Source: Sneathiella glossodoripedis JCM 23214 (GTDB lineage: Bacteria; Pseudomonadota; Alphaproteobacteria; Sneathiellales; Sneathiellaceae). From it: a DNA stretch of 64,000 nt. Of this stretch, positions 1-64,000 are shown piece after piece. The notes under the pieces were generated by a model, which did no database searches, had not been told where the DNA came from, and saw only the letters and a list, made by a program, of their open reading frames with translations. The stretch is from assembly GCF_000616095.1 (NCBI RefSeq), contig NZ_BAMS01000001.1:1054001-1118000 (forward strand), read 5' to 3'. Numbering within the stretch: position 1 is the first letter of the stretch; each line of letters begins with the position of its first letter. A program made the position numbers and the translations under genes.

Positions 1-209
1 GCGCACAATGGTTCACCAGTGCGAAGGAAGATGACGAATTGATCTACAAAATCACGAAAGCTTTGTGGAACAAGGAATCTCGTAAATTGCTGGATGTCGG
101 TCACGCAAAAGGTAAAACCATTACTTTGGAGACTGCGCTCTCCGGCGTGGGTGTTCCATTGCATCCAGGCGCTGAACGTTTCTACAAGGAAGCTGGCCTG
201 ATCAAGTAA
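1..209 (+). CDS. TAXI-type TRAP transporter solute receptor, C-terminal end (partial)
   Basis: An open frame enters from the left edge (codons in phase with base 3) and ends at TAA 207-209, giving about 68 residues. The end, with SGVGVPLHPGAERFYKEAGL, is typical of TAXI family receptors of TRAP transporters, which bind a small solute in the periplasm and hand it to the membrane subunits. The next gene is a fused TRAP permease, which supports the call. The substrate cannot be told from this fragment. Confidence 0.85.
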   Translation, partial: AQWFTSAKEDDELIYKITKALWNKESRKLLDVGHAKGKTITLETALSGVGVPLHPGAERFYKEAGLIK

Positions 210-222
210 TGTTTCGTGCTAG

Positions 223-256
223 AGAACCCCGGATGCATCGCATTCGGGGTTCTTTT
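223..256 (+). terminator. Intrinsic terminator/attenuator between TRAP receptor and permease
   Basis: AGAACCCCGGATG pairs with CATTCGGGGTTCT (one mismatch) and is followed by TTTTT. It lies 13 bases after the receptor stop and just before the permease. Such hairpins commonly let the binding protein be made in excess over the membrane subunit. Confidence 0.8.
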
Positions 257-279
257 TGATTTTGTTTGGGGGACGCCTG

Positions 280-2316
280 ATGGCTGATAAAGACGCAGCG
301 CCAAAAGAACTCACACCAGAAGAGCTCAGAGAGCTCGAGCGAAAATTTGACCCAGAGACAGCCTATCGGTCATACGGACCGAAAATTGGTATTTTAGTTT
401 CCGCTATTTTGGTCGCAATGTCGGCCTATCACTTTTACGCATCCGGCTTTGGTCTTATTCGTGAGCTTCTCCATCGCGGGATACATCTGTCGTTCGTTTT
501 GGGTCTGGTGTTTTTTTTATATTCTGCTGTACGCACGAAAAATAATGGGAGCCTCCAGACTTCTTGGTTTCGCCCCGGTGGTATCAATCTGGTTGATATT
601 TGTCTCGGTATTCTGGCCGTACTCGCCGCAATTTATTTGCCGTTACTGCCACCAGAAGTGGTTGCTGAACGCGTTGGGAATCCCTCCAGCTCAGATGTGT
701 TCATGGGATCAGCCCTATTATTACTGACGCTTGAAGCTGCGCGGCGCTCTGTTGGACCCACGCTTCCAATTATCGCAATAATTTTTATCTTATTTGCTCT
801 TTATGGCCCTTACGCACCAGGTGCGCTCAAACATGGTGGGACAAGCTGGTTGGGCCTTATAAATCATATCTATATGACTAATCAGGGCATATACGGCATC
901 GCAATCGGTGTGATGGCCCAGTATGTGTTTCTGTTCATTCTGTTTGGCGTGCTCGCGACGCGGATCGGACTGGGGCAATTGTTCATTGATCTGGCAATGG
1001 TAATTGCAGGACGATTTTCCGGTGGACCGGCCAAAGTGGCTATTTTTGCCTCCGCATTCATGGGGAGCATATCCGGATCATCTATCGCAAACACAGTGAC
1101 CACCGGTGCGCTCACCATACCCGCGATGAAACGGGTGGGCTATCCCTCCCGCTTTGCAGCAGCGGTTGAGGCAACGGCATCAACTGGGGGCCAAATTACA
1201 CCACCGATTATGGGGGCCGCAGCTTTCATAATGGTGGAATATCTTGAAATTCCGCTTCGCGATATTCTGGCGGCCGCCCTTTTTCCAGCTTTAATGCACT
1301 ATTTCGGCATTTTCATTATGGTGCATCTGGAAGCCAAAAAACTGGGGTTGCGCGGGTTGTCATCAGAAGAACTTCCCAAGCTTTTTCGGGTCTTGAAAGA
1401 ACACTGGCTGTCAATAACGCCGTTGATCATCCTTGTGTACTTCATTCTTGCTGGCCGGACACCGGATTTTGCCGCGGTTTACGGAATTATTGCCTGTGTT
1501 GTTGTCGGGTTTTTAAAACCCAACAACCGTCTCACATTTGTCGATCTTTGGAATGGTCTTTCTATTGGCGCTAAAAATACAATCGCTGTCGGCGCTGCGG
1601 CGGCATGCGTTGGCATTATTGTAGGCGTGGTTACATTAACCGGCGTGGGCTTCCGTCTGGGGTATGTTGTCGTTCAAACAGCGACAGATATCGCTGCTGT
1701 TTTCGGATCACTATGGCCGTTCAGTTTCTTCGAAGTAACCCAGTGGGCGCTCTTCTTCTCATTAATCCTGATTGCGATTGCCTGTATTTTCATGGGTGCA
1801 GGTATCCCCACGACCGCGACTTATATCATTCTGGTTGCCGTGGCCGGACCTGCGCTGGCGCAGCTACAAGTGCAGCCTTTGGTCGCGCACTTCTTTGTCT
1901 TTTACTATGGTGTCCTTGCCGATATTACCCCTCCTGTAGCACTCGCCGCTTACGCGGCGTCAGGCATTGCAGGATCCAATCCATTTGCAACAGGCAATAC
2001 TGCGTTTCGCCTTGGAATTGCCAAAGCCATGGTTCCGTTTGTCTTTGTCTATTCACCGGCTCTGTTGTTAGTGGCGGACGGTTTCACATGGTATGACTTT
2101 ATCGTCACTCTGAGTGGCACTATGGCAGGCATCAGTTTACTCGGGGTATCTTTCTCTGGTTATTTGATGGCCCCGCTTTCCACGCTGGAACGTTGGTGGA
2201 TTGGGTTGGTTTCACTCCTATTCATTGCGCCGGGACTGACAACAATGACTATCGGCATATTGCTGGTCGCGCCTGTCGCAATCCTGCAAATCGTGCGGGC
2301 TCGGCAAAAATTATAA
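280..2316 (+). CDS. TRAP transporter permease, DctQ-DctM fusion (TAXI type)
   Basis: A 678-residue inner-membrane protein that uses an ion gradient to import the solute bound by the TAXI receptor upstream. A soluble acidic N-terminus (about residues 1-35) is followed by some 16 or more hydrophobic segments, the small DctQ-like part first and then the large DctM-like part. The DctM part holds the GSISGSSIANTVTTGALTIP and GAGIPTTATY motifs of this family. I chose ATG 280 because GGGGGA sits 6-7 bases upstream; an in-frame TTG at 256 would lie inside the terminator. The length is normal for fused TAXI-TRAP permeases. Confidence 0.93.
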   Translation: MADKDAAPKELTPEELRELERKFDPETAYRSYGPKIGILVSAILVAMSAYHFYASGFGLIRELLHRGIHLSFVLGLVFFLYSAVRTKNNGSLQTSWFRPGGINLVDICLGILAVLAAIYLPLLPPEVVAERVGNPSSSDVFMGSALLLLTLEAARRSVGPTLPIIAIIFILFALYGPYAPGALKHGGTSWLGLINHIYMTNQGIYGIAIGVMAQYVFLFILFGVLATRIGLGQLFIDLAMVIAGRFSGGPAKVAIFASAFMGSISGSSIANTVTTGALTIPAMKRVGYPSRFAAAVEATASTGGQITPPIMGAAAFIMVEYLEIPLRDILAAALFPALMHYFGIFIMVHLEAKKLGLRGLSSEELPKLFRVLKEHWLSITPLIILVYFILAGRTPDFAAVYGIIACVVVGFLKPNNRLTFVDLWNGLSIGAKNTIAVGAAAACVGIIVGVVTLTGVGFRLGYVVVQTATDIAAVFGSLWPFSFFEVTQWALFFSLILIAIACIFMGAGIPTTATYIILVAVAGPALAQLQVQPLVAHFFVFYYGVLADITPPVALAAYAASGIAGSNPFATGNTAFRLGIAKAMVPFVFVYSPALLLVADGFTWYDFIVTLSGTMAGISLLGVSFSGYLMAPLSTLERWWIGLVSLLFIAPGLTTMTIGILLVAPVAILQIVRARQKL

Positions 2317-2328
2317 ACTGGAAATAGT

Positions 2329-2354
2329 GGCGGCAGGAAATAACGTCTGCCGCC
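2329..2354. terminator. Shared hairpin between convergent genes
   Basis: GGCGGCAG (2329-2336) pairs perfectly with CTGCCGCC (2347-2354) across a 10-base loop in the 40-bp gap between the convergent TRAP permease and DUF2189 genes. The T-tract is short, so termination strength is uncertain. Confidence 0.6.
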
Positions 2355-2356
2355 TC

Positions 2357-3213
2357 TTAATCATCTGCGTGATTTTCATTACTTGAAGTAATGACCTGTC
2401 GGTAGCCATGCCATGTGGCGTGGCCAATTAGCGGCAATGTAAAGATGAGGCCTATCCCGGCGGTCAACAAACCAATCCCGGTGAAAATCACAATAATTGA
2501 CGCCCAAAGGATCATGGCGTTTTTGTTTCTAACGACTGCATAAGCGCTGGTTATGAGTGAAGGCAGCAGAACTGAGCCTTTGTCGACCATCATTGGCATT
2601 GAAAAAGCCCCAACAAGGAATACGCCAGTCGCGAAGACGGCACCAATCAATACCATAGCTATTGCGAAATGCAGACCCTCCATACTCAGGGCTCTGAGCA
2701 GAATTATTTCCCAATCGGCATAATCCCGGGGAAATTCAACGCAAACACGGTGAATGAAATTCTGATCCAGACTTGAAACAAAAAGGCCAGTGCGACGCCA
2801 AAGCCAAATATGCCGAGTTTGTTGTGCCGCGCTGCGCTCAATGCGTTTATCAAGCTGCTCTTTCTACCTACAGCGCTATTACGGCTGATTTCATAAAATC
2901 CAATTCCGACGGCCGGACCAACAAGTAAAAAGCCGGTGAGCGCGGGTAAAATCAGATAGGGCCAGTCTAAAAAATAAAATCCGAATGAAATTAGAAAGCC
3001 CGTCAGAACGAATATGGCTGCATAAGGGATGCTGACAGCAAGATTGTCTTTTAGATCAATCCATCCGGCCCGTAACCAGTTCCAGACATCATCAGTGCCA
3101 ACTTGCTGGACCAACGCCATTTCTCTGACGAGGAACAATTTATGGGAAGCAGCACTGGACGCTGACGCATTCTGATGTGATTCCAGGGGGTTATTTTCTT
3201 GTGCTGCGTTCAT
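2357..3213 (-). CDS. DUF2189 integral membrane protein (frameshifted)
   Basis: The first part (3213 down to 2704) has the DUF2189 N-terminus: a soluble stretch with W-LRAGW-DL, several membrane segments and GPAVGIGFYEISR. The rest (from about 2715 to 2357) continues in another frame and ends with the family signature PLIGHATWHGYR. Adding one G at about 2716 gives MPDWEIILLRALSMEG and a single protein of about 285 residues, the usual size. The start has an ideal AGGAGG five bases upstream. Function of the family is unknown; it is a polytopic membrane protein. The break fits the one-base deletions seen across this window. Confidence 0.85.
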
Positions 3214-3355
3214 ACCAGCCTCCTCACTCGGGAATTCATTAATTAACGTATGAGGGTTTGATTAATTAGTAAAGTCAGCAAGTTGGTTGCCAACCCGGTG
3301 TTTTCAATTTATCGTTGCTTTGATTGTGTGCTTTGCATCATGCGCGGGGGAATTA

Positions 3356-4249
3356 ATGCAAGAGACCAATATCATTACGCAACTTTTCCTTCCATTGTCT
3401 CTCGCCTTCATCATGTTTTCTGTCGGCCTTGAGCTCACGATTGCTGATTTTAAGCGAGTAGTTGTGCAGCCTCGCGACTTTTTGATCGGTGCAATCAGTC
3501 AAATTATTCTGCTGCCAACTGTGGCATTCATGTTGTTGAGCTTTTGGCAGATCGATCCGGCGCTTGCAGTGGGGGTGATGATAATTGCGGCCTGCCCGGG
3601 TGGGATTACTTCAAATCTGATGACATATCTTGCAAGGGGTGATACGGCTCTGTCGGTGTCACTAACAGCGGTAATAAGCTTGTTAGCGGTTATCACGCTT
3701 CCCCTGATCGTAAGTTTCTCCATAACTCATTTTATGGACGCGCAAAACGCACCTGTTCTTTCCATTGGCAATACAATAATTGGGGTGTTTGTAATCACCA
3801 CAGTACCAGTTGCATTTGGGATGCTGGTCAACCGGTATGCAACCAGTTTTGCGCGGCGGTTCGAAAGAAAAGCACGCATTGTCGCCTCTGTTTTATTTGT
3901 TCTCATTGTGGCTGGGGCAATTGCCAGCGAGCGGGAAAATATTGTCGACTATTTCATACAGGCAGGCCCGCTGACGCTGGTGCTGAATGTAGTGATGATG
4001 ATAGTCGCAGCCTGCCTCGCACGGGTTGCCTCTATGGGGCTTAAACAACGAATTGCCATAACCTTGGAATGTGGCCTTCAAAACGGCACGTTGGCAATAT
4101 TTGTTGCAGCAACGCTCATTGGTAATACGACCATGACAGTGCCAGGGGGGATTTATAGCTTGATCATGTTCGCAACAGCCTTGATATACCTTTTAATCGT
4201 CAAGTCAAAAGCCCAAAAAAGTGAAGATAAGCCCGCGAAGATACGTTAA
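3356..4249 (+). CDS. Bile acid:sodium symporter (BASS) family transporter
   Basis: A 297-residue membrane protein with about nine hydrophobic segments. It contains the BASS signatures FSVGLELT near the start, CPGGITSNLMTYLARGD in the middle and ECGLQNGTLA near the end. Members carry out sodium-coupled uptake of organic anions such as bile acids, pantoate or keto acids; the substrate here is unknown. ATG 3356 is preferred because GGGGG lies 5-9 bases upstream; a TTG at 3287 would add 23 residues. It is divergent from the DUF2189 gene. Confidence 0.9.
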   Translation: MQETNIITQLFLPLSLAFIMFSVGLELTIADFKRVVVQPRDFLIGAISQIILLPTVAFMLLSFWQIDPALAVGVMIIAACPGGITSNLMTYLARGDTALSVSLTAVISLLAVITLPLIVSFSITHFMDAQNAPVLSIGNTIIGVFVITTVPVAFGMLVNRYATSFARRFERKARIVASVLFVLIVAGAIASERENIVDYFIQAGPLTLVLNVVMMIVAACLARVASMGLKQRIAITLECGLQNGTLAIFVAATLIGNTTMTVPGGIYSLIMFATALIYLLIVKSKAQKSEDKPAKIR

Positions 4250-4340
4250 TAAGTTAATAATATTTTTAATATACTATTAACTAATATAGTCTTTGCAATG
4301 ATACTGAACTGGAAATATGATCACTTGTACATAGTGCCAG

Positions 4341-5120
4341 TTGAGGAAGTATATTTTAGTGGTAAGTCGTTTTTTTTATAAAGTGCTGAGTTTGACAATT
4401 CTGCTCCCCTTCATGGGGATCGGCACTAAAAATGTACTCTCAGCGGAACAGACTGTGCTCTTTGCCTGCAATGAATTCCCTCCCTATAAAATGGAAAATA
4501 GCGAAAGCGGATTGCCGGGCTTTGATGTGGAATTCTTACGTGAGTCCTTCAAACAGGTGGGGATTACGCTGCAAATTCAGTATATGCCATGGAAACGGGC
4601 GCTGGACGTAGCACGTAAGGGAAAAGTGGATGGTGTCTGCAGTTGCTCTAGCACGAAAGAACGCGCTGAATATATGTACTTTTCAGAACCGCTTGGTAGA
4701 GCATCTTCCGGTTTGTTTAGCCTCACCAGTAAAAATTTTGAACTGGTGAATGATCTTGATGAGATTGGTAGCCGGTCTGTTGGTGTTATTAAGGGATATA
4801 ATCTCATTGAAAAATTGGAAGCAGCTGGTGTTCAAAATGTCTTTGAACTATCGAGCGAACGTCAGGGCCTAAAGATGCTGCTCAAAGGCCGGCTTGATTT
4901 TTATTACAGCTACGAGGCACCAACCCGATATTACCTGTCTCAGGATGGGCATTCCGAAAAAGTTCATTATCACGAGCTTTCTTACACCGATTATCACAGT
5001 TGCATCAGTAAAGCGTCGGAAGGGTCAGAAGACCTGCTTAAAAGTTTTAACGAAGGCCTTGCAGGATTCGGAAAAGCGGGATCTACGATCAGATTTTGCG
5101 AAAATATCGCTGATGAATAA
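4341..5120 (+). CDS. Orphan periplasmic solute-binding protein, SBP_bac_3 family
   Basis: 259 residues. A hydrophobic N-terminal segment (about 12-35) acts as signal peptide. The rest is a two-lobed type II binding protein like those for polar amino acids: FPPYK after the first strand, GFDVEF, MPWKRAL and the STKERAEYMYFSEPL hinge region. The start is TTG 4341; no strong Shine-Dalgarno is visible, so the exact start is uncertain. No permease or ATPase gene is adjacent, so it may serve a distant transporter or act as a sensor. The next gene is a distant paralogue with the same PWKR motif. Confidence 0.85.
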   Translation: MRKYILVVSRFFYKVLSLTILLPFMGIGTKNVLSAEQTVLFACNEFPPYKMENSESGLPGFDVEFLRESFKQVGITLQIQYMPWKRALDVARKGKVDGVCSCSSTKERAEYMYFSEPLGRASSGLFSLTSKNFELVNDLDEIGSRSVGVIKGYNLIEKLEAAGVQNVFELSSERQGLKMLLKGRLDFYYSYEAPTRYYLSQDGHSEKVHYHELSYTDYHSCISKASEGSEDLLKSFNEGLAGFGKAGSTIRFCENIADE

Positions 5121-5247
5121 TTGGTGATTTTTTTGTGTGAACTTCAGTATTAAGAATAAAGTTTTAATAATTGAAATTTATAATATAGAATATACGCGAA
5201 GTTAAGACGCGCAACGCGAGCAAGTCTTGTCAACTCAGGTTAGCAAA

Positions 5248-6075
5248 ATGAATTTTCAGGTGAAGTTTTCGGGGCTACCAATCGTTCTCGCATTCCTTTG
5301 CGGGTTTAGTGCTTTGACACAGGCGGAGGATCTTAAGTTAAATCTGGTGACGGGGAATGATTATCTTCCTTTTACAGATGAAAGCCTCCCCGATGGCGGT
5401 ATGCACACAAAAATTGTTCGCCGCGTTATGGAACTCGAAGGCATTCCTCACAGCATAACATTCTTGCCTTGGAAACGGGGCTACGAGCTTACGTTATCAA
5501 CAACTTACGATGCCACTTTCCCCTATAGTCTGACCAAAGAGCGGGCAAAGTCATTCGTCTATTCAGACCCGATTTATGCCATATCCAATGTTGGTTTTGT
5601 GCGTGAAAATTCCGATTTGCGAAAATCCGAGCTGTCAGAGGTCAAAGGGCGCACGCTTTGCAGTCCTTTAGGATATGCCGTCCCCGGTTGGCTTGGGGAT
5701 GCAATCAAAAAACAGGAGGTGAAAGTCCTGTCGCCGGTTTCTCTCAAACAATGTTTTCAAATGCTGAAAGAGGGACGGGTTGATTTTGTACATGCAAACC
5801 GGGAACAGGGAAGTCTTGATTCAGCAGCTTATACAAAGGGTATGGAACCGTTTCGCATTATGGATGGCAGCTTTTCAGATGTTTTTAATCACCTGATCAT
5901 TTCGAGAGAACATATGGATGTTGATATGATTATGCGCCGTTTCAATCGCGGGTTAAAGGCGCTTAAAGACAGCGGTGAATATGAGATGATCGTGCAAACT
6001 TACCGGCAGGAATTCATCGATAAACATGCGGTCATCACACATAAATATCTGAAAAAGACCAGTACTGTTCAATAA
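5248..6075 (+). CDS. Orphan periplasmic solute-binding protein, SBP_bac_3 family
   Basis: 275 residues with a clear signal peptide ending near LTQA-ED. Family features include NDYLPFTDESLP, FLPWKRGYEL, PYSLTKERAKSFVYSDPIY and a C-terminal helix with FNRGLKALKDSGEY. ATG 5248 has CAGGT about 8 bases upstream; an in-frame TTG lies at 5227. It follows a similar orphan binding-protein gene in the same direction, with a 127-bp AT-rich gap between them. No transporter partner is present, so ligand and role remain open. Confidence 0.85.
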   Translation: MNFQVKFSGLPIVLAFLCGFSALTQAEDLKLNLVTGNDYLPFTDESLPDGGMHTKIVRRVMELEGIPHSITFLPWKRGYELTLSTTYDATFPYSLTKERAKSFVYSDPIYAISNVGFVRENSDLRKSELSEVKGRTLCSPLGYAVPGWLGDAIKKQEVKVLSPVSLKQCFQMLKEGRVDFVHANREQGSLDSAAYTKGMEPFRIMDGSFSDVFNHLIISREHMDVDMIMRRFNRGLKALKDSGEYEMIVQTYRQEFIDKHAVITHKYLKKTSTVQ

Positions 6076-6158
6076 TTAACTGGGCGTATCAGCTGCCCTT
6101 CTCTCCTCTCAGGGCTGTGCTATGCAGAAATAGCTGATCAGTTTTGCAAAAACGGCAT

Positions 6159-6192
6159 ACTAAATTAGCATAATTACTAAATTAGCATAATA
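6159..6192. repeat. Tandem 17-bp repeat upstream of DUF1127 gene
   Basis: ACTAAATTAGCATAAT followed by T or A occurs twice back to back (6159-6175 and 6176-6192), differing only in the last base. It lies about 115 bases before the DUF1127 start in a 229-bp gene-free gap and could be a pair of regulator sites or a slip duplication. Confidence 0.8.
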
Positions 6193-6304
6193 TGGATTGC
6201 GAATTTGAGTTTTGATCCGTATATGAGCTTTGCGCAAAGCAAGCTCTGTTTGCTGCTCTGCCCCTTATTCTGTTTTCAGTATCTGTAACTCAGGGTGAGT
6301 TCCC

Positions 6305-6520
6305 ATGACACTCTATTCAAGCAAAATATTTTTAACCCAATCCTCCCCTTCATTCTATGCAGGATCAGGGCTTTGGAAATTCTATCAGAATATCCGCGAC
6401 TATATTCAGTACCGGAACACAGTGCGTGAGCTTGGCTCCCTCACAGATCGGGAGCTGGATGATATTGGCGTTTCCCGCAGCGACATTCGCGCTATTGCGA
6501 AAGGCGAATTTCGCCGTTAA
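6305..6520 (+). CDS. DUF1127 (YjiS-like) small protein
   Basis: 71 residues. The C-terminal half has the DUF1127 pattern: YRNTVRELGSLTDRELDDIG, then SRSDIRAIAKG. Related small proteins in Agrobacterium and Brucella bind RNA or affect phosphate and fucose metabolism, but this one's role is not known. AGGGTGAG lies upstream of ATG 6305. Its stop overlaps the stop of the convergent hydrolase gene by 4 bp. Confidence 0.85.
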   Translation: MTLYSSKIFLTQSSPSFYAGSGLWKFYQNIRDYIQYRNTVRELGSLTDRELDDIGVSRSDIRAIAKGEFRR

Positions 6521-7641
6521 TTGACCTCTGCGCTGCTGTGATCACCCGTGTATTTACAGCTCAGCTTTGCCTGCTGTTGAATTTTCGGCTTGGCAGGTAG
6601 TAAATTTGCGGCTTCTGCGGGCCTGATTGTGATATGGCCCCGGGTCATATTGGCAAGCCACTCGAAATCCCCTTCCTGTGTGCGAGTTGATGCGACACGC
6701 CGCGCCAGATGTCCGGAGCTAAATTTTTCCCTCGCCTGTGCTTGCAGTTCAAACCTGAACACATAGTCGGGTGTCATACCCATGCGCAGGTCCGCTTGCA
6801 TCAGGCTTCCACCCGGCAAATGGCTCAAGCTGTAAAATCCTTTGGTAAAGGATTGCAGAATGTCATGCGCGGGATAATTCTGCAGCGCATCGCAGGTCAG
6901 CTCAAGGGGCCATCGATCATGGCGGTAGAAAAGCTTTTCATCCGCGGATGACACAAGTGGTAGATACAGATTTGTATAGCTTGTGCTTTCAATGGCGATT
7001 GCTTTCCAGGCAAATGTCGTTAAGGGGAGGGGGATGACCAGTATCTGCTCAGGCATAATTCCCCGCTTTGCAAATTGGTCTTTCGCCTCTTGTTCCATCC
7101 AGCTCTGGGCAAGTATCGACCAGCCCAGATATGCTGTTGATAGGGTGAGAGCTGTGACAACAGCTTTGCCAAAACGGCTTGACCATTTGGGACGGATGAG
7201 CGCCCACAGGGTCACCACAAGCAGCGGTAATGTGTATAGCGGATCGATAATAAACATGGATCCAAGCCCAAATGGATAATCCGTAAGGGGCCATAACAAT
7301 TGCGTGCCATAGATTGTCGTCGCATCCAGCAGGGCATGGGTCACAAGGATCAGCCAGACCGCTGCATAGAAGGGCCATCTTGCAGCTTCTGACCCCCCCA
7401 GTAGTTTTCGAAGTCCTTCTGCCAGCAGAGGCGTAATAAGCGTTTGTACAATAATGGAATGGGTCGCAGATCGGTGGCGGACAAAATTTTCCAGTGCGCC
7501 GCCATAGTCCCAAAAAACATCCAGATCGGGGAGTGTCCCCAGCACGCCGCCCGCCAGTGCAGTTTTTCGCAAGCCATATTTGGGTCCAAGAACAGCCGCT
7601 CCCACGGACGCGCCAAGCACAAACTGAGTAACTGAATCCAT
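6517..7641 (-). CDS. Membrane-bound metal-dependent hydrolase (YdjM / DUF457 type)
   Basis: 374 residues. The N-terminal half holds about five membrane segments with conserved polar residues: PDLDVFWDYG (D39, D41) and FVRHRSATHSI (H56, H61), the putative metal ligands of this family. The C-terminal part (about 200-374) is soluble. ATG 7641 has AAGGGTGAG directly upstream; an in-frame start 17 codons earlier is less likely. The substrate is unknown. The family is induced by DNA damage in E. coli, but no LexA site is evident here. Confidence 0.85.
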   Translation of the reverse strand: MDSVTQFVLGASVGAAVLGPKYGLRKTALAGGVLGTLPDLDVFWDYGGALENFVRHRSATHSIIVQTLITPLLAEGLRKLLGGSEAARWPFYAAVWLILVTHALLDATTIYGTQLLWPLTDYPFGLGSMFIIDPLYTLPLLVVTLWALIRPKWSSRFGKAVVTALTLSTAYLGWSILAQSWMEQEAKDQFAKRGIMPEQILVIPLPLTTFAWKAIAIESTSYTNLYLPLVSSADEKLFYRHDRWPLELTCDALQNYPAHDILQSFTKGFYSLSHLPGGSLMQADLRMGMTPDYVFRFELQAQAREKFSSGHLARRVASTRTQEGDFEWLANMTRGHITIRPAEAANLLPAKPKIQQQAKLSCKYTGDHSSAEVN

Positions 7642-7730
7642 TCTCACCCTTTCAAATATGCTGACCCGTATCATATAGACAGCTTGGCGCAAAATACCAG
7701 CGAGAGAATTTACCGATTGATGTGCGGCGA

Positions 7731-8609
7731 TCAGGTGGGCCAGCTATGGCGGGCTGCGGCGCGCATAAAAAGGGATGCCGCGGGTGAATGGGTGCGACCC
7801 GGCATCCAGGTGAGCATGACATCCCTGCTGACTTTCGGATCAATCAGGGGCCGAGTGAGCAATCCATTCATGGTAATGGAAAATTCCGGCAAAAACGCGA
7901 AGCCAAGTTCTGCCAACACCATTCCCTGCACCCAGTCCTCCCTCTCACTTCGAAAAGTGGCGTAAAGTTCAATGTTATGGGCATCGCAAGCCTGCAGAAC
8001 CATTTCGCGCATTTCGCAGGACAGCCTGTCCACATAGGGCTCCTTGGAAAGGTCTTTCAGTCGGATCGATGATTTATCTTTCAAATGATGGTTGGCGGGA
8101 AAGGCGACCACATATTTCTCGCGATAGATTTTTCGCAACCGATAGCGGTTGCTCAGGTCACTGGGGGAGCTCAAGAACGCAAGCTCCAGATTTCCCGCTT
8201 CCAGCTCCGCGCTAATGGTTTCAAAACTGTCTTCGCGAAACTCAATTTCAATCTGCGGGTTATCTTTTTTGAAATCCGCCAGGAAACGAGAGAAGGCGAG
8301 GGGCCCGATTGTCGTCATGACGCCAATTTTCAGGGGCGCTTTATGAAGCAGTCTAAACTCTTCGGCAGCATATTTAACCGATTGAGAGCGTTGGAAAATA
8401 TCTTCCATTTTTGGCTTCATGATGCGACCAAACTCTGTCAGCAATACGGATTTACCCTCCCGAAAGAACAGATCATTCTCTAGCTCGTCTTCAAGTTTTT
8501 TGATCGTTTTTGTCATCGCTGGTTGAGAGACACAGCACTTTTTCGCCGCCTGTGTGAAGTTCAGGCTATCGCAAACTGCAAGAAAGAATTTAATTTCGCG
8601 AAGCTCCAT
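7731..8609 (-). CDS. LysR-family transcriptional regulator
   Basis: 292 residues. The N-terminal winged helix-turn-helix (about 1-60; LNFTQAAKKCCVSQPAMTK) is followed by an LysR substrate-binding domain (about 88-285). ATG 8609 is preceded by GGGGG about 10 bases upstream and matches the usual LysR start (MELREIKFFLAV). It is divergent from the DUF1059 gene across a 134-bp gap, the usual arrangement for a LysR regulator and its target. The inducer is unknown. Confidence 0.92.
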   Translation of the reverse strand: MELREIKFFLAVCDSLNFTQAAKKCCVSQPAMTKTIKKLEDELENDLFFREGKSVLLTEFGRIMKPKMEDIFQRSQSVKYAAEEFRLLHKAPLKIGVMTTIGPLAFSRFLADFKKDNPQIEIEFREDSFETISAELEAGNLELAFLSSPSDLSNRYRLRKIYREKYVVAFPANHHLKDKSSIRLKDLSKEPYVDRLSCEMREMVLQACDAHNIELYATFRSEREDWVQGMVLAELGFAFLPEFSITMNGLLTRPLIDPKVSRDVMLTWMPGRTHSPAASLFMRAAARHSWPT

Positions 8610-8743
8610 GACGATACCCCCTGCGCATCGGGGCAATATGCAATATTTTTCCATAACCAGCGGTTATCATTCCATTCAATTATAAGATTTTTCTAATTTT
8701 ATTCAATTTCGTAAAATGGAGCCCCGATGAAGGAGGATCTGTC

Positions 8744-8917
8744 ATGAAGAAAATTGAATGTAATGACCTGTTTGAAGGCTGCGCATTTCGCGCCTCCGCC
8801 AGTACCGAAGATGAACTTCTGCAAAAGGTTGCAGCCCATGCGGCCAAAGAACACAACATTCAGGAAATCACTCCTGAAGTTTTGGCAAAGGTAAAATCCT
8901 GCATAAAATCCGGATAG
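8744..8917 (+). CDS. DUF1059 small protein
   Basis: 57 residues, beginning MKKIECNDLFEGCAF, with the DUF1059 pattern: conserved Cys near the start, a helical stretch VAAHAAKEHNIQEITPEVLAK and a final Cys (C53). It has a perfect AAGGAGGA 6 bases before ATG 8744, implying strong translation. Function of the family is unknown. Its position opposite the LysR gene makes it that regulator's likely target. Confidence 0.82.
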   Translation: MKKIECNDLFEGCAFRASASTEDELLQKVAAHAAKEHNIQEITPEVLAKVKSCIKSG

Positions 8918-9110
8918 CCAATTCTGACCCCGAAAAAGCGCTTTGCGGGGGCGGAGCATTGATCGGATCCACCGCTTAATGTAATCAACCGACCTTCGCA
9001 AACGCGCATCAAAGCTTATCTCACGCGCCTGTTCGCCCGCTCAAAATATCCCATGAACAGAATATCCACAGAAATCTGATTGAAGAGATTGTATCTTTCT
9101 TATAAATAGT

Positions 9111-9124
9111 AATGTTATAACATT
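9111..9124. promoter_or_regulatory. Palindromic operator candidate upstream of DUF1826 gene
   Basis: AATGTTATAACATT is a perfect 14-bp palindrome, 39 bases before the DUF1826 start. It resembles zinc-uptake-regulator half-sites (TGTTATA), but they are closer together than in the canonical Zur box, so the regulator is only a guess. Confidence 0.45.
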
Positions 9125-9163
9125 TTATTTAAAAATTTGTAGAGAAACAACCGAGTCAAGCTT

Positions 9164-9811
9164 ATGAGTGTATATCAGGCAAACAGCTTGCAAGAGCTGG
9201 AGCAGTTCTCTCAGCGGACAGATCAGTTGGCGGTCTTGCCGCGGGATGTTCCAGAAAATGCAGATGCTTTTTTTGAAAAACTGATAACAACACCTTTTGG
9301 TGTAAATGCAAAGGTGCACAAAAGCACAGCTCTCGATGACATTGCAAAAACCTTGGCTCCCGTCCTGCCCGGCGAGGTCATGGCAGACCCATTTTACCTT
9401 TTCTGGCTGGATGATATGGCAGCCATCTGCAAAACATTCTGTGTAATTGAAAATAGCCCGTCCATTGGGTTCTGGCTCGGAACGGAGCGGGGATGCCGGC
9501 GCTTTCACGTGGATTATGTTCCCCACAGATTGCTCGTAACCTATGCGGGGGAGGGAACTGAATGGCTGCCCGATGACGGTGCCGATCGCACCGCTTTCGC
9601 AAATGGCGCCCCGAACGAAAAAATCGTCAAAAACCCAAAATCACTCAAACACATGAACGTATGGGATATTGCCGTCTTTCGCGGCGGCGCAGGTGGATTG
9701 CTTCACCGTACACCAGACTCCGCCCTAAACGCCCCCTCACTTCTCCTCCGCCTCGACAGCGTCTCTTTCTGGGAGAGAGTAACTCTGCGCGAGCAGAGCT
9801 TGGCGGGATGA
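9164..9811 (+). CDS. DUF1826 domain protein
   Basis: 215 residues matching DUF1826 over nearly the whole length: a central CRRFHVDYVPHRLLVTYAGE, then GTEWLPDDGADR, WDIAVFRG and GGLLHRTP. The conserved His, Asp, Cys and Glu residues suggest metal binding. Members are often linked by context to zinc homeostasis (COG0523 chaperones, Zur), but no such neighbour is in view. A palindrome lies in its promoter region. It is followed by tRNA-Phe on the other strand. Confidence 0.82.
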   Translation: MSVYQANSLQELEQFSQRTDQLAVLPRDVPENADAFFEKLITTPFGVNAKVHKSTALDDIAKTLAPVLPGEVMADPFYLFWLDDMAAICKTFCVIENSPSIGFWLGTERGCRRFHVDYVPHRLLVTYAGEGTEWLPDDGADRTAFANGAPNEKIVKNPKSLKHMNVWDIAVFRGGAGGLLHRTPDSALNAPSLLLRLDSVSFWERVTLREQSLAG

Positions 9812-9870
9812 TCGAGAAAAATCTTATGCCAGGCAATTGGGGGATGGAAATACTTTATTAGTGAAAAAAG

Positions 9871-9946
<76 letters not shown>

Positions 9947-10089
9947 ATCCGGTGCAGGGCTAATGCCTGCGAGGAAGCTGGGTTATAGAAGAAAAAGCGG
10001 GGGCTGTCCATACCCCTTGATGCAAAAAAGATAAAAAATTATGGGGCATCCCTTCGGTGCTCAAAATAGCGGCTGTAGCCCGCCTAACT

Positions 10090-10269
10090 CTAATATTCAC
10101 CCTCTTCATCATTGGCGGGAATTGTCTCCTCCCCGGGGATGGCATAACTTTCATTCAGCCACTTTCCAAGATCCAGTTGCTGACAACGGGCGGAGCAGAA
10201 CGGACGGTATTTCGCCTGGGCGGGTTTGCCACATTGAGGGCATTTGCGGTTTTTAATCTGACTGGTCAT
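10090..10269 (-). CDS. yacG: DNA gyrase inhibitor / zinc-binding protein YacG
   Basis: 59 residues with the YacG zinc motif: C10-x2-C13, then C25-x3-C29 in [17 protein letters not shown], followed by an acidic tail ending GEY. YacG binds GyrB and inhibits gyrase in E. coli. It starts 12 bases after the RNase E/G stop and is clearly co-transcribed with it. Confidence 0.92.
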
Positions 10270-10281
10270 GATATTCGCACA

Positions 10282-11679
10282 TTAGGGGATTTGCGGTGTA
10301 ATTTCAAAGTCATATTCTGCAAGGGCTGGCCCTTCGCCGCTGCTCAGGCGCACGCCCAGATACTGTTCCATTTGGACGCCATACGCCGTAAGGAATGGCA
10401 TGAGCGCCGGTCCCGCTGTCACGGTAAACAAAGCGGATTTATGTCTTTCTTTGTGTCCAGCAAGTGCCCGCAGGAAATCAGTTGCCTGTTTCAGGCTCAC
10501 CCGCCCATTTGTCTCAGGCATGATCAGCTTTTGGGTGTGGTGCAGGGGACTTCTGGTTCGCTTGCGGGTTAGTTGTAGCAGCCCAAGTTCGGTCATTGAA
10601 AAAATGCGCACCCCCGCCGGGTCTGATTGGGTTTCTTTTTCAAATGTCTGGATCAGCTTTGCCACATCATTTTTGCCGTTCATCTGTATGAAATCGATAA
10701 TGATGATCCCGCTCAAATTTCGGACCCGGATCTGATGAGCGATTTCCCGGGCGGCCTGTTCATTCACCTGCCGGGCCAGTTGCTCGTGCGAGCCGCCTTT
10801 GGCCTGCCCGCTATTGACATCAATCACAACCAGAGCTTCGGTTTGTTCGATGGTAATATTAGCGCCAGAATTGAGAGTGATCTGGCGATCTTCCAACCGG
10901 CTTAACTCTTCTTCAAATCCGCAATGCGATACAAGACCGACGGGCTTGTTCCAATGGTCAAACCGGGTGCGCGCGCCCACTCCCCAACCCTTTAGTCTGG
11001 TCTGAAGATTGGCATCATTACTGATGATTTCCAGCTTTTCGGGCGATAAAGACAGCGCCTGAACAAGCAATTGGGGGGCTGGCCGTACAAGCAGGGTTGG
11101 TTTTTTCGCGCTTTTCGCGGCTGACAGAATGCTTTGCCAATGGTCGGCCAGTTGCGCAGCTTCGCTGATTATTTTATCAGCGGGCTCTTTTGCGCCGCGG
11201 CTTCTGACAATGGCACGCCCCTTTATCTGTTCAAGGGCGTTTCGCAATTCGTCTGCTTCGGCATTTTTTGCAAATCCTTTTGGAAACTGAACGCCCTCTG
11301 CCATGGGTTGAAGGCTGACAAAGGCTCCGTCAAGCGTCACTTTGCTGCTGACTTCGGCTGTTTTGTCGTCTTTGGCATCTTTGATGATTTGCAGGGGCAG
11401 ATTGGCGCCCTCTGTGATTTTGCTGCGAATGTCCGCATCTGCTGACTGGCTCTTGGCGATACAATTGCGCGATAGTAACAGGCCAGAGGCACCGCCGGCC
11501 AGTTCAACAAGGGCGCCGTTGATGGTGTCGGAAAACCGCGCAATGCGGGCGTAGTGAATTTCCCCTACTCTGGAATTCTCGAAAGTCGCTTCAAGCTCGT
11601 AATCAAGCAGTCTGTCATTTTCAAGCAGCAGTGTTCGCGTCTCAAACAGGCTTTGTTCGATCAGCAGTTTGACGCTCAT
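10282..11679 (-). CDS. rng: Ribonuclease E/G family endoribonuclease
   Basis: 465 residues. An S1-like RNA-binding region lies near the N-terminus (about 36-70) and the catalytic DNase-I-like core holds the two metal-binding Asp residues in VVIDVNSG (D287) and IIIIDFIQM (D329). It acts in rRNA and mRNA processing in the cytoplasm. The paired-cysteine zinc link (CPxC) that joins subunits in E. coli RNase E is absent: the equivalent region after RKRTRSPL reads HHTQKLIMPETNGR. The long scaffold tail is also missing, so this is the short RNase G-like form. Its ATG overlaps the maf stop by 4 bp. Confidence 0.93.
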   Translation of the reverse strand: MSVKLLIEQSLFETRTLLLENDRLLDYELEATFENSRVGEIHYARIARFSDTINGALVELAGGASGLLLSRNCIAKSQSADADIRSKITEGANLPLQIIKDAKDDKTAEVSSKVTLDGAFVSLQPMAEGVQFPKGFAKNAEADELRNALEQIKGRAIVRSRGAKEPADKIISEAAQLADHWQSILSAAKSAKKPTLLVRPAPQLLVQALSLSPEKLEIISNDANLQTRLKGWGVGARTRFDHWNKPVGLVSHCGFEEELSRLEDRQITLNSGANITIEQTEALVVIDVNSGQAKGGSHEQLARQVNEQAAREIAHQIRVRNLSGIIIIDFIQMNGKNDVAKLIQTFEKETQSDPAGVRIFSMTELGLLQLTRKRTRSPLHHTQKLIMPETNGRVSLKQATDFLRALAGHKERHKSALFTVTAGPALMPFLTAYGVQMEQYLGVRLSSGEGPALAEYDFEITPQIP

Positions 11680-12301
11680 GAGTTGTCTGCATCCATAAGT
11701 TGGCTATGGGTCCAAACGTTAAAGCTGTTTCCGTTTAGCAGATTGGATACCTCAAATAGCGGAAGGCCGACAATATTGCTGTAAGAGCCTTGTATTTGCC
11801 GCACAAACAAACTGCCAAGACCCTGAATGGCGTAGGCGCCCGCTTTTCCCTGCCACTCTCCACTGGCTATATAATTGCGAATGTCAAAAGGGTCGAGATG
11901 CTTGAAGGTCACGTGCGAGGTGACGCATTTACTGATTTGCCGCCCATCCGGCGTGATAAGGGAAATACCCGTATGAACCGGTGTTTACGGCCCGACAGCA
12001 TTTTTAAGTACCGCTTTGCCTCGGTTTCATCTGTGGCCTTGCCCAGATCCCTGCGGCCTATAGCGACGACGGTATCCGCCGCCAGAACAAAGGCCCCGTG
12101 ATGGCGAGAGGCTGTTACCGCCGCTTTTTCATGGGCGAGTCTGTGCGCCAGATGCCGGGGCAACTCACCTGATTTTGCCATTTCCGCAATATCAGCGGGA
12201 TCAATGACATCTGGTGTAATACCTATTTGAGAGAGAAGCTCTTTGCGCCGCGGCGAAGCTGACGCCAGAACAAGCTTTTGGGAGTGGGGAGTATCTGTCA
12301 T
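11676..12301 (-). CDS. maf: Maf-like nucleotide pyrophosphatase (frameshifted)
   Basis: The N-terminal part has LVLASASPRRKELL and LAADTVVA, the Maf signatures for substrate binding and catalysis. The C-terminal part continues in another frame from about 11978 with TFKHLDPFDIRNYI, EWQGKAGAYAIQG and YSNIVGLPL. One extra base at about 11978 (probably CGGGTT for CGGTT) joins them into about 208 residues, the family size. Maf proteins hydrolyse non-canonical or modified nucleoside triphosphates. It sits between infA and RNase E/G in the conserved cluster. Confidence 0.88.
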
Positions 12302-12370
12302 TCTTTTGCGTGTTTTTCAGCCCCGTATGACAGGCATGCGGGTGTGAGCGTTCCAACCACTCCGCCAGAC

Positions 12371-12589
12371 TTACTTGAAGCGGAACGTAATGCGGCCTTT
12401 TGTCAGGTCGTATGGAGTCATTTCCACTGTGACGCGATCGCCTGCCAGAACACGAATGCGGTGTTTGCGCATTTTGCCGGCTGTATGAGCGAGCACTTCA
12501 TGATCATTTTCCAGCTTCACGCGAAACATAGCGTTTGGAAGCAGTTCAGTTACAGTACCTTCAAATTCAAGCAGTTCTTCTTTTGCCAT
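12371..12589 (-). CDS. infA: Translation initiation factor IF-1
   Basis: 72 residues, exactly the usual length, beginning [19 protein letters not shown] and forming a single S1-like OB fold. IF-1 occupies the ribosomal A site with IF-2 and IF-3 during initiation. AAGG lies just upstream of the ATG. A 144-bp gap separates it from the phosphatase gene, and maf follows after 69 bp. Confidence 0.97.
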
Positions 12590-12732
12590 AAATAACCTTG
12601 CATAGCTGTTAAAACTCGCGTGCAAAATGCGGCCAGTCACACCAAAAAGCAAGCTTTTGTTTAAGAAAACCTGACGAAAAGCTTCATTTGGTCGGCATTT
12701 TCGCCGCAATTGCTCCCACAGTATACCATATT

Positions 12733-13182
12733 TTACACCAAAGGGTGAGGGGCAGTTGAAAAGCGGCTCTTGATTTTCTGGTATAGATCATCGCGGACCT
12801 GTCGGTATGCGTTTAGGCGCATCTCGCGGTTACCTTCCACTTCAGATGGATCCGGCGTGATCCAGAACTCCACAGCACAATGCATGGTTCTGGTCATCTC
12901 CTCCGCGTGGGATTTAGCAGGTTTTGACAGACAGATGATCAGATCAAATGAGGTGTCTTCCAATTCATCGAAATTTCGGGACAGATGATTTTCCACATCA
13001 AGACCAATTTCATCCATCACCTCAATGGCAAAGCCATCAATTTCGGTAGCCTTGACCCCAGCGCTCGTTACATAAATGCGATTGCCATACAGGCTTCGCA
13101 TGATGGCTTCCGCCATGGGGGAGCGAATACTGTTATGGGTGCAGGCAAACAGGACACTGGTGGGATTTTGAAATTCATCCAT
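12733..13182 (-). CDS. Low-molecular-weight tyrosine phosphatase / ArsC-like protein
   Basis: 149 residues. The P-loop C14-THNSI-R20-S (CX5R) near the N-terminus and the later [11 protein letters not shown] with the general-acid Asp define the LMW phosphatase / thioredoxin-type arsenate reductase fold. In this genomic position alphaproteobacteria keep a member whose true substrate is unclear. ATG 13182 has GGGGAG 5 bases upstream; an in-frame start 12 codons earlier (13218) is also possible. Confidence 0.85.
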
Positions 13183-13235
13183 ATGCGCTCCCCATCCACA
13201 GGGTTGCGGCATGATCACTGACAGGGATACTCATG

Positions 13236-13718
13236 TCAGCCTCTGATATGCAGGACACAGATAAGGGTGAAAAGCCGTCTGGCGGTATCGAAATCCGTTT
13301 CGATCTTGCCTTTCAATCTTTCGAGCAACATCTCCGTTCCTTCGTTGTGAAGGCCACGTCTGCCCATATCGATGGCTTCGATTTTTGACGGGCTCGCTGT
13401 TTTGATGGCGGAAAAGTAACTTTCGCAGATATGAAAGTAATCCTTGATGATGCGCCGAAAGGAAATGACAGGCAGTGGCAGGCGCAGATATTCCTGCTCG
13501 TCATCCTCAGCGCGGATGTCGAAAATCAACCGGTTATCTTCAATCGACAGATGCAGCGAAAATGGTCCCGCATCGGGGTCTTCACACAAGGCAAACTGAT
13601 TGCGATCCAGAAGGTCATATATGGCGACCTTCTGCTCATGCTCGATATCAGCATTCCGGCGTACAACTGATTTTTCATCCAGTTTGATTTTGACGATTTG
13701 CTGATGATCCGCAGTCAT
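13236..13718 (-). CDS. UPF0262 family protein
   Basis: 160 residues matching UPF0262: EHEQKVAIYDLLDRN, PFSLHLSIEDNRLIFDIR, SFRRIIKDYFHICESYFSAI and IDMGRRGLHNEG. The family is almost confined to alphaproteobacteria and is found next to hisD and the LMW phosphatase, as here. Function is unknown. It starts 14 bases after the hisD stop. Confidence 0.9.
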   Translation of the reverse strand: MTADHQQIVKIKLDEKSVVRRNADIEHEQKVAIYDLLDRNQFALCEDPDAGPFSLHLSIEDNRLIFDIRAEDDEQEYLRLPLPVISFRRIIKDYFHICESYFSAIKTASPSKIEAIDMGRRGLHNEGTEMLLERLKGKIETDFDTARRLFTLICVLHIRG

Positions 13719-13732
13719 TTTTTTGTCCTTGT

Positions 13733-15039
13733 TTAGCTTTTCATGTTCAGCCGAATGGCAATGGACAGGGCATGTGCTCCAAGCCCCTCGGATTGAGCCA
13801 GTTTAACCGCTGGTGGTCCGATCCTGTTGAGTCCATCCGCATTGAGTTTAATCATTGAGGAGCGTTTCATAAAGTCAAGTGTGGAGAGACCTGATGAAAA
13901 CCGTGCTGTTCTGGCTGTCGGCAGGACATGGTTTGGGCCGGCAATATAATCACCGATGGCCTCTGGTGTATATCTGCCCAGAAAAATAGCGCCTGCATGC
14001 CTTATTTGCGCAGCCAGACTGTCCGGATCTTCAATGCACAGCTCCAGATGTTCTGGTGCAATACGGTCAATCAGGCAGGTGCCGCCGACAGATTTTCAAT
14101 AACGATGATCGCTCCGTAATCATTCCAGCTTGTTGCCGCAATTTCAGTCCGCGGCAGCGATTTCAGGTGATGCTCGACCGCCGCTTCCACTTCTTTTGCA
14201 TAATCTGCGCTATCCGTAATCAGGATACTTTGGGCGACGGGGTCATGCTCCGCCTGTGACAGCAGGTCAGCTGCAATCCAGGCCGGGTCATTCTGATCAT
14301 CTGCGACCACCAGAATTTCGGACGGTCCGGCAATCATATCAATGCCGACGGTGCCGAAAACCTGTTTCTTCGCTGTCGCGACATACGCATTGCCCGGGCC
14401 GACAATCTTGTCCACCGCTGCGATGCTGTCTGTGCCATAGGCCAGCGCGGCGACGGCCTGCGCCCCGCCAATACGATATATTTCATCCACACCGCATAAA
14501 TCGGCAGCGGCCAGTACCAATGGATTGATATTGCCATCCGGGGTTGGCACAACCATAACCAGACGACTGGCGCCTGCGACTTTTGCCGGAATGGCATTCA
14601 TCAAAACGGAAGAGGGATAGGTTGCAAGCCCGCCCGGCACGTAAAGGCCCACATTTTCGATCGGAGTCCAGCGATATCCAAGCTCAATCTGATCCTCATC
14701 CACGTAAGAGAGGTCATCAGGACGCTGTTTCTCGTGGTAAGATCTGATCCGGTCCGCAGCTATTTTCAGGGCATCAAGTGTTTCTGGATCGCACGCGTGA
14801 ACGGCCGCGCTCACCTCGGACGCGCTGACTTTCAGCTCTTCTGCTGTTGACAGAGTTAGCCGATCAAAACGGTTGGTATAGTCGATGACAGCCGCATCAC
14901 CGCGCGCTCTTACATCGGCGATGATTTCGGCAACAGCCGCATTGACATCCGCATCCGTTTCGCGCTTTTGGCCCAAAAGATCCATAAAGCCGGCTTCAAA
15001 CGTGGCGTCTTTTTCAAATAACTTATTCACCATCGACAA
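13733..15039 (-). CDS. hisD: Histidinol dehydrogenase (frameshifted)
   Basis: Carries out the last two oxidation steps of histidine synthesis. The main frame (15039 to 14071) has the HisD core: [49 protein letters not shown] and [12 protein letters not shown]. Near 14078 it runs to a stop, but one added base restores [12 protein letters not shown] and a normal C-terminus with GPNHVLPT, ending at 13733, about 435 residues in all. The gene overlaps the hisG end by 17 bp. An essential anabolic gene broken by one base points to a sequence error. Confidence 0.92.
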
Positions 15040-15685
15040 CTTCCCGGAATTTTTCGATCCAGCCGTTCAACTCCACAGACCGTGTTTTAAGTGCTGCCCG
15101 GTTCACGACCAGCCTTGACGTGATATCAAGGAGTTTCTCAACCTCCACCAGTCCATTGGCTTTTAGTGTTGCGCCGGAGGATACCAGATCCACAATCCGG
15201 CGGCAGAGGCCAAGGCCAGGGGCCAGCTCCATCGCACCGGACAGTTTGATGCATTCTGCCTGAATGCCCTGATCTGCGAAAAACGCTTTGGTCAGGTTAG
15301 GGTATTTGGTGGCAATGCGCACATGGCTCCAGCGGGTCGGATCCCGGTCTTCTTCCATGTCAGCGGGTTGCGCCACTGCCAGATAGCAATGGCCGATATC
15401 CAGATCTACCGGCGCATAGATTTCGGGATAGTTATGTTCCAGCAATACATCATTGCCGGCCACACCCAATTGCGCAGCACCAAAAGCGACAAAAGTTGCG
15501 ACATCAAAAGAGCGCACACGGATAATGGAAATATTGGGATGGTTTGTCTTGAAATGGAGCAGGCGGCTTTGTGGATCATCGAAGGCAGGTTCAGGCTCAA
15601 TGCCGACAGCACGAACCAGCGGCATAACCTCTTTGAGAATGCGACCCTTGGGCAGGGCAATGACCAAATCTTCACTTGTGGGCAC
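15023..15685 (-). CDS. hisG: ATP phosphoribosyltransferase, short form
   Basis: 220 residues. It contains [22 protein letters not shown] and a C-terminal phosphoribosyl-binding stretch [22 protein letters not shown]. It catalyses the first step of histidine synthesis, joining ATP and PRPP. The short form lacks the regulatory ACT-like domain and normally needs a HisZ partner, which is not in this window. It overlaps hisD by 17 bp. Confidence 0.95.
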
Positions 15686-15756
15686 TTTATTGCTCCATAA
15701 ACTTAAGGCTGTCTGGTGTTGACATGCCCTCTTTTAATCTGAATTTTTAAAAAAGG

Positions 15757-16200
15757 CTAATTTTCCAAATCGTGGGTTGGAATTTTATCTGTCGTCCAGG
15801 GCTCTCCAGAGTCTGTGAGGGCGACGTTGATGCATTCCACGGTCAGCTCCAGCTCCCTGTCATCTGCGAATATGAGGGAGATTTGATGCAGTCCCTCTTC
15901 GGCTTCCTTGCAATGAATAGACAAAAGCTCCATGCCCAAAGTTGGAATGTCACGGGGAATCCCGCGTGAGCGAATGTTCATGATATCTGCAATGAGCACC
16001 CCGCAGCGAATTCTGCTGGCCTCTCGCGGCGTGCGTTCGGATGTTTTTTCCCAGCGCATACGCGATACCGTCAGGGATAGCTGGCGCGCCTTGGCGGCAT
16101 AACTTATCTCGCCCGGGCTGGTGATCGCCCCTTCAAGAGCGGCTGAAATCACCTGCAGATCATCAACGTCCATCGCATATAATTTAAGCAAATCGGTCAC
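15757..16200 (-). CDS. DUF2948 family protein
   Basis: 147 residues. It begins LLKLYAMDVDDLQVISAALEGA and ends with a C-terminal ECINVALTDSGEPW, both typical of DUF2948, a family found mainly in alphaproteobacteria. Its place between murA and hisG is conserved. No function is known. It lies 24 bp after murA and 71 bp before hisG. Confidence 0.88.
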   Translation of the reverse strand: MTDLLKLYAMDVDDLQVISAALEGAITSPGEISYAAKARQLSLTVSRMRWEKTSERTPREASRIRCGVLIADIMNIRSRGIPRDIPTLGMELLSIHCKEAEEGLHQISLIFADDRELELTVECINVALTDSGEPWTTDKIPTHDLEN

Positions 16201-16224
16201 GGGAATTTCTGTCCTATGCTGTAT

Positions 16225-17523
16225 TTATTCACCCTGAATGCGGTCAATCTCCGCACCGCAGGCTGCCAGTTTCTCTTCCAGTCTCTCATACCCGCGATCA
16301 AGATGATAGACCCTGTTGATAACCGTCTCCCCACTTGCGGCCAGTCCTGCCAGCACCAAAGAGACGGATGCGCGCAAGTCAGTCGCCATCACTTCGGCGC
16401 CGACCAGCTCAGGCACCCCGCGAACCATTGCCGAGCGACCATGCACATTAATGTTGGCGCCAAGACGTGATAGCTCCGGCACATGCATAAATCGATTTTC
16501 AAAAATAGTTTCGGTTATCATGGACGCACCGTTTGAGACACACATCAGCGCCATGATCTGCGCCTGCATATCGGTTGGATAACCGGGATAGGGTTGGGTC
16601 TGAACATCAACGCCCTGTATGGGGGTTGCAGGATCACGCGTGACAATCAGTCCATTTTCCGTTGGCTCAATTTCCACTCCTGCTTCTTGCAGAACCTCGA
16701 TAACAGATGCAATCAGGGCAGCGCGTGTGTTGGTCAGCTCAATGCGCCCGCCTGCGATTGCCGCGGCAATTGCATAGGTTCCTGTTTCGATGCGATCTGG
16801 CATGACCGAATAGGTGGCACCGTGCAGTTTTTCTTTTCCGGTGATGACCAGACGGTCTGTTCCCTCGCCTTCGATTTGTGCGCCCATGGCCTGCAGCAGG
16901 TGAATAAGGTCCGTAATTTCCGGCTCGCGCGCGGCATTTTCCAAAACCGTAATTCCATCCGCAAGGGCCGCCGCCATCAGCAGATCTTCGGTCGCCCCGA
17001 CAGAGACAGTCTCGAAACGGATTTCAGCACCCTTGAGACCATTTGGGGCTTCCGCGACCATATAGCCCCCTTCGATATGGATATTTGCGCCCATCGCCTC
17101 CAACCCGTCAACATGCAGGTTCATGGGGCGAGTGCCGATCGCGCAGCCACCGGGCAGGGAAACCTTCGCCTTGCCAACCCGGGCTAGCAGCGGGCCCAGA
17201 ACAAGGGCGCCCGCCCGCATCTTGCGAACAATGTTATAAGGTGCTTCGGTATTTGTAATTTGCGCGGCGGTCAGGGAAATTGCCCGCCCGTTCGAGCTCC
17301 CCTCTGCTTCGCTATGCCCGTTCAGATGAGCTTTCACACCATGCTGACAGAGCAGATTGATCAAAGTGGAAATGTCTGCCACATGGGGCAGATTGCTGAG
17401 CGTGACGGTTTCCTCAGTGAGCAGGCTGGCCACCATCAAGGGCAGGGCCGCATTTTTCGCGCCGCTAATTTCAATTTTTCCATAGAGCGGCTTGCCGCCC
17501 CGGATCCGAATGCTATCCATCAA
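16225..17523 (-). CDS. murA: UDP-N-acetylglucosamine 1-carboxyvinyltransferase
   Basis: 432 residues. It performs the first committed step of peptidoglycan synthesis, transferring enolpyruvate from PEP. Seen in the sequence: [10 protein letters not shown] with K23, [10 protein letters not shown], and the catalytic Cys127 in [11 protein letters not shown]. Having Cys and not Asp at that position predicts sensitivity to fosfomycin. Two ATGs occur at 17523 and 17520. Length and motifs are complete, with no frameshift. Confidence 0.96.
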
Positions 17524-17642
17524 GTTTTTCCCGGCTCACTCATGGCCAATTCAAAAAAATACGAAAGGCAAGGCAGGGCACCCCCGGCCGCCTTACATCT
17601 TAAAATACAGTGGCTGACAGAAAATATCAGCAATGCGGCGAC

Positions 17643-18203
17643 TTAAAGGCGCGGCAGTGTAACGCCCTGTTGGCCCATATATTTGCCGGCCCGATCCCGA
17701 TAAGAGGTCTCGCAAGGCTCGTTGCCTTTGAGGAACAGAAACTGGCAAGCCCCCTCATTGGCGTAGATTTTCGCCGGAAGCGGCGTAGTGTTGGAAAATT
17801 CAAGTGTCACATGCCCTTCCCATTCCGGCTCCAGCGGGGTGACATTCACGATAATACCGCAGCGGGCGTAAGTGGATTTGCCCAGGCAGATCACCAGAAC
17901 ATCGCGGGGGATGCGGAAATATTCAACGGTCCGTGCCAGCGCAAACGAATTTGGCGGAATAACGCAGACATCGGTTTTACGATCCACAAAACTGTCATTG
18001 GAAAAGGCCTTGGGGTCAACGGTTGCCGAATCGACATTGGTGAAAATCTTGAACTCGTCCGAGACCCGCGCATCATATCCGTAAGAGGACAGGCCATAGG
18101 AAATCATGTTCTCCCGTTTCTGGCTTTCCACAAACGGTTCGATCATCCGCTGGTCCGGGTCCTGGGCGGCGGACCTGATCCACTTATCAGACAAAATTGA
18201 CAT
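17643..18203 (-). CDS. dcd: dCTP deaminase
   Basis: 186 residues. It has [57 protein letters not shown] and an EGACQFLFL end, all family marks. It converts dCTP to dUTP for thymidylate synthesis. ATG 18203 has CGGAGAT upstream; starts 8 codons earlier lack a ribosome site. A 119-bp gap separates it from murA. Confidence 0.95.
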
Positions 18204-18324
18204 TAGGCGTATCTCCGTTAAGCGCACTCAAAAATTTGCGGTATCTTATAGACAAGTCTTTACAAGGCCAAGGCCAAATGGGCGTTTTGCGAACCCAAAT
18301 TCGCACAAACCCGGGAAGGGGTAT

Positions 18325-18502
18325 CTAGTCTGTCATCCGGTTTTTGTTCTTGATCGCATCGGGGGCCGCTTCGCCGCGGGTGCGCTGCACACCTTTGCGT
18401 TTGCGTAAATTCTCCCGCAGCTTTTTCAAGCCGGGCCTGTTTTTCGGCGGCGGCCTTTTCCTTGGCACTGGTCGGGGACGTTGAACGGTTATGGTCACTC
18501 AT
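18325..18502 (-). CDS. Small basic alphaproteobacterial protein (frameshifted)
   Basis: The N-terminus MSDHNRSTSPTSAKEKAAAE continues as KQARLEK. If one A is removed from the AAAAA run near 18420, the frame goes on as LRENLRKRKGVQRTRGEA to a TAG at 18325, about 58 residues. This matches the common small alphaproteobacterial pattern (ALRENLRRRKxQ). Unlike most breaks here, it needs one base fewer. Function is unknown; the charge suggests nucleic-acid contact. It overlaps the reading frame upstream by 8 bp. Confidence 0.6.
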
Positions 18503-18695
18503 GCGATGCTCTGTCCAGATAAGTTAGGGTCGGCCATTTGTAATATAGCCGGGCCAACTGCGCAATTGCCCAAATACCGGCGCAGACACCGGCAGCACAC
18601 AACCCACAGGCAGGCCATTCCTCAAGAAACTGACGACTTTCAAAACCAAATTGTACGGATTAAGAATGGAAGATATGAGGATTTTCAATTTCCAT
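18495..18695 (-). CDS. Possible small membrane protein (disrupted)
   Basis: An ATG at 18695 opens MEIENPHIF; after an in-frame TAA the same frame continues as FLEEWPACG, a hydrophobic stretch LCAAGVCAGIWAIAQLA and a tail LYYKWPTLTYLDRASHE that stops at 18495. Two compensating one-base changes would remove the stop. The stop overlaps the next start by 8 bp, as in a coupled pair. I do not recognise the family, and this may be non-coding. Confidence 0.3.
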
Positions 18696-18800
18696 TTCAA
18701 GGCCGCGGGCAAAATTTTTTTCAGTTTTCCCCCAATCCCCCACATCAAGGCGCTAAAAACCTGATTTTCCGAGCTGGTTCAATCAATCCAATTTTCCCAC

Positions 18801-18837
18801 AGAAACCCTTTGACAAGGCGCAGACCTACTAAATATT
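18801..18837 (+). promoter_or_regulatory. Orphan tRNA-type promoter, near-copy of the tRNA-Thr promoter
   Basis: AGAAACCCTTTGACAAGG followed by CGCA matches the promoter of tRNA-Thr at 22710-22746 almost base for base. Both have TTGACA, a 16-bp spacer and a -10 (AATATT here, TATATT there). No RNA gene or reading frame follows on the plus strand; the four accessory genes beyond point the other way. Confidence 0.6.
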
Positions 18838-18991
18838 ACTAATTTTATTCCTGAGATCAGTTTCCAGGATACAAACTCATATTTGCCGGAGTTGTTGTTT
18901 TTTACAGATATATGAATTAAGAAACACGCTAAAATATTTGCATTTGTAGACCGATGAGTAAGAGGCGATGCTAAGGTTGACTGCTTGTATA
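18838..18991. other. Gene-free AT-rich gap
   Basis: Between the orphan promoter and the PIN gene stop I see no reading frame, RNA gene or clear hairpin. Base composition changes here from the moderate GC of the housekeeping block to distinctly AT-rich. Confidence 0.5.
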
Positions 18992-19471
18992 TTATTTAAA
19001 ATCTCTTTGTGTCATTGCGGGAAGAAATGCCCCGGCTTTGATCATTTTTTGATACGCTTCAAAACATTCTTTATCTGTAAGTATCCCCATCTTTGAAAGT
19101 TCCATTAAGATCCCAATACTTCCAGATAGTCTATTTTCCCCAAACACTTTTGTAATATAGTTACGTGCCTTTTTGTCATCTGAATATAAAATGCTATTTG
19201 TCTTTATCGATCCATATGCAATGCATTCTGCTTCTCCGGACCCGAGGTTCATTTTGGTCTTCAGATTAATATAAGCATCTGCTGGAATTGAATCGTCGTT
19301 TAAGTGTTTAAGCGGAATATTCTCGTCATATATATACTGTAAAATGTCGTCATCGCATTCCTGTTGAACACTAGGGCCGATTGCATATATTTGCCCATTA
19401 GACAGTGCTGTTTTTATAACTTGTCCGTTAAACAGATTAATTAAAACAGAGGTATCTAAAACTCTAATCAA
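18992..19471 (-). CDS. PIN-domain protein, DUF3368-like (toxin-type ribonuclease)
   Basis: 159 residues with the PIN acidic residues: D6 in VLDTSVLINL, E38 in SVQQECDDD, E80 in LGSGEAECIAYG and D98/D99 in YSDDKKAR. The stretch LSGSIGILMELSKMGIL matches DUF3368-type PIN proteins. PIN domains are metal-dependent RNases, often the toxins of type II toxin-antitoxin pairs. The start is a TTG whose bases overlap the ImmA/IrrE stop (TTGA), so the two are translationally coupled. It is the last gene of the four-gene operon. Confidence 0.82.
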   Translation of the reverse strand: MIRVLDTSVLINLFNGQVIKTALSNGQIYAIGPSVQQECDDDILQYIYDENIPLKHLNDDSIPADAYINLKTKMNLGSGEAECIAYGSIKTNSILYSDDKKARNYITKVFGENRLSGSIGILMELSKMGILTDKECFEAYQKMIKAGAFLPAMTQRDFK

Positions 19472-20589
19472 TGAAAGTTGCTCGAGTGAAGTTTTAAAAT
19501 TTCAGAAATTTTTTCACCCAGCATTTCGGAAACCATTCCTAAAGAACTTTCTCCATCTTCAATAGATTGAATTGATTTTTGCAACAATAAGTCATTTTTG
19601 GCATTGAAATCTATTGGTGGGCGCTCTGGTATACCTGCTTCCTTTGCTCTTTTCTCAGGGCTACCATGGTGCTTTATTAGGTATGCGTATAAAGAATTTG
19701 CTCCGCCTGCAGGCAATAGGCCCAGTTGTTCACAGCGATAGGCTGCAACTTCAAAGCTTACTCCATAGAAGTAAGACAAATAAATTATCTCAATATCACC
19801 TAGATTGTCATTCTTGGTGCTGAGCATGCTGCGAACTTCTTGTAAAACTATCGCTACACCGTGAGTGGGTAATAGCAAATATGAGGCAAAAGCATCAGCA
19901 AAAGATTCAGATTTTTGGTTTTTTCCTTGCTGGTTGTGTCCAATACTATCTTCACCATCCCAAAAAGTGATGTTACTACTATAATTGTGATGGCTAACAA
20001 TATGCCCAAGCTCATGCGCTAGGGTAAAAAGCATTCTTTGTGGAAATCTTTTGCTTAAACAAATAAATGGCCAACCTTTGTATATCCCTGAAGCTCCGTC
20101 TATTTTCACGTTATCAACTATAAATAACAGTATTTCAGCTTTTTTGGATAACAAGCTGGGAAGATCGTGAAGCGGTCGATTTATATCGTCTTTGCAGAAA
20201 TGATGTCTGAATAAATTGGCCAGACGTTCGGCTTCTTCATAGCTTTCTTCAAGTATGCCAAAGGCATTTAACCATTTTGGTTTTTCGGTGTTGCCTAAGA
20301 TATTTGCCGCCAGAGAGACCTTTCTCGAAATTTTATTCGCTGCAATTTTCTCGTATTGATTTTCCTCTTGAGTTCTGAACAGTAAATCAATGTCTTCAGG
20401 ATGTTCCCACAAAGAAATGTCTGCTATGGAGATGTTAAGAGCTCCAGCAATAAGCTTTAGTTCTCGCATGCTAGGTGAGTTATCTTCCTTGGTCAGTTCA
20501 CTCAGACGTGCTGAGCTGATCCCAGTAATCAAGGAGAGTTCCGCTAGATCGAACCCCAAAGCGTCAATTATCTCTGAAAGATGTTTCAT
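19468..20589 (-). CDS. Xre-type HTH fused to ImmA/IrrE metallopeptidase (COG2856)
   Basis: 373 residues. An Xre helix-turn-helix lies at about 5-60 (LAELSLITGISSARLSELTK). A zinc peptidase domain follows, with H192-E-L-G-H196 in FTLAHELGHIVSHH and the third ligand E228 in SESFADAFASYLLLP. Such fusions act as antitoxins or as proteases that cleave repressors on a signal. It overlaps its neighbours by 4 bp on each side. By analogy with described Xre-COG2856/PIN pairs it is probably the antitoxin and autoregulator. Confidence 0.88.
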   Translation of the reverse strand: MKHLSEIIDALGFDLAELSLITGISSARLSELTKEDNSPSMRELKLIAGALNISIADISLWEHPEDIDLLFRTQEENQYEKIAANKISRKVSLAANILGNTEKPKWLNAFGILEESYEEAERLANLFRHHFCKDDINRPLHDLPSLLSKKAEILLFIVDNVKIDGASGIYKGWPFICLSKRFPQRMLFTLAHELGHIVSHHNYSSNITFWDGEDSIGHNQQGKNQKSESFADAFASYLLLPTHGVAIVLQEVRSMLSTKNDNLGDIEIIYLSYFYGVSFEVAAYRCEQLGLLPAGGANSLYAYLIKHHGSPEKRAKEAGIPERPPIDFNAKNDLLLQKSIQSIEDGESSLGMVSEMLGEKISEILKLHSSNFH

Positions 20590-21176
20590 TCCCTATTTTC
20601 TGCTTTGATTTCTCTCAAGAAATTATCTATTTGTCTAATTTGATCCTCGTTGATTTTTCTCCAACGACCCATGATATCTATCACACGATTGCCTCTTCGT
20701 TCAAAAATTTCTTGAAGTAAGGAAATGGTGTGTTGCCTGCTTGATTGTATTTCTGCAGTCGTTTCCATAGCAATTGGATTGCGGCCAACGATAAAATTTT
20801 GAATACGAGATCTGAATTTTTCGTCGTCATTTGGGTCGTGCCTGTCCAGTGGATGACGCTCCCCATTTCCCGTCACTATTATGTTTCCGGTTAGAACTCC
20901 ATTTTCATCTAGACATAAGCGGTTTTCTGGAAATCTTCGGTGTGCTGCAATTGCATCTATTTTTTCATCCACTTCGAAGCCGCCAACGATATATTGCTGT
21001 ACACCGGTAACAGATCCGCTGACGACATAGATGCGGTCACCTCGAAGAACCAATCGTCTTATATTCGGCATGCAGGCACCTAAACTGGGGTATGGTCTAT
21101 TCAAAATGGGATCGTTCAGAAACTTTCCTGCAATATTGTCTGTCCCTGTGCCTGAAATATAAATATAGCCTTTCAT
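20586..21176 (-). CDS. Unknown protein in the ImmA/IrrE-PIN operon
   Basis: 196 residues; I do not recognise it with confidence. The first part (about 1-110) is predicted beta-rich: KGYIYISGTGT, then ACMPNIRRLVLRGDRIYVVSG and YIVGGFEVDEKI. The pattern C-x-PxIRR-x4-GD-x-I resembles the nucleotide-modification-associated Nmad-type or PUA-like folds, but this is a weak likeness. The C-terminal part (about 130-196) is helical and charged, ending in a likely coiled coil. It overlaps the genes on both sides by 4 bp (ATGA). Confidence 0.6.
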   Translation of the reverse strand: MKGYIYISGTGTDNIAGKFLNDPILNRPYPSLGACMPNIRRLVLRGDRIYVVSGSVTGVQQYIVGGFEVDEKIDAIAAHRRFPENRLCLDENGVLTGNIIVTGNGERHPLDRHDPNDDEKFRSRIQNFIVGRNPIAMETTAEIQSSRQHTISLLQEIFERRGNRVIDIMGRWRKINEDQIRQIDNFLREIKAENRE

Positions 21177-22237
21177 GATTGAGTGCCTCTAAAAGTGTTG
21201 GTTAATTGTTGTAACTGTTCGACGATTGGGTTGCCTAAAATCTTTTCACCATTTTCGGAGAATACAAACCCACATGCGTCGCATTCATGTTCAACATGAG
21301 GAGTAAAAGCATTAGCGGTATTTTCGAAGTGAGGGGCATGGCACTTTGGGCAATAAATTGATTTAACTTTTTTAGATAATTCTGGTATTTGGAGTTGCGC
21401 CATATATACCCTCATGCATTTTCTGCTAAAAGTCACACCATCAAGTGAAAAGTTTCCAAAAGTTTCATCTATGACGCGGTTACCGTCTTCGTCAAATCCA
21501 TGAAAGTGGATGCCGCTGAGTTCCGGCCATGGCTGCGTCCAGAATGCAGCCGGATTTGAAGCCCATATCTTAACTCCTCCCTTGAAGTCTGATTGACGCC
21601 CACAAAAGATTTCTTTTGATTTTTCTACAGGTCGTTCGAACTCGAGATCGTCAAATACTTTTTTGATTGAAGCAATGGGGTTCCCAATAGAAGGACAAGT
21701 GTCGAAAAAATCCCTTCCACAGTATTGGCATTGGTGTTTCGTGTGAAGCGAGACTGAGAATCTACCTTCGTCTAGATGTAGTCTTTTGCAGTGCTTGCAG
21801 CAAATACTGGATGGAGTAAAGCCAGCAGCAAGTGTATTAAAGTAAGCAATAGCTGCATCATCAGTTATGGTTTCCCATTGATCTCCAAGTAGGTCTCTTC
21901 CAACTTTTAAATCAACCTGCTTGAATGTCGCGTCAATTATTTTCTTTGAATTCTTTTCTTTAGTTTCTCTTGCATGGACGTGGACTCCATATACGGGATT
22001 TTGATTGGTCGTATCATATACAGGCTGCAGGGCTCCCCATAATGCAATGCCACCGGGAAGGGTTTCGGGGTCGAGAAATAGTTTTTCAGTTTCGCGGGTT
22101 TGAGATGCGTTTGATTTGAGGCATTTTTGTAATGCTTTGCCACCTGGTGCCGTAGCGTTAGCAAAGTGAATTTTGCACCAGTACCTTGGGTTACCATTTC
22201 TTTCGGTGGTTACATTTACAATGTGGCAATCTTGCAT
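21173..22237 (-). CDS. Duplicated zinc-ribbon protein, first gene of the accessory operon
   Basis: 354 residues from ATG 22237 (a GTG at 22255 would add six). The protein is an internal duplication. Each half has a beta-rich part with GG[IV]-x-[IL]-W, G[VI]H[VF]H and ID-x-TF, followed by a zinc ribbon and the closing motif IGNPI or LGNPI. The zinc ligands are C147, C150, C170, C173 in the first ribbon and C296, C299, C319, C322 in the second. Zinc ribbons of this spacing usually bind nucleic acid or protein. No known family name comes to mind. Its stop overlaps the next start (ATGA). Confidence 0.65.
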   Translation of the reverse strand: MQDCHIVNVTTERNGNPRYWCKIHFANATAPGGKALQKCLKSNASQTRETEKLFLDPETLPGGIALWGALQPVYDTTNQNPVYGVHVHARETKEKNSKKIIDATFKQVDLKVGRDLLGDQWETITDDAAIAYFNTLAAGFTPSSICCKHCKRLHLDEGRFSVSLHTKHQCQYCGRDFFDTCPSIGNPIASIKKVFDDLEFERPVEKSKEIFCGRQSDFKGGVKIWASNPAAFWTQPWPELSGIHFHGFDEDGNRVIDETFGNFSLDGVTFSRKCMRVYMAQLQIPELSKKVKSIYCPKCHAPHFENTANAFTPHVEHECDACGFVFSENGEKILGNPIVEQLQQLTNTFRGTQS

Positions 22238-22255
22238 ATTCAACTCATACAACAC

Positions 22256-22709
22256 GCAATATTAGAAATAAAATCCTTATGATCTGTATAATAATTTAAT
22301 GATTAATAAAACATATTCAACAAGATGTATGTAACTAAAGATTTTTTTATTTGGTATTTATTCTAAGTTTGCGTTTTTTCTGATGTATGCGTTCGGTTGT
22401 TCTAAAACTGCCCGATTTGCTGCAGTTGATCTTACTTGCAAGATAAAAGTGTTAAATCCTGATCTTATTTTTTGTAACATTGGAATCAGAGTTGTCTTGG
22501 GTTGTTGCTCTGAAATAAGAGGAAATGAGTCGGTGAGAACTTAATGCCTTTGCTTTGGTTAACTAATTCCAGGCAATTGGGCCCTGTACCGACATTTCCT
22601 TAATCATGGTGAGGTGTGGAACAAAAAGGCATTCTGTTAATAAGCTGTGTCAGATTTGTGCCACTTTTTTCAAGATATTTACCCTATGTTCCATGATTAG
22701 AGTATTTTT
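22256..22709. other. Promoter gap of accessory operon, AT-rich, no gene seen
   Basis: This gap separates the minus-strand zinc-ribbon operon from the tRNA-Thr promoter. It is very AT-rich next to the operon (22256-22370), where its promoter must lie, but I cannot fix -35 and -10 boxes. No convincing reading frame or RNA gene is seen. Confidence 0.5.
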
Positions 22710-22718
22710 AGAAACCCT

Positions 22719-22746
22719 TTGACAAGGGCGCAAAACCTTATATATT
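22719..22746 (+). promoter_or_regulatory. tRNA-Thr promoter
   Basis: TTGACA (22719-22724), a 16-bp spacer and TATATT (22741-22746), with the tRNA starting 22 bases downstream. The spacer begins AAGGGCGC. Confidence 0.8.
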
Positions 22747-22768
22747 CCGCGCTGTTCTAATCGATTTC

Positions 22769-22843
<75 letters not shown>

Positions 22844-22908
22844 TTTAAACCCTTGAAAATCATAAAATAATGGATTTAAACTAGATCCACGAGTTTATCT
22901 GTTTGAAT

Positions 22909-22930
22909 AATTCGTGGGGATTTTCGTGGG
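22909..22930 (+). repeat. Left arm-type integrase sites
   Basis: Two TTCGTGGG boxes (22911-22918 and 22923-22930) in a 22-bp block identical to 28227-28248 near the other end. The block lies just before the integrase start. Paired identical boxes at both ends are typical arm-type sites for the integrase N-terminal domain. Confidence 0.7.
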
Positions 22931-22939
22931 GGAATAATC

Positions 22940-23968
22940 ATGGCTGTATACCTTCCAAAAGGCGCAAAGACCTATGTGATGGACTTTGAGTTATTCGGGC
23001 GACGATACAAGCAATCAACAGGTGAGGTCGCCAAGGGCAAGGCGAAAAAAGTCGAGGAAGAATTCAAGGCGGAAATAAAAGCGCGGTACAAGAAGTTCGG
23101 TGATGTGCAGGTGCCTACATACTGGGAAGCTACTGAGTATTATCTAAAACTTCGGGAAGCGCCTATAGGGCAAGGAAAAGGTGCGATTGCAAGAGATAGC
23201 GCTTACCACACTCGGTTCGTTGAGTATATTGGTGCTAGTACGCCGATCGATAAAATTACAACTCCACATCTGTCAAAGTATGTTGAGCAACGCCTTTCTG
23301 GCGATGATACGCGCAGAGGGGTTAAAGTTAGTTCAGTGAAGCGCGAGTTGAGTGTTCTTAAAGCCGTATTAAATAGAGCAATAGATATTTGCCCAGCTTA
23401 TACTTTGCCCGCTTTCCCCAAACTAAAAGACAATGCTGTACGAGTTCGCTATTTGTCTGATGACGAAGAAACGGCATTGATGGCTGTCTTGCCGAAGTGG
23501 TTGAAAGATGTCGTTGTCTTTGCATTACATACTGGAGCAAGGAAGCAAGATATTCTTGATTTCAGATGGCGTGATGTAATTTGGCAAGATGGTAAACCGT
23601 CATCAGTACGAATTCCTAAACCTAAGTCAAGAAACCCCTACCGCGTACCAGCGAATAAGACTTTGGTTAGTTTGTTGGAGGGTTTGAGTTCGAGAGAAGA
23701 TGGGGATTCGTCCCATGTTTTCAGGGCTAGTCATGGCGGACCAATACTAGACCCGACTAGAGCATGGGAAAAGGCAGTAAATGCTGCTGAAATTGAGGAT
23801 TTTGTATTTCATGACTTAAGGCATACTTTCGCTAGTCGCCTTGTAATGAAAGGTGTTGGTTTTAAGCATGTACAGGAGCTAATGGGCCATTCTAATATAC
23901 AGATGACACTTAGGTATGCCCACTTAGCTCCTAGTGCACTTGATGACGCTGTGTATGCTTTAGATTAA
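22940..23968 (+). CDS. int: Tyrosine recombinase / phage integrase
   Basis: 342 residues. An N-terminal arm-binding part (about 1-55), a core-binding domain (about 57-160) and a catalytic domain with R201 (HTGARKQDIL), K229, H291-x-x-R294 (HDLRHTFASR), H317 (GHSN) and nucleophile Y326 (LRYAHL). All catalytic residues are present, so it should be active. It is read in the same direction as tRNA-Thr, 97 bp after it. Its stop overlaps that of the convergent excisionase-like gene by 4 bp. Confidence 0.95.
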   Translation: MAVYLPKGAKTYVMDFELFGRRYKQSTGEVAKGKAKKVEEEFKAEIKARYKKFGDVQVPTYWEATEYYLKLREAPIGQGKGAIARDSAYHTRFVEYIGASTPIDKITTPHLSKYVEQRLSGDDTRRGVKVSSVKRELSVLKAVLNRAIDICPAYTLPAFPKLKDNAVRVRYLSDDEETALMAVLPKWLKDVVVFALHTGARKQDILDFRWRDVIWQDGKPSSVRIPKPKSRNPYRVPANKTLVSLLEGLSSREDGDSSHVFRASHGGPILDPTRAWEKAVNAAEIEDFVFHDLRHTFASRLVMKGVGFKHVQELMGHSNIQMTLRYAHLAPSALDDAVYALD

Positions 23969-24249
23969 GCAGTCATAAGCTCTTTTATTCTTTCGCTAAT
24001 ACTCTGCTGAGTAATAGGTGAGTTAAGATAATTGTTCTCTGGTTTGAAAAGCGGTTTGGGTGAAGATCCGCTATAGGGTGTTAAATTTTTAGGACTAATT
24101 CGAGTCTGAGCTAAATATGTGAGAAGATCGTCTTTGAGATATCTTGGAGATCGTCCAATATAATGGCGGGGTATCTCAAGACGAGATAATTGTCGAACTG
24201 ATATACTTAGATACTCAGCTGCTTCTGTTCGTGTTAATATTTCTGTCAT
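23965..24249 (-). CDS. AlpA/Xis-like helix-turn-helix protein
   Basis: 94 residues. The first half is a MerR-like winged helix: LTRTEAAEYLSISVRQLSRLEIPRHYIGRSPRYLKDDLLTYL without gap in the protein, split here only for naming the motif TEAAEYLSIS and the RSPRY wing. Such proteins are excisionases or activators of integrase genes. The tail (about 55-94) is polar and unrecognised. Its place convergent to int supports a directionality role. Confidence 0.8.
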   Translation of the reverse strand: MTEILTRTEAAEYLSISVRQLSRLEIPRHYIGRSPRYLKDDLLTYLAQTRISPKNLTPYSGSSPKPLFKPENNYLNSPITQQSISERIKELMTA

Positions 24250-24410
24250 TTGTGGCCTTTGGCTTTAGCGCAGATCCACCAATTAGAACATAGAGGTGGA
24301 GCCAGAAGGTCTGCAAAGATAAATTCCTCTGGTATTAGGATCACAAATAGAAGAAGCACCTTGGAAGTCGGAAGGGGTAATGTCTAATTTGACGGATTGT
24401 GACTTTGTCT

Positions 24411-25286
24411 TCACGAAATATCGTCGGTCTGTACTTTAAGCTCAGCCAACCAGCGCAGGTAGGACAAACCTTGTGAGACCAATAATACAGTCAACTCTTC
24501 AGGTGGTTGCAGTGGTTCGTTGGTGCCGGAAGCGTGGCGAAATTCGTGCACTCCATCTGCCCAGTCGATCAATGCTTCAACCAGTTTCAAGGATGATCTC
24601 CTCGTGTTGTGGTTTCTGTTACCTGAGAACAGTTTTTCGATTGCGGGTTTAAGGTTGTTTTGGAGATTGGATTTATTCATTTGAGGGGCTTTTGGGAACA
24701 TCTGCTTGAAAAGGTTCTCAACAGCTTCAAAGATGTTTTTTATAGCAGTCTTACCATCTAAGGGATTTAACAGTAATGCTCGTTCAGCAGTCTCCACATG
24801 CTGGCGTTCTGTTGCAAATTCGGGTGAGTTCAATTTTCGTATAGTAGTTACGCGTACATTTTCAAACTCTTCGTCAAACTTTGGATGAATGCCGCCTTTT
24901 TCGTCCAGTATGTACCCAACGTTGCATTCGTCAAAGATGCGTTGAATTTCAGATCTTACATTAGCAATCTTATTATATCTCTTATTTGTTCTCGAGAAGC
25001 GATACAATAGCGTAACAATATGAAGTAAATCCACAATTTCTACTGAGTTTGCGACTTCTTCATAAGGGAAATAGCGACCTTCCACTCCGCTGCGTAATAC
25101 CGGTAAACCCAATTCTGCTTCAACTAGGTTGCCAAACTCCCACGCATCTTCCCGCCGATGTGAAGCTACTTTTTCAAAGAGCTTACTCAAACGAAATCTC
25201 ATTCGAGGGTTATCTTTAAGAGGCGCGCCTGCTTGTATATAGTTTTGAGCGTACAAGCCACCGATAACAATGTTTTCCTTTGCCAA
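24411..25286 (-). CDS. Unknown protein, possibly abortive-infection-like (Abi_C-type end)
   Basis: 291 residues, no signal peptide or membrane segment, largely helical. The C-terminus (about 240-285) has HEFRHASGTNEP followed by a hydrophobic helix VLLVSQGLSYLRWL. This recalls the R-H-G plus helix end of Abi_C/AbiJ-type proteins found as cargo in mobile elements, but the match is by eye and weak. In the element it lies between the excisionase-like gene and the resolvase, with 161- and 180-bp gaps, so it is probably transcribed alone, as cargo genes are. Confidence 0.5.
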   Translation of the reverse strand: MAKENIVIGGLYAQNYIQAGAPLKDNPRMRFRLSKLFEKVASHRREDAWEFGNLVEAELGLPVLRSGVEGRYFPYEEVANSVEIVDLLHIVTLLYRFSRTNKRYNKIANVRSEIQRIFDECNVGYILDEKGGIHPKFDEEFENVRVTTIRKLNSPEFATERQHVETAERALLLNPLDGKTAIKNIFEAVENLFKQMFPKAPQMNKSNLQNNLKPAIEKLFSGNRNHNTRRSSLKLVEALIDWADGVHEFRHASGTNEPLQPPEELTVLLVSQGLSYLRWLAELKVQTDDIS

Positions 25287-25466
25287 TGATAAGTTCCCCG
25301 ACTAAGTGTCTCAGTTGGTTATCTGTATCACCTTTAAAGGGTGGTTGTGAAGAGTGCTCGATATGGTGGTGGCTCTACTCTTGCTGCATTAACCGCGCTA
25401 TCAAGTAATCTCAGAGAGAACTAAAAAAACAGTCTCAGGGGCTCACATATGAACCGCTGTACAAAT

Positions 25467-26021
25467 CTAATCGTTTAGCAACACTCTGTAGACAGACGCC
25501 CTGCCGATGCCTAATTCTTTAGCGATCTTTGTAGCCCCCAAGCCTTGCTCTCTTAGCTCTCGCACCCTGTCAGCATCTATAGACGCTTTACGCCCCTTGT
25601 AGACGCCCTTCTCCTTCGCCTTGGCTATCCCCTCCATCTGCCTTTCCTTCCTTAAGTTAGTCTCGAACTCACTGAAGACTGACAGCATGTCTAGGAAGCA
25701 TTTCCCTGCTGATGTGGAGGTATCTATAGGCTGTTCAGTGGCCTTGAGGACTACTCCTTTTTGATTGAGTTCGTAGACTATGTTCTGAAGGTCTCGAACT
25801 GATCTAGCGAGCCTATCGACTCTCGTGACCACTAGCACGTCACCCTCCCGGATAAAGTCTAGTAGGTTCTTAAGTTCATCTCTGCCTTGCACAGAAGCAC
25901 CTGAGACTTTCTCCGTCCTGATTAGCTCACAGCCTGCCGCTAATAGAGCCTCTTCTTGAATAGTTAGATCTTGGTCTACTGTACTTACTCGTGCATACCC
26001 GTATATCATCAACCGCCTCAT
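25467..26021 (-). CDS. Serine recombinase (resolvase/invertase family)
   Basis: 184 residues. The catalytic domain begins IYGYARVSTVDQDL with the nucleophile Ser (about residue 12), has VVTRVDRLARSVRDL and SEFETNLRKERQMEGIAKAK, and ends in a C-terminal helix-turn-helix (GLGATKIAKELGIGRASVYR). It is full length for the Tn3/Hin type. Starts at 26021 or 26009 are both possible. A second recombinase inside a tyrosine-integrase element may resolve multimers or come from an older insertion; no res site or inverted ends were found. Confidence 0.93.
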   Translation of the reverse strand: MRRLMIYGYARVSTVDQDLTIQEEALLAAGCELIRTEKVSGASVQGRDELKNLLDFIREGDVLVVTRVDRLARSVRDLQNIVYELNQKGVVLKATEQPIDTSTSAGKCFLDMLSVFSEFETNLRKERQMEGIAKAKEKGVYKGRKASIDADRVRELREQGLGATKIAKELGIGRASVYRVLLND

Positions 26022-26144
26022 ATTGTATTTTTAGGGTCTAGAGATGAGAGTCTAATGCCTCAGAATCCCGTTAACAACCCTAATAATACAACTAACGTGT
26101 CTCAGTGAGTCGTATCGTATGGGTATGACCTATTAAGATTGAGC

Positions 26145-26609
26145 TCAGTTACTCCCAAACTCCATAAAGCTAACATAATACCTATTTATTTCCCATTTGA
26201 GCTTGAACGGATCAATGCCACTATCCAAAGGTGCTGCCCAGCATGAAGCATATCCCTCTTTGGGAGGCAGTATTCTATCGCTCTCATAACTATGTGAGTT
26301 TGTGAGATTTTTACTATGTCTGGGTTTAGTAGCTTTAAGGTAAAAAGTAATAGATTCTAATGTGCGATATGAGCCGTTTCCGACGAATACTCTTATAGGC
26401 CAACGCTTATCTTTACACGCCTCGTTGTCTATCGACACTAATACATCAACTTGAGATTCTGGATATTCTTCTGTCACATACCTAAATGCAAATAGAGCGA
26501 CCACTACCACAGCCACTAGAAGAAAGCACACCAAAGCTATTTTGGCTACCAGCTTCAATACGCCTCGGATCACCAGCATAACTGCTTCAGCTCGTTCCTC
26601 TGGCGTCAT
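26145..26609 (-). CDS. Small single-span membrane protein
   Basis: 154 residues from ATG 26609, which has AAGGAAGAG just upstream. One strong transmembrane segment (about 17-42) is followed by a mostly beta domain with two Cys residues (in NEACKDKRWP and GYASCWAAPL). I do not recognise the family. It sits between the resolvase and ATPase genes of the element, on the same strand. Confidence 0.6.
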   Translation of the reverse strand: MTPEERAEAVMLVIRGVLKLVAKIALVCFLLVAVVVVALFAFRYVTEEYPESQVDVLVSIDNEACKDKRWPIRVFVGNGSYRTLESITFYLKATKPRHSKNLTNSHSYESDRILPPKEGYASCWAAPLDSGIDPFKLKWEINRYYVSFMEFGSN

Positions 26610-26694
26610 CACTCTTCCTTGAATTAATCTCAACACAAATTAACTTATAGGAATATATCTTAAAACTTGTAAAGCGTTCAACTATAAACACTCT

Positions 26695-26865
26695 ATGACT
26701 AAGGCCATAGAAAAGAAGGCAAATCTTCAATTACAACCAAATGTCTTTGTAGATGTGCTTGCCGCTCTAAACAGATATCATGGGATAGGAAACATCCTTG
26801 AATTTCAAATCCCTGAACACCACAGTTTTCCTAGAGGTTTCCACGTTTCCACCCTAGTAGAGTAA
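26695..26865 (+). CDS. Short hypothetical ORF in the element
   Basis: 56 codons from ATG 26695 to TAA 26865, beginning MTKAIEKKANLQLQPNVFVD, in the otherwise empty 313-bp gap between two divergent-facing genes. No Shine-Dalgarno is visible. The helical N-terminus could be a small regulator, but coding status is unproven. Confidence 0.3.
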   Translation: MTKAIEKKANLQLQPNVFVDVLAALNRYHGIGNILEFQIPEHHSFPRGFHVSTLVE

Positions 26866-26922
26866 AGAAACATGGAAACTCCTATCTCGAGCTAGCTCTC
26901 GAGTCGTTACAAAGAGGATAAA

Positions 26923-27915
26923 CTAGAAGTCGTCAAAGAAGGCTTGGTTATCCTCTCGGACGTCCTTGGCTTCTTCAAAGCATTTCTGCTTCTCCTCACT
27001 CGTAAACAACCCTTGCTCATATGCCTTTCTCAGAACCTTGGATACCTCACCTGTACTCCATTTCAGACCTTCACTTACTTCCTTCTGTGAAGCGTATTCC
27101 CTTGATCTGATCGCCTCAATAACTTCGTAAACCTTTCCTAGTTGGGGTATCTCATATTCCCACCCAGCTTCACTGAGGGTTACGTTTCTAGTATCCGTTT
27201 CACGTGACTTCTTGTTTCGAAACTTATCGAACTCTAGGGTAAAGCTCGTGCCAGCTCCCTCTACTGGTAGAAGTCTGATAGAACAACTGAGAAGCACACT
27301 TAGAACCTGAGAACCCCTGAAGCTCGCATCCCCTTTGGTGTTCCCTTTACGAGTATGGTGTACCATGAGAACAGCACAGCCCGTTCTGCTGATCATCCTC
27401 ATGAGGTGTAAGGTGTCATTCCAAGAGGATGCATCGTTCTCATTATCAACTTGAGCTAATGTGGACAGGTTGTCGAAGATCACCAGTTTAATGCCTTCTT
27501 TTCTAATCCTATCCAGAATGACCTCATGATCTTCATCATTTGAAAGTACAGGCCAATCTGTGGAGGTAGATTGGTCTTGGAAGGCTAGGAACGATAGGTT
27601 CTGATTGGCGCTGGTTAGGTCAATGCCTGAGATAGTGCTGGAGAGGAGTTTAACCCGTTCCTGCAAATCGAATACGCCCATTTCCCCATCCACGATAAGG
27701 ACCTTGTGAGGCTCATCGCACTTCCACCCTAAGAACTCTCCACCACCAGCAACGGCTAATCCAAGGGATAAGGCAAACATGGATTTACCAACACCACTAG
27801 GAGCATAAACCATGTTAATCTGTTCAGTGGTTAGCCAAGACCCTAGTAAAGGTATAGGTCTGGGAATATCAGCGTTAATCAACTCTTCCATGGTCCTATA
27901 TTTAAGCTTACTCAT
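26923..27915 (-). CDS. RepA-like AAA ATPase (RecA-fold, AAA_25)
   Basis: 330 residues. Walker A is APSGVGKSMF (about 38-47), Walker B is KLVIFDNLS (about 148-156), and MVHHTRKG with RGSQVLS is the pattern of hexameric replicative helicases such as RSF1010 RepA. The C-terminal part (about 265-330) looks like a winged helix (SQKEVSEGLKWSTGEVSKVLRKA). It probably unwinds or replicates the excised element. It is the first gene after the right end. Confidence 0.85.
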   Translation of the reverse strand: MSKLKYRTMEELINADIPRPIPLLGSWLTTEQINMVYAPSGVGKSMFALSLGLAVAGGGEFLGWKCDEPHKVLIVDGEMGVFDLQERVKLLSSTISGIDLTSANQNLSFLAFQDQSTSTDWPVLSNDEDHEVILDRIRKEGIKLVIFDNLSTLAQVDNENDASSWNDTLHLMRMISRTGCAVLMVHHTRKGNTKGDASFRGSQVLSVLLSCSIRLLPVEGAGTSFTLEFDKFRNKKSRETDTRNVTLSEAGWEYEIPQLGKVYEVIEAIRSREYASQKEVSEGLKWSTGEVSKVLRKAYEQGLFTSEEKQKCFEEAKDVREDNQAFFDDF

Positions 27916-28334
27916 TCATACATCTTTCTGTTTGGAACGCCCTTACCCTCCGAAGACAGAAAGGCACTACATTGGGCAAGGGCGCTCGTTGCTCTAGCTG
28001 GAGATCAGCCAGCGAGCAGGGATTAAGTTATAGGTTGGTGTGCACCGCTCATTCGCGGTTCTTCTGTCTGTAGGATGTCAAATAAGATTACTAAGGTGGG
28101 CTTTGTTCATGCTGAGCTAAAGTTGTCATCCACTAACCATCAGCCCCCCCCCCAGGGGGGAAGTAGTCTAAGACGTTCGAATAAGTTTACAGCCACATAA
28201 AATTCCCTGTAGAAATATACCCTATCAATTCGTGGGGATTTTCGTGGGAAATCAGTTCTCATATAGACCTATGTAGTCTTGAGTGGTCCCACGAATAACG
28301 CTAGAATGACCCGTTTTTAAGGGGTGTGGTGCCT
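27916..28334. other. Right-end non-coding region of the element
   Basis: No gene is visible. It holds an imperfect inverted repeat around 27987-28017 (GCTCGTTGCT against AGCCAGCGAGC), a C10-A-G7 tract at 28144-28161, the right arm-type sites at 28227-28248 and one inverted CCCACGAA at 28288-28295. Being next to the RepA-like gene it could contain a replication origin, but no iterons are evident. Confidence 0.5.
28227..28295 (+). repeat. Right arm-type integrase sites
   Basis: TTCGTGGG occurs at 28229-28236 and 28241-28248 within the 22-bp block also found at 22909-22930. An inverted copy, CCCACGAA, lies at 28288-28295. They are 40-106 bp inside attR. Confidence 0.7.
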
Positions 28335-28379
28335 TTGGTAAGGGAGAGGCCGAGAGTTCAATTCTCTCCGGCGGCACCA
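28335..28379 (+). repeat. attR: 45-bp copy of tRNA-Thr 3' end
   Basis: Identical to 22799-22843, without the 5' half of a tRNA before it. It marks the right boundary, after which the chromosome resumes with the MCP gene. Confidence 0.93.
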
Positions 28380-28494
28380 GCATTTCAAAACCATCTCATT
28401 GTCATAAATAGTTCATTCGTCCGTCATGCGCGGTAAAGCTTTTGCGCGCAGCATCTGATGCGGAGTTACCCCGTAATGAGTTTTCAGGTGATGG

Positions 28495-30789
28495 ATGATG
28501 TATCAGCAGCAGATTTTACCGCAGGAAGTTGTATCCCAAGGGTCGGTGTCCGGTGGGTGGGGGCGGCGGTTTCTGTCGGTCTTTACCGCGCGTATCGGGG
28601 TGAAGCTGGCGCTCGCGTTTGCGCTCGTGGTGGGTTTTAACGGCTTGAGTACGCTCGTCAGTCTGCAGACAGTCAATGAGTTGCAGGAACAGACGGGCCA
28701 TGTATCCAAAGAGGCGTTGCCCGCCTTGTTGACAGGAATGAGCGTAAAGGCGGATGTGGCGGCGTTGAACCAGTTGAACATGGTATTAACGGCGGCAAAC
28801 AGCACCGCCACCCTTGATGAGTTGGAGCCACAGGTTTTTCAGATTTTATCCGCCATGGAGCAGGAGCTTGCCAGCCTTGCAGCGCGGACCCGATCGCAAA
28901 AGTCAGCTCACCTATCGGCGCAGCTTGGGCAGTATCGATTGGAACTTGAAAATGTGATCCGCCTGAAGAGGACCCATCTGATGCGCGAGCGGTCATATGC
29001 CGAGCTGGAAGCGGGATTGGCCGCGGCTTATGGCGCTCTGTCGCAAGTGGTGCAACCGATTGGCATCAATACGTTATTTGATTTGCAGACGTCGCTGCGC
29101 ACACTTGCGCAGAGCTCGGATGTGGAGCAGACAGGTATTCGCCTGGCCGATCGGGAAGTGAATGCCATTTCCTACGCATCCACATTGATAGCCTCCGCCA
29201 ATCTGGTGGTGGCAAATGTCAAGGAACTGGCCCGATTGCAGGAGAAGTCCGCCATTTTCAAGCTGCGCCGGCAAAATAGCCGGGATCTTGGGCGGCTGAC
29301 GTCTGCGGCGCGTGGGTTTGTGGGGCAGGACGCGGCGGAGAAATTGCGGCCGGTGGTTGCTGAATTTGCTGCCTATTTCGTCCGCAAATCGGATCGCAAC
29401 CTGTTTGATCAGCGGGCCAAACTGGCAGAGCAGGAACAAACGCTCATTCAGACCAGTGCCAAGAGTGTGGCACTGCTGGCGACCATCAGCGGTGAAATTG
29501 ATGATCTGGCGGCTGCGCTTGGCAGCAGGACTTTGTCGGGGATTGAAAAATCCAGTCAGCAGGCGCGTCAGGCGGTGAATTTATTGCTGCTGCTTGCGGT
29601 GGGAATTGTGGTCGCATCGGTGGTGATCCTCGCTGTCATGGTGCGGCGAAATATTGTGCAGCGGCTGAAAACTCTGGCGGGATATATGCAGCAACTGGCC
29701 CGGGGGGAGACGGATTTTCGGGTTTCTGTATCTGGTGTTGATGAAATTGCCCGCATGGCCAGACAGGTTGAGTTCTTCAGGTTGACGGCAGTGGAAAAAG
29801 AACGGCTTGCCCGCGCTGCGGCCGAGACGGAGGAGAAGGCCCGAAAAGCTGAGGAGGATCGCCGCGAACAGGATCGCCAGCGAGAAGAAACCCGGCGGCG
29901 GCAACTGCGCGAACAGGAACAAAAAGCGCGGGAGGAACGACGGGCTGCATTAAATGAACTGGCATCGACCTTGGAGGAAAATACCAAGCGGGTGCTGGGG
30001 GATGTGATTGAGGCCGCGGAGGGAATGCGCCATACCGCGACCGTCGTTGCCGGCTCATCCCGTGATACGCGCGAGCAAAATATGTCAGTAGTTGCTGCCG
30101 CTGTGCAAAGCCATTCCAACATGCAGGCGGTGGCCGCTGCAACAGAAGAGCTGGTGGCGTCACTACAGAGTGTGCGCGATTATGTTCGCACCTCCCACGA
30201 AGCCTCACTGCAAGCGCAGTCGAGCGCAGCGCAGTCCCATGAGACTGTCGGCAGTCTCGCACATGCGGTGAGTGCCGTGGATGAAAGTGTCTCGCAGATT
30301 GAGGAAATTGCCAGTCAGACCCATTTGCTTGCCCTGAATGCGGGAATTGAAGCCAGTCGGGCGGGGGCGGCAGGTCGCGGATTTGCCGTGGTTGCCCAGG
30401 AAGTGAAAAAACTGGCGACGCAAACTGCCACTGTGACAGGGGGCATTACCGATAGTATTAAACTTATTCGGCAGGAAACCGGGCACGCGCAGGCATCGTC
30501 TTCGGAAATTCTGGAATTGATCGAGGGAATGTCACAGACGGTGACGCAGATATTTGAAACCATTGATGCCCAGACCGAAACGGTTACTGAAATTGCGCGA
30601 AATGTCCATGACGCGGCAAATGACGCAGGGCATATCGAACAGGGGGTCGAGACGGTCAATCGCGCGATTGAAAATTCGGAAAGCGAAATTCAGGTCACGC
30701 GCCAGAAATCTGAAGAACTGATGGACAAGGCACATAAACTTGAGAGGCAGGTGGCATCCTTCCTCGAAGAGGTGCGCGCAGACGCGTAG
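28495..30789 (+). CDS. Methyl-accepting chemotaxis protein
   Basis: 764 residues. First membrane segment about 37-57, a long helical periplasmic domain, second membrane segment about 360-383, a HAMP domain (about 384-430), a very charged coiled coil rich in Glu and Arg (about 432-490), and the signalling domain to the C-terminus. The hairpin tip [20 protein letters not shown] lies near 603-622. There is no C-terminal CheR-tethering pentapeptide. It would modulate CheA and so the flagella encoded further right. The ligand is unknown. CAGGTG precedes the ATGs at 28495 and 28498. Confidence 0.94.
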
Positions 30790-30812
30790 TTTTAGGTGCC
30801 TCTGTGACAGTG

Positions 30813-31583
30813 TCACTCAGCAGGTGCGACATTATCAGCTGGTTCTGAGGATCTATAATTGAAGACATCCATATATAATTTTGTGGCCGTACTGACGGCT
30901 ATCGCTGTGGCTAATGGGATTAAAATGAACCCCTCTATTACCGCTGCTAAAATTACCCGAAACCCTTGATCCAAAAAACCACCTACCAGCCAGGTCAAGA
31001 GCATCAGGAGGATACTCCAAACGATTAGAAAGAGAATTGCGACGGCAAATGCTTTAAGAAACGACAGAAACCGTGCCGTTCCTGCATTTAAAAACTGACC
31101 TATATTCACTGGTCGATCGAGTGCGATGGCCGGGCAAGCAAAGAAAGCAATTAGCGAAACGGGAATAGCAAAGGCGAAAATTATCAATACAGTGAATGTG
31201 ACCCCAAATTGTGGGGCTATTAGACTACCAAGGCCAACTGCCGCGGCAGTAATGGCGAGATTGAAAAGGCCGAATTTAAACTCTCTTTTGCCAAACCGAA
31301 ACGATATTCCGTTAATGTTGCGCTCTTTAGGATTCGCGGTATAGCGATGCCAAGACACTGCAAACATCGCAAAGATAAATGGTTCGATTAAGAATGTTCC
31401 GTAATTCGTCAGTTCTTCAGAAAGTATCGCAGATTGATTATAGAGCGAATAAGCCCCATATGCTGTCGAAATAAAAGCGAATAGAAGCACTGGGGCGGCG
31501 AGAAGATAAACCTCACGCACATTGTCCAAAACAAATTCAAATGCTTCATAAAGACATTTCGTGACTGTTTTTCCGTTACTCAT
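30813..31583 (-). CDS. Polytopic membrane protein of unknown function
   Basis: 256 residues from ATG 31583, which has GGGGGAAG directly upstream. About six hydrophobic segments, with SWHRYTANPKER in an early loop, as in many small alphaproteobacterial YIP1/DUF-type membrane proteins. No catalytic motif is seen. It is convergent with the MCP gene. Confidence 0.7.
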   Translation of the reverse strand: MSNGKTVTKCLYEAFEFVLDNVREVYLLAAPVLLFAFISTAYGAYSLYNQSAILSEELTNYGTFLIEPFIFAMFAVSWHRYTANPKERNINGISFRFGKREFKFGLFNLAITAAAVGLGSLIAPQFGVTFTVLIIFAFAIPVSLIAFFACPAIALDRPVNIGQFLNAGTARFLSFLKAFAVAILFLIVWSILLMLLTWLVGGFLDQGFRVILAAVIEGFILIPLATAIAVSTATKLYMDVFNYRSSEPADNVAPAE

Positions 31584-31748
31584 ACTTCCCCCCATCCCAA
31601 ATTTTTTTGGGAAATATACTACTTGCTATTTTTCAATGCGCAACAATTAAGAGAACCAATTCAGTTTGATGCGTCTTTTGATTGAATTCTAGGACAGGAG
31701 AGCCCAATCATGCCACGCTTTTGACTGAAATTGTGTGAGCCCGCTTTC

Positions 31749-33509
31749 TTAAAAGCCCATAATTTCCAGGAGCGTTTTACCCGCGAGAGAGGCATGTTGC
31801 AGGGTGACAGGGGAGGTTGTTACAACGCGTCCCTCTTTCCAAGTTTGCAGAACACGAAGCTGCGCCGCATCAGATGTTTGCAAGCCGGGTGGGTCAAGTG
31901 GGGAGTGGTTGAAGAGCGTAAAGTCGGCCGCCTTTCCCGCAGTGATAGAGCCGATCCGATGATCCATTTTCAGCTGCCTTGCTGCGCCCATTGTCATCGC
32001 AAACAGAGCATCTTCGCGGCTGATGGCCTGATCCGGGGCAATAGAGCTCTGTCCTGAGCGAGAGAGACGTGTAGCCGCAGTGTTAAGGACCCGCAGCGCA
32101 TCGACCGGGGTTGCCGGGTGATCCCCGTGCAGGCTGGTCACCAGACCTGCATCCAGAGCTGACTTCACTGGCATGTAGCGGCGGGAGCGATCTTCACCGA
32201 TCAGGTCCTTTAAGGCGTCCCCATAGTAATAAACATGATCTACAAAAAATCCGGTGGAAAGCCCCAGCTTTTGCGCCTGTTCCAACTGAGAGCGGGTAAT
32301 CAGTGCATGATGTTCCAGCCGGTGCTGCAATTTCCCTGTCTTTGATCCTGTGGTTAAGCTTTCAAAGATGGCCAGCGCGTCATCAACGGCGCGTTCTCCC
32401 TGCACATGCAGGGCGATCTGGTACCCCTGTTCATGAAAGCTGGTCATCAGAGATTTCAGCTCTTCGAAGGTATAGTTCAGTTCCGCGTGATGCGTATGGG
32501 GTATTCCAAGCCGTTGGCGGACGAGTCCGCTGTCTTCATAAGGCTCGGCGAAAGCAGCGCCGCCCGTGAAGGGAGACCCATCGAGCCAGAGTTTCACGCC
32601 AATCACTGCAAAATCGGTATCGCCGCCAAGTGGATGGGCGCCCATTTGGTCAGGCAACAGATACACAAAGGTACGAACTGGCGCACTTTTTGTTATGGAC
32701 AGTTTTTTCAATAAGCCAACGGGGTCAGAATGTCGCCCAACTGCGCCCGTCACCCCAATTGTCGTATAGCCCGCGCGGGCATATTTTTGAAGCTGCAGGC
32801 TGAGCAGAAGTTCGGTGGCCGCTGCGGGGGCGCTTGGGATCGCTGCGACGACCCGATTGATGGCTTCAACTTCACGCAGGGTGCCTGTTACATGACCGCT
32901 GTCATCCCGCATAATACCCTCCGCCTGATCGGATGGATCACGAAGTTTGATGCCAGCGGCCTCATACCCTGCGGAATTCATATAGGCTTCGTGCATCATC
33001 TGGGTCAGGATAAGTGCTGGGCGATCCCCAAAGAGGGCATCCAGTTCTGCTAATGTGGGCGGGGTCAAATCAGAAATTGCAACGGGATCCCAGCCGAAGG
33101 CAACCAGCCAAGGGGTGAGGGCGAGACCCGATGTCGCTTCTTCGAGAGTTTTTATAATTGCCGCCCGACTGTCATGTGTGAACGCACTGACATCGACGGC
33201 TGCGCCCAGAAGTGCTGCAGCGACCGGATGTGTATGTGGCTCGATCAGGCCGGGGGTGAGTGTCTGGTCCTGTAAATCTATTACGGGGATGTCAGTATCG
33301 CGGGGCTCGAAATCCTCCAGCGTGCCAACCTGAACAATTGACCCATCACGAACCCATACCGCTGTAGCTCTTGGTAATTTGGGATCCATGGTCAGAATTT
33401 GCGCCTGCAGGATAAATTCCTTTAATGCGGGCGCTGGGCGAAAGATGAAGTAGGCTGCAAGGGCGAGCAGGGCCATCGCCAATACGGTGACGGTCAGTAT
33501 TTTTTTCAT
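31749..33509 (-). CDS. Membrane-anchored amidohydrolase, YtcJ-like (Amidohydro_3)
   Basis: 586 residues. An N-terminal membrane anchor or signal (about 4-23) is followed by an amidohydrolase fold. The metal motif H92-x-H94 is in LIEPHTHP, and IALHVQGERAVDDAL and LEHHALIT carry later His ligands; AGKAADFTLFN lies in the C-terminal beta part. The family hydrolyses amides, formamides or related compounds; the substrate is unknown. The anchor places it on the outer face of the inner membrane. It appears complete. Confidence 0.88.
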   Translation of the reverse strand: MKKILTVTVLAMALLALAAYFIFRPAPALKEFILQAQILTMDPKLPRATAVWVRDGSIVQVGTLEDFEPRDTDIPVIDLQDQTLTPGLIEPHTHPVAAALLGAAVDVSAFTHDSRAAIIKTLEEATSGLALTPWLVAFGWDPVAISDLTPPTLAELDALFGDRPALILTQMMHEAYMNSAGYEAAGIKLRDPSDQAEGIMRDDSGHVTGTLREVEAINRVVAAIPSAPAAATELLLSLQLQKYARAGYTTIGVTGAVGRHSDPVGLLKKLSITKSAPVRTFVYLLPDQMGAHPLGGDTDFAVIGVKLWLDGSPFTGGAAFAEPYEDSGLVRQRLGIPHTHHAELNYTFEELKSLMTSFHEQGYQIALHVQGERAVDDALAIFESLTTGSKTGKLQHRLEHHALITRSQLEQAQKLGLSTGFFVDHVYYYGDALKDLIGEDRSRRYMPVKSALDAGLVTSLHGDHPATPVDALRVLNTAATRLSRSGQSSIAPDQAISREDALFAMTMGAARQLKMDHRIGSITAGKAADFTLFNHSPLDPPGLQTSDAAQLRVLQTWKEGRVVTTSPVTLQHASLAGKTLLEIMGF

Positions 33510-33562
33510 TATTCCCCCATAGCCACTGGCGTTCCATCGCCTATAAAAACAACTATAGGGTG

Positions 33563-33593
33563 CTTGAGGATTAAATTTATGTCAATCCTCAAG
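33563..33593 (-). terminator. Inverted repeat at the end of the peptide ABC operon
   Basis: CTTGAGGATT (33563-33572) pairs perfectly with AATCCTCAAG (33584-33593) over an 11-base loop, 36 bp after the last ABC gene. No T-run follows, so it may be a Rho-linked or mRNA-stabilising hairpin. Confidence 0.5.
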
Positions 33594-33628
33594 TGCGTTA
33601 TATGGGCAAGGTCAAGGGGGCGCTATTG

Positions 33629-34618
33629 TTACAGACGACCTTCCTCTACGGCGAAGCAGGCGGTTTGTGTATCGCCATTATCCTTAAGCTTTGGAATTTC
33701 CCGCTTGCAACGATCATTTGCGTAAGGGCAGCGTGTATGAAATACGCATCCACTTGGCAGGTCCATCGCCGTTGGCACTTCGCCGCTCATTTTTACATGA
33801 TTGACGCCACTGCCATCCATTTTCGGTACAGCGCTTAACAATGCCTGTGTGTAGGGGTGGCGAGGGGTAGCAAACAGGTTTTTGGTGTCCGCCAGCTCGC
33901 ACACTGTCCCCAGATACATGACCGCAACCCGATTTCCAAAATGCTCCACAACCGACAGGTCGTGGGTAATAAACAGATAGGTCAGGTTCCGGCTTTCCTG
34001 AGCCTCCATCATCACGTTTAAAACCTGAGCCTGAATGGATACATCCAGTGCAGAAATTGGTTCATCTGCGACTATAAACTCCGGGTCGAGCATAAGGGCC
34101 CGCGCGATGCTGATCCGTTGCCGTTGACCGCCGGAGAATTCATGGGGATATCGCTCAAGCCAGGACGGATCATTCCCGACAGAGAGCATTACCTCTTCCA
34201 CTTTTGCCTCTATTTCCGCACGGCTCATCGTCGGAAAGTGGATTTGAAGGGGTTCCTGCAGGGTCTGGGCAACTGTCATACGCGGGTTTAGGGACGCATA
34301 AGGGTTTTGGAACACCATCTGCATTTTTCGTGTGTAAGGTTGACGTTCTCTGGTAGAGAGATTGTCTATGCGATTGCCCTGATATTTAATGTGACCAGCG
34401 GTTGGCGGGTTTAATCCGATAACAGCACGGGCAAGGGTCGATTTTCCGCATCCACTTTCACCAACGAGACAAAATGAATCTCCCTTGTTGATGGTCAGGG
34501 ATACTGAATTTAGGGCTTTCACAAGCGGTTGGGAGGGAGATAGAAAACCTGAACTGCCTCCAAAACGCTGCTCTACATTTTCAATTTCAACAAGAGGGGA
34601 ATGGGCAAGCTCGCTCAT
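33629..34618 (-). CDS. Dipeptide/oligopeptide ABC transporter ATPase (DppF/OppF type)
   Basis: 329 residues. Walker A GESGCGKSTLARAV, signature HEFSGGQRQRISIARAL, Walker B LDPEFIVADEP, and the C-terminal oligopeptide-transporter domain with the Fe-S-type cysteines in CVFHTRCPYANDRCKREIP. It powers uptake with the DppD-like partner. Its start overlaps that gene's stop by 4 bp. It is the last gene of a five-gene operon. Confidence 0.95.
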   Translation of the reverse strand: MSELAHSPLVEIENVEQRFGGSSGFLSPSQPLVKALNSVSLTINKGDSFCLVGESGCGKSTLARAVIGLNPPTAGHIKYQGNRIDNLSTRERQPYTRKMQMVFQNPYASLNPRMTVAQTLQEPLQIHFPTMSRAEIEAKVEEVMLSVGNDPSWLERYPHEFSGGQRQRISIARALMLDPEFIVADEPISALDVSIQAQVLNVMMEAQESRNLTYLFITHDLSVVEHFGNRVAVMYLGTVCELADTKNLFATPRHPYTQALLSAVPKMDGSGVNHVKMSGEVPTAMDLPSGCVFHTRCPYANDRCKREIPKLKDNGDTQTACFAVEEGRL

Positions 34619-35607
34619 TTGCGCGCCCCCACTGCCGTAAATTCTGGAAGGGTATCAATCTTGGTGCAGGCCGCCTGATGGGCTATTGGTCCCGCCAGCT
34701 CAGGCAGGTTTTTACAGCAATTTTCATCAGCAAAATCACAACGGGGGTTAAAGGCACAGCCAACGGGAATGGCGTCCAATGATGGCATGGAGCCGCGGAT
34801 CTGGTTTAGTCGCGCACCGGGCAGATTTTCCTGTGGCAATGCCTTGATCAAGCCACGGGTATAGGGGTGCTTTGGATTGTTGATGATGTCTTGCGTCTCC
34901 CCCTGTTCAACGATACGTCCTGCATACATTACGATCATTTTTTCAGTTACCTGACTTACAACCGCCAGATCATGGGTAATGAGAATAAGGCCCACATTGT
35001 TTGTTTTGCACAAATCCAGCATCAGACTCATGATTTCTGCCTGAATTGTCACATCCAGCGCTGTCGTGGGCTCATCTGCGATGATGATGGATGGGTCGGT
35101 CAGAAGTGCGATGGCAATTACAACCCGTTGGCGCATTCCACCTGATAACTCATGAGGATAGCTGTCCATTCTCTTCTCAGGTGAGGGGATCATGACATCT
35201 CGCAATCTGGCGATCGCAAGCTCTTTTGCTTCCTTGTCAGAAATATCTCTATGAGCTTTCAGACACTCGATCATTTGAGTGCCGATGGTGAGAACCGGGT
35301 TAAGCGTCATCATCGGATCCTGAAAGATCATGCTGATGCGATTTCCCCTGATCTGCCGCATTTCATCTGCGGATAATTTGCTCAGATCTCTACCCTCGAA
35401 ACGGACTTCACCTGCACTGATCCGGCCAGGGCGTGTGAGAAGATTGAGAATGGAAAAAGCAGCAACGGATTTACCAGCACCACTTTCACCAACAATGCCT
35501 AAACGCTCTCCTTTCTCGAGGGAGAAACTGACCCCATGCAGGGCTTTGAGTGTTTTTCGGCCCAGTGGGAATTCAACTTGCAGGTCTTTGACTTCTAACA
35601 GTGCCAT
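34615..35607 (-). CDS. Dipeptide/oligopeptide ABC transporter ATPase (DppD/OppD type)
   Basis: 330 residues. Walker [15 protein letters not shown], signature [17 protein letters not shown], Walker [13 protein letters not shown], and the C-terminal [20 protein letters not shown] cysteine motif. It forms the ATPase pair with the next gene. It lies 2 bp from the DppC-like permease gene. Confidence 0.95.
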
Positions 35608-35609
35608 AC

Positions 35610-36530
35610 CTAGTCCTTGTACAGTTTGGGGTTCAACACGTCGCGCAGCCAGTCACCCAGAAGATTGATGCTTAAAATGAGCATAATCAGGACGATACTG
35701 GGAATAACGGTGATCCACCATGATCCACTAAATATAAATTCAAAACCACTTGAGATCAGCGATCCAAGTGAGGGTTTGTTGACCGGCATACCTAGCCCCA
35801 GAAACGACAAAGCCGCTTCAGAAATGATTGCATTCGCCACCTGTATGGTTGAAATCACCAGAATGGGGGAAAGTGTATTTGGCAGAATATGGCGCAGCAT
35901 GATGCGTTTGGGTGCCATGCCAATGACCCGGGCGGCGTCAACATACTCTTTATGTTTTTCCGCAAGGACGGAAGCGCGAACCGTTCGGGCATATTGCGGC
36001 CATTCTGCAATTCCGATCACCAAAACCAGCATGAAAATGGCCAGTTCGCTATAAAGCTCCGCTCCAAAGGCTGCCTGAAACACAGCAAGTGTTATAATCG
36101 CAACCATGAGAGTGGACAGAGATAACTGAATATCAGCCAAACGCATGAAGAAAGCATCAACGCGGCCACCAATGTATCCGCTGAGCAGACCGATGGTCAC
36201 TCCCAAAAATGCCTGCAGCATGACTGCAAAGATACCAATCACCAGTGAAATACGCATGCCATAAAGTATCGTGCTCAGCAGATCACGACCCTGCGGGTCT
36301 GTGCCAAGCAGGAAGCGCTCATCAGTATCACCATCCGTCCATATCGGCGCAAGTTCGCTGTCCATGATATCGATGGTTGTCAGGTCGTAGGGATTATGCG
36401 GAGCAATTACAGGGGCCAGCAATGCTGCGAGTATCAGCGTCACAACCAGCGAAAAGCTAACCAGAGCGACTTTGTCTTTTTTAAATCTGTACACAAAGTC
36501 AGAGCCCAAAAATACGGCCATTTTATTCAT
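35610..36530 (-). CDS. Peptide ABC transporter permease (DppC type)
   Basis: 306 residues with about six membrane segments, an N-terminal OppC_N segment and the binding-protein-dependent EAA loop EYVDAARVIGMAPKRIMLRHILPN. The sequence LLGTDPQGRDLLSTILYGMR is the usual DppC motif. It overlaps the DppB-like gene by 4 bp. Confidence 0.94.
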   Translation of the reverse strand: MNKMAVFLGSDFVYRFKKDKVALVSFSLVVTLILAALLAPVIAPHNPYDLTTIDIMDSELAPIWTDGDTDERFLLGTDPQGRDLLSTILYGMRISLVIGIFAVMLQAFLGVTIGLLSGYIGGRVDAFFMRLADIQLSLSTLMVAIITLAVFQAAFGAELYSELAIFMLVLVIGIAEWPQYARTVRASVLAEKHKEYVDAARVIGMAPKRIMLRHILPNTLSPILVISTIQVANAIISEAALSFLGLGMPVNKPSLGSLISSGFEFIFSGSWWITVIPSIVLIMLILSINLLGDWLRDVLNPKLYKD

Positions 36531-37512
36531 GATTTCTGCCCCACCAGTTTAACCGTGGGATTAACCCAGGTGTAGATCAGGTCCACAATCGTGTTGGTCA
36601 CTACAAAAATCAGTCCTACGACAATAATGTAGGCAATAATAAGTGGTGTATCCACGCGATTTACGGCTTCGAGAAACAGGAAACCCATACCAGGCCATTG
36701 AAAGACACTCTCTGTGAGAATGGTATAGGCGAGCATGGTTCCCACTTGCACGCCACCTACTGTCACAACGGGCAATAACGTGTTTTTAAAAGCATGCAGA
36801 AAATATACACGCGCTGGATTTAACCCTTTTGCCCAAGCAAATCTGACATAATCCATCTGCAGGATTTCCATCATTTCTGAGCGGATTAGTCGAATGAACA
36901 GGGGCATCATTATGGAGGCCAAAGAAATACTTGGTAATATAAGATGCAAGAGGCCATCAGCGGTGAAAAAACCAGATTCCCAGCCAAGTATATTGGCGGT
37001 CTCTCCCCGCCCGTAAGAGGCATCCAGCCGAGTTCTACTGAAAACAGATAAATTGAGAAAATGGCAGTCAGGAAGACGGGAACGGAAATCCCGACGATAC
37101 TGAAGCCCATAATAAATTTTGCAAACCAGTGTTTGGGTCGAATGGCACAAAAAACGCCAAGCGGCACAGCAAAAACAATAATGATTAAAGTTGCGCCAAC
37201 AACCAATTCCAATGTTGCCGGAAATTTCGAGGCAATAACTTCTAATGCTGGCTTTTTAAAGAAATAGGAATTTCCGAGGTCGCCCTGAACCGCATTTCCA
37301 AGAAAACGGATATATTGTGTTATGAACGGGTCGTTCAGGCCCATTCGATCTCGCATTGCCTGACGTTCTGCTTCTGACACAGACTGGCCAACCAGTTCAC
37401 GCAGGGGATCCCCCAGATTATCTTGAATGGAAAATCCGATAAGGCTGATTACAAACATCACTAAAGCTGCCTGCAACAGTCGTCGGATTGCGAAGTATAT
37501 GTAGTCCAACAC
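36527..37512 (-). CDS. Peptide ABC transporter permease (DppB type, frameshifted)
   Basis: The N-terminal frame (37512 to about 37008) has IRRLLQAALVMFVISLIGFS and DRMGLNDP. The C-terminal frame has DYVRFAWAKGLNPARVYFLHAFKN and GTMLAYTILTESVFQWPGMG. One extra G in the run at 37005-37008 (read as C4 on the plus strand) gives GWMPLTGGGETANILG and a single 328-residue permease. The overlap with DppC and the operon position agree with an intact gene. Confidence 0.9.
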
Positions 37513-37524
37513 TCAGATCCTTGA

Positions 37525-37553
37525 TAAAAAAAACTGGCACCCCGAAGGGTGCC
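37525..37553 (-). terminator. Intrinsic terminator/attenuator after the binding-protein gene
   Basis: On the minus strand GGCACCC-TTCG-GGGTGCC forms a stable tetraloop hairpin followed by a run of eight T broken by nothing but the final A. It sits between the binding-protein stop and the permease start, allowing high receptor output with partial readthrough. Confidence 0.88.
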
Positions 37554-37572
37554 AATTCAAGCTGTAGAATAG

Positions 37573-39126
37573 TTATTTGATGATCAGGTCGCCCAAGTAT
37601 GGGAAGTTCATGACATTGACGATTGGTTCGATATCAACGCCTTTGCGGGCAGCCCAGGCAAGGTTTTGCCAGTGAAGTGGCACAAAGGCAGCATCGTCAT
37701 ACAGAATCTGTTCTACTTCCTGCAGCACTTTTGCGCGCGCTTCTGGATCTGTCATGCTTTGACTTTTCAGAACCAGCTCATCAACTTTCGCGTTGCTGTA
37801 GTTGCCGCTGTTATATTGACCATAACCAGTTTCCGCATTCGGAGTCATTGTCAGAAACTCAGAGAAGTTTGCACTGTCTTCTGTATCTGAATGCCAGCCA
37901 ATCATCATCAGGTCAGCAGAACGTTTATCAAATTCAGGCCAATACTGTGCTTTTGGCATGGTTTTCAGATCTACCTTGATGTTGATCTTGGAGAGCATGC
38001 TTGCAACAGCTTCTGCAATCTTAGCGTCATTTACATAACGGTTGTTCGGAGCCATCATTGTAATAGAGAAACCATTTTCAAGGCCGGCTTCTTTCATGAG
38101 TGCTTTGGCTTTGTCCAGATCATAACGAGGAACAAGGTTTTCTTTGTAACCTGCATAACCCTTTGGCCCCTGCTGTCCAGCCGCTGTCGCAAAGCCTTTC
38201 ATGATTTTCTTCACGATACCTTCGTTATTGATAGCGTGAATAATTGCCTGACGCACACGAACATCTTTAAGGTGCTCAACACGGTTCTGGTTCATCTGGA
38301 AGGTGATGATGCGCGTTCCGCCCATCGTTACCAGATTTGTATCGGCATTTTTCTCGATCCGGTCCATATCGGCTGGTGGCACTGGTGCGATAAAGTCCAC
38401 GTCACCAGAGAGTAGCGCAGCTACCCGAGTTGGGCCTTCCTTAATGGGTGTCATGATGATTTCTGAAACATTGCCGGGTGATTTTGTATCCCAGTAATCA
38501 GCAAAACGTTTAAAGACAACTTTCACGCCCTGTTCACGTGATTCAACAACAAATGGTCCTGTGCCAGATGCGTTGGTAGATGCGAAGGCGTCACCATGTT
38601 TTACGATCGCGGCTTTTGATTTTCCGTTGGCGTCAAAGCCAGTGTAAAACTTGCTGTCCATTGGGAAAATGTATGTGGCCTGATGCAAGACCAGCGGATA
38701 TGGTTCCGCCGTTACAAGGTCAACCGTATGTGGGTCGACAACACGCATCGCTTCAAATGGGGCAAACAAGCCTTTGAAGTCGGGGCTTTTCTTGAGGCGA
38801 TCAAATGTCCAGACAACGTCAAGAGCTGTCATTTCATTGCCAGAATGGAATTTAACGCCTTTACGCAGATTGAAGCGCATTGTTTTTTCATCAACGCGTT
38901 CCCAGCTTTCTGCCAGACGGGCTTCAAATCCAAGGTCTTTAGTCCAGCGGACAAGCGGATCAAAAACCATGTGCGAAAATTGTAAAGTGCCGCCAGAAAG
39001 CTGTTCATGCGGATCCAGCGATACTGGATCTGCATCGTAAGCCAGCTTAAGCGTTTTCGCCTGAGCTGTTACGGATACAGCAAAGCACAGTGCTGCGGCA
39101 GCAGCCACTGTAAATAACTTTTTCAT
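37573..39126 (-). CDS. Peptide ABC transporter periplasmic binding protein (SBP family 5)
   Basis: 517 residues with a signal peptide cut near AQA-KTLKLAYD. The family 5 features are visible: DPVSLDPHEQ, LAESWERVDEKTMRFNLRKGVKFHSG and KDVRVRQAIIHAIN. It binds di- or oligopeptides, or other solutes such as nickel-chelates or glutathione; which one is not clear. ATG 39126 has GGGAGGC upstream. It is the first gene of the operon. Confidence 0.94.
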   Translation of the reverse strand: MKKLFTVAAAAALCFAVSVTAQAKTLKLAYDADPVSLDPHEQLSGGTLQFSHMVFDPLVRWTKDLGFEARLAESWERVDEKTMRFNLRKGVKFHSGNEMTALDVVWTFDRLKKSPDFKGLFAPFEAMRVVDPHTVDLVTAEPYPLVLHQATYIFPMDSKFYTGFDANGKSKAAIVKHGDAFASTNASGTGPFVVESREQGVKVVFKRFADYWDTKSPGNVSEIIMTPIKEGPTRVAALLSGDVDFIAPVPPADMDRIEKNADTNLVTMGGTRIITFQMNQNRVEHLKDVRVRQAIIHAINNEGIVKKIMKGFATAAGQQGPKGYAGYKENLVPRYDLDKAKALMKEAGLENGFSITMMAPNNRYVNDAKIAEAVASMLSKINIKVDLKTMPKAQYWPEFDKRSADLMMIGWHSDTEDSANFSEFLTMTPNAETGYGQYNSGNYSNAKVDELVLKSQSMTDPEARAKVLQEVEQILYDDAAFVPLHWQNLAWAARKGVDIEPIVNVMNFPYLGDLIIK

Positions 39127-39550
39127 AAATGCCTCCCAAATCTGTTTGGAGTTCCCTGTCGAATTCAAGAGAGTGCGTTTCGGGTGCAAACACTTAAGTA
39201 CGCTACAAATCGCAACGTGTTTGAAACCTAATTTTACGTAATCTCCCTGTGGATATTGAACAAATTCGCCTCCACGTTAGTCAAGAGCAAACTGGAAAAC
39301 TGTAAGTTTACAAATGAAATGAGAGCAGAAATATTAAAGAGCAGGTTGTATATGATAACGGTCCGGGTGCTCAGCTTTTCAAATATTATAAAGCAATGAT
39401 TAAAAATGAAACTATCATGAATTGCTTAATTGTTCGGCAATTAAGCAATTAACTAATGTAGTCCTGCAATTATGCGAATCATGTCCTTAAAACGAGGCTG
39501 AATAATATTTTTAGTGACTGTTTCGCGTAAAAAATAGGCACCCTGTTTGT
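39127..39550. other. AT-rich gap upstream of peptide ABC operon
   Basis: No gene is visible in 424 bp. The promoter of the binding-protein gene must lie here. At 39420-39450 a perfect 13-bp inverted repeat (AATTGCTTAATTG, loop TTCGG, then the complement) probably ends or protects the alkylsulfatase transcript, though no T-run follows. Confidence 0.55.
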
Positions 39551-41278
39551 TCAACTCTCAGGCTGAAATAGTTGGAGGAATCCCACGAGATCAAGAAGGC
39601 TTCCGTCAACCTGAATGTCATCAGATGCAAATGCAACCGCAGGGTTCCTCACTCTTGCCAGAATTTCTTTCCATACGGTGCTGGTGACGGTTACACGAAT
39701 GTCTGGTGCCGGGTGCGATTTTGCCCTCACTTCGGCAACGCCGCGTCTCAAGTGGATGTAGTAATTTTTGCCAATGTCGGAAAAGTCGAAACTGACAATC
39801 ATGTTTCTATCCAAGGCTTCTTCCGCCTTCAAATTTACTGGAAGTGCAGCCATGATATTCTCGATCGGCAGGCTATGGATAATGTCCAGCGGATTATTTT
39901 CCGGTTTGAGTTCTGGAATTGTCAGGCTTCCGTTAAGTTCAAGAGCTTGCGTGAGATAATAGTTCCGACCGTTGGCGCTGGGCTGGCTTTCTGCAAGTTT
40001 TAACAGTGCTTGGGACTTGATCTGTCTGGCCGTCTCTTCCATTCCCTGCAGATGCGAAAGGTGATCGGAAAGTTCCGAAGCCCATTGGTAATCTTTTGCC
40101 TCCAACGCCTCTTGAGCAGCGTCCAGAATTGTCACGTTCCGAGCTGCCAGTTTGCTTAGTCTGCTCGCCCGTTCTGCGGGGGATAGGGGGTGCAGGTCGG
40201 TTGCGTTACCACTGAACCAACCCAGATAGCCTGTGAAGACAGATCGTACTGACCAATCAACCATCCCGTAAAATTCCTGCAGATATGGACTGGATGAGAG
40301 ATGCGGTGGTAATTTAACCTTGCTTACAATTTCATCGGGACCAAGATCCTGATTTATCCACCGGACAGTTTGATCATGAACATATTGGATGGCATCGCGA
40401 TAATCAGTTAGAATTTCGTAGATTTCATCTGAACCCGCCAGAGGACGCGTGTGGCTTGGGACCAGAAATTCAGGTCTAAGGTCTCGCATCAAATCCAGAC
40501 TTTTTGACCATTGAAGGACATCACGATAAGAGGTTCCTCTTATCGCATACAGATTGGGGAAAGCTTTATAGAAATTATCGCCGGGCAGAAGCACTTTTTG
40601 ATCGGGAAGCCATACAAATAGCTGGTCAGGCGTCTCCCCCGGTGCATGGACAAATTCCATGCGGATGCCTTCAATTTCGATAGATTTATGATCGCTGAAT
40701 GTGTGAGTGGGTCGAGCAAGGCTTATCGCATTTTCGCCATCTACTCGCGCCAGGAAGGGGCCAATTCCGTTATTTATACGACTTCCCTCTGGCAGATAGT
40801 TGCCAAACTGGCGCATTGCTCGCGTATAGATGGCTGGTCTGATCACATTGACCACACGATCAATATAATAATTTGTCAGGTCATGCGCGTAGACTTTTGG
40901 GGTGTTGCCTTTTGCAAAAACGCCGGATCCGAAAATATGATCGGCGTGATTATGCGTGTATATAATCGCTTTGACTGGCTTGGAAGTGATCTTGTCAAAC
41001 TCTGCTTTTACGGCGCGTGCAGTTTCATTGCTTTCCATGGTGTCTACAATGATGACGCCGGTCTCTCCCTCGATGAGGATTGAATTTGCAAGGCCGAAAC
41101 CGACAGCGACATAAACATTGTCAGTGACTTTGATGACTTCAGGAGTGAATTCTTCACTGTGTTGCGAGAGAGCTTCGGGGGCAGGAACTGATATTTTTGT
41201 AATGGGCGCTTCGGTATCTTCGCAGGCGCTCAAGGCCATAAACATAAGAAACATTAAAGGTTTAAAGGCAAGTCGCAT
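39551..41278 (-). CDS. Alkyl/aryl-sulfatase-like metallo-beta-lactamase lipoprotein
   Basis: 575 residues. The N-terminus is a lipoprotein signal with LSAC (Cys19). The metallo-beta-lactamase motif T-H109-N-H111-A-D113-H114 is followed by FVHAPGETPDQLFVWLP and LVPSHTRPL. A helical alkyl-sulfatase dimerisation domain and an SCP2-like C-terminal domain follow, as in SdsA1. Such enzymes cut sulfate from alkyl sulfates such as SDS. Being lipidated is unusual for the type and would fix it to a membrane. The gene is complete. Confidence 0.88.
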   Translation of the reverse strand: MRLAFKPLMFLMFMALSACEDTEAPITKISVPAPEALSQHSEEFTPEVIKVTDNVYVAVGFGLANSILIEGETGVIIVDTMESNETARAVKAEFDKITSKPVKAIIYTHNHADHIFGSGVFAKGNTPKVYAHDLTNYYIDRVVNVIRPAIYTRAMRQFGNYLPEGSRINNGIGPFLARVDGENAISLARPTHTFSDHKSIEIEGIRMEFVHAPGETPDQLFVWLPDQKVLLPGDNFYKAFPNLYAIRGTSYRDVLQWSKSLDLMRDLRPEFLVPSHTRPLAGSDEIYEILTDYRDAIQYVHDQTVRWINQDLGPDEIVSKVKLPPHLSSSPYLQEFYGMVDWSVRSVFTGYLGWFSGNATDLHPLSPAERASRLSKLAARNVTILDAAQEALEAKDYQWASELSDHLSHLQGMEETARQIKSQALLKLAESQPSANGRNYYLTQALELNGSLTIPELKPENNPLDIIHSLPIENIMAALPVNLKAEEALDRNMIVSFDFSDIGKNYYIHLRRGVAEVRAKSHPAPDIRVTVTSTVWKEILARVRNPAVAFASDDIQVDGSLLDLVGFLQLFQPES

Positions 41279-41471
41279 ATCAATCCCCCAATTGATGAAC
41301 TCTCGTTATGGATGTTATTCATTGTTTAGTATGATCTCATTAATAGAAGGGGGCTGCAATGATAATCTTGTGGGGCAATGGTGATGTCTGCTTCGGGGCT
41401 TGTGTAATGCTACCGGCAGGATATGGTGGGCAGATGTTATGAGATGGGCTGGATTTGATTGAGCGGCGGCG

Positions 41472-42032
41472 GTGGCTATGTACAAGTTTCTGATTGGGTT
41501 TTCTTTTCTGATTTCCGCAGTTCTTTTCGGCTGGGAAATGAATCGGTATGCGACTAGCGGAATAGAAATAGCGGCAATTCCGGTGCAAGGAAATGAAGGA
41601 TCAATTTCCAACCTGTATCTGAAAGGGGAAATGGCGCCGGTTCGTTTGTTGCTTGTGGTTGATTATGAGATAGAGTTACAGCAAGGCAGCAATACTGCTT
41701 ATGAGTATGAGTTAAGTCTTGCAGCGCAGGGCGAAGCCGTATTTATGCAGGAAAGCGGTGTGCAGATGGATCAGCATTCCGATCAGGGATCCAGTATCGA
41801 AGATAAGAATAGCAGCCATATTATTGGCACTTTCTCTCCTTTGCATGATGGGGCCTATGAGGTTGTCTGGTCGTTGAGCCCAAAAGACGCGCAAATTTCT
41901 CGGGCTACTGTCAAACTTCGCAGGAATGTGAGTGAATTGAACATTTCCTGGATGCTTGGAGCCGGGTTCTTTTTTATTCTTGGGGGGAGTTTGCTTTTTC
42001 TGCGGTCCAGGTTTTCTGGAGGCAGCGAATAG
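41472..42032 (+). CDS. Hypothetical membrane-anchored periplasmic protein
   Basis: 186 residues (GTG 41472; ATG two codons later). A hydrophobic segment at about 5-20 and another at about 156-175 flank a mostly beta periplasmic domain of about 130 residues, which looks like an Ig-type fold (YEYELSLAAQ, GTFSPLHDGAYEVVWSLSP). No known family is recognised. A GST gene follows 59 bp later. Confidence 0.6.
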   Translation: MAMYKFLIGFSFLISAVLFGWEMNRYATSGIEIAAIPVQGNEGSISNLYLKGEMAPVRLLLVVDYEIELQQGSNTAYEYELSLAAQGEAVFMQESGVQMDQHSDQGSSIEDKNSSHIIGTFSPLHDGAYEVVWSLSPKDAQISRATVKLRRNVSELNISWMLGAGFFFILGGSLLFLRSRFSGGSE

Positions 42033-42091
42033 GGGTTGGAGCCGTGCTTGGCGACATTGTGCATACTGTTGATTGAGGGGACCATTAGATT

Positions 42092-42741
42092 ATGACCGCA
42101 TTTCATCTGTTACTAGGCAACAAACGATATTCATCCTGGTCGCTCAGAGGGTATCTGGCTCTTGCATTTGCCAAAATTGAATTTACCGAAACGGTTATCG
42201 CTTTGTTTTCTGAGGGAATGACAGAGAAAATGGCTGAGTTTGCACCCGATGCACCGCGGAAAGTCCCCATGCTCGTGAGCGAAGGTCATGCAATATGGAT
42301 AGCATGTCAATTTTCGAGTTTGCCACAGAAAACAGTCAAAACGGGCCAATGTGGCCGGAAGAGAAATATGCAAGGGCGCATGCAAGGTCAATTTGCGCGG
42401 AAATGCATGCGGGATTCGCTGCACTGCGTGAGTATATTCCAATGAATATGAGCCGACTGGATCCGCCGGCTCCAATACCATCTGATGTTCAAAACGACAT
42501 TGATCGGATTTTGGAAATCTGGTCGGACTGCCGAAAGAAATATCAGGCAGATGGGCCTTATCTGTTTGGGAAATTGTCTTTGGCAGACGCGGCCTTCGCG
42601 CCAGTCGCGGTCCGCTTTCGCAGCCGCTCCGTACCTGTGCCGGAACTTTGCGCCGCCTATATTGATGCAATTTACCAGCAGCCGGATTTTATAAGGTGGA
42701 AAATGGATGCGGATAAGGAAACATGGGTTATCGATCAGTAA
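42092..42741 (+). CDS. Glutathione S-transferase family protein (frameshifted)
   Basis: The N-terminal thioredoxin-like domain LLLGNKRYSSWSLRGYLAL is followed by KVPMLVSEGHAIW, then a stop in the wrong frame. One more G at 42297-42298 (TGGGAT) gives HAIWDSMSIFEFATE and a helical C-terminal domain with GPYLFGKLSLADAAFAPV, about 216 residues in total. The protein is a cytosolic GST of unknown substrate. Confidence 0.87.
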
Positions 42742-42872
42742 GTTGCCTCGAAAATGGGCAGTCTGCATCATTTGATGGCATTCATACGATTTGTAATGCT
42801 ACATATGTTTTCAAATTTCTGAGCTCGTTATCAATGAGTTGGGTTTCGTTTCGATGGGAAGACGGGAGATTA

Positions 42873-42890
42873 CTTGACCAAACGGTCAAG
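42873..42890 (+). promoter_or_regulatory. RutR-like operator upstream of the nucleobase transport operon
   Basis: CTTGACCAAACGGTCAAG is a 7-bp perfect inverted repeat. It matches the RutR consensus TTGACCANNTGGTCAA at all but one fixed position. TATAGT lies 15 bp after TTGACC, so the operator probably overlaps the promoter. It is 123 bp before the BMP receptor start. Confidence 0.6.
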
Positions 42891-43013
42891 TATTTATAGT
42901 CTGTTTTTCTAAATTACGGGCTCGATGTCGTTCTGGCATGAATATTGATAAGAACAGAAGCAATCGTAATTATTTCGTCAGGTATACCCCTGACTTAAAC
43001 AGGAGAGCTAAAA

Positions 43014-44006
43014 ATGGGGATGAGAAAAATCTTGTCGGCAATGGTTGTTGGCGCGACGATGCTGGCTGGAATGGCCGCTGCACAGGCTGAAAAGCTGAAA
43101 GTGGCAGGTATTTATACTGTGCCAGTACAGCAAAAATGGGCCGGGACGCTACACCGGGCATTGGTCAAGGCTGAAGAAGAAGGGAAGATCGATTACGTAT
43201 TCTCTGAGAAAACGGCCAACACTGATTATGTCCGTGTTATGCGTGAATATGCTGAAGGTGGTGCCAAGCTGATCGTTGGTGAAGCTTTTGGTATTAGTCG
43301 TGAAGCCAGAAAAGTGGCTGACGATTATCCTGAAGTCGCCTTCGTTATGGGGGATCCGGGCAAAGAATACGGCTCAAATTTTTCAGTGTTTGACAATTAC
43401 ATTCATGAACCTTGCTATCTGATGGGTATCATTGCGGGCTCAATGACTAAAACCAATAAAATCGGGATGGTGGGGGGCTATCCTATCGGAGAAGTGAACC
43501 GACTGTTCCATGCGTTCATGGCGGGGGCCAAATCAGTCAATCCGGATGTGGAATTCAAGGTGTCATTCATCGGCTCCTGGTACGATCCACCAAAAGCTAA
43601 AGAGTTTGCGTTCGCGCAGGTCGAAGCAGGTGTTGACGTGTTATACGCTGAGCGTGCAGGTGTCGTTGACGCTGCTCGCGAAAAGGGGATCGTTGCATTT
43701 GGTAATGTGAACGACATGAACAAAGAAGAAAACGGCAAAGATGTTGTCGTTGCGTCCGCTCTGTGGCACATGGAAAACGCTTTGAACTATGCAATCGAGC
43801 AGGTTAAAGCCGGCACATTCAAGGCAGAGAATTACAAGGAATGGACAATGATGCAAAAAGGCGGTGCATCTCTGTCGCCATTCTATGAATTTGACTCCAA
43901 GATTTCTGACGATGTAAAAGCCAAGATCGCTGATTTGACCAAACAAATCAAAGCAGGTGAATTTGTTGTCGAAATTAACGACGAAGAGCCGAAATCCACA
44001 TTTTGA
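43014..44006 (+). CDS. BMP/PnrA family ABC transporter binding protein
   Basis: 330 residues with a signal peptide cut near AAAQA-EKLKV. It has the BMP family patterns IVGEAFGISREARKVADDYPEV, NKIGMVGGYPIGEVNRLFHAFMAGAK and DVLYAERAGVVDAAREKG. BMP proteins bind purine nucleosides or related compounds. AGGAGAG precedes the ATG. It heads an operon with two-domain ATPase, two permeases and a cytosine-deaminase-like enzyme, so a nucleoside or nucleobase ligand is likely. Confidence 0.93.
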   Translation: MGMRKILSAMVVGATMLAGMAAAQAEKLKVAGIYTVPVQQKWAGTLHRALVKAEEEGKIDYVFSEKTANTDYVRVMREYAEGGAKLIVGEAFGISREARKVADDYPEVAFVMGDPGKEYGSNFSVFDNYIHEPCYLMGIIAGSMTKTNKIGMVGGYPIGEVNRLFHAFMAGAKSVNPDVEFKVSFIGSWYDPPKAKEFAFAQVEAGVDVLYAERAGVVDAAREKGIVAFGNVNDMNKEENGKDVVVASALWHMENALNYAIEQVKAGTFKAENYKEWTMMQKGGASLSPFYEFDSKISDDVKAKIADLTKQIKAGEFVVEINDEEPKSTF

Positions 44007-44019
44007 TGTGTAAAGTATT

Positions 44020-44049
44020 GGAGAGGCGATGAGCCTCTCCTCTTATTTT
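44020..44049 (+). terminator. Terminator/attenuator after the BMP gene
   Basis: GGAGAGGC (44020-44027) and GCCTCTCC (44033-44040) form a perfect 8-bp stem followed by TCTTATTTT. It lies between the receptor and the ATPase genes. Confidence 0.8.
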
Positions 44050-44062
44050 GTGGGGGAAGTCC

Positions 44063-45607
44063 TTGAACGACACCGAAATCGTGTTACGGGTCGAGAAGAT
44101 TACCAAAAAATTTGGGGATCTTGTGGCCAATGATGCCATCAGCTTCACACTGGAGCGGGGCAAAGTTTTGTCATTGCTGGGCGAAAATGGCGCCGGCAAA
44201 ACGACATTAATGAACATCATTTTTGGCCATTATTCTGCGGATGATGGTTTCATTGAAGTTTTTGGAGAAAAACTGGCAGGAGCCAATCCAGCCGAAGCCA
44301 TAGCGCTCGGTGTTGGAATGGTACACCAGCATTTTACATTGGCTGATAATCTGACAGTTTTGGAAAATGTAATTTTGGGAACAGAGCCATTGTTCAAGTG
44401 GCGGCAGGATATGAAAGCTGGCAGGGCCAGACTTGAACAACTGTCAACTGAATTTGGCTTATACGTTGACCCGGATGCTTCAATCAAATCATTGACCGTC
44501 GGTGAAAAACAGCGGGTTGAGATTTTAAAAGCTCTTTACCGCGGTGCCAAAATCCTGATTTTGGATGAGCCAACTGCGGTTCTTACGCCTCAGGAAACCG
44601 AACAGTTATTTTCAATTCTCAAGGATATGCTTGCGAAGGGACTCTCGGTGATCTTTATTTCTCATAAACTGGGTGAAGTGATGGCTATTTCTGACGAAAT
44701 AGTTGTTTTACGCCATGGGAAGCGAGTAGCCAGTTTCCCCGTTGCTGAGGCGTCGAGAGAGATCATTGCCGAAAAAATGGTTGGAGAAGCGGTGCCGAAA
44801 CCCAAGCGTAGCATCATGGCGAAGGGGGACATGGTGATGCAGTTGAGCGAAGTAGCCGTTCGCGATGAGCATGGGCAGTCAGTTCTAAAAAACATTTCGC
44901 TTGCCCTGCATCGGCATCAGATTATTGGAATTGCAGGTGTGTCGGGAAATGGGCAAAAGCCGCTATCTGATCTGATCAGTGGGCTTGTTAAGCCCATCAG
45001 CGGTAACCTGACATTGTTCTCCAAACAGGTGGTTGAGTTTGACCCGAATGCGATGGTTGCACTTGGGGTCGGGCGAATACCCGAAGATCGGCACAGTCAG
45101 GGTGTTGTCGGTGATTTCTCCCTGGAAGAAAATCTTATCTTGGAAAATTACGAGGAGCCAAGATTTTCAAGGTTCGGCTGGCTTCAGAGTCAGGTAATCA
45201 CAGAACATGCAAAACGTTTGATCAAGGCGTTTGATGTGCGCGGCGCAAATCCTAAAACTATTGTCCGGGGTCTTTCTGGCGGAAATATGCAAAAGGTTAT
45301 TCTTTCACGTGTTCTTGATGGTGACCCCCAGATCATTCTGGCAAACCAGCCAACACGTGGACTTGATATTGGCGCTGCGACATTTGTTCATGAACAGTTG
45401 TTTGAGGCGCGAAAGAATGGTGCTGGTGTGATCCTCATATCAGAGGATCTGGAAGAATTGCTGGCGGTTTCTGACCAGGTTGCGGTGATGTATCATGGCC
45501 AACTGAGTTCACCCATTGATGTGGAGGAAGCAAGCTTGCAACAATTAGGGCTGTTGATGAGCGGTGAAGGCTTTGTCGCTGCACAGGAGGGCGATCATGC
45601 AGCTTGA
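44063..45607 (+). CDS. Nucleoside-type ABC transporter ATPase (two ABC domains)
   Basis: 514 residues from TTG 44063, which has GGGGGA 6 bases upstream. The first ABC domain has Walker A GENGAGKTTLMNII and signature SLTVGEKQRVEILKAL. The second has the degenerate GVSGNGQKPLSDL and GLSGGNMQKVILSRVL, as in the YufO/NupO class. It works with the two permeases downstream. The next start overlaps its end by 11 bp. Confidence 0.93.
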   Translation: MNDTEIVLRVEKITKKFGDLVANDAISFTLERGKVLSLLGENGAGKTTLMNIIFGHYSADDGFIEVFGEKLAGANPAEAIALGVGMVHQHFTLADNLTVLENVILGTEPLFKWRQDMKAGRARLEQLSTEFGLYVDPDASIKSLTVGEKQRVEILKALYRGAKILILDEPTAVLTPQETEQLFSILKDMLAKGLSVIFISHKLGEVMAISDEIVVLRHGKRVASFPVAEASREIIAEKMVGEAVPKPKRSIMAKGDMVMQLSEVAVRDEHGQSVLKNISLALHRHQIIGIAGVSGNGQKPLSDLISGLVKPISGNLTLFSKQVVEFDPNAMVALGVGRIPEDRHSQGVVGDFSLEENLILENYEEPRFSRFGWLQSQVITEHAKRLIKAFDVRGANPKTIVRGLSGGNMQKVILSRVLDGDPQIILANQPTRGLDIGAATFVHEQLFEARKNGAGVILISEDLEELLAVSDQVAVMYHGQLSSPIDVEEASLQQLGLLMSGEGFVAAQEGDHAA

Positions 45608-46645
45608 ACCAAGACTTCATACCCCACTTTGGATGACAGTTTTAGCGCCGATTATAGCCGTTATTGTTGTCTTGATATTATGTAGTGGCTTGATCATATG
45701 GGCGGATGTTCCTGTCATTCCTTCGTACATTGCCTTGTTTAAAGGGGCATTTGGCTCAAAATTTGCCATAGCGGAGACACTTGTCCGGGCAACACCGCTG
45801 ATTTTGACAGGCCTTGCCGCTGCAGTCGCCTTCAGAGCGAAATTATGGAACATTGGTGGAGAAGGGCAGCTTTACATAGGGGCGCTGGCTGCAACCTATT
45901 TTGGGACCGGTTTGATTGAGCTTCCATCCTTTTTGATGATACCGTTTCTGTTTTTGGTAGGGGCGCTCGCTGGCGGCGCGTTGCTGCTTGTGCCGGCTCT
46001 TTTGAAAACCCGTCTTAAAGTAGATGAGGTGGTCACGACACTCTTGCTGAACTTCATCATTCTGTTGCTGGCTAACTATTTATTGTTTGGCCCTTGGAAA
46101 GATCCGATGGCTATGGGGTGGCCGCAAGGTGCGCCGATAATTGATGAGGGCATTTTGCCAAAACTGATTGAAAAGACCCGTTTGCATGGCGGCTTGATAT
46201 TTTCGGTTCTGGCGGCGATTTGTGTCTGGATTGTCATGTCAAAGACTAAATGGGGGCTTGAAATAAGGCTGTTGGCCTTAACCAGGAAGCGGCTGCCTTT
46301 GCCGGTATTCCCATAAACAAGACTATTATTCGAACAGCGTTGATTTCTGGTGGTCTGGCCGCATGTGCAGGCGTGACTGAGGTTGCTGGTACAAAAGAGT
46401 ATCTGACGCTGGATATATCCCCGGGGTTTGGGTACACGGGCATCGCGGTTGCCATGCTCGCAGGCTTAAACCTTTGTGTAATCGTTGCCGCTTTATTTAT
46501 TGCGGGAATTTACAACGGCGCTGACAGTATGAGCAGGGCAATGGATGTATCCAATTATATAGCAGATGTTATTACCGCAGCATCCTTGTTGATGGTCATG
46601 CTGGCTGTAATGCTGACCCGGATGCGAATCCGGTTTACGGCTTAA
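45597..46645 (+). CDS. Nucleoside-type ABC permease 1 (frameshifted)
   Basis: ATG 45597 with GGAGGG upstream opens a membrane protein with FRAKLWNIGGEGQLYIGA and LKTRLKVDEVVTTLLLNFI, typical of BPD_transp_2 permeases. At 46267-46268 a missing G (AGGGCT read as AGGCT) breaks the frame. With it the sequence reads EIRAVGLNQEAAAFAGIPIN and runs to 46645, about 349 residues. Confidence 0.92.
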
Positions 46646-46655
46646 GGGGGACGTT

Positions 46656-47595
46656 ATGGAAATTTTTGAAATGTTCCTCAATATCGGGTTCTGGGCGGCA
46701 ACCATTCGAATGGCAACGCCCCTTATTTTTGGAACCTTGGTGAATTGATCTGCGAACGGGCGGGTGTCCTCAATCTTGGAATTGAAGGGATTATGACTAC
46801 CGGTGCAATGGTTGCGTGGATGTGGGTCTATCAGGGTGGCGATTTGTGGAGCGCTGTGTTTGTCGCGGCTTTCTTTGGTATGCTGTTCGGATACCTGCAC
46901 AGCATATTTTCCGTATATATGGGGCTTTCCCAGCACGTAACTGGCATTGGTATTACGTTGCTTTCGACGTCTCTTAGCTATTATTCGTTTCGACTGCTGC
47001 TACCCGGGGTAACAACACCGCCAAAAATCGTACCCTTTGATGTCTATCCGATACCATTGTTATCTGAAATCCCGGTGGTTGGGACCGCTTTTTTCACCCA
47101 GTCACCGCTGACCTATCTCGCATTTATCATGGTAGGTGTGGTCGCTTATGTGCTGTACCGCACGCCGGTGGGACTGGCAGTTCGTATGGTTGGGGAAAAT
47201 CCAATGGCCGTGGAAGTACAGGGGATTGATGTTTACCGGGTACGAACCGGGGCTGTGATGGTTGGTAGTGCCTTCATGCTGTTGGAGGCGCCTTTCTAAC
47301 CATTTCAGTGTTTGATGCTTTTTATTTCGATATGGTCAATGGACGCGGCTGGATTTGTGTGGCGTTGGTGATTTTCGCTTCCTGGCGCCCAGGAAAGGCG
47401 TTGCTCGGAGCTGTATTGTTTGCGGCATTTGACGCAATTCAAATTCGCGTTCAACAATCGAGCGTGAATTTAATTCCTTATCAATTTTTCCTCATGATGC
47501 CTTATGTTTTCAGTATTCTTGCATTGGTCATCATGTCGAGAAAAGCCGCTTATCCAAAAGCGTTGCTTGTCCCTTTCAGACGCGGTCAGCGATAG
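46656..47595 (+). CDS. Nucleoside-type ABC permease 2 (two frameshifts)
   Basis: ATG 46656 has AAGGGGG 6 bases upstream. A missing G at 46739-46740 breaks ATPLIFGTLGELICERAGVL, and another at about 47278 breaks SAFMAVGGAFLTISVFDAFY. With both restored the protein is about 313 residues, a normal BPD_transp_2 permease containing ERAGVLNLGIEGIM. Length modulo three agrees with two missing bases. Confidence 0.92.
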
Positions 47596-47608
47596 GTTAG
47601 AGGTTTAG

Positions 47609-48881
47609 ATGTTAGATTTACTTATTCGCAATGCCAGAATTGTTGGTGCTACAGACCGTTTGCAGGATATCGCCGTAAAAGATGGGCAGATTGTTGATGT
47701 CGCGCCCTCAATTTCCGGAGATACCGCCAAAGAGTATGATGCAGACGGATATCTGGTTTCAACTCCCTTTATTGACAGCCATTTTCATATGGATGCGACA
47801 TTGAGCTATGGCCGGCAAGAGTTAATGAAAGTGGCACGCTGCTCGAAGGGATCGCGTTGTGGGGAGAGCTGAAGCCCCAGCTTGACGCGTCGGATATCAA
47901 GCAAAGGCACATGAACTCTGTCGCTGGGCCATAGCTAAAGGTAACCTAGCGATCCGTTCACATGTGGATATTTGTGACCCGGAGTTGCTGGCAGTCGACG
48001 CGTTACTTGAAGTCGTCAAAGAAGTGGCGCCCTATCTGGACTTGCAGCTTGTGGCCTTCCCACAAGATGGTTTTTTGAGAGACCCCGGTGCGCGTGAACA
48101 GTTAATTCGTGCGCTGGATAAAGGGGTGCATGTGGTTGGCGGTATTCCGCATTTTGAACGCAGTATGGCAGAGGGATCTTTATCTGTTAGCGAACTTTGC
48201 AGGCTTGCCGCTGAGCGGGGGCTGCAAGTGGATATGCATTGTGATGAAAGTGATGATCCGCTGTCACGCCATGTTGAAATGCTGGCTCAGGAAACGGTTC
48301 GTTTTGGTCTGCAGGGGCGTGTTGCGGGGTCTCATCTGACATCCATGCATTCAATGGATAATTATTATGTGTCCAAATTAATTCCACTGATGCAGGAAGC
48401 ACAGTTGCATGTGATTGCAAATCCTTTGATTAACATTACTCTTCAAGGTCGCCATGACAGCTACCCAAAACGACGGGGAATGACGCGAGTAAAAGAGTTG
48501 GCCGCGGCCGGGTTGAATGTAGCATTTGGCCATGACTGTGTTATGGATCCTTGGTACTCACTTGGCTCCCACGATATGCTTGAAGTTGCTCAAATGGGCT
48601 TGCACGTCGCGCAAATGACAGGCCAGGAAGAGATGCGCGAAATGTTTAGGGCTGTCACCTCCAATGCTGCGAAGGCAGTGGGGGTAGAGGGCTATGGCAC
48701 AGAAGTCGGGTGCAACGCCGATCTTATTGTGCTTCAGGCGCGTGATGAAATTGAAGCGCTAAGATTACGGCCCGTCAGACTTGCCGTATTCAGAAGAGGA
48801 AAATTAATAAGCCAAACAGCCAAACAGGTCTCAACCGTAACATTGGATGACGGACCGGTTGAAGTAGATTTCACGCTATAG
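47609..48881 (+). CDS. codA: Cytosine deaminase-like amidohydrolase (two frameshifts)
   Basis: Close to E. coli CodA along its length: IDSHFHMDATLSYG (first metal His pair), LQLVAFPQDGF, VDMHCDESDDPLSRHVE, NITLQGRHDSYPKRRGMTRV and FGHDCVMDPWYSLG. A missing A near 47824 and a missing G near 47906 break the frame; restoring them gives LNESGTLLEGIALWGELK and IKQRAHELCRWAIAKGN, about 424 residues. The residue after the metal-binding Asp is Cys; it is Asp314 in E. coli, a substrate-contacting position, so specificity may differ from cytosine. Confidence 0.9.
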
Positions 48882-48976
48882 CCGTATCTTTGTATTCAAT
48901 TGTAAATTGATAAATTTACATTTGCGGTTTCTGCTTTCATTATAGTACGGGGTGGAAGCAGCGAACAGGCTTGGAT

Positions 48977-50586
48977 ATGGCGGAACATTACAATGCCATC
49001 ATAATAGGTGGGGGGCTGTCAGGAATAATTACGGCGCTTGAGATTGCTGAGGCAGGTTTAAGCTGCCTTATTCTGGACAGGGATGTAGAGGAGAAGTTTG
49101 GCGGGCTGGCGAAAGAGAGCTTTGGAGGCATGTTCTTCGTCGACAGTCCCGAACAGCGAAAGGCCAAAATCAAGGATAGCGCTGAACTTGCCCTTGGAGA
49201 CTGGACGCGATTTGCCAATTTTGATGATGCTGATCATTGGCCTAAAGCGTGGGCGAAAACATATATTGAACGTTGTATTCCCGATATCTACGAAGTCGTA
49301 AAAAAACGTGGAATTGAATTTTTTCCGGTAGTCAATTGGGTCGAGCGGGGCATGTATGTACCCGGCAATTCATACCCGCGCTTTCATCTGGTGTGGGGAA
49401 CCGGTCAGGAATTGGCCAATGTCCATATAACCCACCTGAAGAAACATATTACCTCCGGTCGGGTCAAAGTGCTTTATGAACATCGTGTGGAGGAGTTGTT
49501 ACGAACGGCCGGCCGTATTAGCGGTGTTCAGGGAGTTATAGAAGAGGGGGGGAGCCGTTTTCTTATGATGCCGATGTCGTGGTTGTCGCAAGCGGGGGCA
49601 TAAATGGGTGTGACCAGAAGGTCCGCAACCATTGGCAGCCTGCTTGGGGGCAGTCACCCGAGGTAATATTAAACGGTTCACACCAATTTGCGGATGGTCT
49701 CCTGCATGATGCTGTGACCCAAGTTGGGGGCAATGTGACACATTTGGAAAAAATGTGGGATTATGCGGCGGGTGTTCACCATCCCAGACCACGTAAACCG
49801 CGCCACGGCCTTAGTCTTGTTCCACCTAAATCGGCACTTTGGATGACTGCACAAGGGACCCGTTTCGGGCCAGAACCCCTGGTGTCAGGATATGATACCT
49901 GGGAGCTGGTTCGGCGTGTGTGTGAGCAGGAACAGAAATATTCCTGGGCGATTTTGAACAGGAAAATTGCGTTAAAGGAGCTCGCGATTTCCGGTGCCGA
50001 GTCCAATCCATCTGTCAGGGATAAGAAGAAATTGAAGTTTCTGAAAACGATCCTGTTTGGGAACCGGGAGCTGGTCGATGACATGGTCGAAAACTGTGTA
50101 GATTTTGTCACCGGTTCGACAGTTGAAGAACTGGCCGAGAAAATGAACGCCCTCGAAAACCCTGTGAAAGTGGAGGCTGAAACGCTTTTGCGTGAGATCT
50201 CAGCATATGATGCTCAGCTGGATCGGCCGGTAAAATACCGTAATGATGAACAATTGAGGCGTATTGCCCATCTTCGACAATATCGTGGAGACAGGGTTCG
50301 TATCGCTAAAGATCAGAAAATTTTGGACCCTAAAGCAATGCCTCTGATCGCCATTCGCCAGTTTATCATCAGCCGAAAAAGCCTTGGGGGTATCCAAACC
50401 AATTTGGACGGTCAGGTTTTGGGTGAGGAGGGTTATCCGATCGACGGTCTGTTCGCGGTTGGAGAGGCCGCAGGATTTGGAGGTGGCGGCGTTCACGGGC
50501 AGCGGGCGCTTGAGGGAACATTTCTGGGAGGCTGTGTCCTGACTGCACGGTATGCTGCTCAAAAAATTGCGGGAGATTTAGTATGA
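48977..50586 (+). CDS. FAD-binding dehydrogenase, PRK12834/KSTD-like (frameshifted)
   Basis: An N-terminal FAD-binding Rossmann motif IIIGGGLSGIITALEIAEAG is followed by ESFGGMFFVDSPEQR and PRFHLVWGTG. A missing T in the run at 49558-49561 breaks the frame. Repaired, it reads RFSYDADVVVVASGGINGCD and goes on to IDGLFAVGEAAGFGGGGVHG near the end, about 536 residues. Relatives resemble 3-ketosteroid dehydrogenases but mostly lack proven substrates. Its stop overlaps the TPP enzyme start by 4 bp, so they probably act in one pathway. Confidence 0.88.
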
Positions 50587-52318
50587 AGAAAACAGGTGCA
50601 GAGCTTGCACGTTTCGCACTGGAACAAATTGGAGTCCGCCATACTTTTGGAATTCCCGGTGTCCATAACACCGAGCTTTATGATCAATTGAATATTTCCA
50701 AAAAAATAACCCCTCACCTTGTTACGCATGAGGCAGGTGCTGCCTTTATGGCAGACGCAGTTAGCCGTGTGAGCGATAGTATTGGAACCTTGGTTGTTGT
50801 GCCTGCCGCGGGGCTCACCCATGCAGCGAGCGGTATTGGCGAAGCGTTTCTTGATGGTATTCCCATGTTGGTCATTTGCGGCGGTGTTCGTAATGATCTG
50901 GAATTCACCTATCAACTGCATCAGATGGATCAGCATAAATTCATGTCGGGCCTGACCAAAAGGACTTTTCTGGTCGAGCGGCATGAGGATGTGATCCCGA
51001 TGTTGTACGAGGCCTTTGAAGTTGCGAATGGAGGAGAGCCCGGTCCCGTTTTTGTGGAGATCCCTGTCAATATTCAACTGATGACAGGTGACGTAACGTC
51101 CATGCCGCCCTACAACCCCGTTGATACCGCTTCAGCATACGATCAGGAGGCTTTGCAAAAGGCTGTCGAACTGCTCAGGTCGGCGAAGAAACCTGCAATT
51201 TTTGTAGGTTGGGGGGCGCGTAAAGCCCGTGCAGACCTTGTGAAGCTGGCGGAACTTCTGGATGCACCTGTAGCAACAACGCTGCAAGGTTTATCTGTAT
51301 TTCCGGCTGATCAACCTCTCCATACCGGTATGGGGTTTGGTCCCTCATCTGTGCCTGCAGCCAGCGAGAGTTTTGATGGATGTGACTGCTTGCTCGCCAT
51401 CGGTACTCGCTTTAGTGAAATTCCAACCGGTAGCTTTGGTGTAACCGTGCCGGAAAATCTGGTTCATATTGATATTAATCCAGCAGCAATCGGGGCTAAT
51501 TATCCCGCGAAAGCAGGTCTTTGCGGTGATGCAGAAGTTATTGTAACCGATTTGCTGAAAGAGCTTGGGAATGATGCAGGGCAACAGTTGCGCGATGGAA
51601 ATGCAGTTCGTCAACTGATCGCGGATAAAAAAGCGGCCTATCAAGCTGAGTGGGCGGCTCATCAATCTGGCGAGAGGGTAAATCCGGTTCATTTATTTGA
51701 TGGTGTTCGCGAAGCTTTGCCCAGCAATGGTATTGTTGTGTAGATGATGGGAACCATACGTTTCTTGCAGCAGAGCTTATGCCAATTACAAGTGAAGCCG
51801 GATTTATTTGCCCGTCTGACTTTAATTGCATGGGATATGCTGTTCCGGCATCAATTGGTGCCAAACTGGCACAACCTGAAAGGGATGTTGTTGCAATAGT
51901 CGGGGATGGGGCCTTCACTATGACATGCATGGAGTTGCTGACGGCCAGCCGAAATAATATAGGGGTTGTCGTTTATGTCTTTAATGACGGCGAGTTGTCA
52001 CAGATTGCTCAAGCACAGGAGTTACCCTACAATCGCAAAACATGCACGATAATGGGCGGTCTTGATATTGCCGGAGTTGCGCAGGCAACGGGTGCTGAAT
52101 ATCTTGAGATCCTGGAAAATGACGCTTGCCCTAATGTAGCTCAGGAGGCCTTGAAAATTGCACGGAGTGGCAGACCGGTAATTGTGAATGTGCTGATAGA
52201 CTATGCAAAGAAAACGGCGTTTACGAAGGGAACCGTTCAAACTAATTTCAAACGGTTCCCGGTTGGTACCAAAATGCGGTTTCTTGGAAGGGCGATCAGT
52301 CGAAAAATAACGGGTTAG
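50583..52318 (+). CDS. Acetolactate synthase-like TPP-dependent enzyme (frameshifted)
   Basis: An N-terminal TPP-binding domain has the cofactor-activating E50 in VTHEAGAAFMADA. The middle domain has KPAIFVGWGARKA. The C-terminal pyrophosphate-binding domain has VGDGAFTMTCMELLTA and the FNDG of the metal motif. A missing base near 51740 breaks GIVVVDDGNHTFLAAELMP; restored, the protein has about 578 residues. The ordinary IlvB small subunit is absent. With the FAD enzyme it is likelier to act in degradation of a keto acid or similar than in branched-chain synthesis. Confidence 0.88.
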
Positions 52319-52952
52319 GCGGGTACCGCCGGGTTGAGACTATATGTTCCTATGTAAGAGCCTTTGGCTAAAATGTGACCTTCCATAGCGGCCAGAGCTT
52401 CAGGCCCACCAAAGTCGCCAGTTAAGCCAAGCGTTTCTATATCCAGAGCGTAGACTGTAAAATGGTAGTGGTGAACAATACTGTCATTCCATGGGGGGCA
52501 AGGGCCGTCATAGCCTGCATATTTTCCGCCCATGTCGCATCGCCGGCAAACCAGTCTGTGTAGTTGTTCAGCCCACTTAACCCGTAACTTTTTGTGCCCG
52601 GTGATTTGCCTCCTGCTGTAATTTCCTTGCTGTCTTCACCTTCGTCGATCTGGTTTCGCGACGCGTCAATATCCACGAGCACCCAATGATAGAAATCAAC
52701 GCGCGGTAAATCAGCTGGAACAGTTTTTCCCTCCTGATTAACATCATCGCCAACTGATGGCACATCAGGGTCATGGCATATAATTGCAAAAGATTTTGTA
52801 CCTGCAGGTGTACCTTCCCATGTGATTTTTGGGTTTATGTTCGTGCTCAACTGGACATGCCCTTCTTCCGCTGGAATACCAAAAGCAAATTTCCCCGGAA
52901 TAGGACTTCCGTTTTCCCAGCCTTCTATTTTTACGGTCATTTTTGCAGTCAT
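52315..52952 (-). CDS. YbhB/YbcL-type PEBP protein (frameshifted)
   Basis: The N-terminal frame contains NPKITWEGTPAGTKSFAIICHDPDVP and FYHWVLVDID, the PEBP (Raf kinase inhibitor-like) ligand-site motifs. The C-terminal frame contains GYDGPCPPWND and HHYHFTVYALD. One extra G opposite the CCC at 52529-52531 gives TWGGKYAGYDGPCPPW and about 212 residues. GGAGGAAC lies before the start. Bacterial members have no clear role. Its stop overlaps that of the convergent TPP gene by 4 bp. Confidence 0.88.
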
Positions 52953-52971
52953 TTAGTTCCTCCAGATATCT

Positions 52972-54522
52972 TTATGGCCTGTATCCAAATGTTACTGGTC
53001 CTTTTAATTCTTCCAGTCCGGGTCGGATCCATTCAATCCAATTACACAAATGTGGTCTCGTTTCACGCGGGTCGATCACGTCATGGACACTAAAGCTCTC
53101 TCCGCGTGGTAGGGGTGATTGCTTGGCGGCAAGTTCTGCCTCCAATTCTGTGCGGGTACGCTCAGGGTCGTCTGATTGCTCAATCTGTCTTCTAAAGGCG
53201 ACCGCTACACCACCCTCAACCGGTAGGGCGCCCATTTCCGCACTCGGCCATGCTATTGTGTAGCTGTTGTCGCTGAAATGGGCTGCAGCTGCAACTCCGA
53301 ACGCTTTTTTGACAATAATGCTCGCCCACGGCACAACCGAAGATACAGCTGTAGCAACAGCAGAAGTTCCAAAGCGAATAGTGCCGGCCTGTTCTGAATC
53401 TGGTCCGATCATGAAGCCGGGCTCGTCGACGAAATTTATAATTGGCAGATGGAAAATATCGCACAGCTCAATAAAGCGCCGAACCTTAATCGCTGCGTTT
53501 GCTCCCATTGCTCCCGCGTAGTATTTGCAATCATTCCCGATGACACCAACGGCTTGTCCGTTCATACGCGCGAATGCGGTGATAAGACTAGGTCCGTATG
53601 ATTTATTCATTTCAAAGAGGAAGCCATTGTCGACGACGTGCTTGATCAATTTCCGCATATTAAAAGGCTGGCGACGATTTTTAGGCACGATGTCGAGTAA
53701 CTCGTCTGCACAGCGACCAACATCATCTGTGCAAGTGACTACGGGCGGTAATTGCCAGACATTTGTAGGCAGGAAGCTTAGAAACGTTTTGATCTGTTCC
53801 AGTGCGTCCACTTCATCCTTGGCGATATTTGTGGCAACTCCGTTCTTGCTATGAATTTTTGCACTTCCCAAATCTTCCTTTGTCAGGTTCTTGTCAAGTG
53901 CACGGGAGACTACAGCCGGACCAGCGATTAAAATCTGCGCTGTTTCTTTGGTCATAACCGAGAAATGTGACGCTGCAAATCTAGCGGCTGGAAAGCCTGC
54001 AACCGGACCAAGGGCGGCTGATGCAACAGGAGCAACGCTTAAAATTTTGGATATTGGCTGAAATCTGGGGCGTTCATAGACAGGGTTGCCGACCGGACCA
54101 CTACTTTTCGCGCCAGCGACACTACCACCGCCACCTTCTAAAAGCCTAATGAGTGGGCGTTTATACTGAAGCGCCAATTCTTCGGCATAAATGCTCTTGC
54201 GCAATCCCGCCGCGTTCGGAGAGCCACCTTTTACCGTAAAGTCTTCTCCGCCGACGGCAACGGGACGGTTTTCTATTGTGCCAAGGCCCGTCACATAATT
54301 TGCAGGGGTAAAATCCAGAAGTTTGCCTTCATCGTCCCTTTCTGCGCCCCCAGCGATTGATCCATGTTCCTGAAAGCTGTTTTTATCAAGCAAGATGTCA
54401 ATGCGCTCGCGAACGCCAAGACGTCCTTTGGCATGGTGTTTTTCCAATGCTTCCTTGCCGCCCATTGCAAGAGCTTTTGCACGAAGCTTTTCCAGTTCCT
54501 GGACTTCTTTTTTCCAGCTCAT
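52972..54522 (-). CDS. Biotin-dependent acyl-CoA carboxylase, carboxyltransferase subunit
   Basis: 516 residues from ATG 54522 (an ATG six codons earlier, 54540, is also possible). Two crotonase-like halves: ENRPVAVGGEDFTVKGGS and LIRLLEGGGGSVAG in the first; YYAGAMGANAAIKVRRFIELC, NFVDEPGFMIGPDSEQAGTIR and GVAAAAHF in the second. This is the propionyl/methylcrotonyl-CoA carboxylase beta type. No biotin carboxylase subunit is nearby, so the partner lies elsewhere. It is 19 bp from the PEBP gene on the same strand. Confidence 0.9.
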   Translation of the reverse strand: MSWKKEVQELEKLRAKALAMGGKEALEKHHAKGRLGVRERIDILLDKNSFQEHGSIAGGAERDDEGKLLDFTPANYVTGLGTIENRPVAVGGEDFTVKGGSPNAAGLRKSIYAEELALQYKRPLIRLLEGGGGSVAGAKSSGPVGNPVYERPRFQPISKILSVAPVASAALGPVAGFPAARFAASHFSVMTKETAQILIAGPAVVSRALDKNLTKEDLGSAKIHSKNGVATNIAKDEVDALEQIKTFLSFLPTNVWQLPPVVTCTDDVGRCADELLDIVPKNRRQPFNMRKLIKHVVDNGFLFEMNKSYGPSLITAFARMNGQAVGVIGNDCKYYAGAMGANAAIKVRRFIELCDIFHLPIINFVDEPGFMIGPDSEQAGTIRFGTSAVATAVSSVVPWASIIVKKAFGVAAAAHFSDNSYTIAWPSAEMGALPVEGGVAVAFRRQIEQSDDPERTRTELEAELAAKQSPLPRGESFSVHDVIDPRETRPHLCNWIEWIRPGLEELKGPVTFGYRP

Positions 54523-54646
54523 GATTTCTCTGCCGATCATTTAAATTTGCTGATCAGTTCAGAGTAAACACTCATTGAGTGGATTTCAAAATAAATTCTG
54601 GGAGAGCTGACTGAATTGAACAGTCAATAAATATAAGTTGGTTGAG

Positions 54647-55033
54647 TTAGTCGGTTCGTGCTTCTGTCTGCGGCGCTTCCTGCTGCGCTGTTGGTGATCC
54701 CCTTAGGCCTTCCATTATTTGTTTGTTAACCGTAATCAGTGGTTCAAGAGAAGCTTCACCTTTCATGGCGTCAACGCTGTATTTATTCACCCAAATCGCT
54801 ATGGAGAGAAGCTGAGCCCTGAGTTCCAGGGGAAGCTTGTTTTCCTCGGAAGCGAGGTCCACTTGCAGTGTGAGCCAAAGTTGGCGATTGTCGGCGACTG
54901 CCTTCACGACTGCGACTGGACCTTTCGCCTCAGCTTCTTCCAAAGCTCGAGTGAAGATTGCGAATGCCCGATATTCCGTCTGTTTTGGAGTTTCGGTACT
55001 CTGATTAGCTTTTTGATATGCTGCTACAGACAT
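54647..55033 (-). CDS. flaF: Flagellin synthesis regulator FlaF (copy 1)
   Basis: 128 residues with the FlaF pattern: AAYQKANQSTETPKQTEYRAF, NRQLWLTLQVDLASEENKLP and the end LEPLITVNKQIMEGLRG. In Caulobacter FlaF is needed for flagellin production and opposes FlbT. It follows flagellin copy 1 by 67 bp. A second copy follows the other flagellin at 62234. No flbT is in view. Confidence 0.9.
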   Translation of the reverse strand: MSVAAYQKANQSTETPKQTEYRAFAIFTRALEEAEAKGPVAVVKAVADNRQLWLTLQVDLASEENKLPLELRAQLLSIAIWVNKYSVDAMKGEASLEPLITVNKQIMEGLRGSPTAQQEAPQTEARTD

Positions 55034-55100
55034 TGTTTAACTCTTACTATCCCTGAGTTTGCAAGTTATTCTGAATGAAATTCCTTACAAATCCGTTACC

Positions 55101-56233
55101 TTACTGGAATAGAGAGAGAATTGACTGCGGCCGCGCATTTGCGATCGAGAGTGACTGAATTCCGAGCTGTTCTTTGGTCTGCAGGGCTTGCAGCTCAGCG
55201 CTAGCTTCCGCAAGGTTTGCATCGACAAGAATGCCCAGGCCTTCTTCAAGTTTATCCACAAGCAACTGCGTGAACTCGCTCTGTGTATCAAGGCGATTGG
55301 CTGCGGTGCCCAGCGTGGTCATAATCTGACCAACAAGCGTTTCCGCATTATCCAGAACTGCGATGGGGTTGCCGGCAATTGCAGCCGCTGTTGCACCTGT
55401 GAGGGTGGTGGCAGCAGCAACGGTTTCACCATGTGCAATTTCGATGACGCCATCTTCTTCAATGGTGACGGCAAATCCTTCCTGGCGCATCACATTTGCG
55501 ATGATGCCCACCATCTGGTTGTTGGATTGGGTTGCTGTGTCAACGGTAACTGCATGGACGTAAATGCCATTTGCCTCGTCCACGGAAGAGGTAAGTGGTC
55601 CACCATCTTCGGTGATTTCGAAGATATGTACGTCACCACTTGCAAGCGTCAGAGTAATCGTATCGTCTTCAGTGACGGAAAACGTATTGTCCAATGTAAG
55701 GGTCGCTGCCTGACCGGAAAGGTCAAAGTTTGAAAGTCCAAGTGTCGCTGCGGTTGCATCCTGTGCGGACACTGTTTGGGTGACACCACCAAGTGCTGAC
55801 AAGACTTCCAGATCCGTTCCTGAACCATCGATCAGGTTTACACCGTTAAATATTGTGGTGTTCACAATGGAAGTGATTTGAGCAACAAGTGCATCTGCTT
55901 CTTCTTGCAAGATCGTGACATCAAGGCCATCGTTAAAGGCTTGCGTTACTTTTTTGTTCAAGTCGATAATGACTTCGGAAATCTGAAGCGCGCCAGCATT
56001 TGCCATATTGACAGTCGCTTGTCCAAAAGACAAGCCTTCCTGAATTGCTTTCAAGGATCCAACGTCTCCGCGCATACCTTGGGCAATTGTAAAGGTGGAC
56101 GGATCATCTTTTGCTTCCGCGACTTTTAATCCTGTCTCAATTTGCCGCTGAACTGAATTCAGCGCACTTTGTGTCGTCTCAATGTACGGAGCGCCGCCAT
56201 TGCCGTTACGTTTGTATTTACTGAAAAAGCCAT
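55101..56233 (-). CDS. Flagellin (copy 1, frameshifted near the start)
   Basis: ATG 56233 opens MAFSVNTNVTAMAALRTL, the standard flagellin N-terminus, with AGGAG upstream. A missing G near 56180 then shifts the frame. Restored, it continues ETTQSALNSVQRQIETGLKV and DDPSTFTIAQGMRGDVGSL to the C-terminal helix EQLGIQSLSIAN, about 377 residues. It forms the flagellar filament. The central part (about 180-300) is variable. A sigma-54 type promoter lies upstream. Confidence 0.92.
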
Positions 56234-56298
56234 TTTCTTTCTCCTGTAGCAATTTCAACGAGCAATCATTTGATCGCAAACTCACTCGCCGAATTATT

Positions 56299-56314
56299 TG
56301 CAACAGGTGTGCCA
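56299..56314 (-). promoter_or_regulatory. Sigma-54 promoter of flagellin copy 1
   Basis: On the minus strand TGGCACACCTGTTGCA matches the -24/-12 consensus TGGCAC-N5-TTGCA exactly. A start about 12 bases on would leave a 5' leader of roughly 55 bases. Sigma-54 control of filament genes is known in Caulobacter. Confidence 0.75.
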
Positions 56315-56535
56315 GTTTTTTGGAGCCCTTTAAAACTGCCAAAAAAAGTGGTTATTGCATGGTTTTTCGTAAAATTTTATCTATTGAATTTTGCGTCCAG
56401 GTAGGAAAAAACTGCTCAGCTCGGAATCTCTTGCCTCTCTACTGGCTGACCGAGTTTAGTTTGTTCCCTATAATAATATTGCTATGTTCTCTTTCATGTG
56501 GTTCGGTGAATTTTACCTGTGTAATTGGATAGATT

Positions 56536-58128
56536 ATGAATAGAAATTTACGACGCAAACAGCTGACGAAAGAGAAAAAAAGAAAGAGCCCAGCGATCCA
56601 AAAACTGACCCCCATAAATACGAAACTCGATACAGTTCAGTTTAGGCAGATGTAAGCGGCAGCACAGCGGTCTGCAATGGCTCTGCAGGCGGGAGACTTG
56701 GTCGCTGCTGAACATTTCGCCAGCCATTCATTGTCGTTATATCCAAAACATGCAACGGCTCTGGCTATTTTGTCTATGGTCTGCTTTAAACGCAGCAATT
56801 TTGAGCAAGCGGCCGAATTTATGAGGCAGTCACTGGATATTTTGCCAGGTGTGGCTGAAAGATGGATGTCATACAGTGTGGCGTTGAAAAATTGCCGCCA
56901 AGAAAGCGAAGCTTTAAGCGCGATTAACACCGCTTTGAAGCTGGAGCCCAACTCAAAAATGGCGCTGAACAATAAAGCCACTTTGTTGAATGAATTGGGG
57001 AAAGTTGATGAGGCTAAGGCTATTTTAGCACGACTGATCAAGAGTTTTCCTGACTATGGGCGGGCCTATTTTAATTTAGCGTCAATGCACAAGTTTGCGC
57101 GTGGAGATGATTTTGGCAATTTGTTCATCAATTTGAACAAAAATATTGTGAAAAATATGAAGCGAAAAGTGGATCAGCGTCATGCGTTTTTCGCACTTGG
57201 TAAATATTTTGAAGATCTGAAAGAGTATGCCGAAGCCTTTCAGAATTTTGAAAACGGAAACGGCCTCTCTAATCAAGGAATTAACTACTCGGTTGGCAGT
57301 GATTTAGAAAGGATGGAGGGATTAAAGAAAACCTTTTCAAAAGATAGTTTCTGGATATCCAATCTTAAAAAGCCAGCTTTGGATACATCGTTTCCTATTT
57401 TTATCGTGGGTATGCCAAGATCGGGACCAGCCTTATTGAGCAGATACTGGCATCAAGCTCAGAGGTTCACGGGGCTGGTGAATTGACTTTGCTCCCGAGA
57501 TTGAATTCAAAATTTCAGGGTTTGCAGAAGAAGGCATTTACTGGATCTTCTTGGGGCAGCGAAGACACCTGGCAGTTGGAGAGGTCGATCGCTGATTTAT
57601 CTGAAGAACTGATAAGTACCATGAGACGTATCAGTCCGACTTCTCGTTATGTTACCGACAAATTGCCGACCAATTTCCTGCTCCTCGGACTCAAACATAT
57701 CTTGGCACCTCAGGCAAAGGTAATTCATGTTACGAGAAATCCAATAGATACTTGTTTTTCCAACTTCAAAAAACAGTATGAAGGTAAACTTTATTTCACT
57801 AATTCCCTAGAAAAACTGGGGGAATATTATGTCGGTTATGCTGATCTTATGGAGTACTGGAAGTCAGTTTTGCCCCATGACCGCCTATATGAAGTTAATT
57901 ATGAAGCATTGATTGCAAAGCCGGAAGAAGAGGCTAAAAACTTGTTTCAATTTTTAGAGTTAGCCTGGGATCCTAGTTATCTAGACTTTTTATAAACAAA
58001 ACCGAATGGTATTGACAGCAAGCACCAATCAGGTACGCCAACCAATTTATAAATCTTCTATCGGTCAGTATGAGCGCTACAGTGAATTGCTGAACCCCTT
58101 GGTGGAAGCGTTAAAACCTGTTTTATGA
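56536..58128 (+). pseudogene. TPR-sulfotransferase, disrupted copy
   Basis: The frame opens with a basic N-terminus MNRNLRRKQLTKEKK, like the intact copy at 58219, and meets an in-frame TAA at 56653 in RQM-stop-AAAQ. TPR repeats follow, then the PAPS-binding motif FIVGMPRSG, where one A is missing at 57425-57427 (GTSLIEQILASSSEVHGAGE if repaired). A third lesion at about 57986-58003 needs three small homopolymer changes to read DFYKTKRMVLTASTNQVRQP and reach a TGA at 58126. The other breaks in the window are mostly single, so this gene may be really decayed. Confidence 0.75.
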
Positions 58129-58218
58129 AATGCTGAACATGGACTGATTGATTGACACTCTGTTAACCATAACCCTCCATAATGTTTAAAACACTCAGAT
58201 CTTAAGTTGGAGGGTGCC

Positions 58219-59790
58219 TTGAATAGGGCTTTGAAAAGGAAACAGGCGTTAAAACAGAAAAAAGAAGCCAAAAAACTTGTTTTGTCACCCGCGTCAACAG
58301 GTTTGACCAATGAACAACTGGTGCAGCTTAAAAATTTAATGACGTTGGCTGATACTGCTTATGCAATTGGTAAATTCGGTGAAGCTGAGAAGGCGTGTAA
58401 ACTTGCGCTTGCAATGTACCCTAAATATGCGGACCCATTGCACCTACTGGGCGGAATTGCGCTGCAAATGGATAAGTATTCAGAGGCAGCACTCCTTTTT
58501 GAAAAAGCTTTGTCCGTGGCTCCTGATGCTCCGATTACCCTAAATAATTATTCAATCGCGTTAAAATTCTTAAACCGGCACGAAGAAGCATTAGTCGCGA
58601 TTAATAAGAGCCTGCGCTTGAAACCCAATTACCACGAGGCACTAAACAACAAAGGGAGTGTGCTTACAGTACTTGGTAAAATGGATGAGAGCATGCCTTT
58701 CTTTGAGCGGGCTGTAAAAGCCAATCCATTGTTTGGAAAGGCTTACTATAACATCGCGACAGGTCATAAATTTAAAGAAGGTGATAAGTTTTCCAAATTA
58801 ATGAAATCTGCCGAAGCTAAATTAAGTGAAATGTCAGAAACAGATCAGATGAATATGCATTTTGGTTTGGGAAAATATTATGAGGATATCAAAGATTATA
58901 AGGTGGGATTTGGACATTACTTAAAGGGAAATGAAATTAAGCGTAAGTCTATCTCATATAAAGTAGAGTCCGCTGAAGATATGATGCGGAAAATGGAAAC
59001 TGTTTTCCCGGAAAACGGTAATTGGCAGGAAAGAACTGAAGTCGGGGCGCAGTCAGACTTACCAATATTTGTTCTTGGGGTCCCACGGTCGGGAACCACG
59101 CTGACAGAACAGATTTTGGCAAGCCATCCAGAAGTATTCGGTGCGGGAGAATTAAAACTTTTAAGTACTGCTGCTAACGGATTGGCAGTTAATAATTCGG
59201 GCTTTTTCCCTACAGAAGAAACAGTATTAAAAAAATTTGAAGCGGAAGTCAGGCGCCGCGGTAATGTGTTTATTGACGAGCTTAGAAAATATGACTCAAA
59301 AGCGAAACACATTACTGACAAAATGCCTCAAAATTTCAGGTTTATTGGTTTGATCCATATGTTGATGCCGAACGCCAAAATTATCCATTGTCGTCGGAAC
59401 CCGATCGATACTTGCCTTTCGAACTTTAGGATATTGTTCGGCGAAAAGATGGAATATACATATAGTTTGCAAGACATGGGGCGTTACTATCTTGCTTATG
59501 ATCGCCTTATGAAACATTGGGAAAAAGTGCTTCCAGGTCGCTTTCTAACGGTTCAATATGAAGACGTTGTCGCCGATTTGGAGGGACAGGCCCGTCGCAT
59601 TATTGACCATGTCGGGCTGGAATGGGATGACCGTTGCCTTGATTTTCATAAGACGAAAAGAAACGTGCATACTGCCAGTTCCACGCAAGTTCGTCAGCCC
59701 ATTTATAACAGTTCAATTGGTCGATATGAACGTTATGGGGAGTTATTGAAACCTTTGCTGGATACACTAGAGCCTGTTCTGGATAACTGA
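58219..59790 (+). CDS. TPR-repeat sulfotransferase
   Basis: 523 residues from TTG 58219 (GGAGGG lies 4 bases upstream; the disrupted paralogue has ATG at the equivalent place). After a Lys/Arg-rich N-terminus, TPR repeats span about 35-190. The sulfotransferase domain begins near 280 with the PAPS loop VLGVPRSGTTLTEQILASH, then FGAGELKLL, HITDKMPQNF and HCRRNPIDTCLSNF. It would transfer sulfate from PAPS to a carbohydrate or protein. Position among flagellin genes makes filament proteins or glycans possible targets. It is convergent with the next copy. Confidence 0.88.
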   Translation: MNRALKRKQALKQKKEAKKLVLSPASTGLTNEQLVQLKNLMTLADTAYAIGKFGEAEKACKLALAMYPKYADPLHLLGGIALQMDKYSEAALLFEKALSVAPDAPITLNNYSIALKFLNRHEEALVAINKSLRLKPNYHEALNNKGSVLTVLGKMDESMPFFERAVKANPLFGKAYYNIATGHKFKEGDKFSKLMKSAEAKLSEMSETDQMNMHFGLGKYYEDIKDYKVGFGHYLKGNEIKRKSISYKVESAEDMMRKMETVFPENGNWQERTEVGAQSDLPIFVLGVPRSGTTLTEQILASHPEVFGAGELKLLSTAANGLAVNNSGFFPTEETVLKKFEAEVRRRGNVFIDELRKYDSKAKHITDKMPQNFRFIGLIHMLMPNAKIIHCRRNPIDTCLSNFRILFGEKMEYTYSLQDMGRYYLAYDRLMKHWEKVLPGRFLTVQYEDVVADLEGQARRIIDHVGLEWDDRCLDFHKTKRNVHTASSTQVRQPIYNSSIGRYERYGELLKPLLDTLEPVLDN

Positions 59791-59797
59791 TTATGTT

Positions 59798-61363
59798 CTA
59801 AAGCCCAGTGTTTAGTTCTTTCAGGAGCGGTGCAAGCTGCGTTTCATAACGGCGCCAGCCTTCAATGGACGAGGTGTAAATAGGTTGGCGTACCTGATCC
59901 GTGCTTGCGGTGCGCACAACCCGTCGTGTTTTATGAAACTCAAGGCACGCATCTTCCCATTCAAGCCCACTATATTCCAGTAATTTTCTGGTTTCAGTTT
60001 CTTGATTAGCAATTAAGTTTTCATACTGGATTTCAAATAGGCTTTCGCCCAGTAGATCTCGCCAGTAAGCCATATGCTCAAGATATAAGTTGTAGTATTG
60101 GCCAAGCTCTGCCAGATCATATGCAAATTTTTGCTGCCCGACAAAATATCGCTTGAAGATAGACAGGCAGGTATCTTCGGGTGAGCGTTTACAATGAATG
60201 AGTTTAGCCTGTGGCAGAATTAATTTTATGAGGCCAGCGTATATAAAATTCCGCGGCATCTTGTCTGTGATAAAGGCTGCTTTAGAACCACTGGCAGGTA
60301 AATCCCTGAGATAGCTTTTGCCTAAATCTTTCAGAAATGTTGGCCCTTCCTCAATAAATGCCTGGCGGAAAGTCCGATCTCCCTTTTTGCGGATCATGTG
60401 GAAATAGGTCTTCTCAAGTGAGTATAGCTCACCAGCCCCAAATACTTTAGAATGCGAAGATAGGATTTGTTCGACCAATGAAGTTCCCGAACGGGGCATT
60501 CCAAATATAAAGATGGGTCTATTATTCGGTTGGCCGTCATTTAAATGGTTTGAGAAATACTCTTCTGAGATTGTCTCGCGAATTTCCTGCAGCTCTGCCG
60601 CTGTTTCCGATATGTCATATTTAAAAGTTTCCCGGTGTGCTTTGTTGGCTTGTATGTAAGTTTCAAATGCGGTTTCGTATTCCTTTAAATCTTCCTGTGC
60701 TTTGGCAAAAGCGAACAGAACATTTGCTTTGTTTTCTCCGGTATAATCAGTTTTCTCTGCCATTTTCTGCAGCAACACATAATCATCGTCTTTCTCGGTG
60801 AATTTTTTTGCTTCAGACAAATTGCGCGCTGCTTTGGTGTAGTCCGGGGCCTCTTTTAAAACCTGTCTGTAGCAGATGATTGCTTTTTCGGTGTCGCCCC
60901 CTTCATAGTAGACATTCCCGAGGTTATGTCGGGCTGGATAGAATTTGGGGTCCAGCTTTAACACTTTTTGAAATGTGCTCGCCGCAGATGCAAGGTTACC
61001 TGATGCCAGCAGACTGCCGCCAAGATTATTTAGAGCCGATGCATATTTGGGGTCGATCTTGAGCGCTTTTCTAAACGCTTTTTCGGCTAACCGGTTTTCA
61101 CCGGCCTCTCGGTAAGCGTTTCCTAAATTGTTGTAATACATGGCTTTTTTGGGACCGATTTTGATTGCTTTTTCAATCAATTCAACGGCGATCCGCTGTT
61201 TCCCTCTTTGGTGATACAGGGTTCCCAAAAGATTATAGCAGTCAGAGTTTTTGGGAGCTTGAGCCAGTATTTGACGATAAATGGTTTCAGCTTTGTCTAA
61301 CTGACCCGAAGTATGCAGCTGTACTGCTTGTGTAAGAGCCTGATTAATGGCTGATTGCTGCAT
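59798..61363 (-). CDS. TPR-repeat sulfotransferase
   Basis: 521 residues. Five or more TPR repeats at about 5-200 (ALKIDPKYASALNNLGGSLL, VLKLDPKFYPARHNLGNVYY) precede a sulfotransferase domain with the PAPS loop IFGMPRSGTSLVEQILSSH near 284, FGAGELYSLE, FITDKMPRNFIYAGL and HCKRSPEDTCLSIF. The C-terminal TASTDQVRQPIY is shared with both neighbours. It starts 79 bp after the DUF1217 gene stop and could be in the same transcript as the flagellin-flaF-DUF1217 set. Confidence 0.9.
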   Translation of the reverse strand: MQQSAINQALTQAVQLHTSGQLDKAETIYRQILAQAPKNSDCYNLLGTLYHQRGKQRIAVELIEKAIKIGPKKAMYYNNLGNAYREAGENRLAEKAFRKALKIDPKYASALNNLGGSLLASGNLASAASTFQKVLKLDPKFYPARHNLGNVYYEGGDTEKAIICYRQVLKEAPDYTKAARNLSEAKKFTEKDDDYVLLQKMAEKTDYTGENKANVLFAFAKAQEDLKEYETAFETYIQANKAHRETFKYDISETAAELQEIRETISEEYFSNHLNDGQPNNRPIFIFGMPRSGTSLVEQILSSHSKVFGAGELYSLEKTYFHMIRKKGDRTFRQAFIEEGPTFLKDLGKSYLRDLPASGSKAAFITDKMPRNFIYAGLIKLILPQAKLIHCKRSPEDTCLSIFKRYFVGQQKFAYDLAELGQYYNLYLEHMAYWRDLLGESLFEIQYENLIANQETETRKLLEYSGLEWEDACLEFHKTRRVVRTASTDQVRQPIYTSSIEGWRRYETQLAPLLKELNTGL

Positions 61364-61442
61364 TATTGAACTCTACCCTCTGATAATCTGCGATAGTTGT
61401 CTTACTGTCGCAATTTATGGTTAGCAAAGGGTTAATAGAATT

Positions 61443-62225
61443 TCAAACTGACAGGTTTATACCTTGTGGCATGGGACCAACAAATCCACCTGACTGTACC
61501 GGTTGAAATAGTGACAGCATCGGGTTTGAGGCGGCATCCGTATTGTTGATTTCTGTAAATATCAGAAACCTTTCGATCATTTTGTCGATTTTCTCGGGAT
61601 CTTTGAAATCTTCAATATCAATTTGCTTTTCAAGTCGGGCTTTCTGTTGTTCATATTCAAGGGATTGAAAACTCTCTGGCAGGCCAAGGCCAACACGAAC
61701 CACATGCATCAAAGATTTGTCTGCCAGAATTTGTGAAACTTCCTCCACTCCCCCTGCGACACGCTTGAAATACATCGCCTCGCGTATGCCAGGTGCTGTC
61801 TCACCTTCAAATTTTTCAAATTCGTTGGTTTTATACCCATCAAGAATGAGATTTACATTAGCTTCGTTCTGAAAGAAATCAGGATCCAGATTAAGTCCGT
61901 ACATAGCGTTTGAAAGCTTGGTCCATCTGGGCTCAACCATTTTATTGACCAAGCTGTCGTCATCAGCAGGATCTTCGGTCATCATTTTTTCAACCATCGC
62001 ATATTTGTCAATTTCACTTTCCAATTGGAAAGCGGATAGAGTGACTTTGAGCAATGTCCGATTTTTCATCAAATCTTCTACGGATTTGATGTTTACGATT
62101 TCTTCTTTGAAGGTTTCGATGTCGCGTGCAGTCGTTGGCTGGGATTCAAAGAGTTTCATGTGAGACTCTTTTTGGTCATTGGCCAATTGATACCAAAGGA
62201 GTGAACTATTTCCGCTTAACTGCAT
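61443..62225 (-). CDS. DUF1217 flagellar-region protein
   Basis: 260 residues, mostly helical. It matches DUF1217: an early DIETFKEEIVNIKSVEDLMKN, KVTLSAFQLESEIDKYAMVEKM, then FKRVAGGVEEVSQILADKSL, LGLPES and a final FLIFTEINN. Members are found in alphaproteobacterial flagellar loci and their role is not settled. It starts 8 bp after flaF copy 2 and is surely co-transcribed with it. Confidence 0.82.
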   Translation of the reverse strand: MQLSGNSSLLWYQLANDQKESHMKLFESQPTTARDIETFKEEIVNIKSVEDLMKNRTLLKVTLSAFQLESEIDKYAMVEKMMTEDPADDDSLVNKMVEPRWTKLSNAMYGLNLDPDFFQNEANVNLILDGYKTNEFEKFEGETAPGIREAMYFKRVAGGVEEVSQILADKSLMHVVRVGLGLPESFQSLEYEQQKARLEKQIDIEDFKDPEKIDKMIERFLIFTEINNTDAASNPMLSLFQPVQSGGFVGPMPQGINLSV

Positions 62226-62233
62226 TTCATCAC

Positions 62234-62644
62234 CTAGATCGAAATTTGTGTTCCCACTTGTTCCTGAGGCTGGTGAACAGGGTCGTTTTTCTGCTTTGCA
62301 GCTGAGCGAAGGCCATGCATGATATTTTTGTTCACTGAAATGAGTGGCTCCAGATCAACATTGCCTTTCATCGCAGAAGGCGTAAATCTTTCAACCCACA
62401 GTGCCAAAGAAATCAAGCCGGCTTTGGTTTCCGTGTTCAATCCGTTTTCTTCTGAAACGAGATCAGCTTTAAGTGTTAACCATAGCTGTGAATTTCTAAA
62501 TAAAGAGTTAATGCGGGCGGCTGGTGTGGCGCCGCTGTGGTTGGCTTGTTCCAACTCCCGTGTGATTTCCGCAAAAAGGCGGTATTCTGTCTGGGCAGGT
62601 TGTTCGGCCGAAAGGTTGGCCTTTTTGTAAGCTTCAAAATACAT
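62234..62644 (-). CDS. flaF: Flagellin synthesis regulator FlaF (copy 2)
   Basis: 136 residues, a clear paralogue of the 54647 gene: EAYKKANLSAEQPAQTEYRLF, NSQLWLTLKADLVSEENGL and LEPLISVNKNIMHGLRS. It lies 93 bp after flagellin copy 2, beyond a terminator, and is followed by DUF1217. Two divergent copies suggest each serves its own flagellin. Confidence 0.9.
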   Translation of the reverse strand: MYFEAYKKANLSAEQPAQTEYRLFAEITRELEQANHSGATPAARINSLFRNSQLWLTLKADLVSEENGLNTETKAGLISLALWVERFTPSAMKGNVDLEPLISVNKNIMHGLRSAAKQKNDPVHQPQEQVGTQISI

Positions 62645-62690
62645 CGTAAAATCCAGTCACATAAGATAGGGAAAAACACCAATATGGTGA

Positions 62691-62723
62691 GAGAAAAGAG
62701 ACGACCAGTAATCTGGCCGTCTC
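62691..62723 (-). terminator. Terminator of flagellin copy 2
   Basis: On the minus strand GAGACGGCCAG, a 4-base loop and CTGGTCGTCTC form an 11-bp stem with one G-U pair, followed by TTTTCTC. It lies 14 bp after the flagellin stop and before flaF. Confidence 0.85.
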
Positions 62724-62737
62724 CTTTATGTGACTGA

Positions 62738-63886
62738 TTAACGGAACAGACCCAGGATAGACTGAGAAGCCGCGTTCGCGATAGACAGGGACTGAATGCC
62801 CAACTGTTCTTTTGTCTGTTCTGACTGCAGTTTCGCAGAAACTTCAGCCAGGTTGGCATCAACAAGAATGCCCAGACCTTCTTCAATCTTGTCTGTCAGA
62901 ACCTGAGTAAACTCAGCCTGACTTTCAAGCCTGTTCGCCGCTGTACCGAGCGTGGTGAGCACACTACCGATTGCGGTTTTCGCGGCATCAACCGCGGCGA
63001 TACCACCACCGCCGACACCATCTGCTGCTGTAACACCACCTGCAACACCATTTGTTGTTGTAATGGTTTGCCCGGCGGCTATAACATCGACAACACCATC
63101 TTCCCCAATATTGACCGTTAGGCCGGCTTCGGTTCGCATTGCGGACGCCAGATTACCGATCATTTCCTGGAATGATTCAGCAGCTGTATCGATCTGAACC
63201 CCATGAACATATGTGCCGTTAGCTTCATCCGGAGATGAGGTCAGTGCAGTCGCACCTTCATAGAATTCAAAAATATGTGTTTCACCACCAAAAGCGAATG
63301 TCAGGGTGTTACCAGAAGAAATTGACAGTGAGTTATCCAGTGTCAAAGTTGTTTTCTCTGATGACAGATCAAGACCATTGATACCGAGACCTGTAGTTGT
63401 TGCGTTCTGTTCAGCAATAGACAGAGTTGCACCACCAAGGCCCGTCAGAACCGTCATGCCAGATGTTGTTCCACCATTGTCAATCAGGTTAATGCCGTTA
63501 AATTCTGCGGACGATACGATTGTCGTGATCTGGCTTACCATTTCATCTGCTTCATCTTGCAGGATAGTAACATCCAGACCATCATTTTGGGCCTGAGTGA
63601 TTTTAGCCTGCATGTCAGTCAACTGATCAGAAACCTGAGTTGCTGCAGCAAGCGCCATGTTCAATGTAGCTGTACCGAAGTTCAGGCCTTCCTGAACAGC
63701 TTTCAGTGCGCCAACATCACCACGCATGCCCTGCGCAATCACGAAAGTAGACGGATCGTCAGTTGCACTGCCGATTTTCAAACCAGACTGAATCTGAGAC
63801 TGAATAGTTGTCAGATTGTTCTGTGTGCTTGAAAGTGACCGCAGTGCGGCCATAGCGTTTGAGTTGGTATTAACTGAAAAAGCCAT
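62738..63886 (-). CDS. Flagellin (copy 2)
   Basis: 382 residues from ATG 63886, with AGAGGA about 9 bases upstream. N-terminal D0/D1 helices: MAFSVNTNSNAMAALRSL and DDPSTFVIAQGMRGDVGAL. The C-terminal helices end EQLGIQSLSIANAASQSILG. The variable middle (about 140-290) is rich in Gly, Ala and Thr. It is intact and shares the ends with copy 1. The gene heads the flagellin-flaF-DUF1217 series. Confidence 0.94.
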   Translation of the reverse strand: MAFSVNTNSNAMAALRSLSSTQNNLTTIQSQIQSGLKIGSATDDPSTFVIAQGMRGDVGALKAVQEGLNFGTATLNMALAAATQVSDQLTDMQAKITQAQNDGLDVTILQDEADEMVSQITTIVSSAEFNGINLIDNGGTTSGMTVLTGLGGATLSIAEQNATTTGLGINGLDLSSEKTTLTLDNSLSISSGNTLTFAFGGETHIFEFYEGATALTSSPDEANGTYVHGVQIDTAAESFQEMIGNLASAMRTEAGLTVNIGEDGVVDVIAAGQTITTTNGVAGGVTAADGVGGGGIAAVDAAKTAIGSVLTTLGTAANRLESQAEFTQVLTDKIEEGLGILVDANLAEVSAKLQSEQTKEQLGIQSLSIANAASQSILGLFR

Positions 63887-63911
63887 AATATAATTCCTCT
63901 TTCTAAGGTTT

Positions 63912-63945
63912 GTCGCTTTAGCGACGGACGCGGCTCTTTTGAGCC
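63912..63945 (-). promoter_or_regulatory. Two small hairpins in the flagellin 2 leader
   Basis: GTCGC-TTTA-GCGAC (63912-63925) and GGCTC-TTTT-GAGCC (63932-63945), as read on the plus strand, are two perfect 5-bp tetraloop hairpins 26-59 bases before the start codon. They lie in the likely mRNA leader and could be the target of post-transcriptional control by FlaF/FlbT-type regulators. Confidence 0.55.
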
Positions 63946-63956
63946 CCGGTTTGCTT

Positions 63957-63973
63957 TGAAACCGTGATACCAA
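63957..63973 (-). promoter_or_regulatory. Degenerate sigma-54-like promoter of flagellin copy 2
   Basis: TTGGTATCACGGTTTCA on the minus strand keeps the GG of the -24 box and the spacing, but has TC where the -12 box should be GC. It lies at the same distance from the start codon as the good site of copy 1 (about 70 against 65 bases). Confidence 0.35.
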
Positions 63974-64000
63974 TATGAGAGGAATTTCCTAACAAGGTCT

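Follow-up and report, generated by a model that had tools for sequence, protein, structure and literature searches.

The DNA analysed here, a window of 64,000 nucleotides from Sneathiella glossodoripedis, carries an integrated element at a tRNA gene, and a short block recurs, letter for letter, near both ends of that element. The question raised by the locus is what these blocks are for. The original prediction, made from the letters, had taken them for arm-type sites of a lambda-like integrase, and the analysis leads us to a similar answer: the TTCGTGGG boxes are in all likelihood arm-type sites that would be bound by Int, the heterobivalent tyrosine integrase which the element itself encodes. 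The boxes are a new case of a known type of site, and the analysis yields a concrete motif of 8 bp together with its phasing and a full predicted attP of 240 bp, backed by a natural difference in cargo.

The element and its target

The insertion target of the 5,536-bp element (measured from repeat start to repeat start) is a tRNA-Thr(ggt) gene, found by ARAGORN at 22769–22843 on the plus strand and intact at the left end. The left att repeat, a direct repeat of 48 nt (22796–22843, plus strand), is the 3' part of this gene from the anticodon stem-loop on, and the right one (28332–28379, plus strand) is identical to it at 47 of the 48 positions, with one mismatch. A search for an empty insertion site with the right-flank DNA gave no match in the other 23 congeneric genomes. 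The left repeat is separated from the start codon of int by the int-proximal (P'-like) arm (22844–22939, plus strand), delimited by alignment with a second element in a congener, G015. The int gene itself (22940–23968, plus strand) encodes a tyrosine integrase of 342 aa (PF00589, E=3.7e-27, as well as structure models). Convergent with int, the two gene ends overlapping by 4 bp, is the gene of an excisionase-like HTH protein (23965–24249, minus strand), a candidate recombination directionality factor (RDF) with matches to HTH_17 (E=8.4e-5) and TIGR01764 (E=0.0021) that are both below the family cutoffs. The remaining genes, all on the minus strand, are two cargo ORFs of 291 aa (24411–25286) and 163 aa (26145–26636) for which profile searches gave no family match, a serine resolvase/invertase-type recombinase (25467–26021; PF00239, E=1.3e-40) and an AAA_25 ATPase (26923–27915; PF13481, E=2.6e-29), which, by its family name, we take to be RepA/helicase-like. 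The int-distal (P-like) arm of 105 nt (28227–28331, plus strand), defined by comparison with G015, leads up to the right repeat.

Position and rarity of the boxes

The 22-mer AATTCGTGGGGATTTTCGTGGG was found, identical and exactly where it had been reported, at 22909–22930 and at 28227–28248 (plus strand), and the inverted box CCCACGAA at 28288–28295 (minus strand), likewise as predicted; both copies of the 22-mer fall inside the att repeats, near both ends of the element. Each copy is made up of two TTCGTGGG boxes at a distance of 12 bp. The left pair lies 65 nt from the left repeat and its second box runs into the stretch GGGGGA, while the right pair, which forms the outer edge of a right-hand module conserved in the G015 alignment, lies 83 nt from the right repeat. 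Repeated short boxes are present on both sides of the core and inside the element, and the same is true of G015.

The octamer alone is nothing special, and the signal is the pair and its placement. In fact, with one mismatch allowed, TTCGTGGG occurs at 53 sites in the window against 49 expected, which means no enrichment; exact octamers number six, five of them being the boxes of the element and the sixth (30194–30201) lying outside it. Frequent boxes in the genome had been named as an observation that would speak against arm sites, and for the pair the contrary was found: throughout the 3.63-Mb genome, the fixed 20-mer, even when three mismatches were tolerated, was recovered only at the two ends of the element, and the pair with a free 4-nt spacer was exact only at these same ends, with one further site at two mismatches.

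The arrangement in a second element

In G015, a genome of the same genus, the same tRNA-Thr is occupied by an element of 14,314 bp, whose integrase is 70% identical to that of the window and whose cargo is different, consisting of an HNH protein together with the HsdR, HsdM and HsdS-type proteins of a type I restriction system. This element also has the pair at both ends together with the inverted box in the same place, its five boxes standing at offsets equal to those of the window element (0, 12 and 59 nt in the right arm of both), and the predicted attP spans 240 bp in both cases. When the right ends were compared without gaps in 25-nt bins, identity was 0.16–0.40 outside the pair, 0.96 at the pair and 0.56–1.00 inward, and, since identity jumps so abruptly there, the conserved right-hand module starts at the box pair. 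Across 24 genomes of the genus, counting that of the window, the exact pair was present in just two, the window genome and G015, and twice in each. In addition, a pair with one mismatch was found in a third genome, G013, in a fetched 3-kb locus without a tRNA.

Recurrence beside other integrases

A search for box pairs near related integrases had been suggested along with the prediction, and it was run on IMG/VR with the pattern TTCGTGGGN4TTCGTGGG, the reversed pattern serving as control. An integrase stood within 500 bp of the pair in 7 of 58 loci and anywhere in the fetched locus in 9 of 58, while among the 49 loci of the reversed pattern the corresponding counts were 0 and 2. These seven loci represent fewer lineages, because the integrases of L109 and L113 are near-identical; the seven do not include L078 and L091, whose integrases, outside the loci first fetched, were reached by searching whole records. 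Coding repeats, in which TTCGTGGG pairs 12 bp apart give FVGxFVG, probably explain many (an uncounted share) of the 51 loci without an integrase within 500 bp. L083, one of the seven, is itself ambiguous, its pair being able to encode FVGDFVG in the integrase frame.

The whole-record search, with up to three mismatches, covered nine records chosen for having a box. Box groups were found on both sides in four of them (G408, G409, G411 and G412) and a one-sided close pair in the other five (G405, G406, G407, G410 and G413), the integrase of G413 being identical to that of G405; a second match in G405, with three mismatches and on the opposite strand, was excluded from the count. In eight virus records the pattern gave 16 matches, compared with three for the reversed control. 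G409, an IMG/VR record of 18,464 bp, has exact 45-bp att repeats in tRNA-Pro(ggg) with TTCGTGGG pairs inside both, spanning 253 bp. G408 has the same layout, with the right pair adjoining tRNA-Pro(ggg), and begins too close to the left pair to show the repeat. G411 and G412 each have two box groups next to int, which span 230 and 240 bp between their outer edges, and the core, demonstrated in G409, is presumed to lie between the groups; of these two, only the G412 locus has a tRNA T-loop-like stretch, recognized by motif, between its groups. In L086, L106, L118 and L204 the boxes fall within the last codons of int. A tighter pattern, TTCGTGGGNWTTTTCGTGGG, matched 14 contigs in the genome collection, and the only integrase beside a pair was that of G413, identical to the one from the IMG/VR record G405. 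The box thus recurs but is not widespread in exact form, since just one of the 14 contigs has an adjoining integrase.

As for the literature, the TTCGTGGG letters in PMC4814525 and PMC12150760 fall inside primer sequences, and CCCACGAA did not occur among the papers listed by a broader search, which does not prove its absence from print. No study of this integrase family was found in the literature search.

Weighing of alternative explanations

The pairs might serve a protein other than Int. An excisionase-like protein is encoded in both elements (with matches below family cutoffs), and direct repeats spaced by one turn of the helix are among the sites that RDFs use, Apl and other RDFs being described in PMC7498355 as binding such repeats. 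Nevertheless, it is unlikely that the pairs bind the HTH protein instead of Int, given that they have one orientation in both arms and that four other records likewise have them on both sides. In lambda, RDF sites lie mainly in one arm, and the same would be expected of such sites here. Moreover, the HTH proteins of the window and of L204 agree at only 20 of 79 aligned positions while their boxes are equal, a weak argument, as the integrases are little more alike.

Being placed directly before int, where it overlaps the ribosome-binding region, the left pair could also be imagined as an operator at which a regulator controls int or cargo genes, the position near the ends being a coincidence. 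This is very improbable: the right pair lies 312 nt upstream of the AAA_25 start, that of G015 lies 3' of the neighbouring gene, so that the two right pairs have no promoter in common, and the number and spacing of the boxes track the att core and not the genes. Chance, or a shared duplication without function, can hardly be credited either, even though octamers of this type are common and coding repeats (FVGxFVG) can give rise to TTCGTGGG pairs at this 12-bp distance, because an identical 22-mer pair is expected only about 1e-6 times in some 5.8 kb (uniform bases) and the arrangement is preserved in G015.

The integrase and its predicted arm-binding domain

Tyrosine recombinases share the catalytic set R-K-H-R-H/W-Y. 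In the protein of the element, which matched PF00589, residues R201, K229, H291, R294, H317 and Y326 are invariant across six integrases. A model of the whole integrase (mean pLDDT 67.6) had lambda Int as its top Foldseek row. The P22-like integrase of Salmonella phage ST160 is 34.8% identical to this integrase over residues 130–342, but the TTCGTGGG pair is absent from the fetched ST160 locus with up to three mismatches allowed. Short peptide patterns searched in the genome and viral contig collections gave no confirmed integrase relative.

A model of the N-terminal 62 residues (mean pLDDT 73, pTM 0.47) consists of two strands and a helix. Foldseek alone gave no match for it at E 0.001, and VIA-align placed the arm-binding domains 3rmp, 3jtz and 3ju0 within the top six rows at low Z values (4.4, 4.0 and 3.9), with unrelated-looking rows and an AP2 domain interspersed. 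These domains belong to the HPI, HAI7 and P4-like integrases (PDB 3jtz, 3ju0, 3rmp), to which the predicted fold is alike at Z 3.9–4.4 with 12–14% identity over 49–50 residues, a comparison that concerns the fold. The models point weakly to residues ~1–53 as a predicted arm-binding domain.

Proposed mechanism

The reading of the boxes as lambda-like arm sites, which Int would bind, is well supported: the boxes flank the core, their number, orientation and spacing are kept in G015 in spite of its different cargo, they mark where the conserved right-hand module starts, they recur inside both att repeats at tRNA-Pro(ggg) and around a presumed core in two further lineages, and the N-terminus of the integrase weakly resembles solved arm-binding domains. 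On this prediction, excision would join the ends into an attP of about 240 bp, in which the three boxes of the P-like arm (the right pair plus the inverted box) would be followed by the tRNA-Thr core and then by the two boxes of the P'-like arm (the left pair). The N-terminal domain (residues ~1–53) would hold the boxes and the core-binding and catalytic domains would act at the anticodon-loop core, so that Int would bridge the arm boxes to the tRNA core as in lambda. Control of direction would fall to the HTH protein whose gene converges with int, the putative RDF.

In lambda, according to PMC4880445, the N-terminal domain of Int binds the arm-type sites while its remaining domains bind the core, and a heterobivalent Int meets five arm-type sites distributed over both arms of attP; this element likewise has five exact boxes, three of them int-distal and two int-proximal, the comparison being one of number and arms. 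In contrast to lambda, clear IHF sites were not found in the window arms. Only one G015 arm scored above shuffles for IHF-like sites, the window arms did not, and no convincing IHF site common to the window element and G015 was found.

The left pair ends 9 nt ahead of the int start codon, and its inner box touches the Shine-Dalgarno-like GGGGGA, six bases before the ATG. Because of this contact, Int bound at the left pair would probably lower its own expression. A similar layout is found in the KplE1 prophage, with intS at argW, where, according to PMC2951348, the tRNA gene is followed codirectionally by int and arm sites lie beside the int start, a layout for which its authors predict negative autoregulation; the tRNA is different, and the two systems are likened here by layout. 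Promoter-like sites at 22844–22882 are weak (9 of 12 positions), and the stretch has 5 such sites against 3.3 in shuffles.

Boxes and the N-terminal domain

A broader proposal is that the arm boxes constitute a readable code which travels with the N-terminal domain of the integrase, independently of the target site, TTCGTGGG at its 12-bp phase serving integrases of ~26–30% identity at different tRNA genes and other N-terminal subtypes using other boxes at 11 or 12 bp. We hold it tentatively, with somewhat more doubt than confidence, and the comparison of sequences is suggestive of such a box-to-domain code. The integrases of L106, L118, L086 and L204 have in common with that of the window an N-terminal pattern like MxxY...YxxDFxxxGxR...T, at an overall identity of only 26–30%. 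In these four TTCGTGGG integrases the N-terminal part is more identical to the window integrase than the C-terminal part, the reverse holding in all 51 others (Mann-Whitney p=0.0005), a weak test, as most of the 51 had been fetched for the similarity of the whole protein, the four are relatives of one another, the comparison was made after the data had been seen, and L113, L103 and L083, which have boxes, were left out of both groups. In fact, L103 and L113 possess TTCGTGGG, yet their N-terminal identity to the window integrase is just 25% and 20%.

N-terminal similarity alone was also considered as a predictor of the box and was rejected, since the integrase of Rhizobium phage RHph_I3_18 (L061) has a similar N-terminus and a different tandem box, TTCACACGGA, of period 12. 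The fetched loci of five further named phages (L289–L293) had no exact TTCGTGGG. Pairs of the TTCGGGACT and TCCGGGACT types, with period 11, were found in phiLM21 and VSN-002, those of VSN-002 inside the 3' end of int, and TCGAGGCG, with period 12, in L292, while the fetched loci L291 and L293 had no exact tandem of this kind.

If the code were true, the sequence next to many such integrases could be used to read off their boxes. These comparisons suggest that the arm sequence can change without the core (tRNA) sequence and vice versa, and, as they may do so, arm recognition could be tested by swapping N-terminal domains. The most interesting extension of this work is that the specificities for arm and core may be separate across lineages.

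Tandem boxes in a survey of integrases

The survey reduced 130 candidate loci to 59 integrase representatives at 70% identity, 51 of which had not been fetched by a box. Among these 51, exact tandem 8-mers of period 11 were found beside int in 17, compared with ~1.05 expected from control windows (48 loci), and of period 12 in five, compared with 2.0 expected; 20 of the 51 integrases had one or both. When periods 10–13 were considered and the eight box-fetched rows included, the count was 31 of 59, whereas shuffles gave 2.8 and control windows 4.6 of 54. The tandem-box signal may aid in finding the ends of mobile elements. Many of the tandem boxes contain a run of C or G, for example TGTCCC.

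Candidate arm boxes in other loci

In four further loci carrying a box of the window's type (L086, L106, L118 and L204), the final codons of the integrase gene are overlapped by the candidate arm boxes, and at each of these 3' ends the overlap encodes a PTKxPT-type tail. Pairs with a period of 11 also occur in two named phages, in whose examined loci no exact box of this type was found: TTCGGGACT in phiLM21 (L289, at 3009) and TCCGGGACT in VSN-002 (L290, at 2546) are alike, and the integrases of both phages share the start SPYxxxDFQVGG.

The same genome holds a second tyrosine integrase, which adjoins a tRNA-like sequence (L005, region C12:613159-613857). Two copies of TGTCACA, 11 bp apart, can be read immediately upstream, so that the region is possibly another element with arm boxes of its own. 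In a Clostridia contig (L174), four clustered tRNA genes are separated by some 60 nt from a TTCGTGGG pair at 6929-6948; an integrase was not found in the stretch examined around this pair.

A possible hairpin, and cargo genes

Near the right end of the window's element, positions 28145-28162 comprise a run of C, a short stretch of A and a run of G, and the C and G runs would be able to pair as a hairpin. As regards cargo, searches of Pfam, PHROGs, PADLOC and NCBIfam gave no match for the 291-aa open reading frame at 24411-25286. The related element in the same-genus genome G015 (locus L039, G015:C1:30000-49500) carries as cargo, at 2741-15772 of the locus, an HNH protein together with the HsdR, HsdM and HsdS-type members of a type I restriction-modification set, and also a serine recombinase.
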